Below, one piece after another: positions 1 through 64,000 of a stretch of 64,000 bases of DNA; position 1 is the first letter of the stretch, and every line of letters begins with the position of its first letter. Both the position numbers and the translations under genes were made by a program. Location of the stretch: positions 1 to 64,000 of the forward strand of contig JAEUHZ010000026.1 in NCBI GenBank assembly GCA_016795205.1, read 5' to 3'. The notes under the pieces were generated by a model. It saw only the letters and a program-made list of their open reading frames with translations. It was not told the DNA's origin and searched no databases. Origin of the DNA: Planctomycetota bacterium. GTDB taxonomy: Bacteria > Planctomycetota > UBA1135 > GCA-002686595.

Positions 1-182
1 AGCCGGATCTCCGGGACCCCGCTGATCTGGTGCGGATCGAGCGAGCTGGGCTCGGCCCCGTTGCAGAAGGCCGCGTCGGCGCGCTCGAGCCCGGAGCGCG
101 ACAGGCCCAGGACCGCCGCCGCGACGAGCAGGGCAGGGGCACACAGCAGCGCAAGGGGCCTCAGCAGGCGCGCGGGGCGCAT
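1..182 (-). CDS. Peptide ABC transporter substrate-binding protein, N-terminal fragment
   Basis: Partial gene running off the left edge of the window. Reading the minus strand from ATG at 182 gives an Arg-containing N-terminus, a hydrophobic signal segment (about residues 8-27) and then the sequence FCNGAEPSSLDPHQISG. The pattern NGAEP-x-SLDP-x-x-x-xG is the usual mature N-terminus of family 5 extracellular solute-binding proteins (OppA/DppA type), which bind oligopeptides outside the cytoplasmic membrane. It diverges from the second binding-protein gene starting at 325, so the 142 bases between them must carry both promoters. Only about 60 residues are visible, so substrate cannot be inferred. 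Confidence 0.72.
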   Translation of the reverse strand, partial: MRPARLLRPLALLCAPALLVAAAVLGLSRSGLERADAAFCNGAEPSSLDPHQISGVPEIR

Positions 183-324
183 GGCCCGCACGATAGGGGC
201 CGGGCGATGCGAATCCAGCCGACGGCAGGGCGGCCTGCGCCTTGTGGGCGCGCCGGGCCGAGCGCTAGGGTCCGGTGAGGAACGACAACCCGCCCGCTCG
301 CCGCGGGTAGCCTCCCCGGTCGTG

Positions 325-2304
325 ATGCCGCCCCGCCTCCCCGCGCTCGCCCTGGTCGTCCTGCTCCTTGCGGCAGGCGCGGGGGCGCTCACCCGCGGGT
401 CGGGTGCGAGCGGCCCGGGGGCCTCCGACCAGGCCGCCGGCGGCCGCGCGGGCCCGGCCCTCCCGCCCCCCGACTCCTTCCACCCCGACCGGCGGCCGGG
501 CACCGACGGCGCTCGGGCGCCGCTGCCGCCACGGACCTGGGGCGGGACGCTCACGATCCACACCGAGAGCCTGCCGCGGCACCTGAACCTGGCGCTCGCG
601 AGCAACGCCTACGCGCGGCGCATCGCCTCGCACGTGCACGCCTGGCTCCAGCGCACCGATGGAGAGACGCTGGCGCTGGTGCCCGAGCTGGCCGAGAGCG
701 TCACCGTCGAGGACGTGCTCACGCGCCGGGCGGGCGAGCCGCGCGAGCTCGTGGGGGCGGTCGCCGACGCGGGCGACGACTGGCTCGTGCGCACGGCCGC
801 GGGCGAGGAGCGCGTGCCGAAAGCCGCGGCGGCCGCGCTGCTGCGCGGCGTCGTGTTCACGTTCCGGCTGAAGCCCGGCGTCGCGTGGCACGATGGGCAC
901 CCGTTCGACGCCGAGGACGTGCGCTTCTCCTGGTCGATCTTCGCGAACCGGGAGGTCAAGAGCGACCGGCGCTGGCAGCACGAGAAGATCAGCTCCTGTG
1001 AGGTGCTCGATCCGCTCACGGTGCGCTTCCGCTACGCGGAGCAGCACTTCAACGCGGCGCTCTTCGTCTCCGACCTGTTCCTCCTGCCGCGGCACCGCCT
1101 CGACCCGTCGGACCCCGATCACGCGCGGCTGTTCCCCGCGTGGCACGCCGCGCGGCGCGCCCAGGACCCGGGCTGGACGCCCGGCGCGCAGGACGTCGCC
1201 GAGCTCGTGAACGAGCTCCAGCAGCGTCGCGAGTTCGTGGGGCTCGGCCCCTACCGGCTGGCGTCGTGGACCGACTCCGTGCTGGAGATCGAGCGCGCGC
1301 CGACGTGGCAGGACTCGACGACGGCCGGGCACTTCGACCGCGTGCGCTGGCGCCTCGTCGCGGACTTCGGCGCGGCCTTCCGCGCGCTGCTGGCGGGGGA
1401 GATCGACTTCCTGGACGCGCTCACGACCGAGGACTACTTCGGCTCGATCGCGGCCTCCGACGGCTTCCGGGAGCGCTTCTACACGGGCACGCACCGCACG
1501 CAGGCCTACTGGTACGTGGGCTGGAACACGCGCCTGCCGAAGCTCTCCGACCCGCGCGTGCGGCGCGCGCTGGCGCACTTGGCGGACCTCGAGGCCTTCC
1601 GCACGGGCTACTACAAGGGGCTGGCGCGCACGATGACCGGGCCGTTCCTGCCGAGCTCGCCGGCCTGCGACCCGTCGATCCGACCCTTCGCGCACGACCT
1701 GGCGCGCGCCGAGGAGCTCTTGGCCGAGGCGGGCTGGATCGACCGCGACGGCGACGGCGTGCGAGACAAGGGCGGGGAAGCGCTGGCGATCGAGCTCTTG
1801 GTCCAGGCTCAGAACGCGCCGGCGCTGGCCTTCGCCGCGCAGCTCCAGCAGGACTTCGCCCGGGGCGGCGTGCGCCTCGCGGTCGTGGCGCTCGAGTTCA
1901 ACGCGCTGCAGGACCGCCGCGACCGGCGGCAGTTCGAGGCGGTGCAACTCGGCTGGGCCATGGCGCCCGAGGCCGACCCCGAGCAGTCCTGGCACTCGCG
2001 CTGGGCTGGGCCCGATTCGAGCGGCGGCAGCAACTTCGCGGGGCTCGCCGACCCCGAGGTCGATCGGCTGATCGAAGCCGGGCAGCAGGAGCTCGATTTC
2101 GAGGCGCGCCAGCGGGTGTGGCATCGGCTGCAGGCGCGCCTGTTCGACCTGCAGCCCTACCTCTTCTGCTACGCGCCCGACCGCAAGTTCGCGCTGCTGC
2201 GCTCCGTGCGGGGCTTCCAGGAGACGCGCGTCGACCCCAACTGGGACCTGCGCGCGCTGTACTTCGCTCCGGGGACCCCGGGCACGCGGCCCGCGCCGCG
2301 CTAG
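325..2304 (+). CDS. ABC transporter substrate-binding protein, family 5 (oligopeptide/dipeptide type)
   Basis: Extracytoplasmic binding protein of about 659 residues, a little longer than typical DppA/OppA. The chosen ATG at 325 is followed at once by a hydrophobic signal segment (LALVVLLLAAGAGAL); upstream in-frame sequence is low-complexity and unlikely to be coding. Family features are seen: an early GGTLTIH strand followed by a HLNLAL segment, the FTFRLKPGVAWHDG motif (about residues 177-190) and the following FDAEDVRFSW, which belong to the SBP_bac_5 fold. Genes for two permeases and two ATPases follow in the same direction with a 42-base gap and then overlaps, so this is one importer operon. 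The substrate (peptide, nickel or other) is not evident. Confidence 0.88.
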   Translation: MPPRLPALALVVLLLAAGAGALTRGSGASGPGASDQAAGGRAGPALPPPDSFHPDRRPGTDGARAPLPPRTWGGTLTIHTESLPRHLNLALASNAYARRIASHVHAWLQRTDGETLALVPELAESVTVEDVLTRRAGEPRELVGAVADAGDDWLVRTAAGEERVPKAAAAALLRGVVFTFRLKPGVAWHDGHPFDAEDVRFSWSIFANREVKSDRRWQHEKISSCEVLDPLTVRFRYAEQHFNAALFVSDLFLLPRHRLDPSDPDHARLFPAWHAARRAQDPGWTPGAQDVAELVNELQQRREFVGLGPYRLASWTDSVLEIERAPTWQDSTTAGHFDRVRWRLVADFGAAFRALLAGEIDFLDALTTEDYFGSIAASDGFRERFYTGTHRTQAYWYVGWNTRLPKLSDPRVRRALAHLADLEAFRTGYYKGLARTMTGPFLPSSPACDPSIRPFAHDLARAEELLAEAGWIDRDGDGVRDKGGEALAIELLVQAQNAPALAFAAQLQQDFARGGVRLAVVALEFNALQDRRDRRQFEAVQLGWAMAPEADPEQSWHSRWAGPDSSGGSNFAGLADPEVDRLIEAGQQELDFEARQRVWHRLQARLFDLQPYLFCYAPDRKFALLRSVRGFQETRVDPNWDLRALYFAPGTPGTRPAPR

Positions 2305-2346
2305 AGTGCGCGGCGACGTGGACGGCGCGGGGCAGAGGACGCGGGC

Positions 2347-3420
2347 ATGAGCCCGACCCGTTGGATCCTGGGGCGCATCGCGTGGATGTTCCCGACGCTG
2401 CTCGGGATCACGCTGGTCGTGTTCCTGGCCGTGCACGCCGCGCCGGGTGATCCGGCCGCTGCGCTCGAGGACGCCGTCGACGGCGCGCTCTCACAGACCG
2501 AGGCGGCCGAGCGCGTCGCGCGCGTGCGCGCCGAGCACCTGCTCGACGCGTCGCTCCCGCGTCAGTACCTGCACTTCCTGGGGCCTTTCGACCTCTCGCC
2601 GCGCGGGCACCCCTGGTTCGGCGGCAGCGGCGAGGAGCGCTGGCACGGCCTCCTGGCCTTCGACTTCGGTGACGAGTTCGGCCGTCCGGGCGTGCCCGTG
2701 GCGCGCGAGATCACGCGGCGCCTGGTCGTGACCGTGCCGCTCTCGCTGGCCGCGCTGCTCGTGGCGTACCTGGTCGCGATCCCGCTCGGCGCGTGGAGCG
2801 CGCTGCGCGACGGCACGCGGCGTTCGGCCGGCGTCGCGGGCCTGCTGCTGCTCCTCGACGCCATGCCGACCTTCTGGCTGGCGCTGCTCGCGATCCTGGC
2901 GCTCGGACCGACGGGCCTCGACCTGCTGCCGGTCTTCGGGCTCTCATCGAGCGCCAAGGCGGACGCGGGCCTGCTCGAGCGCGCGCTCGACGTCGGGCTG
3001 CACGCGGTCCTGCCCGTGCTGGTCCTGGCGGCGGGCAGCCTGGCGTGGCTCGCGCGCCACGTGCGCGGCAGCCTGCTCGTCGAGCTGGCCTCGGACTACG
3101 CGCGCATGGCGCGCGCCACCGGCGCGAGCGAACGCGAGGTCGTCTGGCGTCACGCGCTGCCCAACGCGCTGCTGCCGGTGCTCACCTTCCTGGGCGGTGT
3201 GCTCCCCGCGCTCGTCGGCGGCTCGGTGGTCGTCGAGTCCGTCTTCGGCATCGAGGGCCTGGGCCGCTACGCGTACGAGGGACTCCTGCGCCGTGACCTG
3301 AACGTGATCCTCGCGACCACGACGCTGTCGGCCGTGCTGACGCTCCTCGGCATCCTGCTCTCGGATGTCGCCTACGCGTTCGTCGACCCGCGCCTCAAGC
3401 CTGGAGGCCGGCGTGGATAG
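2347..3420 (+). CDS. ABC transporter permease, DppB/OppB family
   Basis: Inner-membrane permease of 357 residues. The N-terminal helix (WMFPTLLGITLVVFLAVH) and the following APGDPAA are hallmark DppB/OppB features. A soluble loop (about residues 40-115) contains FDFGDEFGRPGVPVAREI, then come the binding-protein-dependent permease helices. The EAA loop that contacts the ATPase reads ARATGASEREVVWRHALPNA (about residues 256-275). The insert between helix 1 and the core resembles YejB-like permeases. It begins 42 bases after the binding protein and overlaps the next permease gene by 8 bases. Confidence 0.9.
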   Translation: MSPTRWILGRIAWMFPTLLGITLVVFLAVHAAPGDPAAALEDAVDGALSQTEAAERVARVRAEHLLDASLPRQYLHFLGPFDLSPRGHPWFGGSGEERWHGLLAFDFGDEFGRPGVPVAREITRRLVVTVPLSLAALLVAYLVAIPLGAWSALRDGTRRSAGVAGLLLLLDAMPTFWLALLAILALGPTGLDLLPVFGLSSSAKADAGLLERALDVGLHAVLPVLVLAAGSLAWLARHVRGSLLVELASDYARMARATGASEREVVWRHALPNALLPVLTFLGGVLPALVGGSVVVESVFGIEGLGRYAYEGLLRRDLNVILATTTLSAVLTLLGILLSDVAYAFVDPRLKPGGRRG

Positions 3421-4957
3421 CGCGCTCGAACGCTTCCTCGCGCAGCGCGCCGCACGCCTGGGGATCGGGATCCTGGCCGTGCTGGCCACGTTGGCGGCTT
3501 GGGCGCCCTTCCTCGCCAACGACCTGCCTTACACGCTCGTTGCCGCCGATGCGCGCGGCCTCGAGCGCGCGCGGGCCGAGCTCGTGCCGCTGTGCGAGTC
3601 CTTCTGCGACGCGATGCGCGCGGGTCGGGCGGCCGACGCCGAGGCCGACGCGCGCGCGCTCGAGACGCGGCTCGAGGCGCTCGAGGCGGCCGGAGGGCGC
3701 GAGCTCGCCGCGCCAGTGCGCGCGGCGCTCGCGCGCGCCCGCGGCGGGGACGCCGCGGCGGTCGACGCGCTGGTCGCCACGGCCGGCACGGCGCGCGAGG
3801 CGCTCGCCTCGCGGCGGCTGGAGGCGCCACGCGTGCGCACCTTCCCGCTGTTCGCGGCGCTCGACGGCCTGGACGTGCTGGCGGCCCTGGCCCCGCTGGC
3901 GCTGCTCGCCGCCTGGCTCGCGCGCCGCCGCGCCGGGTGGGCGCGTGCCCTGGCCTGGACCGCGGCGCCCGCGCTGCTCGTGGCGGGGCTCCTCGGGCTC
4001 GCGCGGGAGCGACCCGCGCTGGCGCCGCAGGGCGCGCTCAAGGAGGCGGCGCTGCGCGGCGTGCTCGACATCGAGCGCGCGATCTTCCCGCCGATCCCCT
4101 TCGGTCCAGCGGAGACGAACCTGGCCGAGGCCTGGCGGCCGCCGACGTGGCTGGCCACGGCGCGCCTCGACGCCGACTTCCGCTACGTCCACGGAGCGCG
4201 CGCGGCCCAGCCCTCCGCGGGCCGGCCCGTGGCCAAGCCCTTCGAGCCCGAGATCGACGCCGCCGCGCGACACGTGCTCGGCACGGATGCGCTCGGCCGC
4301 GACGTCGCCGCGCGCGTCCTGTGGGGCGGGCGGCGGAGCCTCTCGATCGCGACGACCGCGGCGTTGCTCCTGTTCGCGATCGGGACCTGCCTGGGAGCCG
4401 CCGCTGGCGGCCTGGGCGGGCTGCTCGACGCCGCGATCACGCGTGCGATCGAGGTCGTGCTGTGCTTCCCGGCGTTCTTCCTCGTTCTGTGCGCCGTCGC
4501 CTGGACCGACCCCGACGTGGTGCCCGTGCAGTTGGCCGTCGCGCTCGTCATCGCCGCGGTCGGCTGGACGACGACCGCGCGGCTCGTGCGTGCCGAGGCG
4601 CTGCGCGTGGCGGCCTCGGGCCAGGTGCTCGCGGCGCGGGCGCTGGGGCTCCATCCGGCGCTGGTCCTCGCGCGGCACGTGCTGCCCAACGCGCTGGGGC
4701 CGGGGATCGTGGCCTTCGGCTTCGCGGCGGGGGGTGCGCTGGGGATCGAGTCGTCGCTCTCGTTCCTGGGGCTCGGCGGCGACGTCGCGACACCGACGTG
4801 GGGGGCGCTCGTCGGCGCGGCGCGCGGCGCGGATCATGCCTGGGCCTGGATCCCGCCGGGACTGTGCGTTTTCCTGGCCGTGCTCGCCTGGGTGCTCGTG
4901 GCGGAGGCGGCGCGCACGGCGCTCGAGCCGCGCGCGGGCGCGGAGGAGGCGCGGTGA
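3413..4957 (+). CDS. ABC transporter permease, DppC/OppC family, with large N-terminal insert
   Basis: Second permease of the importer, about 514 residues, far longer than the usual 280-340. I chose GTG at 3413 because it overlaps the upstream stop by 8 bases; upstream codons are out-of-frame sequence of the permease before it. After helix 1 (about residues 15-32) there is an Ala/Arg/Glu-rich helical stretch (about 40-145), two more hydrophobic segments (about 150-205), then the canonical core. The core has HVLGTDALGRDVAARVLWGG and the EAA loop ARALGLHPALVLARHVLPNA. The charged insert is predicted to be helical and extracytoplasmic or a coiled coil. A GTGA overlap leads into the ATPase gene. 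Confidence 0.87.
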   Translation: MDSALERFLAQRAARLGIGILAVLATLAAWAPFLANDLPYTLVAADARGLERARAELVPLCESFCDAMRAGRAADAEADARALETRLEALEAAGGRELAAPVRAALARARGGDAAAVDALVATAGTAREALASRRLEAPRVRTFPLFAALDGLDVLAALAPLALLAAWLARRRAGWARALAWTAAPALLVAGLLGLARERPALAPQGALKEAALRGVLDIERAIFPPIPFGPAETNLAEAWRPPTWLATARLDADFRYVHGARAAQPSAGRPVAKPFEPEIDAAARHVLGTDALGRDVAARVLWGGRRSLSIATTAALLLFAIGTCLGAAAGGLGGLLDAAITRAIEVVLCFPAFFLVLCAVAWTDPDVVPVQLAVALVIAAVGWTTTARLVRAEALRVAASGQVLAARALGLHPALVLARHVLPNALGPGIVAFGFAAGGALGIESSLSFLGLGGDVATPTWGALVGAARGADHAWAWIPPGLCVFLAVLAWVLVAEAARTALEPRAGAEEAR

Positions 4958-5943
4958 GCGCGCTGCTCGCGATCCGCGCTCTGTCGGCCTCGGTCAGGGC
5001 CGCTGGCGGCCGGGCGTCCGCCGTCGAGCGCGTCGACCTCGAGCTCGCGCCCGGCGAATCGCTCGCGCTCGTGGGCGAGTCGGGCTCGGGCAAGACGCTC
5101 ACGGCGCTCGCGATCCCCAACCTCCCGCCCCCGGGCGTGGTCTACACGGGCAGCGTGCGTCTCGCGGGCGCCGAGGTCTTGAGCGCGACGCGCGCCGAGC
5201 TCGACCGGCTGCGAGGGCGCCGCGTCGGCGTCCTGTTCCAGGACACGTCCGCGGCCCTGGATCCGCTGCGCACGATCGCCGACCAGGTGGCCGCGCCCGC
5301 GCGCCGCCACTTGGGCCTCGCTGCGCGCGCGGCGGAGCAGCGCGCCGTCGAGCTCCTCGCGCGGCTCTCCCTGCCCGACCCCGAGCGCGCGGGGCGCGCC
5401 TTCCCGCACGAGCTCTCGGGCGGGATGCGCCAGCGCGCGGCGCTGGCGCTGGCGCTCGCGGCCGAGCCGGACCTGCTCGTGCTCGACGAGCCGACCAGCG
5501 CGCTCGATCCAGCCAGCACGGCGGCCGTGCTCGCCTTCGTCGAGGCCGAGCGCGCGCGCCGCGGCCTGGCGCTGCTCGTCGTCACGCACGACCTCGCCGC
5601 CGTGGCCGGCCGGGTCGAGCGCCTCCTCGTCCTGTACGCCGGCCGCGTCGTGGAGTCCGGTCCCGCGGCCGCGATCCTGGCCCGACCCGCGCATCCGTAC
5701 ACGCTGGGGCTCTTGCGCTCGCTGCCGGCGCGCGCCCGCCGCGGTCAGCGCCTCGCGACGATCCCGGGGAGCCCGCCGTCGCTCGCCGCGCGCCCGGCGG
5801 GTTGCCCGTTCCATCCACGCTGTGGGCTCGCACGGCCGCTGTGCACGGCCGCGATCCCGCCCCTGGCGCCGACCGACGCGCCGTGCTTCGGCACGGGGCG
5901 CGCGGTGGCGTGCGTCGCGAGCGCGGAGGTTCGCGCGCCGTGA
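4954..5943 (+). CDS. Peptide ABC transporter ATP-binding protein, DppD/OppD type
   Basis: Cytoplasmic ATPase of 329 residues. Walker A is GESGSGKT (residues 41-48), the signature is LSGGMRQR (about 154), Walker B is LLVLDEP (about 173-179), followed by the switch His in VVTHDL. The C-terminal oligopeptide/dipeptide transporter tail is present, with the Cys pattern in AGCPFHPRCGLARPLC. The start is the GTG of a GTGA overlap with the permease. Together with the following ATPase it should form the heterodimeric motor. Confidence 0.92.
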   Translation: MSALLAIRALSASVRAAGGRASAVERVDLELAPGESLALVGESGSGKTLTALAIPNLPPPGVVYTGSVRLAGAEVLSATRAELDRLRGRRVGVLFQDTSAALDPLRTIADQVAAPARRHLGLAARAAEQRAVELLARLSLPDPERAGRAFPHELSGGMRQRAALALALAAEPDLLVLDEPTSALDPASTAAVLAFVEAERARRGLALLVVTHDLAAVAGRVERLLVLYAGRVVESGPAAAILARPAHPYTLGLLRSLPARARRGQRLATIPGSPPSLAARPAGCPFHPRCGLARPLCTAAIPPLAPTDAPCFGTGRAVACVASAEVRAP

Positions 5944-6668
5944 GCCAGCCCCTCCTGGAGCTGTGCGACGTCGCCGTCGAGCACCGGCGCGAGGCCTTCC
6001 TGGGACGCGCCGCCGTGCGCGTGCGGGCGCTGGACGGGGTCTCGCTCGCGCTCGTGCCGGGCGAGGTCGTGGCGGTCGTGGGCCCATCCGGCGCGGGCAA
6101 GTCGACGCTGGCGCGCGCGGCGCTGGGCCTGGAACGGCTGGCCGCAGGCCGCGTGCGCTGGAGCCCGGCGCCGGGCGCCGCGCCGGTCGACTTGGGCTCG
6201 CTCTCCGCCGCCGCGCTGCGCGCTGCGCGACGCCGCTTCCAGCCGGTGTTCCAGGACCCCAAGGCGAGCCTCGATCCGCGCTGGAGCACGCGCGCGACGC
6301 TGCGCGAGGCGCTGGGCGCAGGGGGCGCGGTGGGCGATCCAGAGGCCGCGTCGCGCGAGCTGCTGGCGCGCGTCGGCCTCGACGCGGTGCACCTCGACCG
6401 CCGCCCGCACGAGCTGTCGGGCGGCGAGGCGCAGCGCGTGTGCATCGCACGGGCGCTGGCGACGTCGCCCGCGGCGCTGGTGCTCGACGAGCCGGTCTCG
6501 GCGCTCGACGCCTGCGTGCAGGCGCAGGTGCTCGACCTGCTCCTCGACCTGCGGCGCGAGCGCGGGCTGGCCTTCCTGCTGGTGGCCCACGATCCCGGTC
6601 TGGTGGATTGGGTCGCGGACCGCGTGCTCGTGCTCGGCGCGGGCCGCCTCGCCCCGCGCGAGGCCTGA
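5940..6668 (+). CDS. Peptide ABC transporter ATP-binding protein, DppF/OppF type
   Basis: Second ATPase, 242 residues. It has GPSGAGKST (Walker A, about 46-54), the Q-loop VFQDPKASLDPRWS typical of DppF/OppF, signature LSGGEAQR, Walker B ALVLDEPVSALD and the switch region VAHDPGLV. It ends soon after the nucleotide-binding domain, so the C-terminal oligo_HPY tail normally present in this family is absent or very short. It starts at the GTG of a GTGA overlap with the preceding ATPase and is the last gene of the importer operon; it converges on the HAD gene with a single base between stops. Confidence 0.9.
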   Translation: MSQPLLELCDVAVEHRREAFLGRAAVRVRALDGVSLALVPGEVVAVVGPSGAGKSTLARAALGLERLAAGRVRWSPAPGAAPVDLGSLSAAALRAARRRFQPVFQDPKASLDPRWSTRATLREALGAGGAVGDPEAASRELLARVGLDAVHLDRRPHELSGGEAQRVCIARALATSPAALVLDEPVSALDACVQAQVLDLLLDLRRERGLAFLLVAHDPGLVDWVADRVLVLGAGRLAPREA

Positions 6669-6669
6669 C

Positions 6670-7395
6670 TCAGGGGAGCGGCAGGCCGAAGTCGCGCACC
6701 AGGATGCCGCGCAACTGCTCGAAGTCCTCGACGACGTAGTCCGGCACGATGCCCGTGCCCTCGATCCCGTGGCGCGCCGCACGACGGGCCCACACCGTGA
6801 TCATCCCGAGCGACTTGGGCGGGGCGATGTCGTGCAGCGGGCTGTCGCCGACGTACATGACCTCCTGTGGAGCGAGCTCCAGGTCGCGCAGCGCCAGCGC
6901 GTAGAGCTTGGGGTTCGGCTTGCTGATCCCGATCTGGTCCGAGATGAACACGGCGCGCGGGTCCAGGTAGGGGACGAGGCCGAGCCGCACGAGCTTCTCG
7001 GCCTGCTTGACCGTCCAGCCGTGGGTCACGACGCCCAGGCGCATGCCAACGCGCTTCAGATCCGCGAGCAGCGGGAACACGTCGTCGAACGGCGCCAACT
7101 CGCGGAACTTCGTGTCGTGGTAGGCGGCCACGCCGGCCGCCACGATCAGCGCCGGGTTCGTCGAGTTCAGGCACGCAGGTCGCAGGCGCTGGATCAGCTT
7201 GTCGTAGTGGTGCTCGTAGTTCGAGCTGAACTCCGACAGCACTTCGTCGAGCTCCTTGAGCACGACCTCCTCGGGGACGTCCAGTCCGGCCTGGATCATG
7301 GCCCGCACGGCGTTGCGACGCGCCTTGCGCGCGAACTCGGTCGTCGAGAACAGGGTGTCGTCGATGTCGAACAGGATTGCTCGCAGCGTGCGCAC
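6670..7395 (-). CDS. HAD-superfamily hydrolase
   Basis: Cytoplasmic phosphatase-like protein of 241 residues. HAD motif I is FDIDDTLF (nucleophile Asp10, acid/base Asp12), motif II is in GVVTHG, the motif III Lys lies in GISKPNPKLY and motif IV is YVGDSPLHDI. A helical cap follows motif I (about residues 18-95). This places it with the TIGR02253-like or YjjG-like subfamilies; the substrate is not predictable. The start is GTG at 7395; no in-frame ATG fits better because motif I begins at residue 9. It stands alone after a hairpin terminator. Confidence 0.85.
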   Translation of the reverse strand: MRTLRAILFDIDDTLFSTTEFARKARRNAVRAMIQAGLDVPEEVVLKELDEVLSEFSSNYEHHYDKLIQRLRPACLNSTNPALIVAAGVAAYHDTKFRELAPFDDVFPLLADLKRVGMRLGVVTHGWTVKQAEKLVRLGLVPYLDPRAVFISDQIGISKPNPKLYALALRDLELAPQEVMYVGDSPLHDIAPPKSLGMITVWARRAARHGIEGTGIVPDYVVEDFEQLRGILVRDFGLPLP

Positions 7396-7415
7396 GCCGC
7401 GGATGGTCCGAAACG

Positions 7416-7454
7416 GCGGGATCCGCGTCCAGCGCTGCCGGACGCGGATCCCGC
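7416..7454 (-). terminator. Intrinsic terminator-like hairpin
   Basis: A perfect 15-base inverted repeat (arms 7416-7430 and 7440-7454, each containing GGATCC) with a 9-base loop lies 17 bases past the stop of the beta-propeller gene. On the minus strand it is followed by a short TTT only, so it is a GC-rich hairpin without a strong U tract. It separates the propeller gene from the HAD gene. Confidence 0.65.
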
Positions 7455-7471
7455 GCTCACCGCTCGGGCCC

Positions 7472-9148
7472 TCAGGGCAGGATCGTCACGCGCGTCCAGT
7501 CCGCCGTCAGCCGGCGCGGGTTCGTGAAGTAGCCCTGGAAGTAGAGCGACTGGCCGACCTGGTTGGCCGCCGCCGGCAGCGTGAAGGTCGTCATGACCGT
7601 CCCGCTGGCGTCGGCGCTGCCGACCGGCACCGCGACCAGGTCGTGGCGGCGCAGGTGGAGCGTGCCGATGCCGGCGAAGACCTGCGGCGTGCCGGCCTGC
7701 CCGCGTGACCACAAGAGCCGCGCGGGCGAGCTGGACGGGCCGCTGAACTCCACGCCGATCGTGTCGCCGAGGCCCGGGATGCCCGTGACGCGCAGGTCCA
7801 TCTGCCCGAAGGGGTAGAGCGAGAAGCCGCCCCCGCCCGCGAAGGTGTTGGCGTGCACGGGCTTCCAAGCGACCGCGATGCGCGACCCGTCACCGGACAT
7901 CTCGAGGTCGTACACCGACCCCGTCAGGTTGTGCAGCGCGACCGGGGCGTTCTGGTTCCGACGGTAGATGCGCACCTCGGGCACCAGGTTGCCCTGGTCG
8001 CCCCACAGGCCCACCGCGAAGCGCTGGCCGTCGTCGCTCACGGACGCGGCCGAGACGATGTTCTGGAACGTGCCGGTGCCCTCGGCCTCGTCGCTCATCG
8101 TGAGCGCCTTGGTGGCGACGTCCATGGCCTCGATCCGCACGCGCAGGTTCGTGTCGTAGTAGTGCCAGCCGGCGACCAGCGTCTGCCCGTTGGCCGAGAG
8201 CGCCAGGCGGTCGCAGACGATCGAGCCCGGCAGCTCGCGCGTGTGCGTGCGCGTGTACGTGCCGTTCGTGTTGCGCTCGTAGACGTGGTAGCGGTTGAAC
8301 TCGCCCCAGGCCAGGACGCGGCCGTCGCCGGACAGCGCGTGCGCGTCGAACATGCCGGTCAAGAGGATCTGCTGGATCAGCGTGCGCGTCTCGACGTTCC
8401 ACACGTAGAGCATGCCGCTCGACGACAGGTAGAGCGTGCGGCCGTCCGCGGAGAGCTCGAAGCCCTTGAGGTGCACGCCGAAGTTGATGATCTCGGCGGT
8501 GTGCGTCGGCGTGCCGTTCGAGCCCTGGAAGATCGCGATGCGCAAGCGCATCTCCATGGGGTAGAGCGTGGCGGCGACGATGCGCGCGCCGTCGGCCGAG
8601 ATGCCGACCCTCGACAGGCCGGAGGTCGTCCCGGGGAAGGACCAGTTCCACTCCGGCGCGGCGGAGCCCGAACGCCAGCGGCTCACGGTGGCCACGCGCG
8701 TCCCGTTCTGGTTGTTCTGGACGATCTGGTGCACGGTGGCGTGGACGTCGGCGGTCTCGGCCGACTCGCAGAACGCGTTCGTGCCGGCGATCGGCACGTT
8801 GGCCGTCCAGGCCGGCGCGGCCGGGTCCGGCGAGAACGCCGACAGCAGCTCGACGTGGTCTTGCCCGAACTCGATCTGGCTGAAGACCTGCGTGCCCTGC
8901 GCCCCGATCGAGACGACCTTGGGCGTCCAGTCCGGGTTCGCGCGCGTCCACAGCGCGCCGTTCACGACCAGGTTCTCGACGCCGGCGGGCGCGTCCGTGC
9001 TGCCCGTGCGTGTCGTCGCCGTGGAGCCCGTGGGGCTCGTCTGCAGGATCGTCGCACTCGCGCTGCGTCCCTGCGCGTGCGCGGCGCCCGTGAGCGCCGC
9101 GAGTAGCGCGATCGAAAGTCCAAAATGCTGCCGCTGGATCGGTGCCAT
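7472..9148 (-). CDS. Secreted beta-propeller (WD40-like) protein with C-terminal beta module
   Basis: About 558 residues. ATG at 9148 follows a G-rich ribosome site (six G, about 4 bases upstream) and opens a clear signal peptide with cleavage expected after AHA at residue 25. The body (about 45-455) repeats blades of the type SADGRTLYLSSSG, LSGDGRVLAWGE and LSANGQTLVAGWHY, as in WD40/PD40 propellers. Residues about 455-558 form a separate beta module with PGLGDTIGVEFSG, PVGSADASGT and GQSLYFQGYF. That pattern is common at the C-terminus of secreted proteins of some planctomycetes and may serve in export or surface attachment; the role is inferred. No enzyme motif is seen. Confidence 0.72.
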   Translation of the reverse strand: MAPIQRQHFGLSIALLAALTGAAHAQGRSASATILQTSPTGSTATTRTGSTDAPAGVENLVVNGALWTRANPDWTPKVVSIGAQGTQVFSQIEFGQDHVELLSAFSPDPAAPAWTANVPIAGTNAFCESAETADVHATVHQIVQNNQNGTRVATVSRWRSGSAAPEWNWSFPGTTSGLSRVGISADGARIVAATLYPMEMRLRIAIFQGSNGTPTHTAEIINFGVHLKGFELSADGRTLYLSSSGMLYVWNVETRTLIQQILLTGMFDAHALSGDGRVLAWGEFNRYHVYERNTNGTYTRTHTRELPGSIVCDRLALSANGQTLVAGWHYYDTNLRVRIEAMDVATKALTMSDEAEGTGTFQNIVSAASVSDDGQRFAVGLWGDQGNLVPEVRIYRRNQNAPVALHNLTGSVYDLEMSGDGSRIAVAWKPVHANTFAGGGGFSLYPFGQMDLRVTGIPGLGDTIGVEFSGPSSSPARLLWSRGQAGTPQVFAGIGTLHLRRHDLVAVPVGSADASGTVMTTFTLPAAANQVGQSLYFQGYFTNPRRLTADWTRVTILP

Positions 9149-9649
9149 CTGCCCCCCTGCCACTCCTCGATGACTCCCGGGCTGCCACCCGGGATTGCCC
9201 CTCGGATCGGGAGGGTGGTGGCGGGATCCTGAGCTGGGCACCCAGAAACTTCGAAATTGCATTCGGTGAACGCGGGCGGTTCCGCGGGGCGCCGAGCCGG
9301 AGGGGGAGGCCAAGCACGAATCCTGTGCGATGCGCCGCGATCCCGCAACCCGCCTTGCGGGAAGTTCCTTCCACGCTTCGCGGTCCGGGCGTGCGTCGGC
9401 ACCCCCGCAGCGCGGGAGCAGGGAGTCGCGGGAGAACAGAGTGCGGGTGCACAGGCCGCGGGTGCACAGTGGCGCATCTGCACGGTGGCACAGGTGCGCG
9501 GTGGCGCAGGTGCGCTGCGCCGGAGGATTCGACGCGCGAGGTGTGGGCCCGAGTGCAGCGCGGCACTCCGCGGCCCCGGTCCGTTCGCGATCCGGCGGAG
9601 CCTCGCTCGAGGCTCTCCCGCGGCCTGGGATTCCCGAGGCGGCCCGCAA
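9149..9649. other. Gene-free stretch upstream of the propeller gene
   Basis: About 500 bases with no convincing gene. It serves as leader/promoter region for the minus-strand propeller gene. An AT-richer patch at about 9245-9265 stands out against the GC-rich background and may mark the promoter, but I could not assign clear -35 and -10 boxes. A small repeat cluster at 9440-9514 is listed separately. Confidence 0.5.
9483..9514. repeat. Tandem 16-bp repeat
   Basis: Two adjacent copies of a 16-base unit (CGGTGGCACAGGTGCG, then the same with one A to G change) follow two looser GGGTGCACAG copies starting near 9445. Non-coding; no function evident. Confidence 0.6.
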
Positions 9650-9693
9650 CGCCGAGGGCGCGCGCCGGGGAATCCCGGCGCGCGCCCTCGGCG
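9650..9693 (-). terminator. Strong terminator-like hairpin after the secretin pair
   Basis: A perfect 20-base inverted repeat (arms 9650-9669 and 9674-9693) around a GAAT tetraloop, located 44 bases past the stop of the second secretin gene. All stem pairs are perfect and nearly all are G-C. No U tract follows on the minus strand, so it may act as an mRNA 3'-end stabiliser as well as a terminator. Confidence 0.7.
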
Positions 9694-9736
9694 CGACGCG
9701 CGCGCGTCGCGCGGCGCAAGCCTGACTCAACGCGGC

Positions 9737-12325
9737 TCAGCGCTGCTCGATGCGGCGCAGCTCGTCGCGCACGTCCGTGATCCGCGCGCGGATCAGGATG
9801 ACCAGCGAGCGGTTCTCGTCGCTGTAGCCCTCGTTCTTGAAGAAGAAGCCCACGATCGGGATCTTCGCGAACCAGGGCACCTCGGCGCGACGCTCGATGC
9901 TCCGCACGCGCGAGAGTCCGCCCAGCATGAGCGAGCCGCCGTCGGGGATCGTGGCGGTCGTGAACACGCTCTGGACCTCGAGCTCGGGCAGCTGGAACGT
10001 GATCGGCGACGTGTTGCCGCCCAGCGTCGAGCTGAAGTTGCGCAGGGCGACGACCTTGGCGACCGTCGGCTGGACCTCGAGGGTCAGGTACTTGCGGTCG
10101 TGGTGGATCGTCGGACGGACGTCCAGGACGATGCCCTCCTGGAGGACGTTGATCTGCGGATCGGCGACCGCCTGGAACTGGGCGACCTCGACGTCGAAGT
10201 CCTGGATGTAGGCGCGTTGGTTGACGACCGTGACGTAGGCGCGCTGGGTGTTGTGCACCGAGAGCACCTGGTCGTTCACGAGCTGGATCTTGGACGTCTT
10301 CTCGACGGCGCGGAGGATCGCCGAGAGCTGCAGATCCTCGAGGAACGTGAGCTGGTAGGTCAGGCCGCCGATCGTGCTGAGCTGGCTGCCCAGCGCGGAG
10401 CCGAAGAAGTTCTGCGTCGTGGCGCGGAAGTCACCGTCCTGGCCATCGTCGTAGAACGCGCCGGCCGACGGTGCGCCAGCGGCGTTCGTGCCTTCCGTGC
10501 CCGTGCCGCCGTTGTCGAGGCCGCGGCTGGCTTGGTCCTCGAGGCCGTTCGTGACGTCCGAGACCGTGACGTTGTCCAGGCCGCGGAAGTCGACGCCGAT
10601 CTCCTGGATCCAGTTCTGGGCCACGGTCAGGAACTTGGACTCGATCGTGACGAGCGAGGAGCTGAAGCGCCGCAGGTCCTCCAGGAACGTGCGCACCTGC
10701 TCCTGCACCTCGGGCGTGTGGTTGATCACGATGAAGCCCTCGCCGGCCTCGATCGAGACGCCCTCGTCCTGCCAGGTGCCGACCGCGACGTTCTCCTGGA
10801 TCAGGGTCGCCAGGTCACCCGGCTCGAGGATGCGCGGCTTCTCGCCGATCCCGCCGAAAGGGCCGCCGCCGTCGTCGTCCTGGAGCTCGTCCAGGAGGCG
10901 GATGCGGTCGATGCGCGGCCCCATGAAGTCCGTCAGGCCCATGACCAGGTCCTGGACGTCGTGGTTCACGACCACCGGCTGGCTGCGCGCCTTCTCCTTG
11001 GTCGTGACCAGCACGGCCTCGTGACGCACGGTCCAGGTGACGTTCTCGCCGGCCATCTTCGTGATCAGGTTGAGCGCCTGCTCGACCGTGATCTTGTTCT
11101 CGAAGGAGAAGGTGAACACGGTCCCGGCGTCGCCGGCTGCGGCCTCCGCCGCGGGATCCACCACGATCGGCGCGCCCGTCTGGAGGCGGACCACGTCGAT
11201 CACGGCCCGCAGGCTCTCGACGTCGCGGATGCCCGTGATCGAGAGCGTCTTCTGGCGCAGCTCCTCGCGCAGCTTGATCTCGCCGGGATCGATCTTGGCC
11301 GTCAGATCGAGGCCCGGGCGACGCGCGCGCAGGGCCGTCATCGCGTTCCACTTGTCCGCGTCGGGCAAGGTGATGACGTCCGTGTAGGGGACCTGCATCT
11401 CCTTCATCGACTCGCGCCAACGGCGGAACTGCTCGGCCTTGCGCTCCAGGTAGTCCTTGCGGACTTGCGTGCGGCCGGCGCGGAAGGCCGAGTCCTTGAG
11501 CTCGCGGGCCTTCTCGTTGCGCGGCTCGAGGCGCAGGGCCTCGCCGGCCAGGCGCTCGGACTCCTCGTAGTCGCCGCGCTCGAAGGCGTCGATCGACTGC
11601 TGCAGCACGGCGTTCACGACCATGGCGCGCTGACCGGCCTGCGCGGCCTCGCGGGTCCGCAGCTCGTCGGCCGCGCGCTGACGGGCGGCCGCCAGGCTGG
11701 CCTTCTCGGCCTCCGCGCGCTGGGTGCGGACCTGCTCGAGCATGGTGCGGGCCTCGGCGTCGAGGCCCTTCCAGTCGATCGAGTAGGGCGCGAAGCGCAC
11801 CGCGTTGTTGGCCACCTCGAGCTCGGCGATGGCCGCCTGGTAGTCGCCGCGGGCCACGTTCGCGCGGGCCTTGGCCAGCGCGTCCTGGACCTCGGCCTTG
11901 AGCTGCTGGACGCGCAGCGCGTACTCGGCCTGCATGTCGCTGCCGACCGACTGTCCGCTGGCGACCGGGTCGCCCTGCATCGCGCGGATGCGGGCGCGCA
12001 GATCGCGCGCCTTGGGGCTTTCGGGATCGATCAGCAGGGCGGCCTCGACCTCGCGCCGCGCGTCGTCGAGGCGCAGCTCCTGCAGCAGGCGCTCGCCGTT
12101 GACCAGGTGCTGCTCGAGGAGGAAGGCGTTGCGCTGCTTGGCGAGCTCCAGCGCCCGCGCGTCCTGCGAGAGCTGGCCGGACCCCTCCTGCGCGAGCGGC
12201 TCGGCCGTGGCCTCCGGAGCCGGCCGGGACTCGGGATCCGTCGCGGTGGCGACGGTGCCGGGCGTGCCGCAGCCGGCGGCGGCCAGGAGGAGGCCCAGCG
12301 TCCAAACGTTCTGTTGCGTCGTCAT
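9737..12325 (-). CDS. Secretin-domain outer-membrane lipoprotein with N-terminal TPR region (paralogue 2)
   Basis: 862 residues. A lipoprotein signal (LLLAAAGC, lipid Cys at residue 19) is followed by a helical, TPR-like region (about 45-260), an N-domain of STN/secretin_N type (around ITVEQALNLITKMAGENVTW) and a C-terminal secretin domain (about 560-862). The secretin domain ends in the usual pattern VPWFAKIPIVGFFFKNEG followed by a LVILIRARI strand. Such proteins form gated outer-membrane rings in type II secretion, type IV pili or related machines. No other secretion or pilus gene is nearby. It is second in a tandem pair with a clear paralogue, 61 bases apart. Confidence 0.85.
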   Translation of the reverse strand: MTTQQNVWTLGLLLAAAGCGTPGTVATATDPESRPAPEATAEPLAQEGSGQLSQDARALELAKQRNAFLLEQHLVNGERLLQELRLDDARREVEAALLIDPESPKARDLRARIRAMQGDPVASGQSVGSDMQAEYALRVQQLKAEVQDALAKARANVARGDYQAAIAELEVANNAVRFAPYSIDWKGLDAEARTMLEQVRTQRAEAEKASLAAARQRAADELRTREAAQAGQRAMVVNAVLQQSIDAFERGDYEESERLAGEALRLEPRNEKARELKDSAFRAGRTQVRKDYLERKAEQFRRWRESMKEMQVPYTDVITLPDADKWNAMTALRARRPGLDLTAKIDPGEIKLREELRQKTLSITGIRDVESLRAVIDVVRLQTGAPIVVDPAAEAAAGDAGTVFTFSFENKITVEQALNLITKMAGENVTWTVRHEAVLVTTKEKARSQPVVVNHDVQDLVMGLTDFMGPRIDRIRLLDELQDDDGGGPFGGIGEKPRILEPGDLATLIQENVAVGTWQDEGVSIEAGEGFIVINHTPEVQEQVRTFLEDLRRFSSSLVTIESKFLTVAQNWIQEIGVDFRGLDNVTVSDVTNGLEDQASRGLDNGGTGTEGTNAAGAPSAGAFYDDGQDGDFRATTQNFFGSALGSQLSTIGGLTYQLTFLEDLQLSAILRAVEKTSKIQLVNDQVLSVHNTQRAYVTVVNQRAYIQDFDVEVAQFQAVADPQINVLQEGIVLDVRPTIHHDRKYLTLEVQPTVAKVVALRNFSSTLGGNTSPITFQLPELEVQSVFTTATIPDGGSLMLGGLSRVRSIERRAEVPWFAKIPIVGFFFKNEGYSDENRSLVILIRARITDVRDELRRIEQR

Positions 12326-12386
12326 CGTTCCGTGCTCGTCGAGTCGGGGCTCGTCAGGGGGGACGTGTGGAGGGCTCCGGTGGGGC

Positions 12387-15020
12387 TCACTGACCGACCT
12401 TGGGCGGCGCGATCTGCACGGGAGTCGGCTCCGACTCCTGCGGGATCACGATGTTCGCCTTGAGCAGGATGAGGAGCTTGCGGTTCGAGACGTACTTGCC
12501 CTGGCGATTGAAGAAGAAGCTGACCAGGGGAATCTTGTTCAGGATCGGCACGCCCGAGGCGAGGTCCTGCTTGTCGGAGATCTTGAGGCCGCCGAGCAGG
12601 ACCGTGCCGCCGTCCGGCATCGGGATCGAGGTCCGGACGCGCTGGTACTCGACCTCGGGCAGTTGGATCGTCACCGAGTTCTGCGAACCGAGCGTGGTGA
12701 CGACCTCGCGGATCGGGCGCTTCAAGGTCGCGATCGTCGGGCGCAGCTCGAGCGTGATGAAGCGCCGGTCGGCCGAGATCACGGGGCGGACGTCCAGCAC
12801 GACGCCGTCCTGGACCACGTTCACGATCGGATCGGCGATCGAGGCCGCCTGCGCGATCTCGACGTTGAAGTCCTGCACGTAGGCGACGTGATTGACGACC
12901 GACAGGTTGCCGCGCGCCGTGTTGTGGACGCTGATCCGCGGGCTCGTGACCAGCTCGACGCGTTCCGACTTGCTGACGGCGCGCAGGATCATCTCGAGCT
13001 GGATGTCGTTCAGGTAGGTCCACTGGAACGACAGGCCGCCGGAGCCGGTCAGCACGTTCTCGTCACCGAGCGCGGTGTCGTAGAGCTCCTCGACCCGGGC
13101 TCGCATCTGCTGGTTCGACGCCTTGTCGTAGAAGGCGCCCGAGTCCGTGCCTTGGCCGATCTCGCGGCCCAGGTCCTGCTGCGTCGAGGCGTTGCCGAAG
13201 TCGTTGAAGAAGTCGTTCGAGCCCAGGCCGGGCTGGCCCAGGCCGCGGAAGTCGACGCCGATGTCCTCCAGGAAGTTGTCCTCGACGGACAGGAAGCGCG
13301 CCTGGATGTCGACCAGGATGCCGGTCGCCTCGCGCAGGTCGCGCAGCAAGCGCTCGATCTGGGCGTGCACCTCGGGCGTCTGGTTCACGACCATCGTCCC
13401 GCCGCTGATGCGCAGCGAGTTCTGCGGGTCGGCTTCCCAGGAGGCGGGGGCCACGTTGTTCCGGATCAAGGTGTCGAGCGCGTCGCCCGTGATCACGTTG
13501 GCCTCGCGCTCGGTGAGTTCCTCCTCCTCGAGTTGCGCGCCGCCCGAGGGCGACACGTTCATCTCGCGGCCGGGGAAGTCGGGGACCGGCCGGATCAGGT
13601 CCTGGACGCCGTACATGCGCAGGACCTGGCCGCCCTTGAGCTCGTCCTTGGTGACGAACATCACGACGCCGTTCTCGACCTTCCAGCGCAGGCTCTCGCT
13701 GATCTCGGCGATCAGGTCGAGGACCTTGCGGACGCTGCGCGCCGGCAGGTCCAGCTTGATCGTGCGCTGCTCCTCGTCGAGGTCCTGCGTGACCTTGGGG
13801 CTGATCAGGAAGTTCACGCCCGTGACCGTCTGCAGGAAGCTCGCGACCTCCTCGAGGGCCGAGCCGTCGCCGTCGGGGCCCAGGAACTTGGGCTCGAACA
13901 CGCGCTGATCGAGGATGTCGAGCACCGCCTGCTTGTCCTGGGCGACGGACAGGTCGAGCGGGCTGAACTCCAGCGGCTTGCGCTGGCTGACGACGCGCCA
14001 ACGCTTGAGGTCGTCGAACTCGAGCGTCGAGATCTGGGGCACGTCCATCGTGTCCAGCTCCTCGAACGTGCGGATCCACTGCTCGCGATAGTCGCGGCGG
14101 ATCGTCTCGTCGGCCTTGGCGTGCCGCATCTCCTGCGCGATGCCGCGCAGGTCCTTGGCGGCGGCGTTGTTGGGGTCCTCGAGCAGGATCTGCGTCGTGA
14201 TCGACTCGGCGCGCTCGTAGTCCTCGTTCAGGAAGGCCGTGCGCGCGCTGGCGAACAGCTCGTTCTGGCGGTCCTGGTGGCTCTGGCGCGCGGCCTCCTC
14301 GGCGCGGCGCTTGGTCTCCTCGGCCTGCGTCGCGGCCAGTCGCGCCTCCTCGGCGCGGCCCTCCTCGGACAGGCGCACGGCCGTCTCGAGCTCGCCGCGG
14401 ACCAGCTTGGCGTCGAGCGAGTCCGTGGCGATCAGCGGGTTGTAGCGCAGGATGATCTCGGCCTGCCGGTACTGCTCGACCGCCGTGGCGTAGTCGCCCT
14501 GGGCCAACGCGTTCTTGGCGCGGATGCGGGCGTCCTCGGCCGCCATGCGCGCCTGGCTGCGGCGCACGACCTCGCGCTGGGCCGCGTCCTCGAGGAACGA
14601 GCCCGCCGTCTGGTAGCGGTCGCCGAGCAGCGCCTCGACCTTGCGCAGTTGGGTGCGCGCCGCCTGGCTCGAGGTGTCGAGGTCGAGCGCATTGGCGAAC
14701 GCCGTCAGCGCGCCCTCGAGGTCGCCCCGCTCGAGCAGCCGGTTGCCCTCCTCGAGGAACTGTCCGGCCAGGAACTGCTGCTGCTGGCGCAGGCGCGCCG
14801 CGCGTTGCGCGTCGGCGCCGACCCCCTCCTGGAGCGGCAGGGAACCCGGTTCGGCCGTGCCCGCGGCATCGAACGCGAGCGCCGCAGGATCGGCCGCGGC
14901 CTGGACCACGGTGGTCTCCGCGGCGCGCGATCCCGCGGCTTGCTCCGCGCTGGATCCGGACGTGGTGCAGGAGCAGGGGAGCGCCGCGAGGAGCGGGACG
15001 AGGAGGAGCCTGTGCTGCAT
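12387..15020 (-). CDS. Secretin-domain outer-membrane lipoprotein with N-terminal TPR region (paralogue 1)
   Basis: 877 residues from ATG at 15020, chosen because it opens a lipoprotein signal (LLLVPLLAALPCSC); a longer in-frame extension has no signal-like start. The order is a TPR/helical region (about 60-290), N-domains (KVLDLIAEISESLRWKVENG) and a secretin domain (about 560-860) with GVPILNKIPLVSFFFNRQ and a LLILLKANI strand. Architecture and order match the downstream paralogue, so the pair looks like an old duplication. The two could form a mixed or alternative outer-membrane channel. Confidence 0.86.
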   Translation of the reverse strand: MQHRLLLVPLLAALPCSCTTSGSSAEQAAGSRAAETTVVQAAADPAALAFDAAGTAEPGSLPLQEGVGADAQRAARLRQQQQFLAGQFLEEGNRLLERGDLEGALTAFANALDLDTSSQAARTQLRKVEALLGDRYQTAGSFLEDAAQREVVRRSQARMAAEDARIRAKNALAQGDYATAVEQYRQAEIILRYNPLIATDSLDAKLVRGELETAVRLSEEGRAEEARLAATQAEETKRRAEEAARQSHQDRQNELFASARTAFLNEDYERAESITTQILLEDPNNAAAKDLRGIAQEMRHAKADETIRRDYREQWIRTFEELDTMDVPQISTLEFDDLKRWRVVSQRKPLEFSPLDLSVAQDKQAVLDILDQRVFEPKFLGPDGDGSALEEVASFLQTVTGVNFLISPKVTQDLDEEQRTIKLDLPARSVRKVLDLIAEISESLRWKVENGVVMFVTKDELKGGQVLRMYGVQDLIRPVPDFPGREMNVSPSGGAQLEEEELTEREANVITGDALDTLIRNNVAPASWEADPQNSLRISGGTMVVNQTPEVHAQIERLLRDLREATGILVDIQARFLSVEDNFLEDIGVDFRGLGQPGLGSNDFFNDFGNASTQQDLGREIGQGTDSGAFYDKASNQQMRARVEELYDTALGDENVLTGSGGLSFQWTYLNDIQLEMILRAVSKSERVELVTSPRISVHNTARGNLSVVNHVAYVQDFNVEIAQAASIADPIVNVVQDGVVLDVRPVISADRRFITLELRPTIATLKRPIREVVTTLGSQNSVTIQLPEVEYQRVRTSIPMPDGGTVLLGGLKISDKQDLASGVPILNKIPLVSFFFNRQGKYVSNRKLLILLKANIVIPQESEPTPVQIAPPKVGQ

Positions 15021-15613
15021 GGGTTCAGAGACCAGGGAGCGTTTCGGAGCCGATCGGCACGACGGGAAGGAGCACCGCGGGCGACATGTCCGTCGCCAGC
15101 GCGGAACGCGGTTCACCGAGCAGCCGGGGTTCTTGGGTCAACGTGGGGGGGCGTCGTCGGTCCGGCGCGGGGCCCACGCGCCCCGGCGGGGCGCTCGCGG
15201 ATGCGACCTCGGAAGCCGAGCGAGCCGCAGGGAGCAGGTTCTCCAGGTGCGGGGCTCGGGACGCCGAGGGGGGGGACGTCGCGTCGTCTTCAGCAGGCAT
15301 GCGGGGCGCCTCGCCACGCGCGGACCACGGCTCGGGGGACGGCGCGACGCGCGCGCCGGTGACACGCGCGCGCACCGGAACGCCGCTCGCCGGCGATGCA
15401 CGCCGGCAGTGGGCAGCGCGTGGACGGTGCGCGCGGAACGTCGATCGAGCTGTGGACGCGCGGGAGAAGAATCCCGGGTCGGTCAGAGCGGGCGGGGAGC
15501 TTACCGGCGCTGCACAGGAGCGTCAACGCCGCGCAAGGACCTCGTTCGGCGCGCCCGAGACCCGCGGGGGACCCGGGGCGCGACCGGCGCTCTACCCCGC
15601 GCCCGCGCAGCGG
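15021..15613. other. Long leader/intergenic region before the secretin operon
   Basis: About 590 bases with no gene I can support. It holds the candidate promoter at 15498-15526, which would give the secretin mRNA a leader of roughly 470 bases. Short inverted repeats occur (for example CCGGTG at 15356-15361 with CACCGG at 15373-15378), but no recognised riboswitch was found. Confidence 0.45.
15498..15526 (-). promoter_or_regulatory. Candidate sigma-70-type promoter for the secretin pair
   Basis: On the minus strand, TTGACG (15526-15521), a 17-base spacer, then TAAGCT (15503-15498). It lies just past the stop of the uracil-DNA glycosylase gene and faces the secretin genes. Motif match only. 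Confidence 0.4.
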
Positions 15614-16582
15614 TTACGCGGGTGTCGTGGGGCCCGGTTCCGAGCCCGTGGCGCGCGGCGGCAGTGGGATGCCGGCCGTCTGCATGGCGAGCTGGATGTC
15701 CTTCCAGCACTCCTTCTTCTCGCCCGGGCTGCGCAGCAGGTAGGCCGGGTGGAAGGTCGGGACGACGGGACGGCCGCGGACGTCGTGAACCCGCCCGCGC
15801 ATCTGGCTCATGGGCGCGGTGAAGCCCAGGACGTGCATCGAGGCGTGCCGGCCCAGCGGGATCAGGATCCTGGGCCCCAGGAGCTCGATCTGCCGGTCGA
15901 GCCAGGGCGTGCAGATCGCCTTCTCCTCAGGGGTCGGCTCGCGGTTGTCCGGTGGCCGGCACTTGAGCACGTTCGCGATCCACACCTCGCGGCGCGCGAG
16001 GCCCATGCCCTTCGTGATGATGTCCGTGAGCAACTGCCCGGCACGGCCCACGAAGGGGATCCCCGTGCGGTCCTCGTCGGCGCCGGGGGCCTCGCCGATG
16101 AACAGCACGCCGCTCGCGCCCTCGCCGTCCTGGAAGACGGTCTGAGTGCGCGTCTGGCACAGCGCGCAGGCCTGGCACTGCGCCACGCCGGCCCGCAGGG
16201 TCGAAAGGTCGGGCGCGGACTGGGCCTGCGCCCGGACTTCGTCCGCGTCGCGCGCCGGGCCGGCGGCGATGGTCGGTCGGTACCCGTCGGCGGCGCGCGG
16301 CCGGTCTTGGGACGAGCGCGATGCGGGCCGCGGCCCGGCCGGCGGTCGGGGGCTCGCCGTGGGCGCGGTCGCGTCCGTGGCGCGCGCGGCGCCGGGCGCG
16401 GGCGGGGACGCGCGCGGCGCGTCCGTCGCGCCGGCGGGAGGCGGCGCGGCCGCCGCTTCCCCCGGGAGGGCGCCACCCAGGCGCCGCCGGCGGTTGGCCT
16501 GCCGGCGCAGGCCGCGCGCCAAGCGCTCGAGCTCCTCGCGGGGATCCGGCTCGTTCGAGGGGTCGCGCGTGTCGCGGTCCAT
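15614..16582 (-). CDS. Uracil-DNA glycosylase, family 4 (Fe-S)
   Basis: 322 residues; removes uracil from DNA in base-excision repair. The catalytic core occupies about residues 125-315. It has the Cys ligands of the family 4 cluster in CQACALC, NVLKCRPP and AICTPWL, the active-site motif FIGEAPGADEDRTGIPFVG and the substrate-binding motif TFHPAYLLR. The first ~120 residues are Arg/Pro/Ala-rich and probably disordered; such an N-terminal tail is seen in high-GC family 4 enzymes. The ATG at 16582 diverges from the TPR lipoprotein with 69 bases between. Confidence 0.92.
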   Translation of the reverse strand: MDRDTRDPSNEPDPREELERLARGLRRQANRRRRLGGALPGEAAAAPPPAGATDAPRASPPAPGAARATDATAPTASPRPPAGPRPASRSSQDRPRAADGYRPTIAAGPARDADEVRAQAQSAPDLSTLRAGVAQCQACALCQTRTQTVFQDGEGASGVLFIGEAPGADEDRTGIPFVGRAGQLLTDIITKGMGLARREVWIANVLKCRPPDNREPTPEEKAICTPWLDRQIELLGPRILIPLGRHASMHVLGFTAPMSQMRGRVHDVRGRPVVPTFHPAYLLRSPGEKKECWKDIQLAMQTAGIPLPPRATGSEPGPTTPA

Positions 16583-16651
16583 GGGCGCACTCTAGCAGCG
16601 CGCGGCGCGCGCGCTTGCGGGATCACGCGCCGATCGGGGATCCTCGTCGGG

Positions 16652-17971
16652 ATGCGCGCCCTCCGGCTCCTCGTCCCGACCCTCCCGCTCTTCGTCCTGG
16701 CCTGCGCGGAGGGCGGCACGGACACCCACGTCGGGGCTGCGCCGCTCGCGACCCCGGCGGCGCGCGCGGAGAGCGAGCGGGTGCCCGCGGCCGAGCGCGC
16801 GCCACGCTCGCTGGATCCGGCCGTGGTCGCGCTGCGCCGCGCGATCGAGTTCGGCGACGTCGAGCGCGCGCGCGCCGGGCTCGCGGCAGCCGAGAGCGCC
16901 GGGCCCGAGGCCGCGCTCCTGCGCGCGCGCCTCGCGAGCCTCGAGGGACGCGCCGTCGAGGCCATGCGGCTGGTCGAGGCCGCCAAGGCCGCGCGGCCGC
17001 GCGACCCCGACGTGTACGCGACCGCGGCCGAGATCTACGCCGCGCGCGACGCCTTCGACACGGCCTGGCGCGAGATCACGAGCGGCACGCAAGCCTGCGG
17101 GCCGGCGCCCGAGCTCGACCGCGCGCGGGGCGTGGCCTGGATCTCGCGCGAGGGCGGCGTCGAGCGCGGGCTCGCGGCCTTGCTCGCGGCGCGCGCGGCC
17201 GATCCGGGCTTGCCGTTCCTCGACCGCGCGCTGGGGCAGGCGCACCTGCTCATCGCCAAGGGCCACGCCAAGGCCGAGCGGGTGCCCGCGGCGCTGGCCG
17301 CCGTGCGCACCTCGCTCGAGCACGATCCCCTGGACCTCGACGCGCGCCGCTTCCTGTGCGACCTGTTGGCCGCCGCGGGCGACTTCGACGCGGCGCTGGC
17401 CGGCCTGCGCGCGCTCGTCGACGCGGGCGAGCCCCTGGCGGCCGAGCTCGCGCTGCTCGAGAAGCGCGCCGGATTCGCGCGGCTGCTCGCGGGCGACAAG
17501 GCCGGCGCCATCGACCACTTCCGCAGTGCGCGCGCCCTGGGCTTGACCGACGCGGAGCTCGCCAGCGCGGCGGACATCCTGCGCGAGGCGGCCCAGCGGC
17601 GCGTCGACGCGGGCATCGCCGCCTACGAGGCCAGCGAGCTGGAGCGCGCCGAGGTCGAGTTTCGCGCCGCGCTCGACCTCGACCCGGACGATCTGGCCGC
17701 CAAGAACCACCTCGCGACCGTGCGCTTCCGGCGCGGCGACCCCGCCGAGGCGGCGCGCCTGTGGCGGATCGTGCTCGAGATCGCGGCCAAGGAAGGGCTC
17801 GAGCTGCCCGAGCCCGTCCACGTGAACCTGGCGCAGGCCGAGATCCGCCGCGGCGAGCCCGCGGCCGCGCGCCGCGTGCTGGAGGACTACTTGCGGGCCT
17901 CGCCGCAGGGCGAGTGGGTGGGGGTCACGCGCACGGTGCTGGCGCAGCTCGAGACCGGCACACCGCGCTGA
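16652..17971 (+). CDS. TPR-repeat lipoprotein
   Basis: 439 residues. ATG at 16652 gives a lipoprotein signal (PLFVLAC, lipid Cys18). The remainder is almost all helical repeats of TPR type, such as LDRALGQAHLLIAKGHAKAE, a block beginning AGIAAYEASELERAEVEF and one including LDPDDLAAKNHLATVRFRRG. No enzymatic motif. Its stop codon abuts the stop of the converging TPR gene with no space between. Probably a periplasmic scaffold; specific function unknown. Confidence 0.75.
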   Translation: MRALRLLVPTLPLFVLACAEGGTDTHVGAAPLATPAARAESERVPAAERAPRSLDPAVVALRRAIEFGDVERARAGLAAAESAGPEAALLRARLASLEGRAVEAMRLVEAAKAARPRDPDVYATAAEIYAARDAFDTAWREITSGTQACGPAPELDRARGVAWISREGGVERGLAALLAARAADPGLPFLDRALGQAHLLIAKGHAKAERVPAALAAVRTSLEHDPLDLDARRFLCDLLAAAGDFDAALAGLRALVDAGEPLAAELALLEKRAGFARLLAGDKAGAIDHFRSARALGLTDAELASAADILREAAQRRVDAGIAAYEASELERAEVEFRAALDLDPDDLAAKNHLATVRFRRGDPAEAARLWRIVLEIAAKEGLELPEPVHVNLAQAEIRRGEPAAARRVLEDYLRASPQGEWVGVTRTVLAQLETGTPR

Positions 17972-19018
17972 TCAGGGGTCCTTCGTCCCACCCCGCTCGC
18001 GGTAGCGCGCGAGGTGCGCGGCGTAGCCCTGCGCGTCGCCCTGGTCGCGGGCCAGCCGCGCGCGGGTCAGGTGGATCTCGACGAGCGTCGCGTCGCAGCC
18101 CAGCGCCTCGACGGCGAGTTGCGTGGCGCGCTGCACGTGGCCGGCACGCCGCTCGATCTCGGCCGCGAGCTCGAGCGCGCGGCAGAAGCGGGGGTCGAGC
18201 TCCAAGGCGGCGGTGACCTCGGCCCGCGCGCGCTCCAACTCGCCGGCCGAAAGCCACAGTTGCGCCAACCCCAGGCGCGGCAGCGGCTCCTTGGGGTTGG
18301 CGCGGGCCTGGAGCCGGCGCGCGCGGTAGTACGCGTGCCACTCGGCGCTGCGCGCGCGCGATTCCTCGCGCCGCAGGGCCAGCGCGCCGTCGCCGCGGGC
18401 GCGCGCGCAGTCGACCAGCAGGAACCAGGCCTGCGGCGTCTCGGCGTGGAAGGGCGCGCGCCGGACGAACTCGACCAGCAGGGGCTCGGCGCGCGCGAGC
18501 TCGTCGGCGCGTGCCAGCGCGCGGCCCAGGAGCAGCCAGCACTCGTCCGCCGCGGGAAAGCGCACCGGCTCGCGTGCGCCGGGTTCGGGGGCGAGCAGCG
18601 CGCGCGCCCGCGCGAGCTCGTCGCGCTCCAGCGCGATGCGCGCCTCGACCAGGATCAGGGGCGCGGACCGCCCGCGCGCCAGGATGGACGCGGCCCGCGC
18701 GGCCTGACCGGCGTCGAACAGCGCGCGGGCGTACAGCGCGGCGAGCTCGGGGTCGGCGTCGGCGCGGGTCTCGATCCACGCGCCGGACGCCAGGACCTCA
18801 CCCGGGAGGTCGAGCTCGAGCGCCTCGCGCCAGGCGGCCGCGAGGCGCGCCGCCGCGGCCGCGTCCTGCGGCGCGTCGCCCGCGCGCTCCGGCGCGGGCG
18901 TCGGTCGGGGAGCTGCGCCGTCCTGCGACGGCCGTGCGTCGAGCCGGCCGACGAGCGGGGCAGCGAGCGCCACACCCAGGACCAGCGCGGCGCGCGCGGC
19001 GATCGCGCGCGCGCTCAC
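17972..19018 (-). CDS. Secreted TPR-repeat protein
   Basis: 348 residues from GTG at 19018, which overlaps the upstream stop (GTGA) and opens an N-terminal hydrophobic segment (RAALVLGVALAAPLVG). TPR-type repeats fill the rest: LAALYARALFDAGQAARAAS, LLLGRALARADELARAEPLL, LGLAQLWLSAGELERARAEV and LAAEIERRAGHVQRATQLAV. It is translationally coupled to the ASPIC/UnbV lipoprotein, so the two products likely act together at the cell envelope. No catalytic residues seen. Confidence 0.75.
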   Translation of the reverse strand: MSARAIAARAALVLGVALAAPLVGRLDARPSQDGAAPRPTPAPERAGDAPQDAAAAARLAAAWREALELDLPGEVLASGAWIETRADADPELAALYARALFDAGQAARAASILARGRSAPLILVEARIALERDELARARALLAPEPGAREPVRFPAADECWLLLGRALARADELARAEPLLVEFVRRAPFHAETPQAWFLLVDCARARGDGALALRREESRARSAEWHAYYRARRLQARANPKEPLPRLGLAQLWLSAGELERARAEVTAALELDPRFCRALELAAEIERRAGHVQRATQLAVEALGCDATLVEIHLTRARLARDQGDAQGYAAHLARYRERGGTKDP

Positions 19019-20886
19019 CGCCAGGCCTCCCGCGCCACGACGCCGGCGCCCTCGCGCACGACGATGCGCGCGTTCGCTGCGCCGCCCTGGAACTCGTCCA
19101 CGCGGCCGGATGGCCAACGCACGATGAGCCGCTCGTAGCGCTGCGCGCGGCCGAGCCCGAAGTGCAGCCAGGGCGTCGAGGAGCTCTGGAAGCCGGCCGC
19201 GGTCTGCGTCTCGGCCAGCAGCGCGTGCTCCTGCGCGCCGCGCCCCACCACGACGATCGCCGTCGCGCCCCGGCCGTCGCGCGGCGTGCGCGGTGCGCGC
19301 TCGCTCGGCGTCACGGGTCCCAGGAGGCGCACGGCGAGCCGCGCTGCGGCGCCGGGCGTGCGGTTCATCCCGAGTGCCGCGGGCGCGTCGATGCGCACGA
19401 GCACGACGTCCGGCGCGCCGTCCAGGTCGAGGTCGCCGATGGCGCTGCCGCGCGCGCCCCTGGCCTCGCGCAGCACGGAAGCCGCGGCGCGCGGCGCGAC
19501 GCGCACGGCCTTGCGCTCCGGGCCGAGACGCCACAGTGTCGCAGGCTGTCCGTAGCTCGTGCCGGTGTGCTCGTGGTCGGCCTGCGGGTAGACGTGCCCG
19601 TTCATCGTCAGGAGCTCCAGCCAGCCATCACCGTCGAAGTCGACCAGGTGCACGCCCCACGAAAGCAGGCTGCGCGACTCGCCCAGGAGCCCGAAGGCGT
19701 TCGTTGCGCGCCGAAAACCCTGCGGCGCGCCGAGGAACAGCTCGGTGGGCTCGTCCGAGAAGTTCGTGACGGCGAAGTCCTGGAGCCCGTCGCGGTCCAC
19801 GTCGCCAGCCGCCGCGCCCATGCCGGCTTGCATGCGGCCCTCGGACGAGAGCGCCACGCCCGCCGCGCGCGCCACATCCGTGAGCTGGCCGCGTCCATCG
19901 TTGACGAGCAACAGATCGGGCGAGGTGTCGTTGGCCACGAACAGGTCCGTGTCGAGGTCGCCGTCGGCGTCGAACGCCAGGACGCCCAGCGTGTAGCCGG
20001 CGACGTGGCCCGTGAGCCAGCGCGCGCTGACGTCCTCGAACGTCCCGTCGCCGCGGCCGCGGAACACGAGGTCGGGCTGCGGCACGAGACCGGCCGGGCC
20101 ACAGAAGACCTCGTGGCCTTTCCAGCGGCAGGGGATCGCGAGCGGACCCGTGCCGAGCGCGCCGAGCGGCGGGTGCTCGAGGTCCAGGTCGAGGTAGCGC
20201 CCGGCGTAGAGGTCGAGCACGCCGTCGCGATCCGCGTCGAACAGCGCCAGGCTCGTGAACCAGGACGCCACGCGCACGCCGTCGCGGTCGAGCCCGAGCG
20301 CCTCGGGCGGGATCGCCCCCGCGCGGCGCACCAGCCGGCCGTCCTCCTGGAGGAAGACCTCGAGCGCCCCGAAGCCCGCCACGACGAGGTCGTCGTCCCC
20401 GTCGCCGTCGAGGTCGCCCGCGGCCAGCCCGGTCCACCAGGCGGCCGGCGCCTCGAGCGCGCGGCGCTCGAAGCGACCGCCGCCGGCGTTCTCGAACAGC
20501 TCGGGCGCACCTGCGTCGCGCGGCGGGATCGCGCTGGCGCCCTGCGCGAACACCAGGTCGAGGTCGCCATCGCTCTCCAGATCGAGCACTGCCACGCCGG
20601 CACCGTTGGCCTCGAGGATCACGCGCTTCGCCGCCGAGCCCGAGCGGTTCTGGTAGTCGAGCCCGCGCTCCCGCGCCTCGTCGACGAGCTCGGTCGCGGG
20701 GAGCGGCGCGTCGCCGGCCGGGTGCGCTGCGGGGGCGCGCGGCGCTGGAGCGTCCGCGGGCCGCGTTCCAGGCGCCGCAGCGGGTGCGCCGCGTGCTCCG
20801 TCCGGTGTGTCCGGGGGCCCGGGCTCGCCGCAGCCCGAGCTGGCGCAAAGGAGCAGGGCGAAGAGCAGGGTGGTCGGTCCGCGCAC
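19015..20886 (-). CDS. FG-GAP/VCBS-repeat lipoprotein with C-terminal ASPIC/UnbV domain
   Basis: 623 residues from GTG at 20886, chosen because it starts a lipoprotein signal (LLFALLLCASSGC). The body has beta-propeller FG-GAP repeats with Ca-binding-like loops: DLESDGDLDLVFAQG, DLDGDGDDDLVVAGFG, DADRDGVLDLYAG, DADGDLDTDLFVAND, DVDRDGLQDFAVTNF and DLDLDGAPDVVLV. The C-terminus (about 510-610) matches the ASPIC/UnbV domain (WLHFGLGRAQRYERLIVRWPSG). This CRTAC1-like architecture is frequent in planctomycetes; the ligand is not known. Coupled to a TPR gene by a GTGA overlap. Confidence 0.85.
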   Translation of the reverse strand: MRGPTTLLFALLLCASSGCGEPGPPDTPDGARGAPAAAPGTRPADAPAPRAPAAHPAGDAPLPATELVDEARERGLDYQNRSGSAAKRVILEANGAGVAVLDLESDGDLDLVFAQGASAIPPRDAGAPELFENAGGGRFERRALEAPAAWWTGLAAGDLDGDGDDDLVVAGFGALEVFLQEDGRLVRRAGAIPPEALGLDRDGVRVASWFTSLALFDADRDGVLDLYAGRYLDLDLEHPPLGALGTGPLAIPCRWKGHEVFCGPAGLVPQPDLVFRGRGDGTFEDVSARWLTGHVAGYTLGVLAFDADGDLDTDLFVANDTSPDLLLVNDGRGQLTDVARAAGVALSSEGRMQAGMGAAAGDVDRDGLQDFAVTNFSDEPTELFLGAPQGFRRATNAFGLLGESRSLLSWGVHLVDFDGDGWLELLTMNGHVYPQADHEHTGTSYGQPATLWRLGPERKAVRVAPRAAASVLREARGARGSAIGDLDLDGAPDVVLVRIDAPAALGMNRTPGAAARLAVRLLGPVTPSERAPRTPRDGRGATAIVVVGRGAQEHALLAETQTAAGFQSSSTPWLHFGLGRAQRYERLIVRWPSGRVDEFQGGAANARIVVREGAGVVAREAWR

Positions 20887-20951
20887 GTGCTCCGTGTCTA
20901 GCCGCTCGCGGCCCGCGGGAGAAGGCCGGGCCGCGACCGGTACCGGGTGCG

Positions 20952-20980
20952 TTGACCCCTCTGGCGTGCGCGCGTACCCT
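20952..20980 (+). promoter_or_regulatory. Candidate promoter
   Basis: TTGACC (20952-20957), 17-base spacer, TACCCT (20975-20980), followed by TTCGCCCC. It lies 38 bases before the ATG at 21018. The same TACCCT plus C-rich start region occurs before der. Confidence 0.45.
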
Positions 20981-21017
20981 CTTCGCCCCGCCGGGTCCGA
21001 AGGCCCGGGGTCCGTCC

Positions 21018-21929
21018 ATGCCGCTGCGGCGCCCCAATCTCCTCGACGCCTTCCGCCGACTCCCCGCTGCACCGCCGCCGGGCGCGGGCGGGAGCCGCGT
21101 CACGCCCGCGGTCGACGCGACCTCGAGCGCGCCCGCTGCGCGCCCGCCGGCGGGATCCGAGCCCGCGGTGAGCGCGTCGCGCGGCGCGGCACCCGAGCGC
21201 GCGGGAACGGGCCAGGTGGGCGCGGCCCCCGCCCGCGAGCAGGCGGTCGTTGCTCGCACCGTTCCGCCCGCGCGCGAGCGCGGCGCGCGCATCCCGGCCG
21301 AGGGTTCCCCGGGCGCTGGGGGCGCGCCGGGCACGGCGCAGCACTCCGCGGCGCCGCGCATCGAAGCACCGCGCGTCGAAGGACCGCGCATCGAGCCCGC
21401 CGCTCCGCGTCCGGCCGCGCCACCCAAGGAGCGCCTCGTGCTGCTGGCGCTGGCGCTGGCCAGCGCCGTGCTCGTGCTCGTCATGCTGCTGCGCCGCGAG
21501 GGCCCCGACGCGGGCGCGGTCCAGGCGCAGGGCGCGGCGCCGGCCGCGGCGAACCCGCCGCCCGTGCCGCCGCCGGTGGCCGGGGCCGCGCCCGTCGCCG
21601 AGGTCGCGCGCACGCCACACGACGCCGCGCTCCACGACCCCCGGAACCGCTACACCGTGCGGCTGATCCAGTACGCGAACGACGAGAAGGGCCTGGCGCT
21701 CTCGTTGGAGGCCTACCGCTGGCTCCAGCAGTCGGGCTTGCCGGTCGGCAGCCCGATCCGCCTCGGCAGCGGCAAGGGCATCGTGCTCGTCGCCAGCGCC
21801 AAGCCGACCCAGGAAGAACTCGTTCCGCTGCGCGACTACCTGCGGCGGCTGCGATACCCCGAGTCCTCGAAGACCATGCCGTTCTCGACCGCCTTCATCG
21901 ACGAGATCGACGACGTCCTCGCGCGCTGA
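21018..21929 (+). CDS. Single-pass membrane protein of unknown function
   Basis: 303 residues. ATG at 21018 lies downstream of a good promoter candidate. Residues 1-135 are Pro/Ala/Arg-rich and look disordered. One transmembrane helix (about 138-158, LVLLALALASAVLVLVMLL) follows, then a Pro/Ala linker, then a compact C-terminal domain (about 207-303) starting DPRNRYTVRLIQYANDEKG and including GSGKGIVLVASAKPT. The last domain resembles small alpha/beta domains such as SPOR in size, but I cannot assign it. It is followed by the small basic protein gene after 36 bases. Confidence 0.7.
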   Translation: MPLRRPNLLDAFRRLPAAPPPGAGGSRVTPAVDATSSAPAARPPAGSEPAVSASRGAAPERAGTGQVGAAPAREQAVVARTVPPARERGARIPAEGSPGAGGAPGTAQHSAAPRIEAPRVEGPRIEPAAPRPAAPPKERLVLLALALASAVLVLVMLLRREGPDAGAVQAQGAAPAAANPPPVPPPVAGAAPVAEVARTPHDAALHDPRNRYTVRLIQYANDEKGLALSLEAYRWLQQSGLPVGSPIRLGSGKGIVLVASAKPTQEELVPLRDYLRRLRYPESSKTMPFSTAFIDEIDDVLAR

Positions 21930-21965
21930 CCGCGCGCACCTGCAAGCGAAGAAGAGATCCAAGCC

Positions 21966-22262
21966 ATGTCCATTCACTCCTCCCTGCGCGTCGGCGACAG
22001 CCTGAAGGGCGAGCGCAGCGTGTTCACGCGCATCGAGCGCCTCGCGATCCTCAAGAAGGCCGGCAAGTTCGACGACGAGAGCGGCGTCGTGCACGGGCTC
22101 CCGAAGGTCCGCACCCGCTTCAAGGTCGTGGGCGCCAAGAAGGAGCCCAAGGCGGCCGCTGCGGCGGCTCCGGGCGGCACCGTCGCGGCGCCTGGCAAGC
22201 CGGCGGCCCCGGCGGCCGGCGCGAAGGCTGCGGCGCCCGCCGCGGCGGCGAAGAAGAAGTGA
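21966..22262 (+). CDS. Small basic protein (Chlamydiae/Verrucomicrobia/Planctomycetes family)
   Basis: 98 residues. The N-terminal half has the features of the TIGR04137 small basic protein: MSIHSSLRVGDSLKGERSV, then FTRIERLAILKKAGKF and the end motif GLPKVRTRFKVV. The C-terminal ~45 residues are an Ala/Lys/Pro-rich tail ending in KKK, longer than I would expect in this family. The role is unknown; because of its charge and conservation it has been suspected to bind RNA or the ribosome. It is the best lineage marker in the window. It ends in a GTGA overlap with queE. Confidence 0.8.
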   Translation: MSIHSSLRVGDSLKGERSVFTRIERLAILKKAGKFDDESGVVHGLPKVRTRFKVVGAKKEPKAAAAAAPGGTVAAPGKPAAPAAGAKAAAPAAAAKKK

Positions 22263-23068
22263 CCGGACCGGGAGCGGCGGCCAGCGCTGCCCCCGTGCTC
22301 GAGGTCTTCGCCTCGATCCAGGGGGAGGGCCTGTTCGTGGGCGAGCCGCAGGTCTTCCTGCGGTTGCGGGGTTGCCCCCTGCGCTGCCGCTGGTGCGACA
22401 CGCCCGGCTCGTGGCGCCTGCCCGAAGACCCCGAGGCCCGCATCGCCGCGGCGCACGGCGGCGCGCGCCGCGAGCCGGCCTGGGCCTCGCCGTTCCTGGC
22501 CGCGACCTGGATCGCGGCCTGCGAGCCCGGCGCGCCGCGCACGGTGAGCGTGACGGGGGGCGAGCCGCTCTTGTGGCCCGCGTTCCTCTGCGGCCTGCGT
22601 CCCATGCTCGGCGCACGGCGACTGCACCTGGAGACCGGTGGCGGGCATCCGCGCACGCTGGCGCGCGTCGTGGACGCGGTCGATCACGTCAGCCTCGACT
22701 TGAAGCCCGACTTCGACCTCGACGAGCCCGAGGAGGTGCCCGGCGCCGGCACGGACGAGCCCGCACCGCGCGGCGCCGCGCAGTGGCGCGGCGCGCGGCG
22801 CGCGTCGCTCGCGGTCGTGGCCGGGCGCGACGCCTGCGGCAAGATCGTCGTGGCCGGCGGGCGCGCCGCCTCGGACTTCGCGCCGCTCCTCGACGAGGTC
22901 GAGGACGTGGCGCCGCGCCTCGCGGTGGTGCTGACCCCGGCGACGCCAGCCGGCGGCGTCCTCGCGCCCGAGATCGAGCTCGTGCTGCAGGTCGCCGAGC
23001 TGGCCCGCGACCGCGACCTCGACGTGCGCGTGGTGCCGCAACTGCACCGTCTGCTGCGCGTGCCCTGA
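22259..23068 (+). CDS. queE: 7-carboxy-7-deazaguanine synthase (radical SAM)
   Basis: 269 residues; makes 7-carboxy-7-deazaguanine in the queuosine/7-deazaguanine pathway. It has FASIQGEGLFVGEPQVFLRL, then the radical-SAM cluster motif C-x3-C-x2-C in GCPLRCRWCDT, the SAM-binding VTGGEPLLWP and a C-terminal VVPQLHRLLRVP, which is typical of QueE. The segment after the cluster (about 60-90) and one around residues 155-180 are longer than in compact QueE. GTG at 22259 overlaps the stop of the small basic protein. No other queuosine gene is nearby. Confidence 0.9.
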   Translation: MTGPGAAASAAPVLEVFASIQGEGLFVGEPQVFLRLRGCPLRCRWCDTPGSWRLPEDPEARIAAAHGGARREPAWASPFLAATWIAACEPGAPRTVSVTGGEPLLWPAFLCGLRPMLGARRLHLETGGGHPRTLARVVDAVDHVSLDLKPDFDLDEPEEVPGAGTDEPAPRGAAQWRGARRASLAVVAGRDACGKIVVAGGRAASDFAPLLDEVEDVAPRLAVVLTPATPAGGVLAPEIELVLQVAELARDRDLDVRVVPQLHRLLRVP

Positions 23069-23071
23069 GGC

Positions 23072-24610
23072 TCAGAAGCGGAAGTAGATGAACGGGCTGT
23101 AGGAACCGGCCGCCAGCTCCATGGCGCACAGCACGAAGAGCAGCGCCAGCGCCGCGAGCCCGGCCACCTCGAGCGCCGCCGCGGCGCGGGTGCGCCCCGC
23201 GGACCACAGCCGCGCGGTCCAGGCCGCGACCGCCGGGAGCCAGGGCGCGCAGCCCAGCGCGCCGGCGCAGAGCGCGATCCAGGTGCGCGCGTCGGCGAAC
23301 AGCCCCACCGGATGCAGGGCGTCGGCGGTCACGATCGTCGTGCCGAGATCGACGAGCTGGCTGCCGTCTTGCAGTCCGACGAGCGCCATCAGGAACACGA
23401 CCGCCTGGTGGAACGTGTCGGCGCGGAAGAACACCCAGCCGACCATGACCACGCTCAGCGTGTAGACGTGCCGCAGCGGCCGGAAGCGTCGCTCGAGCCA
23501 GCCCGCGAGGCCGACGCGCTCCAGCACCAGGAACAGCCCATGGTACGCGCCCCACGCCACGAAGGTCAGGCTGGCGCCGTGCCACAGCCCGCACAGGAGG
23601 AAGACGGCCAGCAGGTTCGCGTAGGTGCGCGCCCGCGAGCCGCGATTGCCACCCAGCGGGATGTAGAGGTAGTCGCGGAACCAGGAGGAGAGCGAGATGT
23701 GCCAGCGCCGCCAGAACTCGGTGATCGAGCACGCCACGTAGGGGTGGCGGAAGTTCTCCAGGAACTCGAAGCCGAGCATCCGACCCAGGCCGATCGCCAT
23801 GTCCGAGTAGCCCGAGAAGTCGAAGTAGATCTGCAGCGTGTAGGCCGCGATCCCCAGCCAGGCGAGCTCCGTCGTGAGCTCGCCGGAGGGCAGCGCGAAC
23901 ACGCGGTCCGCACTGGCCGCGCACACGTCCGCGACCAGGACCTTCTTCGCCAGGCCCAGGACGAAGCGTCGCGCGCCCGACGCGCAGCGCTCCAGGCTGG
24001 CGACGCGCGCGACGAGCTGGCCAGCGACGTCGAGGTAGCGCACGATCGGGCCGGCGATCAACTGCGGGAACAGCGCGATGTAGAGCGCGACGTGCAGCGG
24101 GTTGCGCTGCACGGGCGCGTCCCGGCGGTGGACGTCGACGACGTAGGAGAGTGCCTGGAACGTGAAGAACGAGATCCCGATCGGCAGGCGGATCGTGTCG
24201 TCGGGGTTCAGGAAGGCGTCGCGCACCCACGAGTCCGCGGCGAGGTGGCTGCCGAGGAGCGGCAGGCGCTCGTCGAGCACACCGGCCAGCAGGAGCAGCG
24301 AGGACAGGCCGCGCCACAGCCAATCGGCGTACTTGAACGCCACGAGCAGGCTCAGGTTGGCCGCGATCGCGAGCCACAGCACGACCCGTGAGCGGGCCGT
24401 GCCGCGCGCCCGCTCGACCCACAAGCCGAAGGCGTAGTTCATGGCCGTCGAGGCCAGCATCACCAGGACCACGACGGGCTCTTCCCAGGCGTAGAACAAG
24501 AGGCTCGCTGCCAAGAGCCAGGCGTTGCGGGCGGCGCGCGGCGCGGCCCAGTGGACCGCCAGCACCAGCGGCAGGAACGCGAAGAGGAAGACCTGCGAGC
24601 TGAACAGCAT
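23072..24610 (-). CDS. MBOAT-family O-acyltransferase (AlgI-like)
   Basis: 512-residue polytopic membrane protein. The N-terminus MLFSSQVFLFAFLPLVLAVH and the motif set DFSGYSDMAIGLGRMLGFE, FWRRWHISLSSWFRDYLYIP, LGGNRGSRART and LCGLWHGASLTFVAWG are diagnostic of AlgI/PatA-type MBOAT enzymes. The catalytic His is likely in LWHG. These transfer acetyl or other acyl groups across the membrane to extracellular polysaccharides. Its usual periplasmic partner (AlgJ/AlgX, SGNH fold) is not present here, so the acceptor glycan is unknown; glycosyltransferases lie about 4 kb away. Confidence 0.92.
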   Translation of the reverse strand: MLFSSQVFLFAFLPLVLAVHWAAPRAARNAWLLAASLLFYAWEEPVVVLVMLASTAMNYAFGLWVERARGTARSRVVLWLAIAANLSLLVAFKYADWLWRGLSSLLLLAGVLDERLPLLGSHLAADSWVRDAFLNPDDTIRLPIGISFFTFQALSYVVDVHRRDAPVQRNPLHVALYIALFPQLIAGPIVRYLDVAGQLVARVASLERCASGARRFVLGLAKKVLVADVCAASADRVFALPSGELTTELAWLGIAAYTLQIYFDFSGYSDMAIGLGRMLGFEFLENFRHPYVACSITEFWRRWHISLSSWFRDYLYIPLGGNRGSRARTYANLLAVFLLCGLWHGASLTFVAWGAYHGLFLVLERVGLAGWLERRFRPLRHVYTLSVVMVGWVFFRADTFHQAVVFLMALVGLQDGSQLVDLGTTIVTADALHPVGLFADARTWIALCAGALGCAPWLPAVAAWTARLWSAGRTRAAAALEVAGLAALALLFVLCAMELAAGSYSPFIYFRF

Positions 24611-24619
24611 CGCGCCGGC

Positions 24620-25915
24620 TCAGCCCGGGCCTTCGCCCGCGTCCTCGAGGCGCGGGAGCCACGCGAGCACCACCAGACCCGGCAGGCCCAGCGCGCAGAC
24701 CAGCCAGAAGAAGTCCGCGAAGCCCAGCCACTCGACGAGCACGCCGCTCCAGCGGCCGGCGACCCAGGCGGACAGCCCCATGAGCCCGGTCGAGATCGCG
24801 TAGTGCGTGGTCGCGAAGCGCGAGCCCCGCGCGAGCTGCAGCAGATAGACCATGTAGGCCGAGAAGCCGAAACCGTACCCGAGCTGCTCGATGCCGACCA
24901 CGAGTGCCGCGCCCAGTGGCCCGGGCCGCGCGTGCGCAGCCCACACGTAGAGCAGGTTCGGCACGTTCATGGCGAGCGCCATCGGCCACAGGCAGCGCCA
25001 CAACCCGACGCGCGCGACGAGCCATCCGCCCGCGATGCCGCCCGAGAGCAACGCCACGACGCCGGCCGTGCCGTAGATCTGGCCCACTTGGGCTTCGCCC
25101 AGGCCCAGGCCGCCCGCGGCGCGCGCGCCCAGGAGGAACGGTGGCAGCATCGGCGTCAGCACGGACTCGCCGAAGCGGTAGAGCAGCACGAAGGCGAGGA
25201 TCGCCGCCCAGCGCGGGCGCGCCACGTACGCGCGCAGGATCTCCCCGACGTGCGCCCGCCCGCCGGCCCCTCGGCCCGGCCCGTCGGCCGACGGCGCGGG
25301 CGCCAGGAACCACAGCACCAGCACGCCGGCTCCGTACAGCGCCGCGCCGGCCGCGAACGCCACGCCCCAGGCCGGCCCGCGCTGCAGGCCGCGCGCCAGG
25401 AGCTGCGAGCCGGGCTCGCCCTGGAGCAGGCCGGCGAGCGTCACGACGCCGCCCGCGACGAGGATGCGCCCCAGCCGGTAGCAGGCGTTGCGGATCCCGA
25501 CGTAGGTCTCCTGCTCGCGCTTCCCGAGCGCCAGCATGTAGTAGCCGTCGCAGGCCACGTCGTAGGTGGCCGAGGCCAACGCCAGGGCCACGCAGGCGCC
25601 GAGCGTCCACTCCAGCCAACGCGTCGCGGGTGCCGCGCAGGCCAGCGCGGCGAACGCCAGGAACACGACGGCGGCCGACGCGAACAGCCAGCGGCGCTTC
25701 GTGCCGTGCAGGTCGACGAACGGACTCCACAGCGGCTTGAGCATCCAGGGCAGCGTCAGGTCGCTGCTCCAGCGACCGACGACCGACGGTGCCGCGCCCA
25801 TCGCCGCGAGGAACGTGTTCGACGCGGCCTGCACCGCGAAGTAGGGCATGCCCTGCAGCACGTAGAGCCCCGGCACGAACGTCCAGGGCCGGCGGGTGCG
25901 CGGGGCTTCCGGCAT
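24620..25915 (-). CDS. MFS transporter, AmpG-like
   Basis: 431 residues with about 12 hydrophobic segments. ATG at 25915 gives FVPGLYVLQGMPYFAVQAAS; the sequence LPWMLKPLWSPFVDLHGTKR (loop 2-3) and GYGFGFSAYMVYLLQLARGS are typical of the AmpG/acetyl-CoA transporter branch of MFS. AmpG imports muropeptides for wall recycling, which would fit a wall-bearing cell, but the substrate here is not proven. It sits 9 bases upstream of the MBOAT gene in the same direction and diverges from der. Confidence 0.8.
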   Translation of the reverse strand: MPEAPRTRRPWTFVPGLYVLQGMPYFAVQAASNTFLAAMGAAPSVVGRWSSDLTLPWMLKPLWSPFVDLHGTKRRWLFASAAVVFLAFAALACAAPATRWLEWTLGACVALALASATYDVACDGYYMLALGKREQETYVGIRNACYRLGRILVAGGVVTLAGLLQGEPGSQLLARGLQRGPAWGVAFAAGAALYGAGVLVLWFLAPAPSADGPGRGAGGRAHVGEILRAYVARPRWAAILAFVLLYRFGESVLTPMLPPFLLGARAAGGLGLGEAQVGQIYGTAGVVALLSGGIAGGWLVARVGLWRCLWPMALAMNVPNLLYVWAAHARPGPLGAALVVGIEQLGYGFGFSAYMVYLLQLARGSRFATTHYAISTGLMGLSAWVAGRWSGVLVEWLGFADFFWLVCALGLPGLVVLAWLPRLEDAGEGPG

Positions 25916-25945
25916 GGGGCGCGGCGGAGCGTAGCGCGGCCGCAA

Positions 25946-25975
25946 TGGACGGGCGAGGTGTCGCGCCCGTACCCT
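25946..25975 (+). promoter_or_regulatory. Candidate promoter of the der operon
   Basis: TGGACG (25946-25951), 18-base spacer, TACCCT (25970-25975), then TTCCGCCCC, placing initiation about 15 bases before the ATG. The -35 box is weak, but the -10 and start region are the same as at 20975. Confidence 0.35.
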
Positions 25976-25996
25976 GTTCCGCCCCAACGGGGAGCC

Positions 25997-27364
25997 ATGG
26001 GAATCCAGACCGGAAAGAAGCTGCCGCGCGTCGTGATCGTCGGCCGGCCCAACGTGGGCAAGTCGACCCTCACGAACCGCATGTGTGGCAGCCGCGTTTC
26101 GATCGTCGAGCCGACGGCCGGCGTGACGCGCGACCGCGTGGCCGTGCCGGCCGAATTGCGCACCGCGCGCGAGCGCCGCTGGGTCGAGGTCGTCGACACC
26201 GGCGGCATCGGCATCGTCGATCGGGACGACCTGGGGCCACTCGTCGAGGAGCAGATTCGGCGCGCGCTCGCGACCGCCGACGTGGTCCTGTGGCTGGTCG
26301 ACGCGCGTGACGGCATCACGCCGCTCGACGAGGACGTCGCGCGGCGCCTGCGGGGGCTCGCGCGCCCGCTGATCCTGGTGGCGAACAAGGCCGAGAGCCG
26401 CGCCCACCAGTGGGACGCGGGCGAGTTCCACCGCTTCGGCGTCTCGGACGGGCCGTACGCCATCAGCGCCCAGAACGGCGAGGGCCTCGACGAGCTCTAC
26501 ACGCGCGTCCTGGAGCTCTTGCCCCCGGAGGAGGAGTTCGCCGAGCCCGCCGCGGCCCCCGTGATGCGCTTGGCCGTGGTGGGCCAGCGCAACGCCGGGA
26601 AGTCCACCCTGATCAACGCGCTGGCCCAGGAGCAGCGCATGATCGTGTCCGAGGTCCCGGGGACCACGCGCGACTCGGTCGACGTGCTGTTCGAGCGCGA
26701 CGGGCAGTCCTTCGTGGCGATCGACACGGCCGGCGTGCGCCGCAAGCGCTCGATCCAGGACGCCATCGAGTTCTACTCCGACGCGCGCTCGCACCGCTCG
26801 ATCCGCCGCGCGGACGTGGTGATCCTGCTGTTCGACGTCACCAAGCCCATGTCCGGGATCGACAAGGACCTGGCGCGTTACTGCCTCGACCACCACAAGC
26901 CGGTGATCCTGGGCGCGAACAAGTGGGACCTGGCCCAGGGCCACACGCCCGAGGAGTTCCGCCGCTACATCGATGCCGAGCTGCCGCAGCTCGACTTCGC
27001 GCCGATCGCCTTCCTCTCGGCCCGGGACGGGAAGGGGGTCGAGGAGACGCTCGAGCTGGCGCTGGAGCTCTTCGACCAGGCGCAGCGGCGCGTCACGACC
27101 GGCGAGCTCAACCGCGTGCTGGAGCAGGCGCTGGAGGGGCGCGGCCCGTCGGCCGGCGGCCATGCCGTGCGCATCCGCTACGCGACGCAGGCCGAGGTGC
27201 GCCCGCCCACGTTCGTGCTGTTCGTGAACGACAAGACGCTCTTGAACAAGGACTCGATCCGCTACCTGCAGAACCGGATCCGCGAGGAGCTGCCGTTCCC
27301 GGAGATCCCGGTGCGGATCGTGCTGCGCGACCCGGCCCACGTCGACGAGGAGGAACGCCGTTGA
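25997..27364 (+). CDS. der: Ribosome-associated GTPase Der (EngA)
   Basis: 455 residues with two GTPase domains and a C-terminal KH-like domain; acts in 50S subunit maturation. G1 of domain 1 is GRPNVGKS (16-23), with G3 DTGGIG and G4 NKAE (where NKxD is usual). Domain 2 has GQRNAGKS (about 195), G2 PGTTRDSVD, G3 DTAGV and G4 NKWD. The KH-like domain (about 360-455) includes FVLFVNDK and IPVRIVLRDP. A GGGGAG ribosome site precedes the ATG. It is the first gene of an operon, coupled by TTGA to the next. Confidence 0.96.
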   Translation: MGIQTGKKLPRVVIVGRPNVGKSTLTNRMCGSRVSIVEPTAGVTRDRVAVPAELRTARERRWVEVVDTGGIGIVDRDDLGPLVEEQIRRALATADVVLWLVDARDGITPLDEDVARRLRGLARPLILVANKAESRAHQWDAGEFHRFGVSDGPYAISAQNGEGLDELYTRVLELLPPEEEFAEPAAAPVMRLAVVGQRNAGKSTLINALAQEQRMIVSEVPGTTRDSVDVLFERDGQSFVAIDTAGVRRKRSIQDAIEFYSDARSHRSIRRADVVILLFDVTKPMSGIDKDLARYCLDHHKPVILGANKWDLAQGHTPEEFRRYIDAELPQLDFAPIAFLSARDGKGVEETLELALELFDQAQRRVTTGELNRVLEQALEGRGPSAGGHAVRIRYATQAEVRPPTFVLFVNDKTLLNKDSIRYLQNRIREELPFPEIPVRIVLRDPAHVDEEERR

Positions 27365-27864
27365 ACCCGCTCCGTGCCGCCGCGCTGGTCGCGGTCACCC
27401 TGGCCCTGGCACTGGCGCTGTGCGTGGCCTGCGCTTCGGCCGCCGAGCGCCAGGGGAACTGGACGCAGGCCGACGTCGTGATCCCCAGCGAGCGCGTGCT
27501 GCGGCAGGCGCTCGTGATCGCGATGCAGAAGAACGGCTTCCCGCCCGGCACCGAGGAGGTCGGCGCGCAGGAGACCGTCTCCTCGGGCTGGAAGGTCGAG
27601 CTGCAACCCTTCAAGGGCGATGGCCGACGCCGTCGGGCACACGCCGAGTACGAGGAGCTGGGCCCGCGCGAGTGGCGCATCTACGTGCGTGTCGAGAACG
27701 AGACCAACGAGGAGCTCGCCAAGCCGCTGGAGCTCTCGCGCGCCAAGTGGGAACGCGCGCCCGACGACAGCGAGGCGGCCAGCCGCATCGTGCGCTATCT
27801 CTTGAACTCCCTGGCGGAGGGCGGCGCGCTGGCGCCGGTCGAGGGGCAGGAGGATGGCGGATGA
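27361..27864 (+). CDS. Putative lipoprotein of unknown function
   Basis: 167 residues. The TTG start at 27361 overlaps the der stop (TTGA) and opens a signal (ALVAVTLALALALCVAC), suggesting a lipid-anchored protein. The mature part is small and charged: RQGNWTQADVVIPSERVLRQ, ETVSSGWKVELQPFKGDGRR, and YEELGPREWRIYVRVENETN. No family recognised. Coupled to the next gene by an ATGA overlap. Confidence 0.7.
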   Translation: MNPLRAAALVAVTLALALALCVACASAAERQGNWTQADVVIPSERVLRQALVIAMQKNGFPPGTEEVGAQETVSSGWKVELQPFKGDGRRRRAHAEYEELGPREWRIYVRVENETNEELAKPLELSRAKWERAPDDSEAASRIVRYLLNSLAEGGALAPVEGQEDGG

Positions 27865-28187
27865 AGCGCTCGGCTCCCGCCACCGGCCGCACGCGCACGG
27901 CGCGGGCCTCGGGCGCGTTGCCTGCACGCCTGCGGACGCTGTTCGAGCGCAACGCCTGCGTGCGCATGCCCGACCCGGGACGCCTCGACGAGGGCTACCA
28001 GGTCTACAAGAAGGGCTGGGAGGTGCGGCTCGTGCTCGAGGACGACGGCGAGCTCGACGACGCGCGCCGCCTGCTGGACCAGGCTGGGTTCCGGCCTGGG
28101 AAGCCCTACCGCAAGGGGCTCAAGTGGATCCAGCCGGTGTACGGCCGCGAAGCCGTCGAGCGCTTCATCGGCCGCGCGCGCGAGTGA
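27861..28187 (+). CDS. Conserved hypothetical small protein
   Basis: 108 residues, cytoplasmic. An Arg/Thr-rich start is followed by a compact alpha/beta domain with YQVYKKGWEVRLVLEDDGEL, ARRLLDQAGFRPGKPYRKG and WIQPVYGREAVERFIG. I do not recognise the family. ATG at 27861 overlaps the upstream stop (ATGA). Position as third gene after der suggests a link to translation or the envelope, but that is weak. Confidence 0.65.
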   Translation: MKRSAPATGRTRTARASGALPARLRTLFERNACVRMPDPGRLDEGYQVYKKGWEVRLVLEDDGELDDARRLLDQAGFRPGKPYRKGLKWIQPVYGREAVERFIGRARE

Positions 28188-28254
28188 GCACGCCGCCTGG
28201 CGGGCCGAGCTCGCCCCTTCCCAAGGCACCTCCGCCGCCGGATCCTCTCGGGCC

Positions 28255-29664
28255 TTGAGCGAGCACGCCGACAGCCCGCGCGCAGCGGTCGACCTGGGCC
28301 TCGAAGCCGACGGTCCGGTCTTGCTCTTCGCCGCGGACGTCGAGGCCGCAGCAGCCGCCTGCGTGGCGCCGTGGGCGCGAGCCGGAGAGCGCGGCCGTCC
28401 GAGCGTCGTCGTCCTCCCGGGCGCCGAGGACGGCGCGTCGGCGGCGCGGCTCGCAGCGCTGGGCGCGTCGCGCGTGCGCTTCCTGGCCTCGCCGGAAGGG
28501 CGGCCCGAGGCCGACGAGCGTCTGGTGGCGCGTCTCGCGGCGCTGCTCGCCGAGCACGCGCCCGTGACGGTCGTGGCGGTGGCCGGAGCGAGCCAGCGCG
28601 CCCGGGCCTGCGCGCTGGGGCTGGCGGCGGCGGCGCGCCGCGGGCCCGAGCGGGCGTTCGTGCTGCTCGAGGCCGGGGGCGGCGTGCGCCGCGTTCCGAG
28701 CGACCGCGCGCTGGAGCTGGTGCGTCCAGCACGCGATCCGGCGCTGCCGCGCACGACCGCGGTCGTGTCGACCTGGAACAAGAAGGAAGACGTGCGCGCG
28801 AACGTCGACGCGCTGCGCGCGCAGACGCTGCCCTTCGACGAGATCGTGGTCGTCGACAACGCCAGCCGCGACGGGACCGCCAGCATGCTCGCCGCGGAGT
28901 TCCCCGAGGTGCGGCGCGTGGTGATGCCGCACGATCGCTACGGCGCCTGCGAGACCTTCAACATCGGGTTCGCGTCCGTCGCGACCGAGCTCACGGCGAT
29001 CCTGGACGACGACATCGTGATGCCGCCCGACTGGCTCGAGAACACCGTGCTGCGCCTGCTGCGCGAGCCGGCCACCACGGCGATCGTCTCGACCCAGGTC
29101 GTCGAGCCCGGCACGCCCGCGGCCTACCTGGCCTCCCCGGCCTTCCGCGCCGAGCGCTACATGTCGACCTTCCGGGGCTGCGCCTCCCTGGCGCGCTCGG
29201 ACGCGCTGCGGGCCGCCGGCTACTACGACGAGCGGCTGTTCATCTACGGGAACGAGCGCGACCTGACCTGCCGGCTCCTGAACCTGGGGTATCGCGTGCT
29301 GCAGTACCCGGGTGCGCACGTGTTCCACAAGACGCCCTTCGGCATCAAGCTGGGCCAGCGCAGCCTGTACTTCCACGCGCGCAACGCCTGGCTCTCGATG
29401 CTGAAGTACGCGCCGCTCGCGGACCTGTTGCGCATGCCCTTCCTGGTCGTCACGCGCGTGCTGCTGCGCGGTCGCGCCCGCGAGGAAGAGGGCGCGGTCA
29501 CCGACGCGACCGGCACGATCGGCGTCGGGCGCGCGCTGCGCGAGACGCCCGGTGCCTGGCGGGTGCTCATCAAGGCCGGCGCCAGCGTGCTGTGGAACGT
29601 GCCCTACTGCCTGCGCCGCCGCGCCCCCTGCCGCGCTCCTGACTTCGAGCTGCCGCTCTCCTGA
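28255..29664 (+). CDS. Family 2 glycosyltransferase with N-terminal extra domain
   Basis: 469 residues. GT-A family 2 core from about residue 163: TAVVSTWNKKEDVRANVDAL, VVVDNASRDGTASML, the metal-binding ILDDDIVMP and a later GYYDERLFIYGNERDLTCRL (acceptor/base region). The first ~155 residues form another alpha/beta region that I cannot assign. The start is uncertain: TTG at 28255 is the best in-frame codon, but its ribosome site is weak. The next glycosyltransferase starts 1 base after this stop. Likely role: surface polysaccharide or protein glycan synthesis. Confidence 0.82.
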   Translation: MSEHADSPRAAVDLGLEADGPVLLFAADVEAAAAACVAPWARAGERGRPSVVVLPGAEDGASAARLAALGASRVRFLASPEGRPEADERLVARLAALLAEHAPVTVVAVAGASQRARACALGLAAAARRGPERAFVLLEAGGGVRRVPSDRALELVRPARDPALPRTTAVVSTWNKKEDVRANVDALRAQTLPFDEIVVVDNASRDGTASMLAAEFPEVRRVVMPHDRYGACETFNIGFASVATELTAILDDDIVMPPDWLENTVLRLLREPATTAIVSTQVVEPGTPAAYLASPAFRAERYMSTFRGCASLARSDALRAAGYYDERLFIYGNERDLTCRLLNLGYRVLQYPGAHVFHKTPFGIKLGQRSLYFHARNAWLSMLKYAPLADLLRMPFLVVTRVLLRGRAREEEGAVTDATGTIGVGRALRETPGAWRVLIKAGASVLWNVPYCLRRRAPCRAPDFELPLS

Positions 29665-29665
29665 C

Positions 29666-30772
29666 GTGGACGCCGACCCGGACGCCAGCGCGGCGGGCAA
29701 CGCGGGTCTCGGCCCGGTCTCGGTCGTCGTCGTGAACTGGAACGGCGCGGCCTACCTCGAGGCCTGCCTCTCGGCCGTGCGCGCGCTGTCGGGCCAGGTC
29801 GGCGAGGTCATCCTGGTCGACAACGCCTCGACGGACGACAGCCTCGCGCTCGTGCGCGAGCGCTTCCCGGAGGTCCGCGTGCTGGCGCTGCCGGTGAACG
29901 CGGGTCCCTGCCCGGCGCGCAATGCCGGCATGCGCGCGGCGCGGCAGCGCTACGTGCTGGCGCTCGACAACGACGCCGTCGTGCGGCCCGACGTGCTGGA
30001 GAAGCTCGCGCGCGCGGCGGCTGCCGATGCGAGCATCGCGATCGCCCAGCCGCGCAGCGTGTTCGCGGCGGAGCCGTCGCGCGTGCACTACGACGGCGGT
30101 GCGTTCCACTACGCGGGCCTGATCGCGTTGCGCAACTTCTACGCGCCGCTCGAGCGCGCCCGCGGGGCAGGCACGCTGGACGTCGACTGCGCCGTCGCCG
30201 TGGCGCTGCTCGTCGACCGCGACCGGCTGCTCGGGCTGGGTGGCTACGACGAATCCATGTTCATCCTGTTCGAGGATCTCGACCTTTCCTACCGGCTGCG
30301 CGCCTGTGGCGCGCGGATCGTGTCCGTCGAGGACGCGCTGGTCGACCACCAAGGGGGCACGCCGGGCCTGAGCTTCCGCGAGGGGCCCAGCTATCCGGGG
30401 TCGCGCGTGTTCCAGCACTCGCGGAACCGCTGGACCTTCCTGGCGAAGTGCTATCGACGCCGGACGCTCTTGGTCGCGTTGCCGGGGATCGCGCTCTACG
30501 AGGCCGCCTGGCTCGCGTTCGCCGTGCTCCAGGGCCACGCTGGCGACTGGTGGCGCGGCAAGCGTGCCTTCCTGCGCGATGGCGCGCGCCGCCGCGCGGA
30601 CCGCGCGCGCTTCCAGGCCGCACGCGTGGTGCCCGACCGCGAGCTGCTCGTCGGCGGACCGCTCACGATCACGCCGGCGCTCAAGGCTTCCGGGGCGCGC
30701 GCGCTGTGCGACGCGCTGCTCTCCGCCGCGCTGCGGGCCTGGTGGGCGCTGGCGCGTCACCTGGCAGCCTGA
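29666..30772 (+). CDS. Family 2 glycosyltransferase (rhamnosyltransferase-like)
   Basis: 368 residues from GTG at 29666, one base after the previous stop. The GT2 core starts at about residue 14: VSVVVVNWNGAAYLEACLSA, EVILVDNASTDDSLALV, PVNAGPCPARNAGMRAARQR and the DxD-like ALDNDAVVRPDVL; the base region is GGYDESMFILFEDLDLSYRL. The C-terminus has hydrophobic segments (ALPGIALYEAAWLAFAVLQG) that may anchor it to the membrane. Its last 16 bases overlap the converging haem-binding gene. Confidence 0.87.
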   Translation: MDADPDASAAGNAGLGPVSVVVVNWNGAAYLEACLSAVRALSGQVGEVILVDNASTDDSLALVRERFPEVRVLALPVNAGPCPARNAGMRAARQRYVLALDNDAVVRPDVLEKLARAAAADASIAIAQPRSVFAAEPSRVHYDGGAFHYAGLIALRNFYAPLERARGAGTLDVDCAVAVALLVDRDRLLGLGGYDESMFILFEDLDLSYRLRACGARIVSVEDALVDHQGGTPGLSFREGPSYPGSRVFQHSRNRWTFLAKCYRRRTLLVALPGIALYEAAWLAFAVLQGHAGDWWRGKRAFLRDGARRRADRARFQAARVVPDRELLVGGPLTITPALKASGARALCDALLSAALRAWWALARHLAA

Positions 30773-31206
30773 GACTGCGCCGCGACCTCGTCGCTCCAGC
30801 GCCGCAGCAGCTCGAGCTCGGCCGCGGCGAGGCGCGCCTCGGGGTGCAGCCACAGGTACGGCGCGAGCGGCATCTCGCCCTCCTCGATCTCCTCGACGAC
30901 CTCCGCGGCCTTCGAAGCGCGCGCCTTGGGCTTCAGCGTGCCCCAGGTCGAGAAGTTCAGGTGCTCGCGTCCCTCGTCCGTGTCGCGCACGACGAGCCAG
31001 GAAACCGGCGCGACGTAGGCGTACCAGGGCCAGACGGTCTCGTTCGAGTGGCAGTCGTAGCAGGCTCGCCGCAGGACCGCCGCGACCTCGGCCGGCGCCT
31101 CCAGCGGGGCCGTGGCCGGCGGGTTCGTGCGCGAGACCGGCACGAACTGGATCACGACGAACGCGAGGAACAGGACCACGCCCGCACGCAGCAGCCAGCG
31201 CTTCAT
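30757..31206 (-). CDS. Membrane-anchored haem-binding-domain protein (cytochrome c-like)
   Basis: 149 residues from ATG at 31206. A single N-terminal helix (LLRAGVVLFLAFVVIQFVPV) is followed by a haem_bd-type domain with the c-type haem motif CYDCHSNE, then WPWYAYVAPVSWLVVRDTDE and GREHLNFSTWG. Membrane-bound, haem side outside. It should carry electrons or sense redox; partner unknown. Converges on the glycosyltransferase gene with a 16-base overlap and is not part of the glycan operon. Confidence 0.88.
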   Translation of the reverse strand: MKRWLLRAGVVLFLAFVVIQFVPVSRTNPPATAPLEAPAEVAAVLRRACYDCHSNETVWPWYAYVAPVSWLVVRDTDEGREHLNFSTWGTLKPKARASKAAEVVEEIEEGEMPLAPYLWLHPEARLAAAELELLRRWSDEVAAQSQAAR

Positions 31207-31291
31207 GGTGGCGCAGACTAGCACCGGGACGCGGCGCGGGTGAGGTACGAACGTCCCCCGGCGATCGGTTACGCTCGCGCGACGGGCCTCC

Positions 31292-32800
31292 GTGCGCATC
31301 CTCTTCGTCAGCCACAACGTCCCGCCCCACGGGACGGCCGGGACCGAGACCTATACGGCCGAGCTGGCCCGGGCGCTGGCGCGCCGCGGCCACGCCGTGA
31401 TGGTCTTCGCGGCCTTGAAGGACATCCGCCGCCGCGAGGGGCGCGTGCTGGCGCGCGAGGCGCAGGGGGTCGCGATCCGCGAGATCGTGAACAACCTCTA
31501 CCACGCGAACCTGCGGGGCACCTGGCACAACCCGCGCGTCGAGCGCGCCTTCGCCGCCGTCCTGCGCGAGCATCGGCCGGAGGTCGTGCACGTCCAGCAC
31601 CTCTTGTATCTCTCCGCGGGCTGTCTCCGGCTGGCCCGCGAGGCCGGCGCGCGCGTCGTGTTCACGCTGCACGACTACTGGCTGACGTGCGCGCGCCTGG
31701 GACAGCGCGTGCACGCCGACGGCGCCGTCTGCCACACGGTCGACTTCGCGCGCTGCGGGACCTGCCTCGTGAGCCACGCCTGGACCCAGCCCCGCGCGGC
31801 GCGCGTCGTGGGTCCCTGGATCGCGGCCTTGCACGAGGTCACCGGGCTCGACCTCTCGGGCGCGGCGCGCCGCGCGCGCAGTGCGCTGGAGCCTGCGGCG
31901 GCGCGCGCCTCGCCGCCCGCGCCGGCTCCCGAGGAGCGCGCGGCGTCCGCCACGACGCGTGGCGACGCGCCGGAAGGGGCGCACGGCGCCACGGCCGAGG
32001 CCCCTGCGCCGCTCGCGCCGGGATCGGAGCCTGCGCCCGCGTCCGCCGCGGCGTCGGCCTTGGCGCGCGCGGCCGAGGAGCGGGCCCGGGCGCTGCGCGC
32101 GGAGGTCGGCGGGGCCGTCGACCTGTTCCTGGCGCCCAGCCGCTTCCTGCGCGAACGCTTCCTGGCCGAATGGGGCCTCGATCCGGCGCGCATCGAGCAC
32201 CTGCCGTTCGGCTTCGACCGCGCGCGCTTCGGCGGCGCGCGCCGCCCGTCCCCCGACGGGCGTTTCCGCGTGGGGTTCCTGGGCACGCTCGTGCCGCTCA
32301 AGGGGCCGCACGTGCTGCTCGAGGCCTGGTCGCAGATCCCCGCCGGGCTGCGCGCGCGCGCGCGGCTCGTGGTTCACGGCCCGGCGCGCGGCGGTCAGGC
32401 CTACCACGAGCACCTGCTGGGGCTGGCGCGCGCGGCGGGCGCGGAGCTGCCCGGACCGTTGACCCGCGACGAGGTCGGGCCGTTCCTGCTCGCGACGGAC
32501 CTGCTCGTCGTGCCCAGCCTGTGGTTCGAGAACTCGCCGCTCGCGATCCAGGAGGCGATCGCCTGCCGCACGCCGCTCGCCGCGTCGGACCTCGGCGGCA
32601 TGCGTGAGCTCGTCGTGCCCGGAGAGAACGGCCTGTTGTTCCCGGCCGGCGACGTCGCAGCGCTGGCGCGCCACTTGGCCGACGCGATCGCCGGGCGCGC
32701 GGGCCTCGAGCGGTGCTACGCGAATGCGCCTGCGCTGCTCGACTTCGAGGAGCACGTCGACCGCGTGCTGGCGCGCTACGCGCGGGGGGCCAGGCCGTGA
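31292..32800 (+). CDS. Family 4 glycosyltransferase (GT-B) with Ala/Pro-rich insert
   Basis: 502 residues from GTG at 31292. N-terminal Rossmann domain: ILFVSHNVPPHGTAGTETYT, VVHVQHLLYLSAG, TLHDYWLTCARLGQRV, then a Cys cluster (VCHTVDFARCGTCL). An Ala/Pro-rich stretch (about 190-265) interrupts the domain. The C-terminal catalytic half has FRVGFLGTLVPLKGPHVLLE, the typical E-x7-E region in ENSPLAIQEAIACRTPLAAS and GGMRELV. Uses a nucleotide sugar; acceptor unknown. Overlaps the next gene by 4 bases (GTGA). Confidence 0.9.
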   Translation: MRILFVSHNVPPHGTAGTETYTAELARALARRGHAVMVFAALKDIRRREGRVLAREAQGVAIREIVNNLYHANLRGTWHNPRVERAFAAVLREHRPEVVHVQHLLYLSAGCLRLAREAGARVVFTLHDYWLTCARLGQRVHADGAVCHTVDFARCGTCLVSHAWTQPRAARVVGPWIAALHEVTGLDLSGAARRARSALEPAAARASPPAPAPEERAASATTRGDAPEGAHGATAEAPAPLAPGSEPAPASAAASALARAAEERARALRAEVGGAVDLFLAPSRFLRERFLAEWGLDPARIEHLPFGFDRARFGGARRPSPDGRFRVGFLGTLVPLKGPHVLLEAWSQIPAGLRARARLVVHGPARGGQAYHEHLLGLARAAGAELPGPLTRDEVGPFLLATDLLVVPSLWFENSPLAIQEAIACRTPLAASDLGGMRELVVPGENGLLFPAGDVAALARHLADAIAGRAGLERCYANAPALLDFEEHVDRVLARYARGARP

Positions 32801-33603
32801 GGATCGTGCTGGCCTGCGCTCCGGATCCGGCAGCCGTCGCACGCGCGCGCGCGCTGGCGAGCGCGCTGGATGGTGCAGGGATCGCGGCGCTGGTCCTGTG
32901 CGCCGCGCGCGGCACGGGCGAGCCGCGCATCGAGCGCGTGGCGGGCCTGGCGCGCCTCGTGCGCACGGATCCCGCGCCGTGGCACTGGCAGCGCTCGTCG
33001 TCGGCGGCCGCTGCGCGGCTGGTGCGTGAGCTGCTCGCCGCCGAGCAGGCCGCGGCGCTGCTCGTCGTCTCCAGCCGCGGGCTCGCCCACGACCTCGTCG
33101 CGACGGCGCAGGCCGCCGGGGTCCCAAGCCTCGTCGACCTGGCCGACCGCGGGCTCGCCTGCCTCGTCGGCGACCGGCAGCGGCGCGACGCGCCGGGTCC
33201 ATGCCAGGCGCCGCTCGCGCCCGCTCCCTGCCTGGCGTGCGCGGAGGCCGACCCCGAGCAGGGACCGACGCCCTGGGTGCCGCTCGAGGCGCGCTGGATG
33301 CGGGTCGCGGAGCGCCGGCGCGACGCGCTGCGCGAGCTGCAGCTCGCACGGCTCGTGCTCGTGCACGACGCGGCCGAGATCGAGCGCGCCCGGGTCGAGC
33401 TCGGGGACGGTCTCGCGGGCGTGGCCTTCCACGTGGTCGGCGCCGCGTTCGATGCCCGCGAGCTGGCCGGCCTGCTGCACACGACCTGCGCCGACGGCGC
33501 GCCCGAGCGCGGGCCGGAACCCGGCTGGTGGGTCGAGCGCCTGCGCTCCGAGACCGAGCGCGTCTGGGACGCGGCCTGGCGCGCCGCGCGGGAGGGGGCT
33601 TGA
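32797..33603 (+). CDS. Half-size GT-B-like protein (N-terminal glycosyltransferase domain only)
   Basis: 268 residues. The layout mirrors the N-terminal half of the preceding family 4 enzyme: an initial strand VRIVLACAPDPA, a later VPSLVDLADRGLACLVGDRQ, a Cys cluster (PGPCQAPLAPAPCLACAEAD), then a helix ending LARLVLVHDAAEIERARVEL, which lines up with the segment VDLFLAPSRFLRERFL of the neighbour. The nucleotide-sugar-binding C-terminal half is absent, so it is unlikely to be active alone. It may partner the preceding enzyme. Function inferred from this alignment by eye. Confidence 0.62.
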   Translation: MRIVLACAPDPAAVARARALASALDGAGIAALVLCAARGTGEPRIERVAGLARLVRTDPAPWHWQRSSSAAAARLVRELLAAEQAAALLVVSSRGLAHDLVATAQAAGVPSLVDLADRGLACLVGDRQRRDAPGPCQAPLAPAPCLACAEADPEQGPTPWVPLEARWMRVAERRRDALRELQLARLVLVHDAAEIERARVELGDGLAGVAFHVVGAAFDARELAGLLHTTCADGAPERGPEPGWWVERLRSETERVWDAAWRAAREGA

Positions 33604-34502
33604 GCGCGCGACGCCGCAGCTCCACGGCGCGCGCCGGCCTGCTCGCGCTGACGTTCCTGTGCGCCTGCGCCGGCGCGCCGCGCCAGCCGTCGTCCGAGGC
33701 ACGCGTCGTGCCGCTCACCGAGTTGCCCGCGGCGCACCGCGCGGCCTGGGAGGCCTGGTTGCGGGGGTCCGCGCACTTCGAGCTCGAGCGCGCGCACGTC
33801 GAGCGCGACCCTGAGCTCGCGCGCTTCGTCGTCGACAACCTCGTGCGCGAGCTGGTGCGCGGCTACGAGCGCAACGCATTCGCGCGACCGGGAGGCGAGC
33901 CGGGTCGCTTCGAGCGCGCGCAGGCCGACCTGGTGGCCTTCGCGGACGCGTCGAGCCCAGTGCTGGCCGAGCTGCTGCGCGCGCCGGACGGAGTCGTGGC
34001 CTTCCTGTGCGCAGACCGGCTCGTGGCGATCGGCGCGCGGGCCGTGCCGCACGTCACGCCGTTGCTCTCCGACGCCCGACCCGAAACGCGCCGCAAGGCG
34101 GCCGAGCTGCTCGGGCGACTGCCGCACGCCGGCGCCGCCGAGGTCGCGGTCCAAGAGGCCCTGGCCCAGCGCGCGGAGCACGACCCCGAGTGGCCGGTGC
34201 GCGCCGAAGCCGCCCGCGCCCTCGGCGCGCGCGGTCGCGCTCACACGCACCGGGGGTACGCCATGGGGGTCCTGCTGCGCGTCGTGCGCGACCCCGACCG
34301 GACCGTGGCGGCCTCGGCGGCCGAAGGTCTGGCGCTGCTCGGGGAGCAGCGCGCGATCCCGCGCCTGGCGGCCGAGATGGAACGCGCCGCGGGGCGGGGC
34401 GAACCGGCCGTGGTCAGCGCGATCGAACGCGCGCTGCGCACGCTGGCCGGCGACGGGAAGCGCCGCTCCGCGGCCGAGTGGCGCGCGTACTCCCCGCCCT
34501 GA
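33600..34502 (+). CDS. HEAT-repeat lipoprotein
   Basis: 300 residues. The TTG at 33600 (TTGA overlap with the previous stop) opens a signal with a lipobox (LLALTFLCACAG). The mature protein contains HEAT/PBS-type helical repeats: GVVAFLCADRLVAIGARAVP, ARPETRRKAAELLGRLPHAG, WPVRAEAARALGARGRA, PDRTVAASAAEGLALLGEQR. Such repeats make protein-protein scaffolds; no enzyme motif. Last gene of this run, followed by a strong hairpin. Confidence 0.72.
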   Translation: MSARRRSSTARAGLLALTFLCACAGAPRQPSSEARVVPLTELPAAHRAAWEAWLRGSAHFELERAHVERDPELARFVVDNLVRELVRGYERNAFARPGGEPGRFERAQADLVAFADASSPVLAELLRAPDGVVAFLCADRLVAIGARAVPHVTPLLSDARPETRRKAAELLGRLPHAGAAEVAVQEALAQRAEHDPEWPVRAEAARALGARGRAHTHRGYAMGVLLRVVRDPDRTVAASAAEGLALLGEQRAIPRLAAEMERAAGRGEPAVVSAIERALRTLAGDGKRRSAAEWRAYSPP

Positions 34503-34548
34503 GGTTCCCCGAGGCGCGCTCCCCCACGGGTCGTGTCCGGCGCCTCGC

Positions 34549-34573
34549 GGCCCCCCCCGGAGCTGGGGGGGCC
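34549..34573 (+). terminator. GC hairpin terminator candidate
   Basis: A perfect 9-base stem (GGCCCCCCC at 34549-34557 with GGGGGGGCC at 34565-34573) and a 7-base loop, 46 bases after the HEAT lipoprotein stop. No U tract follows. Confidence 0.55.
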
Positions 34574-34604
34574 CGCTCCGCGGAGCCCCGCCGGGAGGCG
34601 GACG

Positions 34605-34633
34605 TTGACTTGGCCCGGAGGAAGTCGCATACC
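34605..34633 (+). promoter_or_regulatory. Candidate promoter
   Basis: TTGACT (34605-34610), 17-base spacer, CATACC (34628-34633), located between the hairpin above and the ATG at 34672. Motif match only. Confidence 0.4.
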
Positions 34634-34671
34634 GCCGGGATGGCGCTGCTACGTCCCCCGGGCGCGACCCG

Positions 34672-35325
34672 ATGACCGACTGGACCTTCCGTCGGCGCCA
34701 AGGCGCCTGCCAGGCCTGCGGCAAGACCTTCGAGGACGGCGAGCGCCACGCCTCGTCGCTCTCGATCCTGAGCGAGGCGCTGGCGCGCGAGGACCTGTGC
34801 TCGGGCTGCTGGCTCGGCCGGCCCGGCCGCGAGGAGCTGTTCCACTGGTTCACGCGCCACCGCCTGGGCAAGCGCGGCTTGCAGCTCGATCTCGCCACGC
34901 TCGAGGCGCTCTTCGTGCGCCTCGAGGGGCGGCCCGAGCTGCGCGTCCGCGAGATGCGCTACCTGCTCGCGCTCCTGCTGCTGCGCAAGCGGCGGCTCAA
35001 GCTCGACCGGATCCTGCGCGAGGCTGGCGGCGAGGCGATGCTCGTGCACCGGCCGCGGCGCAAGGAGTCCTTCCAGGTCTACGTCTTCGACTTCACGCCG
35101 GAGCGCACGGCGGAGCTGCGCGCCGACCTCGTCCTGCTCCTCGAAGGCGCGGAGCCCAGCGGACGGGAGGGCGAGAGCGGGCCGGCCGCGGACAGGGCGG
35201 GGCGACGGACGGACGGGGAGAACGAAGGTGAGGCCGAGGGCGGGGCCGAGGGCGGGGCCGCGCCGGAGGAGCGGGCCGGTGTGCCGTCGTCGGGCGCGCG
35301 CGCCGTGGCGGCCAGCGCGCAATAG
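34672..35325 (+). CDS. Conserved hypothetical protein with Cys4 zinc-finger-like N-terminus
   Basis: 217 residues. Two CxxC pairs (CQAC at 13-16 and CSGC at about 43-46) should form a zinc site. Then comes a helical domain (about 60-160) with LRVREMRYLLALLLLRKRRL and FQVYVFDFTPERTAELRADL. The C-terminal ~55 residues are Gly/Glu/Ala-rich and probably disordered. I do not recognise the family. It lies directly before mraZ but has its own promoter candidate, and a non-coding stretch of about 340 bases separates them. Confidence 0.72.
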   Translation: MTDWTFRRRQGACQACGKTFEDGERHASSLSILSEALAREDLCSGCWLGRPGREELFHWFTRHRLGKRGLQLDLATLEALFVRLEGRPELRVREMRYLLALLLLRKRRLKLDRILREAGGEAMLVHRPRRKESFQVYVFDFTPERTAELRADLVLLLEGAEPSGREGESGPAADRAGRRTDGENEGEAEGGAEGGAAPEERAGVPSSGARAVAASAQ

Positions 35326-35439
35326 CAGCGCGGCCGGACGCGACCAGCCCCGAGCGTCAAGAAATCGTGCTGCGTCCCAAAAACGGGAAAATCGGCGCGT
35401 GGATCGCAGGGCTGGGGATCGAGCCAGCCCCCGACCACA

Positions 35440-35451
35440 ACCCCTAGGGGT
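35440..35451. promoter_or_regulatory. Perfect 12-bp palindrome upstream of mraZ
   Basis: ACCCCTAGGGGT, self-complementary, in the AT-richer part of the region and 9 bases before a TTGACA. Size and symmetry suit a dimeric repressor, or it may be part of a terminator for the preceding gene. Confidence 0.35.
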
Positions 35452-35599
35452 ACTTACGCTTTGACAACGCCACTTCTGGGGGCCTGCGGAGGCCGCGCAC
35501 CGTCGGCGGCGGCTTCCAGGGCCAGTGCGGGGCGCGTCACCCCACCCGCGCCCAGACGATCCCGTGGACAGCCGCGAAGTGGCATTGAAAGATGCCTAC

Positions 35600-35629
35600 G
35601 TGGTGGTCGGTGGCAGACAGTGGCAAGCA
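35600..35629 (+). promoter_or_regulatory. Candidate MraZ operator: three 10-bp direct repeats
   Basis: Three GTGG boxes at exact 10-base spacing: GTGGTGGTCG (35600), GTGGCAGACA (35610), GTGGCAAGCA (35620). Copies 2 and 3 share 8 of 10 bases; a further GTGG lies 21 bases upstream (35579). MraZ proteins are known to bind TGG-containing direct repeats with 10-base period in front of their own gene (E. coli TGGGN repeats, Mollicutes AAAGTG boxes). These end 37 bases before the GTG start chosen for mraZ. Confidence 0.6.
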
Positions 35630-35666
35630 GCTCGCCGTCCGGCGGGCTGCAGTGGGGGGCCTATCC

Positions 35667-36122
35667 GTGTTTCACGGTGAGTCGACCCACGTCCTGGACG
35701 CGAAGTTCCGCTTGGTCGTGCCCAAGCGGATCGCGGACCACCTGGGGCGCGGCGCGGAGGGGGCCAAGACCTGCTTCCTGACCCGCGGCCAGGACCGCTG
35801 CCTCTACCTGTTCTCGAAGGAAGGCTTCGAGCGCGCGATGTCCTCGCTGCGCCTCGCGTCGTTCGGCGGCGACGAGCAGCGCGCGGCCTCGCGCGTCTTC
35901 GCCGCGAACACCTTCGAGCTCGAACTCGACGGCTCGGGCCGCGTGCTCGTGCCCGAGAAGCTGCGCAGCCAACTCGGCGAGGAGCGCGAAGTCGTCGTCA
36001 TCGGCAACTTCGGCCACGCCGAGATCTGGGGCAAGCGCGCCTGGGAGGAGTACCAGGCGCGCAACGAAGGGCTCTTGGACCGGATCGATCGGATCCTGGG
36101 CGACCAAGGGCGAGCAACCTGA
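35667..36122 (+). CDS. mraZ: Transcriptional regulator MraZ
   Basis: 151 residues from GTG at 35667, giving the usual length; a GGGGGG ribosome site lies 7 bases upstream. A longer in-frame ATG at 35592 would add 25 unrelated residues and run through the operator repeats. Two SpoVT/AbrB-like halves are seen: HVLDAKFRLVVPKRIADHLG and LELDGSGRVLVPEKLRSQLG, each with the D-x-K/S-G-R-x-x-(I/V)-P motif. MraZ forms a ring and controls the dcw operon it heads. The next gene, rsmH, starts 31 bases on. Confidence 0.92.
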   Translation: MFHGESTHVLDAKFRLVVPKRIADHLGRGAEGAKTCFLTRGQDRCLYLFSKEGFERAMSSLRLASFGGDEQRAASRVFAANTFELELDGSGRVLVPEKLRSQLGEEREVVVIGNFGHAEIWGKRAWEEYQARNEGLLDRIDRILGDQGRAT

Positions 36123-36153
36123 CCGGCGTCGGGCCTGCGGAGGGAGGGGGGAA

Positions 36154-37170
36154 GTGTTCGAGGCGGAAATGGAAGAGCACGCTGTGCACGGAGCGCCCGG
36201 GGGGGAGTCTCCGCGTCACGTGTCGGTGCTCGCCGGACCCGTGGTCGAACTCCTCCGCGGCCTGACGCCCGGTCTCCTCTCGGGCTGGATCGTCGACGCG
36301 ACGGTCGGCCTCGGCGGGCACGCGGAACGCGTGCTCGACGCGTTGCCACAGGCGCGCGTCCTGGGCTGCGACCGGGATCCGCGCGCGCTCGAGCTGGCCC
36401 GCGAGCGGCTGGCGCGCTTCGGCCCGCGCGCGCGTCTCGTGGCAGCGCGGCACAGCGAGCTCGCGCGCGTCGTGCCGGCGTCGATCGAGCTGGCCCCGGC
36501 CGCGTTCCTGTTCGACCTGGGCGTGTCGTCCATGCAGCTCGACGAGCCCGAGCGCGGCTTCAGCTTCCAGGCCGATGGCCCGCTCGACATGCGCATGGAC
36601 CCGGGGCTCGACCGCACGGCGGCCGACATCGTCAACTCCTGGGACGAGCGCGACCTCGCGGACCTGTTCTACTTCGAGGGCGGCGAGACCCGCTCGCGCG
36701 CGGCCGCGCGCGCGATCGTGGCCGCGCGCCGCCGCGCGCCGTTCCTCCGCACGGGCGCGCTGGCCGACTGCGTGGCCGCCGCGCTCGGCGGGCGCTCGTC
36801 GAAGATCCACCCCGCGACGCTCGTGTTCCAGGCGCTGCGGCGCGCCGTGAACCAGGAAGGGGAGGAGCTCGCTTCGGCGCTGGCGGCCGCCGAGCGACTG
36901 CTCGCGCCCGGCGGGCGGCTGCTCGTGATCTCGTTCCACTCGGGCGAGGACGCCGTGGTGAAGCGCCACCTGGCCGCGCTGGCGCGCACGGGACGCTTCA
37001 CGCTGCTCACGAAGAGCCCGGTCGAAGCCGACCTCGCCGAGCGACGCGCCAACCCGCGCGCGCGGTCGGCCAAGTTGCGCGCCGTCGAGCGCGCGCACCA
37101 GCCGGATTCGGGCGGGACCCGCCCCGACCTGGTCCCCGACGCCCCGCTCGGGCCGGAGGGCGCTCCGTGA
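36154..37170 (+). CDS. rsmH: 16S rRNA m4C1402 methyltransferase RsmH (MraW)
   Basis: 338 residues; N4-methylates C1402 of 16S rRNA using SAM. Motifs: HVSVLAGPVVELL, the SAM site VDATVGLGGHAERVL, LGCDRDPRAL, FLFDLGVSSMQLDEPERGFS, DGPLDMRMDP and HPATLVFQALRRAVNQE. The C-terminus KLRAVERAHQ also matches the family. GTG at 36154 directly follows a purine-rich ribosome site (GGAGGGGGGAAG); an ATG 15 bases on is possible. Ends in a GTGA overlap with the ftsL-like gene, the usual order. Confidence 0.96.
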   Translation: MFEAEMEEHAVHGAPGGESPRHVSVLAGPVVELLRGLTPGLLSGWIVDATVGLGGHAERVLDALPQARVLGCDRDPRALELARERLARFGPRARLVAARHSELARVVPASIELAPAAFLFDLGVSSMQLDEPERGFSFQADGPLDMRMDPGLDRTAADIVNSWDERDLADLFYFEGGETRSRAAARAIVAARRRAPFLRTGALADCVAAALGGRSSKIHPATLVFQALRRAVNQEGEELASALAAAERLLAPGGRLLVISFHSGEDAVVKRHLAALARTGRFTLLTKSPVEADLAERRANPRARSAKLRAVERAHQPDSGGTRPDLVPDAPLGPEGAP

Positions 37171-37421
37171 CGCGCGCGCTGCTCTTGGGCGGGCTGCTCG
37201 TGGGCACGCTCGTGCTGGGGCTCCTCACGGCCATCCTGCAGTCGCACAACCGCGGGGAGGGCGCGCGGCTGGACGCCCTCCGCGAGGAGTGCCTGCTCCT
37301 CGAGGCCGTGCAGGGCGCGCAGCGCTCCGCGATCGTCGAACTCGACCACGGTCCGCTGCCCGCACCCGCGAGCGGCGTGGACTCCAAGAGCGCCGTCCAA
37401 CGCGCACGAGGTGCCCAGTGA
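37167..37421 (+). CDS. FtsL-like small membrane protein
   Basis: 84 residues. One N-terminal helix (LLLGGLLVGTLVLGLLTAIL), then a short heptad-like stretch (RLDALREECLLLEAVQGAQR). FtsL is poorly conserved in sequence, but this position between rsmH and ftsI, the size and the topology are those of FtsL, which forms a complex with FtsB and FtsQ. Coupled on both sides by GTGA overlaps. Assignment rests on synteny and shape, not on sequence identity. Confidence 0.6.
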   Translation: MTRALLLGGLLVGTLVLGLLTAILQSHNRGEGARLDALREECLLLEAVQGAQRSAIVELDHGPLPAPASGVDSKSAVQRARGAQ

Positions 37422-39838
37422 ACGCGACCCGCGCCGAACTGCGCCCCGGCCTCGTGTTCCTGGGCATCGGTGCCGTGCTGGCGCTGGTCGCCGCGCGCAC
37501 GGCGATCATCGCGCTCGATGCGGAGGGCGAGCAGCCCGCGAACCTGCGCCGTCTGCCGGTGATCCCCGCCGCCTTCGAGATCTGCGACGCGGCCGGCGTG
37601 CCCATGGCCGGCTCGGCCGAGTACATCGAGCTCGTCACCTCGCCCAACGCGATGTGGCAGGCCCACACGCCCGATGCGATGGCGCGCTTCGTCGCCGACG
37701 CGTTGGGCGAGCCCGAGGCGGCGCCGGCGTTGCTCGAGCGCATGCTGCCCGACGGCGCTCGAAAGGGCTGGATCACGTGCAGCCGCGAGCCGCTCGTGCT
37801 CGATCCCCAGGCCGCGGCGCGCGTCACGGCCTGGATCGCCGGGGCGGTGTTCGATCCCGATCGCCCGCCCGCGCCCGTGGCCGGCTTCGCGGTCGTGCCG
37901 GGCGCACTGCCGGGCGAGTACCGCGTCGCCTGGCACCCCGAGACCGCGCTGTCCGAGCGGGCGCGCGCGGTCCACGGCTACGACAAGCCGCGCGAGTGGA
38001 CGCGCCGGCTCGGCGACGGGCTGTGCGCCGCGGTGCGCGGCGAGCCCCTGCCGAGCGGCCCGGCCGCGGACGAGGAGCGCTCGAAGGCGCGCGAGGAGAT
38101 CTGGCGCGCGCTGCTGCCGTCCCAGTTCCGCGTCGTGCGCAAGGACGTGCCCCCGAGCCGCGCGCCGGCGCTGGCGGCCGTGCTGGAGCGCGAGCGCGTC
38201 CAGCCGCTCCAGATGGAGATGCGCCGCAACGCGCGCCGCGTCTACCCGGTGCAGGGCGGCCAGCGCGGCGCCGAGACGCCCGTGGCGGTGCTCGGGCGCT
38301 GGAGCACGCTCGAGGCGGACGACGCGCGCAAGGCGGCCGCGGCGCGCCTGCGCCTGTCCACCGACGACGCGGTCTGGACGCCCGCGGACCGGGCCCAGTT
38401 CGCCGAGCTGTCCGCCGCGCTGGTCTATCAACCGAGCCCGACGAGCGGCCTCGAGCTCTTGTCCTGGAACCTGCTCGCGCGCGAGGAGTACGCCTGGGTC
38501 GGCCGCCGCGGCGAGGAGTACACGTTCCTCCTCAACCAGGCCCCCCGGCGTCCGCTGCACCGCTACTTCCAGGAGCTCGTGCCGGGCGATCCGACGCCGC
38601 GGGTGATCACGACCATCGAGCTCGGGTTGCAGCGGCGCGTGCGCGCGCTGCTCGAGGAGACCGTCGCCAAGCACCGCCCGGCCCTGGCGCAGGCCATCGT
38701 CGTCGACGTGGCGAGCGGGGACGTGCTGGCAGTCGACGCCCTCGACGTGTACGGGATGGGCGGCTTCGCCCCGACCATGCACACCTTCACGCCCGGCTCG
38801 ACGTTCAAGGTGCCGATCATGGCCTGCGCCCTGGACACCGGCGACGTGCGGCCCGCGGATCGCTTCGACTCGGAAGATGGCAACTTCCGCATCGAGGGTC
38901 GCGCGATCCGCGAGGCCGAAGGCGGCGACAACAAGGGAGTCGTCACGGCGGCCCAGGGTCTCGCCTACTCGATCAACGCCGTGCTCGTGCAGATCGGCAC
39001 GCGCGTCGACGACGATGCCCTGCACGGGCGGCTCGCGGGCCTGGGCTATGGCCGCTACCCCGACGCGGGACTCGGCAGCGAGCGGCGCGGCCTGTTCAGC
39101 TCGCCGCCCTGGAAGAAGAAGTACACGCACGCCTCGGTGTCGTTCGGACACGAGATCTCCGTGACGCTGTGGCAGCACGCGCAGGCCTTGGCGACGATCC
39201 TGCGCGGCGGACACTTCCGGCCGCTGCGGCTGGTGCGCGCCGTCGAGTGGAACGGGCGCCGGGAGGAGGCCCCGCTCGTCGAGGATCATCCGCTCCAGGC
39301 GCGGGACCCGTTGGGGCCCGCGGCCTGCGCCGAGGTGCGCGAGATGATGCGCCTGGGCGCGGAGATCGGCACGGGCAAGGACGTGACCAAGCCGATCCGC
39401 GCCAGCGTGGACGTGGGCACCAAGACCGGCACGGCGCAGAAGGTGCCGGGCGAGCTGTGCCTGCACCTCGAGCTGCAGCACAACCTCGAGCACGGCTGTC
39501 GGGGCGCGAAGGCCTGCCGGCAGGAGCTGGCGCGGAGTGGTCGGCCACCGCACCGCAACTGCTACACGAGCTCGATCTGCGCCTTCGGCCGGCTGCGCGA
39601 GGGCGGGCGCGAGGTCATGGTCCTGGTGGTCGTCGACGAACCACGCGGCGGGCAGCGCTTCGGCTCCCAGGTCGCGGGACCAGCCGGGATCGGCATCCTG
39701 CAGGAGGCCTTGGGCCTGACCGTGCTGGGCCAGGCGCCGATCGAGATCGGGGCCGATGGCTTCCGCGCGATCGAGGCCAGCCACGATCCCGGCGCCGCCG
39801 AGTCCCCCTGGAAGGAGGACGCCGATGGACCTCGCTGA
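37418..39838 (+). CDS. ftsI: Division-type penicillin-binding protein 2/3 transpeptidase (FtsI)
   Basis: 806 residues, longer than usual FtsI (about 580-720). N-terminal anchor (RPGLVFLGIGAVLALVAART), a long non-catalytic domain (about 60-395) and the transpeptidase domain. Active site: Ser461 and Lys464 in PGSTFKVP, S518-I-N520 in AYSINAV, K669-T-G in TKTGTAQK. The N-terminal domain lacks the clear RGxIxDRNG motif of typical class B PBPs (here LPVIPAAFEICDAAGVPMAG), so it is divergent. Crosslinks septal peptidoglycan. Ends with a 14-base overlap with murE. Confidence 0.88.
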   Translation: MNATRAELRPGLVFLGIGAVLALVAARTAIIALDAEGEQPANLRRLPVIPAAFEICDAAGVPMAGSAEYIELVTSPNAMWQAHTPDAMARFVADALGEPEAAPALLERMLPDGARKGWITCSREPLVLDPQAAARVTAWIAGAVFDPDRPPAPVAGFAVVPGALPGEYRVAWHPETALSERARAVHGYDKPREWTRRLGDGLCAAVRGEPLPSGPAADEERSKAREEIWRALLPSQFRVVRKDVPPSRAPALAAVLERERVQPLQMEMRRNARRVYPVQGGQRGAETPVAVLGRWSTLEADDARKAAAARLRLSTDDAVWTPADRAQFAELSAALVYQPSPTSGLELLSWNLLAREEYAWVGRRGEEYTFLLNQAPRRPLHRYFQELVPGDPTPRVITTIELGLQRRVRALLEETVAKHRPALAQAIVVDVASGDVLAVDALDVYGMGGFAPTMHTFTPGSTFKVPIMACALDTGDVRPADRFDSEDGNFRIEGRAIREAEGGDNKGVVTAAQGLAYSINAVLVQIGTRVDDDALHGRLAGLGYGRYPDAGLGSERRGLFSSPPWKKKYTHASVSFGHEISVTLWQHAQALATILRGGHFRPLRLVRAVEWNGRREEAPLVEDHPLQARDPLGPAACAEVREMMRLGAEIGTGKDVTKPIRASVDVGTKTGTAQKVPGELCLHLELQHNLEHGCRGAKACRQELARSGRPPHRNCYTSSICAFGRLREGGREVMVLVVVDEPRGGQRFGSQVAGPAGIGILQEALGLTVLGQAPIEIGADGFRAIEASHDPGAAESPWKEDADGPR

Positions 39839-41330
39839 GCTCGTGCGCGAGCTGGGCGGCGAGCTGCACCGCGCGCCACGCGCCGGCGCGCGCGTCGACG
39901 GCGTCCGGCTGGACAGCCGGCAGGTTCGCCCCGGTGACCTGTTCTGCGCGGCGGGCGGTGCGCGCGCCGACGGCGCGCAGTTCGCCGTCGACGCGGTGCG
40001 GCGCGGCGCAGCGGCGGTGCTCGCCGCGCGCGAGCTCGAGCTCCCGGACGGCGCCGGGCTGTGGATCCACCCCGCGCCGCGGCGCGTGGCGGGCGAGGCC
40101 GCGGCGCGCGTCCTGGGCCAGCCGGCGCGCGGGCTGTTCGTGGCCGGCGTGACCGGCACGAACGGCAAGACCACGACTGCGCACCTGATCGGTCATCTGC
40201 TGTGGGCCGCGGGCCGGCGTCCAGCCGTGCTGGGGACGGCCGGCAACCGCCTGGCGGACGGCGTGCTGCAGCCGGCGACGCACACGACTCCGGACGCACC
40301 CGCGCTCCACGAGCTCATCGCGCGCCACCGCGCGCTGGGCGGTGATTCGATCGCGATGGAGGCCAGCTCGCACGCGCTGGATCAGGAGCGCACGGCGGGC
40401 CTGGAGTTCGACGTGGCGATCTTCACGAACCTGACCCGCGATCACCTCGACTACCACGGGGACTTCGAGTCCTACGCGCGCGCCAAGCAGCGGCTCTTCG
40501 AGAGCCTGCGCCCGGGCGCCACGGCCGTGGTGAACGCCGACGACCCGGCCTCGGAGCGCATGTCCGCCGCAGCGCGCGCGCGGAACGCCGAGGTCGTGAC
40601 CTACAGCGCACGCGATCGCGGCGACTTGTGCGCCTCGGACCTCCGCTCGAGCCTGCGTGGTACGCACCTGATCCTGCATGGGATGGGGATCTCGCGGACC
40701 AGGCTGTGGCTCCCGCTGGCCGGGCGGTACAACGTCGAGAACGCCCTGGCCGCCGCCGCGTGTGCGCTCGTGTCGGGGGCGAGTCCCTCCAGGATCCTGG
40801 AGGGACTCGCCAACGCGCACGGAGCCCCGGGCCGGCTCGAGTCCGTGCCCACGCGCGGCCGCGGGTTCACCGTGCTCGTCGACTACGCGCACAGCGAGGA
40901 CGCGCTCCAGAACGTGTGCCGCACGCTGCGCCAGGCGCTCGCGGCGCCGGCCGACGAGGACGCGGCCCCGGCCACCAATGGCCGGCTGATCGTGGTCTTC
41001 GGTGCCGGCGGCGACCGCGATCAGGGCAAGCGCGCGCCGATGGGGCGCGTCGTGAACGAGCTCGCCGACCTGGCGATCGTGACCAGCGACAACCCGCGCA
41101 GCGAGGATCCCGCGCGGATCCTCGGCGACATCGTCTCCGGCATGCAGCCGCCGCGCGCGCGCCGCATCGTCGAAGAGGACCGGCGTCGCGCCATCGAGCT
41201 GGCCTGCGGCGAGGCGCGCCCGGGCGACGTGGTCCTGATCGCCGGCAAGGGCCACGAGACGACCCAGACGATCGGTGTCGAGGCGCACTCCTTCGACGAC
41301 CGCGCCGTGGCGCGGGAGGTGCTCGGTTGA
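39825..41330 (+). CDS. murE: UDP-MurNAc-tripeptide synthetase MurE
   Basis: 501 residues; adds the third amino acid of the peptidoglycan stem. Start at ATG 39825 with an AAGGAGG site. Features: VDGVRLDSRQVRPGDLFCAA, ATP motif GVTGTNGKTTTAHL (P-loop about residue 111), EASSHALDQERTAGLEFDVA, LTRDHLDYHGDFESYARAKQ, GAPGRLESV and the substrate motif DNPRSEDP (about 422). DNPR indicates meso-diaminopimelate. The coding sequence contains a perfect 34-base palindrome (40778-40811). A TTGA overlap couples it to murF. Confidence 0.95.
   Translation: MDLAELVRELGGELHRAPRAGARVDGVRLDSRQVRPGDLFCAAGGARADGAQFAVDAVRRGAAAVLAARELELPDGAGLWIHPAPRRVAGEAAARVLGQPARGLFVAGVTGTNGKTTTAHLIGHLLWAAGRRPAVLGTAGNRLADGVLQPATHTTPDAPALHELIARHRALGGDSIAMEASSHALDQERTAGLEFDVAIFTNLTRDHLDYHGDFESYARAKQRLFESLRPGATAVVNADDPASERMSAAARARNAEVVTYSARDRGDLCASDLRSSLRGTHLILHGMGISRTRLWLPLAGRYNVENALAAAACALVSGASPSRILEGLANAHGAPGRLESVPTRGRGFTVLVDYAHSEDALQNVCRTLRQALAAPADEDAAPATNGRLIVVFGAGGDRDQGKRAPMGRVVNELADLAIVTSDNPRSEDPARILGDIVSGMQPPRARRIVEEDRRRAIELACGEARPGDVVLIAGKGHETTQTIGVEAHSFDDRAVAREVLG
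40778..40811. repeat. Perfect 34-bp palindrome inside murE
   Basis: Both strands read the same for 34 bases with no loop (half-site of 17 bases, centre GGATCC). It covers murE codons for about residues 318-329 (GASPSRILEGLA). The codons used for Ser (AGT), Arg (AGG) and Gly (GGA) differ from the GC-ending codons preferred around it, so base sequence, not protein, seems to be constrained. Confidence 0.9.
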
Positions 41331-42736
41331 ACCCGTTCCGCATCCGCGAAGTCCTGAACGCGACCCGCGCGACCCTGGCCTCCGGCGACCCCGGCCGGCT
41401 GTGCTCGGGTGTCTCCACCGACACGCGCACGCTGGCCCCCGGCGAGCTGTTCGTGGCCTTGCGGGGACCGAGCCACGACGGCAACCGCTTCGCGCGCGAA
41501 GCCGCCGGCCAGGGGGCCGCGGCGCTCGTCCTGTGCGCGCCGGACGGCGCAGTCCCGCCCGAAGCCGCCGCGGTCGGGCGCGAGATCCCCGTGCTCCTGC
41601 ATCCCGATCCGCGCGCGCTGCTGGCGGAGCTCGCCACGTGGCATCGCGCGCGCCTTCCGGCGCGCGTGATCGGCGTGACGGGCTCCTGCGGGAAGACGAC
41701 CACCAAGAACGTGCTGCTCGAGCTGCTCGGCTCCCGCCTGCGCGTGGCCGGTTCGCCCAACTCGTTCAACAACGACATCGGCGTGCCCTTGACGCTGTTC
41801 CGCGCCGACGACGACACCGAGGCGCTGGTCGTGGAGCTCGGCACGAACGGGCCGGGCGAGATCGCCGCGCTGGCGCGCATCGCGCGACCGGACGCGGGCA
41901 TCGTCACCACGGTCGGCGCGGCGCACCTCGAGGGCTTGGGCTCGCTGGCGGGCGTCGCGGCCGAGAAGGGCGCGCTCGTCGAGTCGATCCCCGAGGACGG
42001 CTTCTGTGTCCTCAACGCGGACAATCCCTGGACGCGCTCGATGCAGAAGCGCGCGCGCTGCCGCGTGCTGACGTTCAGCCTGGAGGGCGAGGGCGACCTC
42101 GACGCCCGCGACGTGTGGTTCCACCCGGGCGGCACGACCTTCCGGCTGGAGTCCACGGAGATCACGTCGCCGCTCCTCGGCCTGCACAACGTGCAGAACT
42201 TGCTGGCCGCGCTGGCGGCTTGTCGCGGACTGGGCCTGGAGCTCGCGGAGGTCTTGCCGGCCGTGTCCCGGCTGCGCGCGGGACGCGGGCGTCTCGACCG
42301 CATCCAGTGCGGCCGCCTCACGCTGATCGACGACAGCTACAACGCGAACCCGGAGTCGGCGCGCGCCAGCGTGCGCACCCTGGCTGGCCTGCACGGCCAC
42401 CGGCGGCGCGTGCTCGTCCTGGGCGACATGCTGGAGCTCGGCGCGCACGCGGCCGAGCTGCACCACGAGATCGGCGCCGAAGCGGCCCGCAGCGGGATCG
42501 ACGTGCTGGTGCTCGTCGGCGAGCTCTCGCGCGCGGCCGGGGCCGGTGCCTTGCAGTCCGGCATGCCCGCCGCGCGCGTCCTGCACGTCGCCGACACGGA
42601 CGAAGCCCTGGCCTGCGTCCCGCGCATCCTCGACGCGGGCGACGTCGTCCTGGTCAAGGGCAGCCGCCGCACGGGGCTCGATCGCCTGGTCCAGTTCCTG
42701 CTCGAGCGCGAGCGTGCGCAGGAGCACGCAGCCTGA
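41327..42736 (+). CDS. murF: UDP-MurNAc-tripeptide:D-Ala-D-Ala ligase MurF
   Basis: 469 residues; adds D-Ala-D-Ala to the UDP-MurNAc-tripeptide. TTG at 41327 overlaps the murE stop (TTGA). Motifs: CSGVSTDTRTLAPGELFVAL, P-loop GVTGSCGKTTTKNVL, SPNSFNNDIGVPLTL, EDGFCVLNADNPW and IDDSYNANPESARASVRTL, then GDMLELG, all typical of MurF. Joined to mraY by TGATG. Confidence 0.95.
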   Translation: MNPFRIREVLNATRATLASGDPGRLCSGVSTDTRTLAPGELFVALRGPSHDGNRFAREAAGQGAAALVLCAPDGAVPPEAAAVGREIPVLLHPDPRALLAELATWHRARLPARVIGVTGSCGKTTTKNVLLELLGSRLRVAGSPNSFNNDIGVPLTLFRADDDTEALVVELGTNGPGEIAALARIARPDAGIVTTVGAAHLEGLGSLAGVAAEKGALVESIPEDGFCVLNADNPWTRSMQKRARCRVLTFSLEGEGDLDARDVWFHPGGTTFRLESTEITSPLLGLHNVQNLLAALAACRGLGLELAEVLPAVSRLRAGRGRLDRIQCGRLTLIDDSYNANPESARASVRTLAGLHGHRRRVLVLGDMLELGAHAAELHHEIGAEAARSGIDVLVLVGELSRAAGAGALQSGMPAARVLHVADTDEALACVPRILDAGDVVLVKGSRRTGLDRLVQFLLERERAQEHAA

Positions 42737-43881
42737 TGTTTCCCGGCATCTTCGACGACCTGCTCGGGATCGGCCTGTTCGGCTACATCTCGTTCCGGAT
42801 GGCCATGGCGGCGCTGACGGCCTTCGCGCTGGCCATCGTGCTGGGTCGCCCGACGATCGCCTGGCTCTCCGCGCGCAAGGTGCGCGAGGGCGTCAAGGGC
42901 GACTCCGACGAGCTCGATCGCGCCACTGCGTCGAGCGGCAAGCGCGACACGCCCACGATGGGCGGCAGCTTCCTGGTGGCCGCGCTGCTCGGCTCGGTCG
43001 TGCTGTGGGGCCGGCTGGACAACATTCACGTGGTGCTGGGGATCCTGCTGACCCTGGGCCTGGCCGCCACGGGCTTCGTCGACGACTTCAAGAAGCTGAC
43101 GGTGCTGAAGTCCAAGGGCCTCACGCCGCGCGCGAAGATGGTCGGGCTCACGGTCGCGACCGTGTTCGCCGTGGGCGGTTTTGCCTACTACGCCTGGAGC
43201 ACCGGCCGCTGGACGCTCTTGGACCTGTTTCCGCCGATCCTGAAGGACGCGCGCGTTCCGCTGGCTGCGCTGGGGCTCGCGGGCGTGTTCCTGTACGTGG
43301 TCTTCCAGTGGTTCGTCGTGGTCGGCACCAGCAACGCCTGCAACATCACCGACGGGCTCGACGGCCTGGCCGCGGGTTGCATGATCATCGCCGGGCTCAC
43401 GCTGGCGGTCATGTGCTACGTGACCGGACGCCCCGACTGGGCGCTGTACTTGGGCCTGCCGCACGTCTCGGCCGCCTCCGAGATGGCGGTGGTCGGCGGC
43501 GCCCTGTGCGGCGCCTGCATGGGGTTCCTCTGGTACAACGCCCATCCGGCGCGCGTGTTCATGGGCGACTCGGGATCGCTGCCGCTGGGCGGGCTCCTGG
43601 CGTGGATGGCCCTGGTCGCGAAGCAGGAGCTGGTCCTGCCGCTGCTCGGCTTCGTGTTCTTCGCGGAGCTCATGTCGAGCTTCCTCCAGACCCAGTGGTA
43701 CCGCCGCTCGGGCGGCCGGCGGCTGTTCACGATGGCGCCGATCCACCACGGGCTGCAGCTCAAGGGCGGCATCTTCCGGCCCGGTCCGCGCCCGTGGCCC
43801 GAGACGCAGATCGTGACGCGCGCCTGGATCGTGGCCGCGCTGTGTGCCATGGCCAGCCTGTCCCTGCTCAAGGTGCGGTGA
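42736..43881 (+). CDS. mraY: Phospho-MurNAc-pentapeptide transferase MraY
   Basis: 381-residue membrane enzyme making lipid I. Features: PTMGGSFLV, catalytic FVDDFKKL, NACNITDGLDGLAAGC, MGDSGSLPLGG, and the C-terminal PIHHGLQLKGG (His-rich loop; E. coli has HHH here, this has HHG). About ten helices. The start is the ATG of TGATG with murF. The space after it normally holds murD; here ftsW follows one base later. Confidence 0.95.
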   Translation: MFPGIFDDLLGIGLFGYISFRMAMAALTAFALAIVLGRPTIAWLSARKVREGVKGDSDELDRATASSGKRDTPTMGGSFLVAALLGSVVLWGRLDNIHVVLGILLTLGLAATGFVDDFKKLTVLKSKGLTPRAKMVGLTVATVFAVGGFAYYAWSTGRWTLLDLFPPILKDARVPLAALGLAGVFLYVVFQWFVVVGTSNACNITDGLDGLAAGCMIIAGLTLAVMCYVTGRPDWALYLGLPHVSAASEMAVVGGALCGACMGFLWYNAHPARVFMGDSGSLPLGGLLAWMALVAKQELVLPLLGFVFFAELMSSFLQTQWYRRSGGRRLFTMAPIHHGLQLKGGIFRPGPRPWPETQIVTRAWIVAALCAMASLSLLKVR

Positions 43882-43882
43882 C

Positions 43883-45106
43883 ATGGCACGCTTCAAGGGA
43901 GCGGCGGCGCTGCCGCCGGGGATGATCGTCCCGCGCGAGAAGCAGCTCGGTCTGTTCGATCGGCTGGAGGAACTGCGCGCGCGCTCGCTGGAAGTCGATC
44001 CCGCCGGCCCGGCGATCCGCCTGTTCTGGATCGTGCTGACGCTCTCGGGTGCCGGATTGCTCGTGCAGGCCAGCCACGCCGCGACGACGCAGGCGCCCGA
44101 CGCCTTCTGGAGCGGGCTGTGGAGCCAGGTGTTCTTCCGCGCCGCGGCGCTGGGAGCGCTGCTCATGGGGTTCCGCTTCGGCCCGGCCGGCGTGCGGCGC
44201 TTCCTCCCGTTCCTCGTGGTGCTGTCCCTGGTGGCGCTGGCCTTGGTCTACGTGCCCGGCATCCCCTCGGCGGTGAACGGGTCGCGGCGCTGGCTGCCGC
44301 TGCCGGGTGGCCTCACGTTCCAGCCCTCGGAGCTGGCGCGCATCGTCATGATCCTGTGGGTCGCCGACCGCTGCATCCGGCTCGGACCGGACGTCACGGA
44401 TTGGAAGCGTGGCGTGTGGCCCATGCTGCGCCTGGGGCTCGTGGCCTTCACCCTGATCGTGTGCGAGACGGACCTGGGCGGCGCGCTGCTGTTCCTCCTG
44501 TGCTTCCTGATCACGATGTGGTCCGGCGGCGCGCGCCTGAGCCACGTCTCGGGGCCGTTCGTGTTCGCCGTGGGCGCCGCGCTCCTGGCGCTCTTGGCCG
44601 GCGTCTCCTACGTCCAGCACCGCCTCGAGATGTGGCTGGGCCGCGCTCAGAACGACCAGGTGCTGCGCTCGACCGAGGCCATCGCCAGCGGCGACTGGTT
44701 CGGAGTGGGCCTCGGCCAAGGCCTGTTCCGCAACGCCGGCGTACCGTATCTCGAGTCGGACTACGTGTTCGCGCTCGTCGGCGAGGAGCTCGGGTACCTG
44801 GGCCAGCTCGGGCTGATCGCCCTGTTCCTCTCCTTCCTGTGGTACGGGCTGCGGCTGGTCCTCTCGATCCACGACCGCTTCGCCGCGCTGTGCTGCTTCG
44901 GCCTCGTGCTCTCCGTCGCGCTCCAGGCCATGGTGCACCTGCAGGTCGTCTCCGGCCTGGCCCCGCCCAAGGGCATGACCCTGCCCTTCGTCTCCCACGG
45001 CGGCACGTCTCTCGTCGTGTCGTCGCTCGCGGTCGGACTCGCCCTCGGCGCAGCCCGTTCGCGCAAGTCACCCCACCCTTCCGTCCCCGACAGCCAGGCG
45101 GCCTGA
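43883..45106 (+). CDS. ftsW: SEDS-family peptidoglycan polymerase FtsW
   Basis: 407 residues with about ten helices. ATG at 43883 is one base past the mraY stop. Hallmarks: NGSRRWLPLPGGLTFQPSEL with ARIV after it, the catalytic-site region CETDLGGALLFLLCF, GVGLGQGLFRNAGVPYLESD and FALVGEELGYLGQLG, and PFVSHGGTSLV. A cytoplasmic N-terminal tail of about 50 residues precedes helix 1. Position in the dcw cluster argues for FtsW over RodA. Polymerises glycan with FtsI. Confidence 0.92.
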   Translation: MARFKGAAALPPGMIVPREKQLGLFDRLEELRARSLEVDPAGPAIRLFWIVLTLSGAGLLVQASHAATTQAPDAFWSGLWSQVFFRAAALGALLMGFRFGPAGVRRFLPFLVVLSLVALALVYVPGIPSAVNGSRRWLPLPGGLTFQPSELARIVMILWVADRCIRLGPDVTDWKRGVWPMLRLGLVAFTLIVCETDLGGALLFLLCFLITMWSGGARLSHVSGPFVFAVGAALLALLAGVSYVQHRLEMWLGRAQNDQVLRSTEAIASGDWFGVGLGQGLFRNAGVPYLESDYVFALVGEELGYLGQLGLIALFLSFLWYGLRLVLSIHDRFAALCCFGLVLSVALQAMVHLQVVSGLAPPKGMTLPFVSHGGTSLVVSSLAVGLALGAARSRKSPHPSVPDSQAA

Positions 45107-45133
45107 GCCGCCGAGAAGCCCCACCCACCGGCC

Positions 45134-45994
45134 ATGCAACAGATCGAACGCTACGGCGTCATCGCACTCGTCTTCCTGCTCGTCACGATCGTCGCCATCT
45201 CCTTCTGGGGCGACAGCAAGTCGCCCGGCTTCTGGTCGCGGATCACCGGCAAGAAGCCGACGGAGGTCGCCAAGCTCGAGACGCCCACGCCGCCCCCGGG
45301 CCCCGTGATCGACGGGCCGCCGCTGACCCGCGAGCTTCCGTCGCCGACCCCGCAGCCGGAGCCGGTGCCTGCTCCCGATCCGATCGTCGGCCAGGTCGGG
45401 GCGAACCCGGCCCCCACGCCGGGGCGCGAGCTCGAGCCCAGGCCGCTCGAGACCTGGCAAGCGCCGCGGCCGGAACCGGCTCCCGCGCCGCGTGAGAAGC
45501 TCCCGCCCACGCGTCCCGCGCTCCCGGCGGCCAACGAGTACGTCGTCCAGCGCGGCGACTCCCTGGCGAAGATCGCGCGCAACGTGCTGGGCGCGGAGTC
45601 GCGCTGGACCGAGATCGCGCAGTTGAACCCGCGCGTCGATCCGCGCGCGCTGGTCGTGGGCGAGAAGCTGGCGCTGCCCTCCGCTGCCGCCGCGCCGAAG
45701 CCGTCGACGCCCGAGCTGGCGAAGAAGCCCGTCGCGAAGGCCGCGCCCGAGCTCAAGAGCGCCCCGGCGTCGCGCTCGGTCACCGTGCAGAAGGGGGACA
45801 CGCTGCGCTCGATCGCGCGCCGCGAGTTGGGCGACGAGCGGCGCTGGAACGAGATCGTCGGCCTGAACCCGGGCCTCGATCCCCAGAAGCTCGCCATCGG
45901 CACGCGCCTGCGACTGCCGGCCAAGAGCGGCGAGCTGCTGGCCGCCGCGGCCCCGGCGTCCTCCGTCCCCGCCGACCGGCCGCGCGTGCGATGA
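45134..45994 (+). CDS. Membrane-anchored protein with two LysM domains
   Basis: 286 residues. One N-terminal helix (YGVIALVFLLVTIVAISFWG), a cytoplasm-to-outside Pro-rich linker (about 50-135), then two LysM domains: YVVQRGDSLAKIARNVLGAE (about 137-185) and VTVQKGDTLRSIARRELGDE (about 217-265), each ending in a LNPR/LNPG and G-x-L-LP pattern. LysM domains bind the GlcNAc chains of peptidoglycan. It lies 27 bases after ftsW in the slot where murD or ftsQ is usually found. It likely ties the division site to wall glycan. Overlaps the next gene by ATGA. Confidence 0.85.
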   Translation: MQQIERYGVIALVFLLVTIVAISFWGDSKSPGFWSRITGKKPTEVAKLETPTPPPGPVIDGPPLTRELPSPTPQPEPVPAPDPIVGQVGANPAPTPGRELEPRPLETWQAPRPEPAPAPREKLPPTRPALPAANEYVVQRGDSLAKIARNVLGAESRWTEIAQLNPRVDPRALVVGEKLALPSAAAAPKPSTPELAKKPVAKAAPELKSAPASRSVTVQKGDTLRSIARRELGDERRWNEIVGLNPGLDPQKLAIGTRLRLPAKSGELLAAAAPASSVPADRPRVR

Positions 45995-46218
45995 AGCCCG
46001 TCCCCCGACTGCTCCTGCTCCTCGGCTGCGTGCTGGTCGCGGCGCTGGTGTGCCCCGGGGCCGCGCGCGTCGCGGCCGAGGACCTGTTCGGACCCTACGC
46101 CGAGGACCACGACGCGGCCGGCGAGCTGCTGGCGGACGCCGGCCTCCTCGACGTCCAGCACCCCACGCACCATGCCGACGACGGCGCGGGTCCGGTCGAC
46201 GGGCACGACGAGCCCTGA
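45991..46218 (+). CDS. Small secreted Asp/His-rich protein
   Basis: 75 residues. The N-terminal signal (RLLLLLGCVLVAALVCPGAA) is followed by a short acidic tail with clustered His and Asp (DVQHPTHHADDGAGPVDGHD). It may bind metal. Start by ATGA overlap with the LysM gene; its end overlaps murG by 47 bases. No family recognised. It sits inside the dcw run, so expression should follow wall synthesis. Confidence 0.6.
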   Translation: MKPVPRLLLLLGCVLVAALVCPGAARVAAEDLFGPYAEDHDAAGELLADAGLLDVQHPTHHADDGAGPVDGHDEP

Positions 46219-47356
46219 CGCGCCCGGTCACCGCGCGCGGCCCGGCCTGCGCGTCGCCTTCGCGGGCGGCGGCACCGGCGGCCATGTCGTGCCCGGGCTG
46301 CACCTGCTGGCGGACGCGCGCGCGCGCGGCGCGGAGCCGGCCGATCTCGTGTGGTTCACGAGCGGCCGGCCCGTCGAGGAGCGCGTGTTCGCGGGCGCTC
46401 TGGACCTGCTGGCGGAGATCCCGCACGAGCGCCTGGCGTTGCCGCTCGAGCGGCGCGGCGGTGGTGCCCCCTCGCGCGCCGGGCTCGTGCTGCGCGCGCC
46501 CGGCGCCGTGATCCACGCCCGTCGCGCGCTCGTGGCGCACCGCACCGAGGTGCTGCTCGGGCTGGGTGGCTTCGCGTCCCTGCCGGCGGTCGTGGCGGCC
46601 AGGGGCTTGGGGATCCCGGTGGCGTTGCTCGAGGTCAACGCCGTGCGCGGCGCGGCGACGCGCTGGCTCGCGCGCGCCGCTCGGCGCGTGCTGTTCGCCT
46701 TCGAGCCGGACGCGGCGCGCCCCGGGCGCGACCTGTGCACCGGACCGCCGCTCTCGCCCGCGCTGGCGCGCGGCGCGCCCGAGGCTGCGGCCGTGCGCGC
46801 CGCGCGCCTGTCGTTCGGCCTCGATCCCGAGCGCCCGGTGCTCCTGGTCCTGGGCGGCAGCCAGGGAGCCAGCGCCCTGAACGCCTTCGTGCGCACGAAC
46901 CTCCCGCGGCTCATCGGCGGCGGCCTGCAGGTCTTGCATCAGACCGGGCCGGGGAAGCTGGCCGAGGCGGCGCCGCCAGCTTCTGGCTACCACGCCAGCG
47001 AGTACTTCGACCCGGCGCAGCGCGCGCTGGAAGCCGCCACGGTCGCGCTGTGCCGCGCCGGTGCGTCGACCTTGTGCGAGGTCGCGGCGCTGCGCTTGCC
47101 AGCCTTCGTCGCGCCTTACCCGCGCGCGGCCGACGACCACCAAGCGCGCAACGCGCGCGCACTGGGCCGCGGCGTGCGCGTGGTCCGCGACGACGAGCTC
47201 GGCGCGTGGACCGCCGACGCGCTGGCGCGCCTGGCCTCGGCGTCCGGAGCGGCCGAGCGTCGCGCGCTGTCGGCGGAACTCGAGCGGGCGTTGCCTCTGG
47301 ACGGCGCGCAGCGGATCTGGCACGAACTGGGCGCGATCGCGCGCGTGTCGTGCTGA
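46172..47356 (+). CDS. murG: Lipid II-forming GlcNAc transferase MurG
   Basis: 394 residues; adds GlcNAc to lipid I. ATG at 46172 is the only ATG, GTG or TTG that precedes the first strand, so the 47-base overlap with the previous gene seems real. GT-B features: RVAFAGGGTGGHVVPGLHLL (donor loop), LGLGGFASLPAVVAARGLGI, VLLVLGGSQGASALNAFV, YFDPAQRALEAATVALCRAG and a glycine-poor but recognisable C-terminal acceptor-side sequence DDHQARNARAL. A conserved part of the dcw set. Confidence 0.93.
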   Translation: MPTTARVRSTGTTSPDAPGHRARPGLRVAFAGGGTGGHVVPGLHLLADARARGAEPADLVWFTSGRPVEERVFAGALDLLAEIPHERLALPLERRGGGAPSRAGLVLRAPGAVIHARRALVAHRTEVLLGLGGFASLPAVVAARGLGIPVALLEVNAVRGAATRWLARAARRVLFAFEPDAARPGRDLCTGPPLSPALARGAPEAAAVRAARLSFGLDPERPVLLVLGGSQGASALNAFVRTNLPRLIGGGLQVLHQTGPGKLAEAAPPASGYHASEYFDPAQRALEAATVALCRAGASTLCEVAALRLPAFVAPYPRAADDHQARNARALGRGVRVVRDDELGAWTADALARLASASGAAERRALSAELERALPLDGAQRIWHELGAIARVSC

Positions 47357-47358
47357 CT

Positions 47359-47377
47359 TGTCCACGGCGCGTGGACA
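47359..47377. promoter_or_regulatory. Dyad between murG and murC
   Basis: TGTCCACG (47359-47366), three bases, CGTGGACA (47370-47377), just after the murG stop. Perfect 8-base arms. It could be an operator, attenuator or mRNA hairpin for murC; no further support. Confidence 0.3.
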
Positions 47378-47412
47378 GTGCGTGGAGAAGCGCGCCGATC
47401 GAGGGGGGGGCA

Positions 47413-48906
47413 ATGAACGAGACGAACATCCCTGAGCTGCGCGCTGCGTCCTCGGGCGCCAACGCGACCCGCGCGCGCCTGCCGTCGCGCGTGCACTTCG
47501 TCGGCGCGGGGGGCGCCGGACTGTCGGGTGCGGCGCTGCTGCTGCTCGAGCGGGGCCACCAGCTCTCCGGCCACGATCGCGCTGTGTCGGGCTTCGTCGA
47601 CGCGCTGCGCGCGCGCGGCATGCCCGTCGCCGTGGGCCAGAGCGATGCGCGGCTCCTGGGCCACGACGTGCAACTCGTCGTGCGGTCCGCGGCGATCGGG
47701 CTCGACGATCCGCAGGTCGCGGAGGCCTTGCGACGCGGCCTCCCCGTCCTGAAGTACGCCGAGCTCCTGGGCCTCCTGGGCCCCGAGCGACGCACGCTGG
47801 CGGTGGCCGGGACCCACGGCAAGACCACGAGCTCGTGGCTCGTCTTCCACGCCCTGCGCGGCATCGCCCACGCGGCCGGCGCCGATGCGCCGGGAGCGCT
47901 CGTGGGCGGCTCGTGCCGGGTGATCGGATCGAACGCCGTGCCGGGCGGCGCGCGCGGCTGGTTCGCGTGCGAGGCCTGCGAGTACGACCGCTCGTTCCTG
48001 CAGCTCGCTCCCGAGGGCGCGATCGTGACGAACGTCGAGGCCGACCACCTCGACTACTACGGGTCGCTCGCAGCCATCGAGGAGGCCTTCGCGCGCTTCG
48101 TGGATCGCGTGCACCCCGAGGGTCTGCTGGTCGTGGGGCGCGAGGTCCCCGCGCGTGTCGAGCACGCGGCGCGCTGCGCCGTGTGGCGGCTCGGGCGCGA
48201 GCTGCACGTCGACCTCCTGGGGGAGTCCCAGGGCCGTTTCCGCTTCCGTCTGCGCGGACCAGGCTGGGCGACGCCACCCGTCGCGCTGGCGATCCCGGGC
48301 GCGTTCAACGTCGACAACGCGGCGCTCGCGCTGGCGCTCGCCGTGGGGCTCGCGGGCCGGACCAGCGGGCTCTCCCCGGCCGAGTGCGCCGACGGCGCCG
48401 CGCGCGGCGTGCAGCGCTACGTCGGCGCGGCGCGGCGCTTCGAGCCCTGGGGCACGTTCGGCGGCATCGAGCTCGTCCACGACTACGCGCACCACCCGAC
48501 CGAGGTGCGGGTCACGCTGGAGGCCGCGCGACGCGCGTTCGCGGGCAAGCCGCTGCACGTCCTGTTCCAGCCGCACCAGCACAGCCGCACGGCGCGCTTC
48601 CTGGACGAGTTCGTCGACGCGCTGCGCGGCGCGGACCGCGTGCTGGTCGCCGACGTGTACGGCGCGCGCCAGCACATCGACCGCGAGGCGGCCGGGGCGC
48701 CGGAACTCGTGGCGCGCCTGCGGCGCGCGGGCCTGGACGCCCTGGAGGCCGGGAGCCCCTCGGCCGCCGTGAAGCTCCTCGCGGCGGGCTTGCCCAGCCC
48801 GTGCGCGGCGTTGATCCTGGGCGCTGGCGACATCGACCTCGCCCACGATGAACTCATCGAAGCTGTGGCCCTGCGCGGCTCTGCCGCACGCCTCGCTCGC
48901 GCCTAG
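47413..48906 (+). CDS. murC: UDP-MurNAc:L-alanine ligase MurC
   Basis: 497 residues; adds the first amino acid of the stem peptide. ATG at 47413 follows a run of G. Motifs: VHFVGAGGAGLSGAALLLLE, VAGTHGKTTSSWL (P-loop about 133), CEACEYDRSFL, TNVEADHLDYYGS, the VHDYAHHPTEVRVT motif and FQPHQHSRTA. The His of HHPTE and the E-Y-D-R-S motif are typical of MurC. It overlaps murB by 59 bases. Confidence 0.95.
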   Translation: MNETNIPELRAASSGANATRARLPSRVHFVGAGGAGLSGAALLLLERGHQLSGHDRAVSGFVDALRARGMPVAVGQSDARLLGHDVQLVVRSAAIGLDDPQVAEALRRGLPVLKYAELLGLLGPERRTLAVAGTHGKTTSSWLVFHALRGIAHAAGADAPGALVGGSCRVIGSNAVPGGARGWFACEACEYDRSFLQLAPEGAIVTNVEADHLDYYGSLAAIEEAFARFVDRVHPEGLLVVGREVPARVEHAARCAVWRLGRELHVDLLGESQGRFRFRLRGPGWATPPVALAIPGAFNVDNAALALALAVGLAGRTSGLSPAECADGAARGVQRYVGAARRFEPWGTFGGIELVHDYAHHPTEVRVTLEAARRAFAGKPLHVLFQPHQHSRTARFLDEFVDALRGADRVLVADVYGARQHIDREAAGAPELVARLRRAGLDALEAGSPSAAVKLLAAGLPSPCAALILGAGDIDLAHDELIEAVALRGSAARLARA

Positions 48907-49828
48907 GACCACGCTGCACGTCGGCGGGCGCGCGGAGTGGCTGCTCGAACCGGCCACGCCGGAGGAGCTGCGCCGCGCGATCGTCGCCGCGCGCGAGGAT
49001 GGCCACGAGCCGCGCATCCTGGGCGGCGGCGCGAACCTGATCGTCGACGACGGCGTGCTGCCGGGCGTGGTGATCACGACCGACCGCATGAAGCGGCTCT
49101 TCCGGCCGGCCAACGCGGCCGCTTGGCTCGCCGACGATCCGGACGGACGCGTCGCGCAGCCGTCGCGCGAGGAGGGCCTGCGCTTCGTGTCGTGGGCCGG
49201 CACCACGCACCAGAAGCTGCTCTCGGCCTCCGTGGAGCTGGGCTGGAGCGGCCTCGAGGGCCTGGCGGGCGTGCCCGGCCACGTGGGCGGCGGCGTGGCG
49301 ATGAACGCCGGCGGCAAGTGGGGCGGGATGTGGGACGCGGTCGAGCGCGTGCTGGTCGTCGACGAGCGCGGAGAGCTGGTCGAGCTCGAACGCGCGCAGT
49401 GCCAGCCCCGCTACCGCAACGGCGGGCTGGGCCGCAACGTCGTGGCGTCCGTGCTGCTGCGCTTCACGCTCGACACGCTGCCCGCCGTGAAGGAGCGCGC
49501 GCGTGAGTTCCTGCTGGCGAAGAACAGGGTCCAGCCCGTCACGCTGTGGTCGGCGGGCTGCATCTTCAAGAACCCCGACCCGAGCGTGTCCGGCGGGCGC
49601 ACGGCGGGTCAGCTCGTCGACGCCTGCGGCCTGAAGGGCGCGCGCCTGGGCGACGCCGAGATCAGCCCGCTGCACGGGAACTTCTTCGTGAACCGCGGCA
49701 ACGCGCGGGCGCGCGACCTGCTGGCGCTGATCGAGCGCGCGCGCGCCGAGGTCGCGGAGCGGACGGGCATCGTGCTGGAGCACGAGGTCAAGGTCTGGCG
49801 CGCTGAGCTGGACCCAGCCCGACCCTGA
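48848..49828 (+). CDS. murB: UDP-N-acetylenolpyruvoylglucosamine reductase MurB
   Basis: 326 residues; FAD enzyme reducing enolpyruvyl-UDP-GlcNAc to UDP-MurNAc. FAD-binding: RTTLHVGGRAEWLLEP, ILGGGANLIVDDG, LEGLAGVPGHVGGGVAMNAG. The catalytic residue region SAGCIFKNPDP has Cys where Ser is common, as known in part of the type II MurB group. C-terminal GNFFVNRGNARARDLLALIE fits the family. ATG at 48848 lies within murC (59-base overlap), so translation is coupled. Last gene of the dcw run. Confidence 0.94.
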   Translation: MNSSKLWPCAALPHASLAPRTTLHVGGRAEWLLEPATPEELRRAIVAAREDGHEPRILGGGANLIVDDGVLPGVVITTDRMKRLFRPANAAAWLADDPDGRVAQPSREEGLRFVSWAGTTHQKLLSASVELGWSGLEGLAGVPGHVGGGVAMNAGGKWGGMWDAVERVLVVDERGELVELERAQCQPRYRNGGLGRNVVASVLLRFTLDTLPAVKERAREFLLAKNRVQPVTLWSAGCIFKNPDPSVSGGRTAGQLVDACGLKGARLGDAEISPLHGNFFVNRGNARARDLLALIERARAEVAERTGIVLEHEVKVWRAELDPARP

Positions 49829-49868
49829 CCCGCCCGGGCCGCGGCGCAGCCGGCGTTGCGCGGGCGGG
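49829..49868 (+). terminator. Inverted repeat after murB
   Basis: CCCGCCCG (49829-49836) pairs with CGGGCGGG (49861-49868) around a 24-base GC-rich interior that can pair further. It starts at the base after the murB stop and likely marks the end of the dcw transcript. A run of ten G follows at about 49911-49920. Confidence 0.5.
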
Positions 49869-50057
49869 ATCCGCTCGTCCCGGCACGCGCTCGGGCGCGC
49901 AGGAACCCTGGGGGGGGGGGCGGTCGGGTGCCCGTGGGCGTCGGACACAGGCTGGGGCTGCGGCGCAGGACCAGAGAGCTCGAGGTTCAAGGGTCGGCCG
50001 GCGCCGCGCCGATGAGCACGGATCGGTCTCGATCCGCCTCTCCCGAGGAGTTCACCC

Positions 50058-51281
50058 TTGTCCAGCCGCCGTCTCGCCCTGCCGCTCGCCCTCCTCGCGC
50101 TCGCCGCCGTCGCGCCGGCGCAGATCCTGGCCATCCAGCACAAGCCGCGCGCCAGCGCGGGTGCGAGCAGCGCCCGCGCGCCGTCGGAAGACGCGGTGCG
50201 GGCCTTCGCGCTGTCCTTCGAGGACGCGCTGCGGCGCGGAGCGCGCGAGGAAGCCTTCGCGCTCTTCGATCACGAGGCGCTGCTCGAGCGGGCGTCCAAG
50301 GGCGTGCCGGCGACCGTCGCGGTGCGCCGGCACTTCCTCCAGGGCGCGCACGCCGCCTGGAACGGCGACGCCGGGCCCGTGGGCGCGGCCCTGGGCGCCG
50401 CCGCGCGCGGCGGGCACGTGCGCTGGCTCGCGAGCGGCGAGCGAGATGGCGAACGCAGCGTGACGTTCCGCATCGTGCGCTCGGACGCAGCCGCGCCGGA
50501 GTACCTGGAGCTCTTGCTCCTGCGCCGGGGCGAGCGCGGCGCCACGTGCGCCGACGTGATCTCGAGCACCGACGGCGTCTCCCACGCGCGCGTTCTGCGC
50601 CGCTGGCTGCTGGCGCTGGTGGCGGACGCGGGGCGCAAGCTCTCCGAGCGCATCGCGGGCGAGGATCGCGCCTTCGCGCTGGCCGGACGCACCTTCGAGG
50701 CCATCGACCTCTCCTTCGAAGCGGGGCGCTGCGCCGACGCGCTCGCCGCTTGGAGCACGCTCGACCCCGCCCTGGCGCGCGATCCGTCCGTGGTGCTGAC
50801 GCGCTTGCGCGCGGCCCTGGCGGCGGGCAGCGCGACCTTCGACGCGGCGCTCGCCGAGGCCCGCGCCACGGGCGGCGTGCAGACGCCGGTGGAACTCCTG
50901 GCCGTCGACGTGGCTACCGCCACGAACCGCCCGGAGCACGCCCTGCTGGCCCTGGATCGGCTGGCCTCTGCCGGGCCCGCCGACCCGTTCCTCGACGCAC
51001 TGCGCGGCAATGTGCTGCGCGAGCTGGGCCGCGGCGACGCCGCGCGCGCGGCCTGCCGCCGCGCGCTCGAGGCCGATCCGGAGCTGGAAGAGGGCTGGTG
51101 GACGCTGCTCGCGCTGGAGATCGAGTCGCGGCGCCACGAGGACGCGCTGTCCGTCATCCGCGCCATGGACGCGCGCTTCGAGATCGACTGGCGCGCCGTG
51201 GCGCAGTCGCCGGCCTACCGCGCCTTCCTGGACTCGAAGCCGGGCGCCCGCTGGCGGGCCACCGTGGCGACGAAGCGCTGA
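50058..51281 (+). CDS. Secreted protein with C-terminal TPR-like repeats
   Basis: 407 residues. TTG at 50058 is supported by GAGGAG 7 bases upstream and opens a signal peptide cut near VAPAQ (residue 22). Residues ~45-170 form a small alpha/beta domain (DAVRAFALSFEDALRRGARE with VTFRIVRSDAAAPEYLELLL later); residues ~200-390 form helical TPR-like repeats (LRGNVLRELGRGDAARAACR and WWTLLALEIESRRHEDALS). Function unknown; its own transcription unit between murB and xylA. Confidence 0.72.
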   Translation: MSSRRLALPLALLALAAVAPAQILAIQHKPRASAGASSARAPSEDAVRAFALSFEDALRRGAREEAFALFDHEALLERASKGVPATVAVRRHFLQGAHAAWNGDAGPVGAALGAAARGGHVRWLASGERDGERSVTFRIVRSDAAAPEYLELLLLRRGERGATCADVISSTDGVSHARVLRRWLLALVADAGRKLSERIAGEDRAFALAGRTFEAIDLSFEAGRCADALAAWSTLDPALARDPSVVLTRLRAALAAGSATFDAALAEARATGGVQTPVELLAVDVATATNRPEHALLALDRLASAGPADPFLDALRGNVLRELGRGDAARAACRRALEADPELEEGWWTLLALEIESRRHEDALSVIRAMDARFEIDWRAVAQSPAYRAFLDSKPGARWRATVATKR

Positions 51282-51323
51282 GGACCAGCCGGGCGGGCCC
51301 GGCTTGGCGCTAGTCTCTGCGGC

Positions 51324-52529
51324 ATGACGCCGAGCCGAAGAACGACGGGCACGGACCCGTTCGACCCCGTCCCCGCCGACCGTTTCACCTTCGGCCTGTG
51401 GACCGTCGGGAACCCCGGGCGGGACCCCTTCGGAGCGCCGGTGCGTGCGCGGCTCTCGCCCGCCCGCATCGTCGAGAAGCTGGCCGAGTGCGGCGCCATG
51501 GGCGTGAACCTGCACGACGAGGATCTCGTGCCGTTCGGCTCGAGCGCGGCGCAGCGCGACGCGCTCGTGCGCGAGTTCAAGCGGGCGCTCGCCGACCACG
51601 GGATGGTCGTCCCGATGGCCACGACGAACCTGTTCTCGCACCCGGTGTTCAAGGACGGTGCGTTCAGTGCGAACGATCCCCAGGTGCGCGCCTTCGCGCT
51701 GCGCAAGACGCTCGACGCGATCGACCTGGGTGTCGAGCTGGGAGCCACCACGTACGTCTTCTGGGGCGGGCGCGAGGGCTCCGAGGCCGACGCCTGCCGC
51801 GACCCGCGCCTGGCACTGCAGCGCCTGCGCGACGCGCTCGACTTCCTGTGCGGCTACGTGCAGGACCAGGGCTACGACCTGCGCTTCGCGCTGGAGGCCA
51901 AGCCCAACGAGCCGCGCGGCGACATCTACCTGCCCACCACGGGACACATGCTGCACTTCATCTCCACGCTCCAGCACGCGGACATGGTGGGCGTGAACCC
52001 CGAGGTCGCGCACGAGACGATGGCCGGCCTCTCGTTCGCGCACGGCGTGGCGCAGGCCATGGAGGCCGGGAAGCTGTATCACATCGACCTGAACGCACAG
52101 CGCATCGGCCGCTACGACCAGGACCTGCGCTTCGGGTCCGAGGACGTGCGGCAGGCCTTCCTGCTCGTGCGGCTGCTCGAAGGCACGCTGGGGGGCGCGC
52201 GCTACGAAGGCCCGCGGCACTTCGACGCACACGCTTACCGCACGGAGGACGAGCAGGGCGTGTGGGAGTTCGCGCGCGGCTGCATGCGGACCTACAAGAT
52301 CCTGCACGCGCGCGCCGTGGCCTTCGACGCGGACCCCGAGGTGCGCGCGCTGACGGCCGAGCTCTCCGACCGTGAGCTCGATCCGCTGCTCGCCGGCTTC
52401 GCGCGCGAGAAGGTGGCGAAGCTGCGCGCCGCCCAGATCGACGTCGACGCCGTCGCGCAACGCGGACTCGGCTACGAGCGGCTCGACCAGCTCATGCTGG
52501 AGCACCTCCTGGGGGTGCGCGGAGCGTGA
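51324..52529 (+). CDS. xylA: Xylose isomerase
   Basis: 401 residues; converts xylose to xylulose (also glucose to fructose). The length and sequence fit the short, Streptomyces-like class I enzyme. Motifs: [29 protein letters not shown] (catalytic His), [35 protein letters not shown] (metal ligand Glu and KPNEPRGD), [20 protein letters not shown] and [20 protein letters not shown] with the second metal ligands. Overlaps xylB by 4 bases. Confidence 0.96.
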
Positions 52530-53968
52530 TCGCGCTCGGGCTCGACGTCGGCACGCAGGGCACGAAGGGCCTGGCGCTGGACGTCGACGCGCGTCGCGTC
52601 GTGGCGCGCGCGGCGACCGCCTACGGCCTGATCGAGGGCCTGCCGCCCGGCCACGCCGAGCAGCACCCCGGCACCTGGCGGCGGGCCGTCGTCCTGGTCG
52701 TGCGCGCACTCGTGCGCGAGCTCGGCTCGCAGGCGCCACAGGTGCGCGCGCTGGGCGTGGCGGGCCAGCAGCACGGCTGCGTGCCGCTGGCCGCCGACGG
52801 CAGCGTGATCCGACCCGCGAAGCTGTGGTGCGACACGTCGACCGCCGACGAGGCGCGCGAGCTCTCCGAGCGGACCGGGCAGCGCATCCCCACGGGCTTC
52901 ACGGCCTCGAAGCTCCTGTGGATGAAGCGGCACGAGCCCGCGCACTTCGAGCGCCTGCGCACCGTGCTGCTGCCGCACGATTGGATCAACCGCGAGCTGA
53001 CTGGCCGCACCTGCATGGAGGCCGGCGACGCCTCGGGCACGGGCTTCTTCGACGTGCGCGCGCGCGCCTTCGACGCGGCGGCGCTGCGCGCGATCGACCC
53101 GCGCCTCGCGGAGTGCATACCCGGGCTCGTCCCGCACGACGAGCCGATCGGGATCGTGCGCGACGACGTGGCGCGCGAGCTGGGCCTGCCCGCCGGCGTG
53201 CTCGTGGCCCCCGGCGGGGGGGACAACATGCTGAGCGCGATCGGCGCTGGCGCGACGCGCACTGGACCCTTCGTGATCTCGCTGGGCACGTCGGCCACGG
53301 CCTTCGCGCACGCCGACGTGCCCGTGATCGACCCTGACGGCCTGATCGCGCCGTTCTGCGGCTCGACCGGCGGCTGGCTACCGCTCCTGTGCACGATGAA
53401 CGCGACGGGCGTGCTCGAGGAGGTGCGCGCGCACGCGCCGGCTCCGAACGACCACGCGGCGCTCGCCGCGCGGGCGGAGCGGGTCGAGCCCGGCTGCCGC
53501 GGCGTGACGTTCGTTCCCTACCTCGCGGGCGAGCGCGTGCCCGACCTCCCGCACGCGACGGGCTCGATCCACGGGCTGCGCGCCGGCGCGCTCGACTCGG
53601 CCGTGCTCTACCGCGCCGCGATCGAGGGCGTGACGCTGAATCTCGCCTGGGGGATCGGGCGGATGCGCGCGCTCGGCATCCGTCTCGAGCGCGTGCGCCT
53701 CGTCGGCGGGGGAGCCCGCAACGCGCTGTGGCGCCAGGTCCTCGCCGACGTGCTCGACATGCCCGTGACGGCCCTGGAGGAGCCCGAGACCGCCGCCCTG
53801 GGCGCGGCCCTGCAGGCCGTGTCCGTCACGGGTGCAGCCCGCTTGGCGGACCTCGAGTCGATCGCGGAAGGCGAGAGCTCGGTGACGCACAGGCCGCGAC
53901 CCGAGGCCGTGGGCTGCTACCGCGACGCTCTCGGGCGCTACGTGCAGCTCGTGGAGCGGCTGAGCTAG
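52526..53968 (+). CDS. xylB: Xylulokinase (FGGY family)
   Basis: 480 residues; phosphorylates xylulose. FGGY motifs: [84 protein letters not shown] and the C-terminal [20 protein letters not shown]. With xylA it feeds the pentose phosphate pathway. GTG at 52526 overlaps the xylA stop. No XylR or sugar transporter is adjacent. Confidence 0.95.
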
Positions 53969-53989
53969 GCTGGGGGCGAGCAGGCCTCG

Positions 53990-54388
53990 ATGACCAAGCC
54001 CACGACCGTGACCGAGTCCATCGCCGCGCAGCCACCGGCCTCGCGCGCCGTGCTGCGCAGCGTGCGCGCGGCGCTCCGCAAGGCGCTCCCGGGCGCCGAG
54101 GAGCGCATCGGCTACGGCATCCCGTGCTACCGCAGTGGCGGGCGCAATGTGATCTACTTCGCCGCCTGGAAGGAGCACTGGTCGCTGTACCCGGCGACGC
54201 CCACGCTCGTCGCCGCGCTGCGCGCGGAACTGGCGCCCTAGGCGTTGTCGAAAGGCACGATCCGCTTCCCGCTCGGGGCCCGAGTGCCGCTCGGGCTCGT
54301 GGCGCGGATCGCGAAGCTCCGTGCGCGCGAGGAGGCTCCGCGCGGGCCGGCACGCGGCGCGGCCCGCGAGCGCTCGGCGCGGACTTGA
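53990..54388 (+). pseudogene. DUF1801-family protein interrupted by one in-frame TAG
   Basis: The first 83 codons encode a DUF1801 (YdhG-like) domain: RAVLRSVRAALRKALPGAEE, RIGYGIPCYRSGG, FAAWKEHWSLYPATPTL. A TAG stop at 54239-54241 falls in the sequence LAP-stop-ALSKGTIRFPL. The rest of the domain goes on in the same frame (SKGTIRFPLGARVPLGLVAR IAKLR written in two parts) to TGA at 54386-54388, giving 132 codons, the usual family length. Family members usually carry Tyr after LAP, so TAC/TAT to TAG is a one-base change. It may be a recent pseudogene, a sequencing error, or a read-through codon. Confidence 0.75.
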
Positions 54389-54576
54389 GTGCCGTCTCCT
54401 CTGAGGGGCAGGGGGGCGTTGGAATGCTCGGCGTCGCGCGGAGTCGGGCGCGGTCCAGGACTTCGGCTCGGAGCGGAGCGCGCCGCGCGACGACACCGGC
54501 CGCGAGAGGCGCCCCGCGGCCGGCCCGTCGGCGATGCGACACGGCCCGCCGGGCTCGCCCGGCGGACCCGCGCGCT

Positions 54577-55476
54577 TCACGGCGACCAGAAGACGCGCAC
54601 CGCGTTCGTCAGGTTGTAAGTGAACGGCGTGCAGAACGCGGCCGCGTTGCGGTACCAGACCTGGTACACGACGGCCGTCGAGGGGAGCACGAGGCCGGCC
54701 ACGGACAGGGGCGTCTCGCCGGGCTCAGGCCAGGCGATCTGGCCGGTGCAGGCAGTCTTCACGCCGAGGCGTGTGACGGGCCCACCGACGCAGCGCAGGC
54801 CGTCGCCGAACGGCCCGGGGGCCGCCGGCGCCGGACCCTGGAACAGGAGCCCCTGGGTCGACGACGGCAGGCGCAACGCGTGGAGGACGACCTGGTCGCC
54901 GCTGAGGCTCGCGTTGCCGTAGCCGCGCAGGCGGCCGCCCATCCCGCCCGAGTGGAGGCAGCCCTCGGCGTCGGTGGTCGCGCTGTTGTTGCCGCACGGG
55001 CACGCACCGCTCGATCCGTCGCCGAAGCAGAACGGCCCGTGGATCGGGGTCTCGGCGATCTGTCCGCGGATCTCGCCGCCGGGGAACAGCGTCGTGTGGA
55101 TGTTCACGTAGGTTTGCCCGGCGAGGATGCCGGGCTCCTGGGCCGCGGTGTAGGCCCAGGTGCCGCACTTCAGCGTGCCGAGCGGGAGCGGGGCCAGGAC
55201 GCCGGCCGGGACCCCGGGGGGCGCGAAGCCGTGGATGTGCGCGGCGGCCTCCGGCGCCATGAGTCCCAGGTGGCGGATGCGGTACGAGAGCGTGTCCGTG
55301 ACCGTGTCGACCGCGAACACGCCCCATCCGATGCCGGGCGAAGCGTTGGGGGGCGTCTCCTGCGCGCCGTCGATGCGGGCGAGGAACTCGATCGTCTGCG
55401 CCGGTGCGCTCGGCGCCCATGCGCAGCAGGCTCCTGTGGCGAGCAGGACCGGAAGGATGCGAGAACGAAGACTCAT
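54577..55476 (-). CDS. Secreted CHRD-domain protein with Cys-rich C-terminal module
   Basis: 299 residues with a signal peptide (ILPVLLATGACCAW, cut near PAQ at 27). Residues ~28-140 are a CHRD domain: EFLARIDGAQETPPNASPGI, AAHIHGFAPPG and YVNIHTTLFPGGEIRGQIAE. Residues ~148-299 are a different module: CFGDGSSGACPCGNNSATTD with EGCLHSGGMGG, then FGDGLRCVGGPVTRLG and VYQVWYRNAAAFCTPF. The latter is frequent at the C-terminus of secreted proteins in some planctomycetes. Role unknown; probably surface or matrix binding. Confidence 0.78.
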   Translation of the reverse strand: MSLRSRILPVLLATGACCAWAPSAPAQTIEFLARIDGAQETPPNASPGIGWGVFAVDTVTDTLSYRIRHLGLMAPEAAAHIHGFAPPGVPAGVLAPLPLGTLKCGTWAYTAAQEPGILAGQTYVNIHTTLFPGGEIRGQIAETPIHGPFCFGDGSSGACPCGNNSATTDAEGCLHSGGMGGRLRGYGNASLSGDQVVLHALRLPSSTQGLLFQGPAPAAPGPFGDGLRCVGGPVTRLGVKTACTGQIAWPEPGETPLSVAGLVLPSTAVVYQVWYRNAAAFCTPFTYNLTNAVRVFWSP

Positions 55477-55612
55477 GGAACGACTCCTGGGCGCGCGAAC
55501 GCCCGTAGGGGGAACGGGCTCAGGCTACACCCGCGCGGCGAGAACCCGCCATCGGCGCACCCCGCGCCAGCCAGGGAGCCGGGGGTGCGGCAGCTCGCAC
55601 GCGCGACCCTCG

Positions 55613-55641
55613 TGGCTCGCGAGCCCGCGCGCCGATACACT
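55613..55641 (+). promoter_or_regulatory. Candidate thrS promoter
   Basis: Weak -35 TGGCTC (55613-55618), 17-base spacer, TACACT (55636-55641), then GCTTGCGCCCC. About 80 bases before the thrS ATG; no T-box features were recognised. Confidence 0.3.
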
Positions 55642-55724
55642 GCTTGCGCCCCATTTCCCGCGGGAGGACGGGCACCTCGGAGACCAGGTCGGTTCCCGGG
55701 GACGGTTCCCGAACGAGACGACCC

Positions 55725-57518
55725 ATGTCCAGTCCCCAGGACGCTGCGCAGGTCGCGCAGCCCTACCCGCTCTCCACCCTGCGCCACTCGGTCAGCCACT
55801 TGATGGCATCGGCGGTCGCCAAGCTCTACCCGGGCGCGCAGTTCGGCTTCGGGCCGGCCGTCGAGAACGGCTTCTACTACGACTTCGACGTGGCCGTGCC
55901 GCTGGCCGACGAAGACCTGCGCAAGATCGAGAAGGAGATGGCGCGCAGCGCGAAGCGCGCGGCTCCCATGACGCGCATCGAGGTCACGCGCGACGAGGCC
56001 AAGCGCCGGCTCGCGGCCAAGGGCCAGCACTACAAGATCGAAGCCGTCGACCTGATCCCCGAGGGCGAGACGATCACGTTCTACAGCCATGGCGACTGGG
56101 AAGACCTGTGCGAAGGCCCGCACATCGACAGCTTCCAGCGGCCCTTCTATTTCAAGCTGCTGAGCGTCGCGGGGGCCTATTGGCGCGGCGACGAGAAGCG
56201 CCCGATGCTCCAGCGCATCTACGGGACGGCGTTCTGGAGCCAGGAGGAGCTCGACGCGCACCTGAAGTGGATGGAGGAGGTCAAGCTGCGCGACCACCGC
56301 AAGCTGGGCACCGAGCTCGACCTCTTCAGCGTGCACGGCGAGGCCGGCGGCGGCTTCATCTTCTGGCATCCCAACCTGGGAGCCGTGCGTCGCTCGATCG
56401 AGGAGTTTTGGTGGGAGGTGCACACCCGCCGCGGCTACAAGCCGGTCTACACGCCGCACGTGTCGCGCGAGACGCTGTTCTCCATCTCGGGTCACCTCGA
56501 GAAGTACGCGGACCTGATGTACGCGCCGATGGAGATCGAGGAGCAGCCCTACCGGGTCAAGCCCATGAACTGCCCCGGTCACATCATGATCTACAAGACG
56601 CGCGGGCGGTCGTATCGCGAATTGCCGCTGCGCTGGGCCGAACTCGGCACGGTCTACCGCTACGAGCGTTCGGGCGTCCTGCACGGGATGCTGCGCGTGC
56701 GCGGCTTCACGCAGGACGACGCACACATCTTCTGCACGCCGGAGCAGCTCGCCGACGAGATCGCGGGCGTGGTCGACCTCGTGCACACGACGCTGTCGAC
56801 CTTCGGCTTCGAGTACACGGCCTACCTGGCCACGCGGCCCGAGAAGTCGATCGGCGAGGAAGCTGTGTGGGCCATGGCGACCGAGGCGCTCAAGCGCGCC
56901 GCTGCGCTGAAGAACCTGCCGTTGGAGCTCGACGAGGGCGGGGGTGCCTTCTACGGCCCCAAGATCGACTTCAAGATCCGCGACGCGCTGGGGCGCGAGT
57001 GGCAGAACAGCACGATCCAGTGCGACTTCAACCTGCCCCAGCGCTTCGACCTGACGTTCACGGACAAGGACGGCCTGCAGAAGCGGCCGATCATGGTGCA
57101 CCGCGCCATCCTCGGCTCCATGGAGCGTTTCGTGGGCGGCCTGATCGAGCACTTCGGCGGGCGCTTCCCGCTGTGGTGCGCGCCGACCCAGGTGGCCGTG
57201 ATCCCGATCCGCGAGGAGCACACCGAGTACTGCCAGTCCCTGGAGGCGCGCCTGCAGCACGCGCTGTTCCGCGTCGACGCCAAGCTGGCGCCCGGCCACA
57301 TGAACACGAAGATCAAGGAAGCGCAGCACGACCGCGTGCCCTTCATGCTGATCGCGGGTGACCGGGAGGCGGCCGAGGGCACGGTTGCCGTCCGCCGCCG
57401 TGACACGCGCGAGCAGGTCGTCATGCCGTTCGCCGAGTTCCTGGCCCTGGCCGAGGACCTGCGCGACCGGCGCGCGCTCGACCTGGGCGAGACGACCACC
57501 GCGCGCGTCGCCTCCTGA
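55725..57518 (+). CDS. thrS: Threonyl-tRNA synthetase lacking the TGS domain
   Basis: 597 residues; charges tRNA-Thr. The protein begins directly at the editing domain (HSVSHLMASAVAKLYPGAQF and WEDLCEGPHID with the HxxxH and CxxxH zinc/editing motifs). The ~60-residue TGS domain of E. coli ThrRS is absent. Catalytic core (class II): KPMNCPGHIMIYKTRGRSYR (zinc Cys), RYERSGVLHGMLRVRGFTQD, and MVHRAILGSMERFVGGLIEH. The anticodon-binding domain (from about 490) has APTQVAVIPI and PFMLIAGDREAAEGTVAVRR. ATG at 55725 is chosen; upstream in-frame sequence is not TGS-like. Confidence 0.96.
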   Translation: MSSPQDAAQVAQPYPLSTLRHSVSHLMASAVAKLYPGAQFGFGPAVENGFYYDFDVAVPLADEDLRKIEKEMARSAKRAAPMTRIEVTRDEAKRRLAAKGQHYKIEAVDLIPEGETITFYSHGDWEDLCEGPHIDSFQRPFYFKLLSVAGAYWRGDEKRPMLQRIYGTAFWSQEELDAHLKWMEEVKLRDHRKLGTELDLFSVHGEAGGGFIFWHPNLGAVRRSIEEFWWEVHTRRGYKPVYTPHVSRETLFSISGHLEKYADLMYAPMEIEEQPYRVKPMNCPGHIMIYKTRGRSYRELPLRWAELGTVYRYERSGVLHGMLRVRGFTQDDAHIFCTPEQLADEIAGVVDLVHTTLSTFGFEYTAYLATRPEKSIGEEAVWAMATEALKRAAALKNLPLELDEGGGAFYGPKIDFKIRDALGREWQNSTIQCDFNLPQRFDLTFTDKDGLQKRPIMVHRAILGSMERFVGGLIEHFGGRFPLWCAPTQVAVIPIREEHTEYCQSLEARLQHALFRVDAKLAPGHMNTKIKEAQHDRVPFMLIAGDREAAEGTVAVRRRDTREQVVMPFAEFLALAEDLRDRRALDLGETTTARVAS

Positions 57519-59357
57519 TCAGTCCAACAGCGTGAGCACGAGCGGCGTCCCGCTGCGCGCGGGGCGCCGCTCGATCGTCTGGCGGCCTTCGATGAGCTCG
57601 ACGGTCCCGCTCCCGCGGGCGGACAACACGAAGGTGCCATCCTCGCGGACCGAGGCGCGCAGCAGGGCTCGAGCGGCCTCCGCGGGCCAGCCGTCGGGCA
57701 GGAAGCGCACCTCGAGCCCGCGCCCCGGGTCCGGTGCGGGTGTGACCCGACCCACGATCGGAGCCGGGCTCTCGAACTCCAGGTCGATGCGTGCCGTGCT
57801 CCCCGCGCCGACGCCGACACTAGCCTCGGCCGACGCCCCGAGCGGCTCGGCCACCGCGACCACGGTCCACACGCCGGGCGGCACGCGTTCGAAGACGACC
57901 GGGAAGGAAGAGGCTTCGACGATCTCGATGCGCCCGGCCGCGTCGTGCAAGGCGACGGTGTACGACGTGGAGATCACGACCGGTGCGCGGGGCGCCCGCG
58001 GCGCGTCGACGATCACGGTGCCCCCGCGCACGATCACGAGTCGTGCCTCTCCATCTCCGCCTCGCCACGGCACTGCGGCGCTCTCGCCGTGGCTCTTGTG
58101 GAAGGCGAACAAGGTCAGCTCGCGATCCGTGGCCAACTGGAGCTCGAAGCGACCCGCAGCGTCGGTGCGCGCCTGGACCATGGACGGGACTGACAGCTCG
58201 CCCTCTGCGGCGGAGGCCCAGCCCGTGACGAGCGCGGCTTCGACCGGCGTTCCGTCCTCGAACTCGACCCGTCCCGACACGCGATCGTCCGCGTTCAGGC
58301 GCCGCAGCACGAGCTGCACGGGAGCCCCCAAGTCGCCGGCCGAGACCCGCGCGCTGGCCGGCGCGTGACCGCCTGCCCCGGCGGTGATCGCCAGCGGAGT
58401 CACGGGCGTGAGGAAGCGTGCGCGCCCGTCCTCACCCGTGGAGGCCTCGGCGACGAGCGGCTGGGCACCGTCGGTGGACGCGGGCGAGGCACAGCGCACG
58501 GTGGCGCGCACGACCGGCACCCCGGTCTCGTCCGTCACGCCCACGGTGAGCCGGGCCAACGCCACGACGAGGCGCACGCCGGCTGGCGCGACGAGCTCCG
58601 CGGTCGGCACGCGCACGCACACGGGCAGTCCGACGCCGCCGATCCGCAGCGTGAACAGGGCCGGGGCGTCGAGCGACGGCGCGGCGATCGCGAAGCGGCC
58701 GTCGTCTCCCAGCTCGTCGTGGCCCACGAACTGCTCGACGGTTTCGGCGCCGCGTGGCGGGCTCCAGACCGAGACGGTCAGCCCACGCGGGCTCTCCCCG
58801 GAGTCGAGCACGACCTCGCCGCGCAGCACGAGGATCGCGGCCAGGCGCAAGACGACCTCGCGCTCGACCTCGAGCGCGCCACGCCAGCGCTCGAGCCCCT
58901 GCTGGTCGCGGATCCGCGCGTTGAGGCGCTGGCCGAGGCGCGCGGGAACCTCGTCCAACGCGAGCTGGAGCTCGCCGCGCTCATCCGTCACGCCGTGGTA
59001 GGGGCGCTCACCCGCCGGGCGCAGCTCGACCTGCGCTGCAGGGAGCGGCGCCTCCGACTCCGCCTCCAGCACGCGCAGCAGCAGCACGTCCCCGCTCTCC
59101 ACCGCGTCGCCCGCCCGCGTCGCCGCGTCCCGCGAGGACTCGAGCGTCACCTCCGCCGAGCGCGCCGCGCCGTGCCGGGCCTCCGGCCCCACCAGCTCGG
59201 GCTCGGGCTCGCGGGCCGCGCGTGCCAGCGCGTCGGACACGCCCGGTTGGGCCGCTGTGGGCGCGCGGCCGGGGGGGGCCACGCCCCGAGCGATCAGCGC
59301 GGCCGAGGCCACGGCCAACACGAGCAACGCCAGGACGCTGGATCGCCGCAAGGTCAT
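57519..59357 (-). CDS. Secreted or membrane-tethered protein with carboxypeptidase-regulatory-like Ig domains
   Basis: 612 residues. N-terminal helix (SSVLALLVLAVASAALIARG) from ATG at 59357. The remainder is Ser/Thr/Val-rich beta structure with repeated CarboxypepD_reg/Ig-like units: LPAAQVELRPAGERPYHGVT with DERGELQL, TDETGVPVVRATVRC with GEDGRARFLTPVTPLAI, and VEFEDGTPVEAALVTGWASA with DAAGRFELQLATDRELTL. No catalytic part. Convergent with thrS with stops touching. Likely a cell-surface structural protein. Confidence 0.75.
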   Translation of the reverse strand: MTLRRSSVLALLVLAVASAALIARGVAPPGRAPTAAQPGVSDALARAAREPEPELVGPEARHGAARSAEVTLESSRDAATRAGDAVESGDVLLLRVLEAESEAPLPAAQVELRPAGERPYHGVTDERGELQLALDEVPARLGQRLNARIRDQQGLERWRGALEVEREVVLRLAAILVLRGEVVLDSGESPRGLTVSVWSPPRGAETVEQFVGHDELGDDGRFAIAAPSLDAPALFTLRIGGVGLPVCVRVPTAELVAPAGVRLVVALARLTVGVTDETGVPVVRATVRCASPASTDGAQPLVAEASTGEDGRARFLTPVTPLAITAGAGGHAPASARVSAGDLGAPVQLVLRRLNADDRVSGRVEFEDGTPVEAALVTGWASAAEGELSVPSMVQARTDAAGRFELQLATDRELTLFAFHKSHGESAAVPWRGGDGEARLVIVRGGTVIVDAPRAPRAPVVISTSYTVALHDAAGRIEIVEASSFPVVFERVPPGVWTVVAVAEPLGASAEASVGVGAGSTARIDLEFESPAPIVGRVTPAPDPGRGLEVRFLPDGWPAEAARALLRASVREDGTFVLSARGSGTVELIEGRQTIERRPARSGTPLVLTLLD

Positions 59358-59439
59358 CCCAGCTTGCGCCGGTCGCCTCGCGCTCGTCAACCCGCGCGCT
59401 CCGCGGCCTCCGCTCGCGCGCAGCGGCCGACCGACGCGA

Positions 59440-60138
59440 TCACTTCAGGTCGAACAGGACGAGCTCACTGGGCCCGTCGGTCCGCACGAGCAGCCGCGGC
59501 TCGTCGACGAGCGCCAGGGCGTCGCCCGCGTGGAGCTCGTGGCCGTGCGCCATGATGCTCCCGCGCGCCACGTGGAGCCACAGCGAGCGGCCACGCGCCG
59601 GCTCCCAGACGGCCTCCTCGCCACCCTCGAGCACCGCGTTCAGGATGCTGGCGTCCGCGCCCATCTTCACCGCGCCGTCGCGGCCGCCTTGGTCGGCGAT
59701 CCGGCGAAACTTGCCGCGGCGATCGGCGAGCGGGATCGGGCGCTCCTCGTACGAGCTCTTCCCGCCGGCCTTGTCGGGCAGGATCCACATCTGGAGGAAG
59801 TGCACACCCTCGGTCTTCGAGGGGTTCCACTCGCTGTGCAGGATGCCCGTACCGGCGCTCATGCGTTGCACGTCGCCGGGGCGGATCACGCTGCCGTTCC
59901 CGAGCGAGTCCTTGTGCTCCAGGGCTCCTGCGAGCACCCAGGTCACGATCTCCATGTCGCGGTGCCCGTGGGTCGGGAAGCCGCTGGCCGCCCGGACCTG
60001 GTCGTCGTTCAGGACGCGCAGCGCACGGAACCCCATGTGCCGCGGGTCGTGGTACTCGCCGAACGAGAAGGTGTGGCGGCTGTCGAGCCAGTCGATCCGG
60101 GTGTGGCCGCGTTCCGAGGACTTCCGGGTGGTGATCAT
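59440..60138 (-). CDS. Pirin-family protein (quercetin dioxygenase-like cupin)
   Basis: 232 residues, YhhW-like. Metal-site cupin motifs: FGEYHDPRHMGFRALRVLND, GFPTHGHRDMEIVTWVLAGA and TGILHSEWNPSKT (His/His/His/Glu metal site). Second cupin half has reduced conservation, as usual. ATG at 60138. It diverges from an HxlR regulator, an arrangement often seen for redox- or electrophile-responsive pairs; the regulator probably controls it. Confidence 0.9.
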   Translation of the reverse strand: MITTRKSSERGHTRIDWLDSRHTFSFGEYHDPRHMGFRALRVLNDDQVRAASGFPTHGHRDMEIVTWVLAGALEHKDSLGNGSVIRPGDVQRMSAGTGILHSEWNPSKTEGVHFLQMWILPDKAGGKSSYEERPIPLADRRGKFRRIADQGGRDGAVKMGADASILNAVLEGGEEAVWEPARGRSLWLHVARGSIMAHGHELHAGDALALVDEPRLLVRTDGPSELVLFDLK

Positions 60139-60202
60139 GAGAGGATCATGGCCGGCCGGCCCGGGCGCGCAAGGACGCACCGCGGGGTCAGCCCCTTACC
60201 CC

Positions 60203-60538
60203 ATGGTGAGCACGGATCCCCCGGCCGATTGTCCGATCCACGACGTGCAGCGACGCATCGGCGGCAAGTGGCACCTCGTGGTCCTGTGGCACCTGCGCGG
60301 AGGCCAGCGCGGCTTCGCGGAGCTCGAGCGCGCGATCGGCGACGTCTCGGCCAAGGCGCTGACCGAGGCGCTGCGGCACCTGGAGCAGGAGGGCCTCATC
60401 GCCCGCACTGTCCGCCCGGTCGTGCCGCCGCGCGTCGACTACGCGCTGACGCCGACCGGGACGACGCTCGTGCCGATCCTCGAGGCGCTGCAGGAGTGGT
60501 CGCTCCGGCATCGCCGGGCTGACGCTCGCGAGGTTTGA
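60203..60538 (+). CDS. HxlR-family transcriptional regulator
   Basis: 111 residues, one winged helix-turn-helix domain. Typical start: CPIHDVQRRIGGKWHLVVLW with the conserved N-terminal Cys that senses oxidants or aldehydes; then GQRGFAELERAIGDVSAKAL (HTH) and LEQEGLIARTVRPVVPPRVD and YALTPTGTTL (wing). ATG at 60203. It diverges from the pirin gene across 64 bases. Confidence 0.92.
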   Translation: MVSTDPPADCPIHDVQRRIGGKWHLVVLWHLRGGQRGFAELERAIGDVSAKALTEALRHLEQEGLIARTVRPVVPPRVDYALTPTGTTLVPILEALQEWSLRHRRADAREV

Positions 60539-60610
60539 CGCGATCTTCGTGGAATGGACCCGCGAGGCAGCGGTAGCGTGCCGCCCCTCGACCCCCGCCC
60601 CGCCCCCTCG

Positions 60611-61528
60611 ATGTCCGACCTCGCCCTGCGCCTCGAGCACGTCACGAAGCGCTTCGACACCTTCACCGCCGTCGACGACCTGTCGCTCGCCGTGCCGTTC
60701 GGTTGCGTCTACGGGTTCCTGGGGCCCAACGGCGCGGGCAAGACGACGACGATCCGCATGAGCCTCTCGATCTACGAGCCCACCATGGGCCGGGTCGAGA
60801 TCCTGGGCGCACGGTCGGCGCTCGACGTGCGCGCGCAGATCGGCTACCTGCCCGAGGAGAAGGGCCTCTACAAGAAGATGAAGGCCAAGGATCTGATCGC
60901 CTTCTTCGGCGGCCTGCGCGGGATGGACCCGGGCGAAGCACGGCGCGAGGCCGTGCGGCTCCTCGAGCGCTACGGTCTCGGCGGCTTCACCGACACCCGC
61001 TGCGAAGCGCTCTCGAAGGGCATGGGCCAGAAGGTCCAGGTGCTCGCGTCCGTGGTGCACAAGCCCAGGTTCGTCATCCTGGACGAGCCGTTCTCCGGCC
61101 TGGACCCGGTCAACCAGCAGGTCTTGGAGCAGGTGATCCTGGACCTGCGCGCGCAGGGCACGACGATCGTGTTCTCGACGCACATCATGGAGCACGCCGA
61201 GCGGCTCTGTGACCGGATCGTCCTGATCGGCCGCGGCAAGCGCCTCTTCGACGGGACGATCGTCGAGGCCAAGCGCTCGATCCCGCGCAGCGTGCGCCTG
61301 CACACGGCCTCGGATCCCGAGCCGCTGCGCGCCGTGCGCGGCGTGACCGACGTCGTGCGCCTCGAGGGCGACGGTCACTGGGCCATCATGCTGGCCGAAG
61401 GGGCGCAGACCGACGAGGTCCTGCGGGCCTGCTTCCGCTCGGGCATCGAGCTCTCGTCGTTCGAGCGCCACGATCCCAGCCTGCGCGACGTCTTCCTGAA
61501 GTTCGTGGGCGAGGAGGCCGCGGCGTGA
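60611..61528 (+). CDS. ABC transporter ATP-binding protein (NatA-like)
   Basis: 305 residues from ATG at 60611 (MSDLALRLEHV); an in-frame ATG at 60554 would add 19 non-conserved residues. Walker A FLGPNGAGKTTTIRM, signature region LSKGMGQKVQ (SKGM in place of the usual SGGM/SGGQ), Walker B FVILDEPFSGLDPVN, switch FSTHIMEHAERL. C-terminal ~80 residues are the DUF4162-like tail of exporter ATPases. Overlaps the permease gene by GTGA. Confidence 0.9.
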   Translation: MSDLALRLEHVTKRFDTFTAVDDLSLAVPFGCVYGFLGPNGAGKTTTIRMSLSIYEPTMGRVEILGARSALDVRAQIGYLPEEKGLYKKMKAKDLIAFFGGLRGMDPGEARREAVRLLERYGLGGFTDTRCEALSKGMGQKVQVLASVVHKPRFVILDEPFSGLDPVNQQVLEQVILDLRAQGTTIVFSTHIMEHAERLCDRIVLIGRGKRLFDGTIVEAKRSIPRSVRLHTASDPEPLRAVRGVTDVVRLEGDGHWAIMLAEGAQTDEVLRACFRSGIELSSFERHDPSLRDVFLKFVGEEAAA

Positions 61529-62910
61529 AGTACGCACTGCGCATCGCCTTCCGCGAGTTCGGCGAGCACGTCAAGACGAAGGGCTTCATCATCGGGCTGA
61601 TCTTGTTCCCCGTGCTGGTCTTCGCCGGGTTCCGAGTGCCGGCCATCCTGGAGCAGATCTCGAAGCCCACGCGCGCCTTCGCCGTGATCGATCCGACCGG
61701 GAGGTTCACTGCGATCGTCGACGAGGCCGTCGAGCGCGACTGGCAGGAGCGTGACGACAAGGCCCGTCTGGTCTGGCTGGAGAAGAAGAAGGCCGACGCC
61801 CAGCTCGCCGACCACGTCCCGGAGAAGCGGCTCTTCCGGCGGGTGGAGGTCCCGCCCGAGGCGATCGGTGCCGACCTCTCGGAGACGATCGCCAACCTGA
61901 AGCCCTGGCTCACCGGCGAGCGCAAGGTGCACACCGACGACGGCGAGCAGGAGCTGTTCGCGCTGATCGTCTTCCCGCCGGTCGCAGGGCAAGTGCGCAA
62001 GGGCGTCCAGTACTGGTCGACGAACCTGACGGACGAGGCCTTGTCGAAGTTGGTCTCGCGTGCGCTGGCCGAGGACCTGCGTCGCAAGGAATACACGGAG
62101 AAGGGCATCCCACAGGCCGAGGTCGAGCGCATCGCGCGCATCGACGTCAAGTTCGACGACAAGGACCCGCGCAAGGCCGCGGGCGAGGAGGACGTCGGCA
62201 CGGCCGAGAAGCTGCGGCAGTGGGCCCCGGTCGGGTTCGTCTACCTGATGTTCGTGGCGATGATGACCGTCGCCCAGATGCTGCTCTCCAGCACGGTCGA
62301 GGAGAAAGCCAGTCGGATCTTCGAGGTCCTGCTCTCGTCGGTCACGCCGTGGGAGCTCATGCTGGGCAAGCTGATCGGCGTCGCTGCCGTCGGCCTCACG
62401 ATGTTCGCGGCTTGGCTGGTCTCGCTGTTCGTCGTGCTGCGCTTCGCCTCGGGCGGCGTCGGCGAGGTCGCCGGGCCGCTCATGAGCCTGGTGTTCACGC
62501 CTGGGGTGCTGGTGCCCTTGGCGGCCTACTTCCTGCTGGGGTTCCTGCTGTACGCCAGCCTGCTGCTCGCGCTGGGCAGCCTGTGCAACACGCTCAAGGA
62601 AGCACAGAACTTCATGAGCCCGGTCATGATCGTGCTCATGATCCCGCTCTTCGCCATGATCTTCGTGGCACGCGACCCCAACGGCGTCCTGGCCAAGGTC
62701 CTGTCGTGGATCCCGCCCTTCACGCCGTTCACGATGATGAATCGCATCGCGGGCGACCCGGCGGGCTGGGAGATCGCGGGGACGCTCGGCCTGCTCCTGG
62801 TGTCCGTGGCGCTCATGCTGTGGCTCGCGGGCCGCATCTTCAGGAACGGCGTGCTGCGCACCGGCGCGCCGCCCAAGATCGTGGAGCTGTGGCGGCTCCT
62901 GCGCGGCTGA
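61525..62910 (+). CDS. ABC-2 type transporter permease (NatB-like)
   Basis: 461 residues. One N-terminal helix (KGFIIGLILFPVLVFAGFRV), a large extracellular domain (about 45-230), then five to six helices (YLMFVAMMTVAQMLLSSTVE, the loop EEKASRIFEVLLSSVTPWEL typical of ABC2_membrane_3, LGKLIGVAAVGLTMFAAWLV and later). Together with the ATPase it resembles NatAB sodium or antibiotic/lipid exporters. The substrate is unknown. Confidence 0.88.
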   Translation: MKYALRIAFREFGEHVKTKGFIIGLILFPVLVFAGFRVPAILEQISKPTRAFAVIDPTGRFTAIVDEAVERDWQERDDKARLVWLEKKKADAQLADHVPEKRLFRRVEVPPEAIGADLSETIANLKPWLTGERKVHTDDGEQELFALIVFPPVAGQVRKGVQYWSTNLTDEALSKLVSRALAEDLRRKEYTEKGIPQAEVERIARIDVKFDDKDPRKAAGEEDVGTAEKLRQWAPVGFVYLMFVAMMTVAQMLLSSTVEEKASRIFEVLLSSVTPWELMLGKLIGVAAVGLTMFAAWLVSLFVVLRFASGGVGEVAGPLMSLVFTPGVLVPLAAYFLLGFLLYASLLLALGSLCNTLKEAQNFMSPVMIVLMIPLFAMIFVARDPNGVLAKVLSWIPPFTPFTMMNRIAGDPAGWEIAGTLGLLLVSVALMLWLAGRIFRNGVLRTGAPPKIVELWRLLRG

Positions 62911-62914
62911 GCTG

Positions 62915-63904
62915 TCAGGGCGCGCAGATCGAGCGCACGGCCCGCTCGGTCATCTGCGCGTTGTCGACGCGCTCGAAGTAGCCGCAATCCCGCTGCGTCG
63001 GACCCAGGTCGTAGGTGTGCGAACGCGCGAGCTGCAGCGCGACGAAGCGCGTCATGGGTGGTTCGCCGGGGCGCCGCGTGATCGCCCACCAAGCCTCGCA
63101 GACCGCGCCGGCAGCGCGCGCCACCGCCAGCGGCACGCGGCCGCGGGGACCGGGCTGGCCGGCGCGCGCCAGCACCTCGGCCAGCCAGCTCCAGATCGCG
63201 ACGGGCTCCGACTGCGCGACGAAGTACGCCCGGCCGGCGTGCGGCGCGGCCGGCTCGAGCCGATCGGCCGCATCGAGGTGCGCCCAGGCCGCGTTCTCGA
63301 CGTCGGTGATCGACACGAGGTTCCGACCGTCACCCACGATCCAGAGCTTCCCGGCGCGTGCGCGCTCGGCGACGCGCGGCAGGAGGTGCGGGTCTCCCGG
63401 TCCGACCAGGAGATGCGGCCGCAAGGCGACGGTCGTGATCCCGCGTCCGTTCCAGGAGAGCACGTGCCGCTCCGCGAGCAGCTTCGTGCGCGGGTAGTGC
63501 GCCAGGAACGACCGCGCAGTGGGCAGGTCGTTCGACGCTCCCAAGTGGTCCAAGCCATCGAAGCACACGCTGGGCGAGCTGGTGTGGACCAACCGCGGCA
63601 CGCCAGCCTTGATCGCCGCCGCCACGACCGCGGTCGTCCCGATCACGTTGACGCGCTCGTACTCGGCGCGTGGGCCAAAGACCCCGGCCTTGGCGGCGAC
63701 GTGGAAGACGCAGGCGACGCCCCGCATGGCGCGCGCCAGCGCCGTCGCGTCGGTCAGGTCGCCGACCTCGCAGCGCGCGCCCAGCGCTTCGACCGTGGCG
63801 TGGCGCGAGCGCGAGTAGCTCACGACGTCGTCGCCGCGCGCGCGCAGGAGCCGCACGATCGCGAGGCCCAGGAACCCACCGCCGCCGGTGACGAGGCACT
63901 TCAT
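62915..63904 (-). CDS. oleD: NAD-dependent epimerase/dehydratase, 2-alkyl-3-oxoalkanoate reductase (OleD-like)
   Basis: 329 residues, extended SDR fold. GGGGFLGLAIVRLLRARGDD (NAD site), GDLTDATALARAMRGVACVF, VHTSSPSVCFDG, and the catalytic YPRTK (Tyr-x-x-x-Lys). C-terminal RSHTYDLGPTQRDCGYF matches the 3-beta-HSD-like group to which OleD belongs. It overlaps by ATGA the end of a gene whose visible C-terminus is OleC-like, so the pair would reduce and then ring-close the OleA product on the way to long-chain olefins. Adjacent gene order supports OleD over other SDRs. Confidence 0.75.
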   Translation of the reverse strand: MKCLVTGGGGFLGLAIVRLLRARGDDVVSYSRSRHATVEALGARCEVGDLTDATALARAMRGVACVFHVAAKAGVFGPRAEYERVNVIGTTAVVAAAIKAGVPRLVHTSSPSVCFDGLDHLGASNDLPTARSFLAHYPRTKLLAERHVLSWNGRGITTVALRPHLLVGPGDPHLLPRVAERARAGKLWIVGDGRNLVSITDVENAAWAHLDAADRLEPAAPHAGRAYFVAQSEPVAIWSWLAEVLARAGQPGPRGRVPLAVARAAGAVCEAWWAITRRPGEPPMTRFVALQLARSHTYDLGPTQRDCGYFERVDNAQMTERAVRSICAP

Positions 63905-64000
63905 CGCCCGGCGGCGCCCAGTCGGCGCTCGGCCCAGGCGGCCAGCTCCTCGCGCCGGATCTTCGCGTTGTGGCGCGCGTCGACCGGGAAGTCGGCGTGG
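63901..64000 (-). CDS. oleC: AMP-forming acyl ligase-like OleC, C-terminal end (partial)
   Basis: The last 32 codons of a minus-strand gene cut by the window edge, ending at TGA 63903-63901 in an ATGA overlap with oleD. The visible part includes FPVDARHNAKIRREELAAW, which matches the C-terminal VDxRHNAKIxREKLAxWA of OleC beta-lactone synthetases. Those have the acyl-CoA synthetase fold and turn the OleD product into a beta-lactone. Only ~33 residues are seen. Confidence 0.6.
   Translation of the reverse strand, partial: HADFPVDARHNAKIRREELAAWAERRLGAAGR

Follow-up and report, generated by a model that had tools for sequence, protein, structure and literature searches.

The present locus bears on how walled bacteria manage division when FtsZ is absent; it belongs to a planctomycete that keeps its wall genes. 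The window, i.e., the whole 64,000-nucleotide stretch of DNA that was analysed, carries at 35667-49828 (+) a dcw cluster of 13 ORFs from mraZ to murB, in the order mraZ-rsmH-ftsL-like-ftsI-murE-murF-mraY-ftsW-LysM-small ORF-murG-murC-murB. The ORF ends within the cluster mostly overlap or abut. These ORFs and the gene that follows them are:

35667..36122, +, mraZ (TIGR00242, 87 bits, E 1e-24; cut-off 98)
36154..37170, +, rsmH (mraW) (TIGR00006, 242 bits)
37167..37421, +, ftsL-like small membrane protein of 84 aa (one N-terminal TM; position)
37418..39838, +, ftsI, class B PBP transpeptidase (PF00905, 108 bits; motifs STFK, SIN and KTG)
39825..41330, +, murE (NF001124, 500 bits, above cut-off)
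41327..42736, +, murF (TIGR01143, 391 bits, above cut-off)
42736..43881, +, mraY (TIGR00445, 280 bits, above cut-off)
43883..45106, +, ftsW, SEDS glycosyltransferase (TIGR02614, 254 bits, top model; cut-off 337)
45134..45994, +, membrane-anchored protein with two LysM domains (PF01476, two stretches)
45991..46218, +, small membrane protein of 75 aa (shares 4 bases with the end of the LysM gene)
46172..47356, +, murG, start uncertain (PF04101, 91 bits; PF03033, 60 bits)
47413..48906, +, murC (Mur ligase domains PF01225/PF08245/PF02875)
48848..49828, +, murB (PF02873, 103 bits; PF01565, 57 bits)
50058..51281, +, TPR protein, outside the cluster (weak TPR matches)

The gene order and coordinates of an earlier, sequence-only reading of this DNA hold, and are backed by the family models and by the loci of relatives. 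FtsW and MraZ match their own models best, yet score below the curated equivalog cut-offs; for FtsW, the RodA model scores 182 compared to 254 for the FtsW model. The nearest NCBIfam models of FtsI are MrdA and SpoVD, both far under cut-off. The FtsL-like ORF has no match in the family-model scan, and a short membrane protein is found at the equivalent position in the relatives' clusters that were checked. None of murD, ddl, ftsQ, ftsA and ftsZ lies inside the cluster. A single base separates mraY (end 43881) from ftsW (start 43883), so there is no murD between the two, and no ddl, ftsQ, ftsA or ftsZ follows murB in the window, both as the sequence-only reading had described. That reading also gave the flank after murB correctly as a TPR gene and then xylA, an arrangement that is specific to the genome of the window and to one near relative (L016): among the relatives' loci compared, only L016 has the TPR-xylA-xylB flank in common, and TPR-xylA is rejected as a cluster component. 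Beyond murB the genes are unrelated and differ between genomes, which places the end of the cluster at murB. Directly after the TPR gene, the window encodes a xylA-like sugar isomerase and a xylB-like sugar kinase (51324-53968).

Comparison of gene order with related genomes, a check that the sequence-only reading had proposed, finds the order kept in the loci of 14 named relatives as far as the stretches examined reach, and clusters with the same order also occur in other families of the taxonomic order. Among the 14 is the cultured Planctomycetes bacterium Poly30, which we take to be a member of the Saltatorellus clade. The complete chromosome of Poly30 (CP036434) shares the order mraZ-rsmH-ftsL-like-ftsI-murE-murF-mraY-ftsW-LysM-murG and has no FtsZ in its record; it differs in that, in the stretch examined, murG is followed not by murC and murB but by a gene that by eye is polysaccharide deacetylase-like. 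Two clusters from other families (L053 and L046) instead close with murC-ddl-ftsQ-like; in both, the space from mraY to ftsW is too small for a murD, and the families of L053 and L046 have no FtsZ match in the phylum search. Compared to these clusters, that of the window has no ddl and no ftsQ and includes the LysM gene. On the simplest reading, ddl and ftsQ would have left the cluster in the order to which the window belongs, and ftsZ and ftsA would have been lost earlier.

The absence of FtsZ extends beyond the cluster. The genome of the window (4.62 Mb, 84 contigs, draft; the window is on contig 4) has no PF00091 match, in a search that is positive in 13 of 14 control genomes, and TIGR00065, for which the threshold of a canonical ftsZ is 295 bits, finds none in this genome or in 101 relatives. 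PF00091 is likewise without a match in Poly30, in three other named relatives and in two genomes of the family that consist of one or two contigs. The proposal of a wall-making cell without FtsZ is supported by the genome itself, by the 101 relatives and by Poly30. An ftsZ-ftsA-ftsQ block elsewhere in the genome, which the sequence-only reading had named as evidence against itself, was looked for and not found. That an FtsZ is present and was missed, through the draft state of the genome or strong divergence of the protein, is highly improbable: the 84 contigs of the assembly and the divergent tubulin/FtsZ-like protein (24-42 bits) of a few phylum members speak for it, but it is already largely refuted by the relatives, Poly30 and the one- or two-contig family genomes, and by the performance of the search in the controls. 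The completeness of the genome is nominally 90%; as a one-contig member of the family reads 89%, this value seems to be about the most that the marker set can give, and the genome is probably near complete. The missing 10% of the draft is rejected as the reason for the absence on the basis of the relatives and the family genomes of one or two contigs.

Across the phylum, tubulin-domain (PF00091) matches are noted in only 5 of 392 genomes, all of them weak (24-42 bits). Tubulin/FtsZ-like proteins are encoded at L011 994-2316 (-) and at L012-L015, three of them in one genus with 99% completeness. The L011 protein, inspected over its whole length, is FtsZ-like but divergent and has a GGGTGGG motif; the FtsZl families (PMC2875224) are a point of comparison for this set. 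As canonical FtsZ, the L011-L015 matches are rejected, being weak and from families other than that of the window. For FtsA, TIGR01174 has matches in all 61 genomes searched, none over cut-off. In the genome of the window these are MreB (C59), PilM (C3:70497) and a third protein at C57, which also weakly matches the MreB model; the first two are rejected as FtsA by these identifications.

By contrast, MurD and Ddl are encoded on other contigs, so that of the genes suggested to be absent genome-wide, ftsZ and ftsA are indeed not found whereas murD and ddl are. MurD scores 320 bits, above cut-off, at G000:C39:102924-104255 and has the C-terminal signature SPACASYDQYRNFEERARDF. Its gene adjoins mcsA-clpC (L030 4425-9099, genome contig C39), and mcsA lies beside murD in 9 of 10 loci of relatives, which suggests that the relocation of murD out of the dcw cluster is old. 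Ddl is found at C81:33603-34577 (PF07478, 138 bits), 4 bits under the TIGR01205 cut-off. With both enzymes at other loci, the wall pathway keeps both, and its cytoplasmic part is represented by MurE, MurF, MurC, MurB, MraY and MurG together with MurD and Ddl. MurD and Ddl without FtsZ is the outcome of a whole-genome search that the sequence-only reading had named as its support.

The status of FtsQ is less clear-cut. PF03799 and PF08478 give no FtsQ match in the genome of the window or in its family, which counts against a retained FtsQ, though both models prove insensitive and miss or barely detect FtsQ-like proteins of planctomycetes. Five genomes from other families of the order (L057-L061) encode FtsQ-like proteins with a TM and an FtsQ-type POTRA motif, located away from the dcw cluster and beside a DEAD/DSHCT helicase. 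An FtsQ-like profile matches L053 14368-15312 (72 bits) and L046 4698-5579 (-) (57 bits), i.e., the proteins that follow murC-ddl in those two clusters. As these related proteins are without any Pfam match, absence of FtsQ by Pfam is weak evidence. An ftsQ is also present in Planctopirus (PMC12283558). It is somewhat more likely than not that a divergent FtsQ is encoded elsewhere in the genome, which would leave ftsA and ftsZ as the only divisome genes really lost.

Other division and cytoskeletal proteins are kept. FtsK is encoded at C50:10360-10959 (PF01580, 197 bits) and MreB on contig C59 (468 bits); downstream of mreB lies an FtsW/RodA-like ORF. Two paralogs of MamK-family actins score 418.8 and 423.6 bits against a cut-off of 400:

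L070 1439-2575 (genome contig C53), -, MamK-family actin (MamK model above cut-off)
L071 806-1924 (genome contig C3), -, MamK-family actin (MamK model above cut-off)

The top solved-structure matches of the C3 copy are the actin-like ATPases 5ljw/5ljv. The Saltatorellus clade has an actin homolog named saltatorellin (PMC11032199), and it is possible that the two MamK-family actins are its relatives.

The most probable explanation, which we hold with high confidence as a whole, is an inherited cluster in a cell that lost its tubulin ring. The dcw cluster would be inherited, the host being a planctomycete in the lineage of Poly30 (Saltatorellus clade). It is predicted to supply lipid II synthesis (MurE, MurF, MurC, MurB, MraY and MurG) and, in the membrane, the paired synthases FtsW and FtsI together with their FtsL-like partner. 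Like the other members of the phylum, the lineage would have lost FtsZ and FtsA, while MurD would have moved beside mcsA-clpC and Ddl to another locus. Division most likely proceeds without a tubulin ring. Septal wall synthesis by FtsW-FtsI would then be positioned by FtsK together with filaments of the actin family, namely MreB and perhaps the two MamK-family proteins, and this placement is probably roughly Chlamydia-like. The divisome of Chlamydia, which also lacks FtsZ, is organised by FtsK; FtsK is recruited first and MreB late (PMC11975371). Chlamydia trachomatis resembles the genome of the window in having FtsK, MreB and a class B PBP but no FtsZ (PMC11975371); the genome of the window has two MamK-family actins in addition.

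The absence of FtsZ is itself not new. It is established across Planctomycetes (PMC5147048, PMC10632474; also PMC12283558). The Saltatorellus clade has no FtsZ, has a GC content of ~70% and can switch between budding and fission (PMC11032199). Other Planctomycetes (Phycisphaerae, Planctomycetales) likewise keep the wall genes, ftsI, ftsW and ftsK and have lost ftsZ and ftsA (PMC12283558). As FtsZ-less division with a wall is already published for the phylum, including the Saltatorellus clade, the finding is not remarkable in itself. The fairly classical cluster that this lineage keeps instead narrows what was lost (FtsZ, FtsA) versus kept (FtsL-like, FtsI, FtsW, FtsK and MreB).

A further feature of the cluster is the pair of genes between ftsW and murG. 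All inspected clusters from the taxonomic order of the window encode a LysM protein after ftsW, and its orthologs share an N-terminal (R/K)YG + TM motif in most of these clusters. A membrane protein of 75-80 aa with a hydrophobic N terminus, its gene overlapping the LysM gene by 4 bases, is found in several family members. A limited literature search returned no account of such a pair at this position; the one paper that came up for LysM in planctomycete dcw clusters concerns a Verrucomicrobium MurB/MurC fusion enzyme. A role of the pair in septal or lateral wall synthesis would be a guess from gene position. The sequence-only reading suggested a possible variant divisome centred on FtsW/FtsI; in an extended form of this idea, the LysM and small membrane proteins would serve as lineage-specific septal parts. 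The constancy of the LysM gene and its N-terminal anchor, the overlapping small ORF and the retention of FtsL-like, FtsI and FtsW in one cluster are consistent with such a divisome, but this evidence is of gene position, and the LysM gene is absent at the post-ftsW position in most other clusters inspected from the phylum. Moreover, ftsI and ftsW are dispensable in Planctopirus limnophila and ftsK is essential (PMC10632474, PMC12283558), which argues against an organiser centred on FtsW/FtsI. Thus, the FtsW/FtsI-centred divisome is unsupported and is considered unlikely. A bolder version, in which the LysM and small proteins would be parts of an FtsW-FtsI machine that replace functions of the FtsA/FtsZ branch, with a division cytoskeleton formed by the two MamK-family actins, is very doubtful. 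The conserved LysM membrane protein and the two MamK-family actins are concrete candidates for division proteins, and Poly30 provides a cultured relative. A LysM gene at the dcw cluster is also noted in two families outside the order (L043 and L044).
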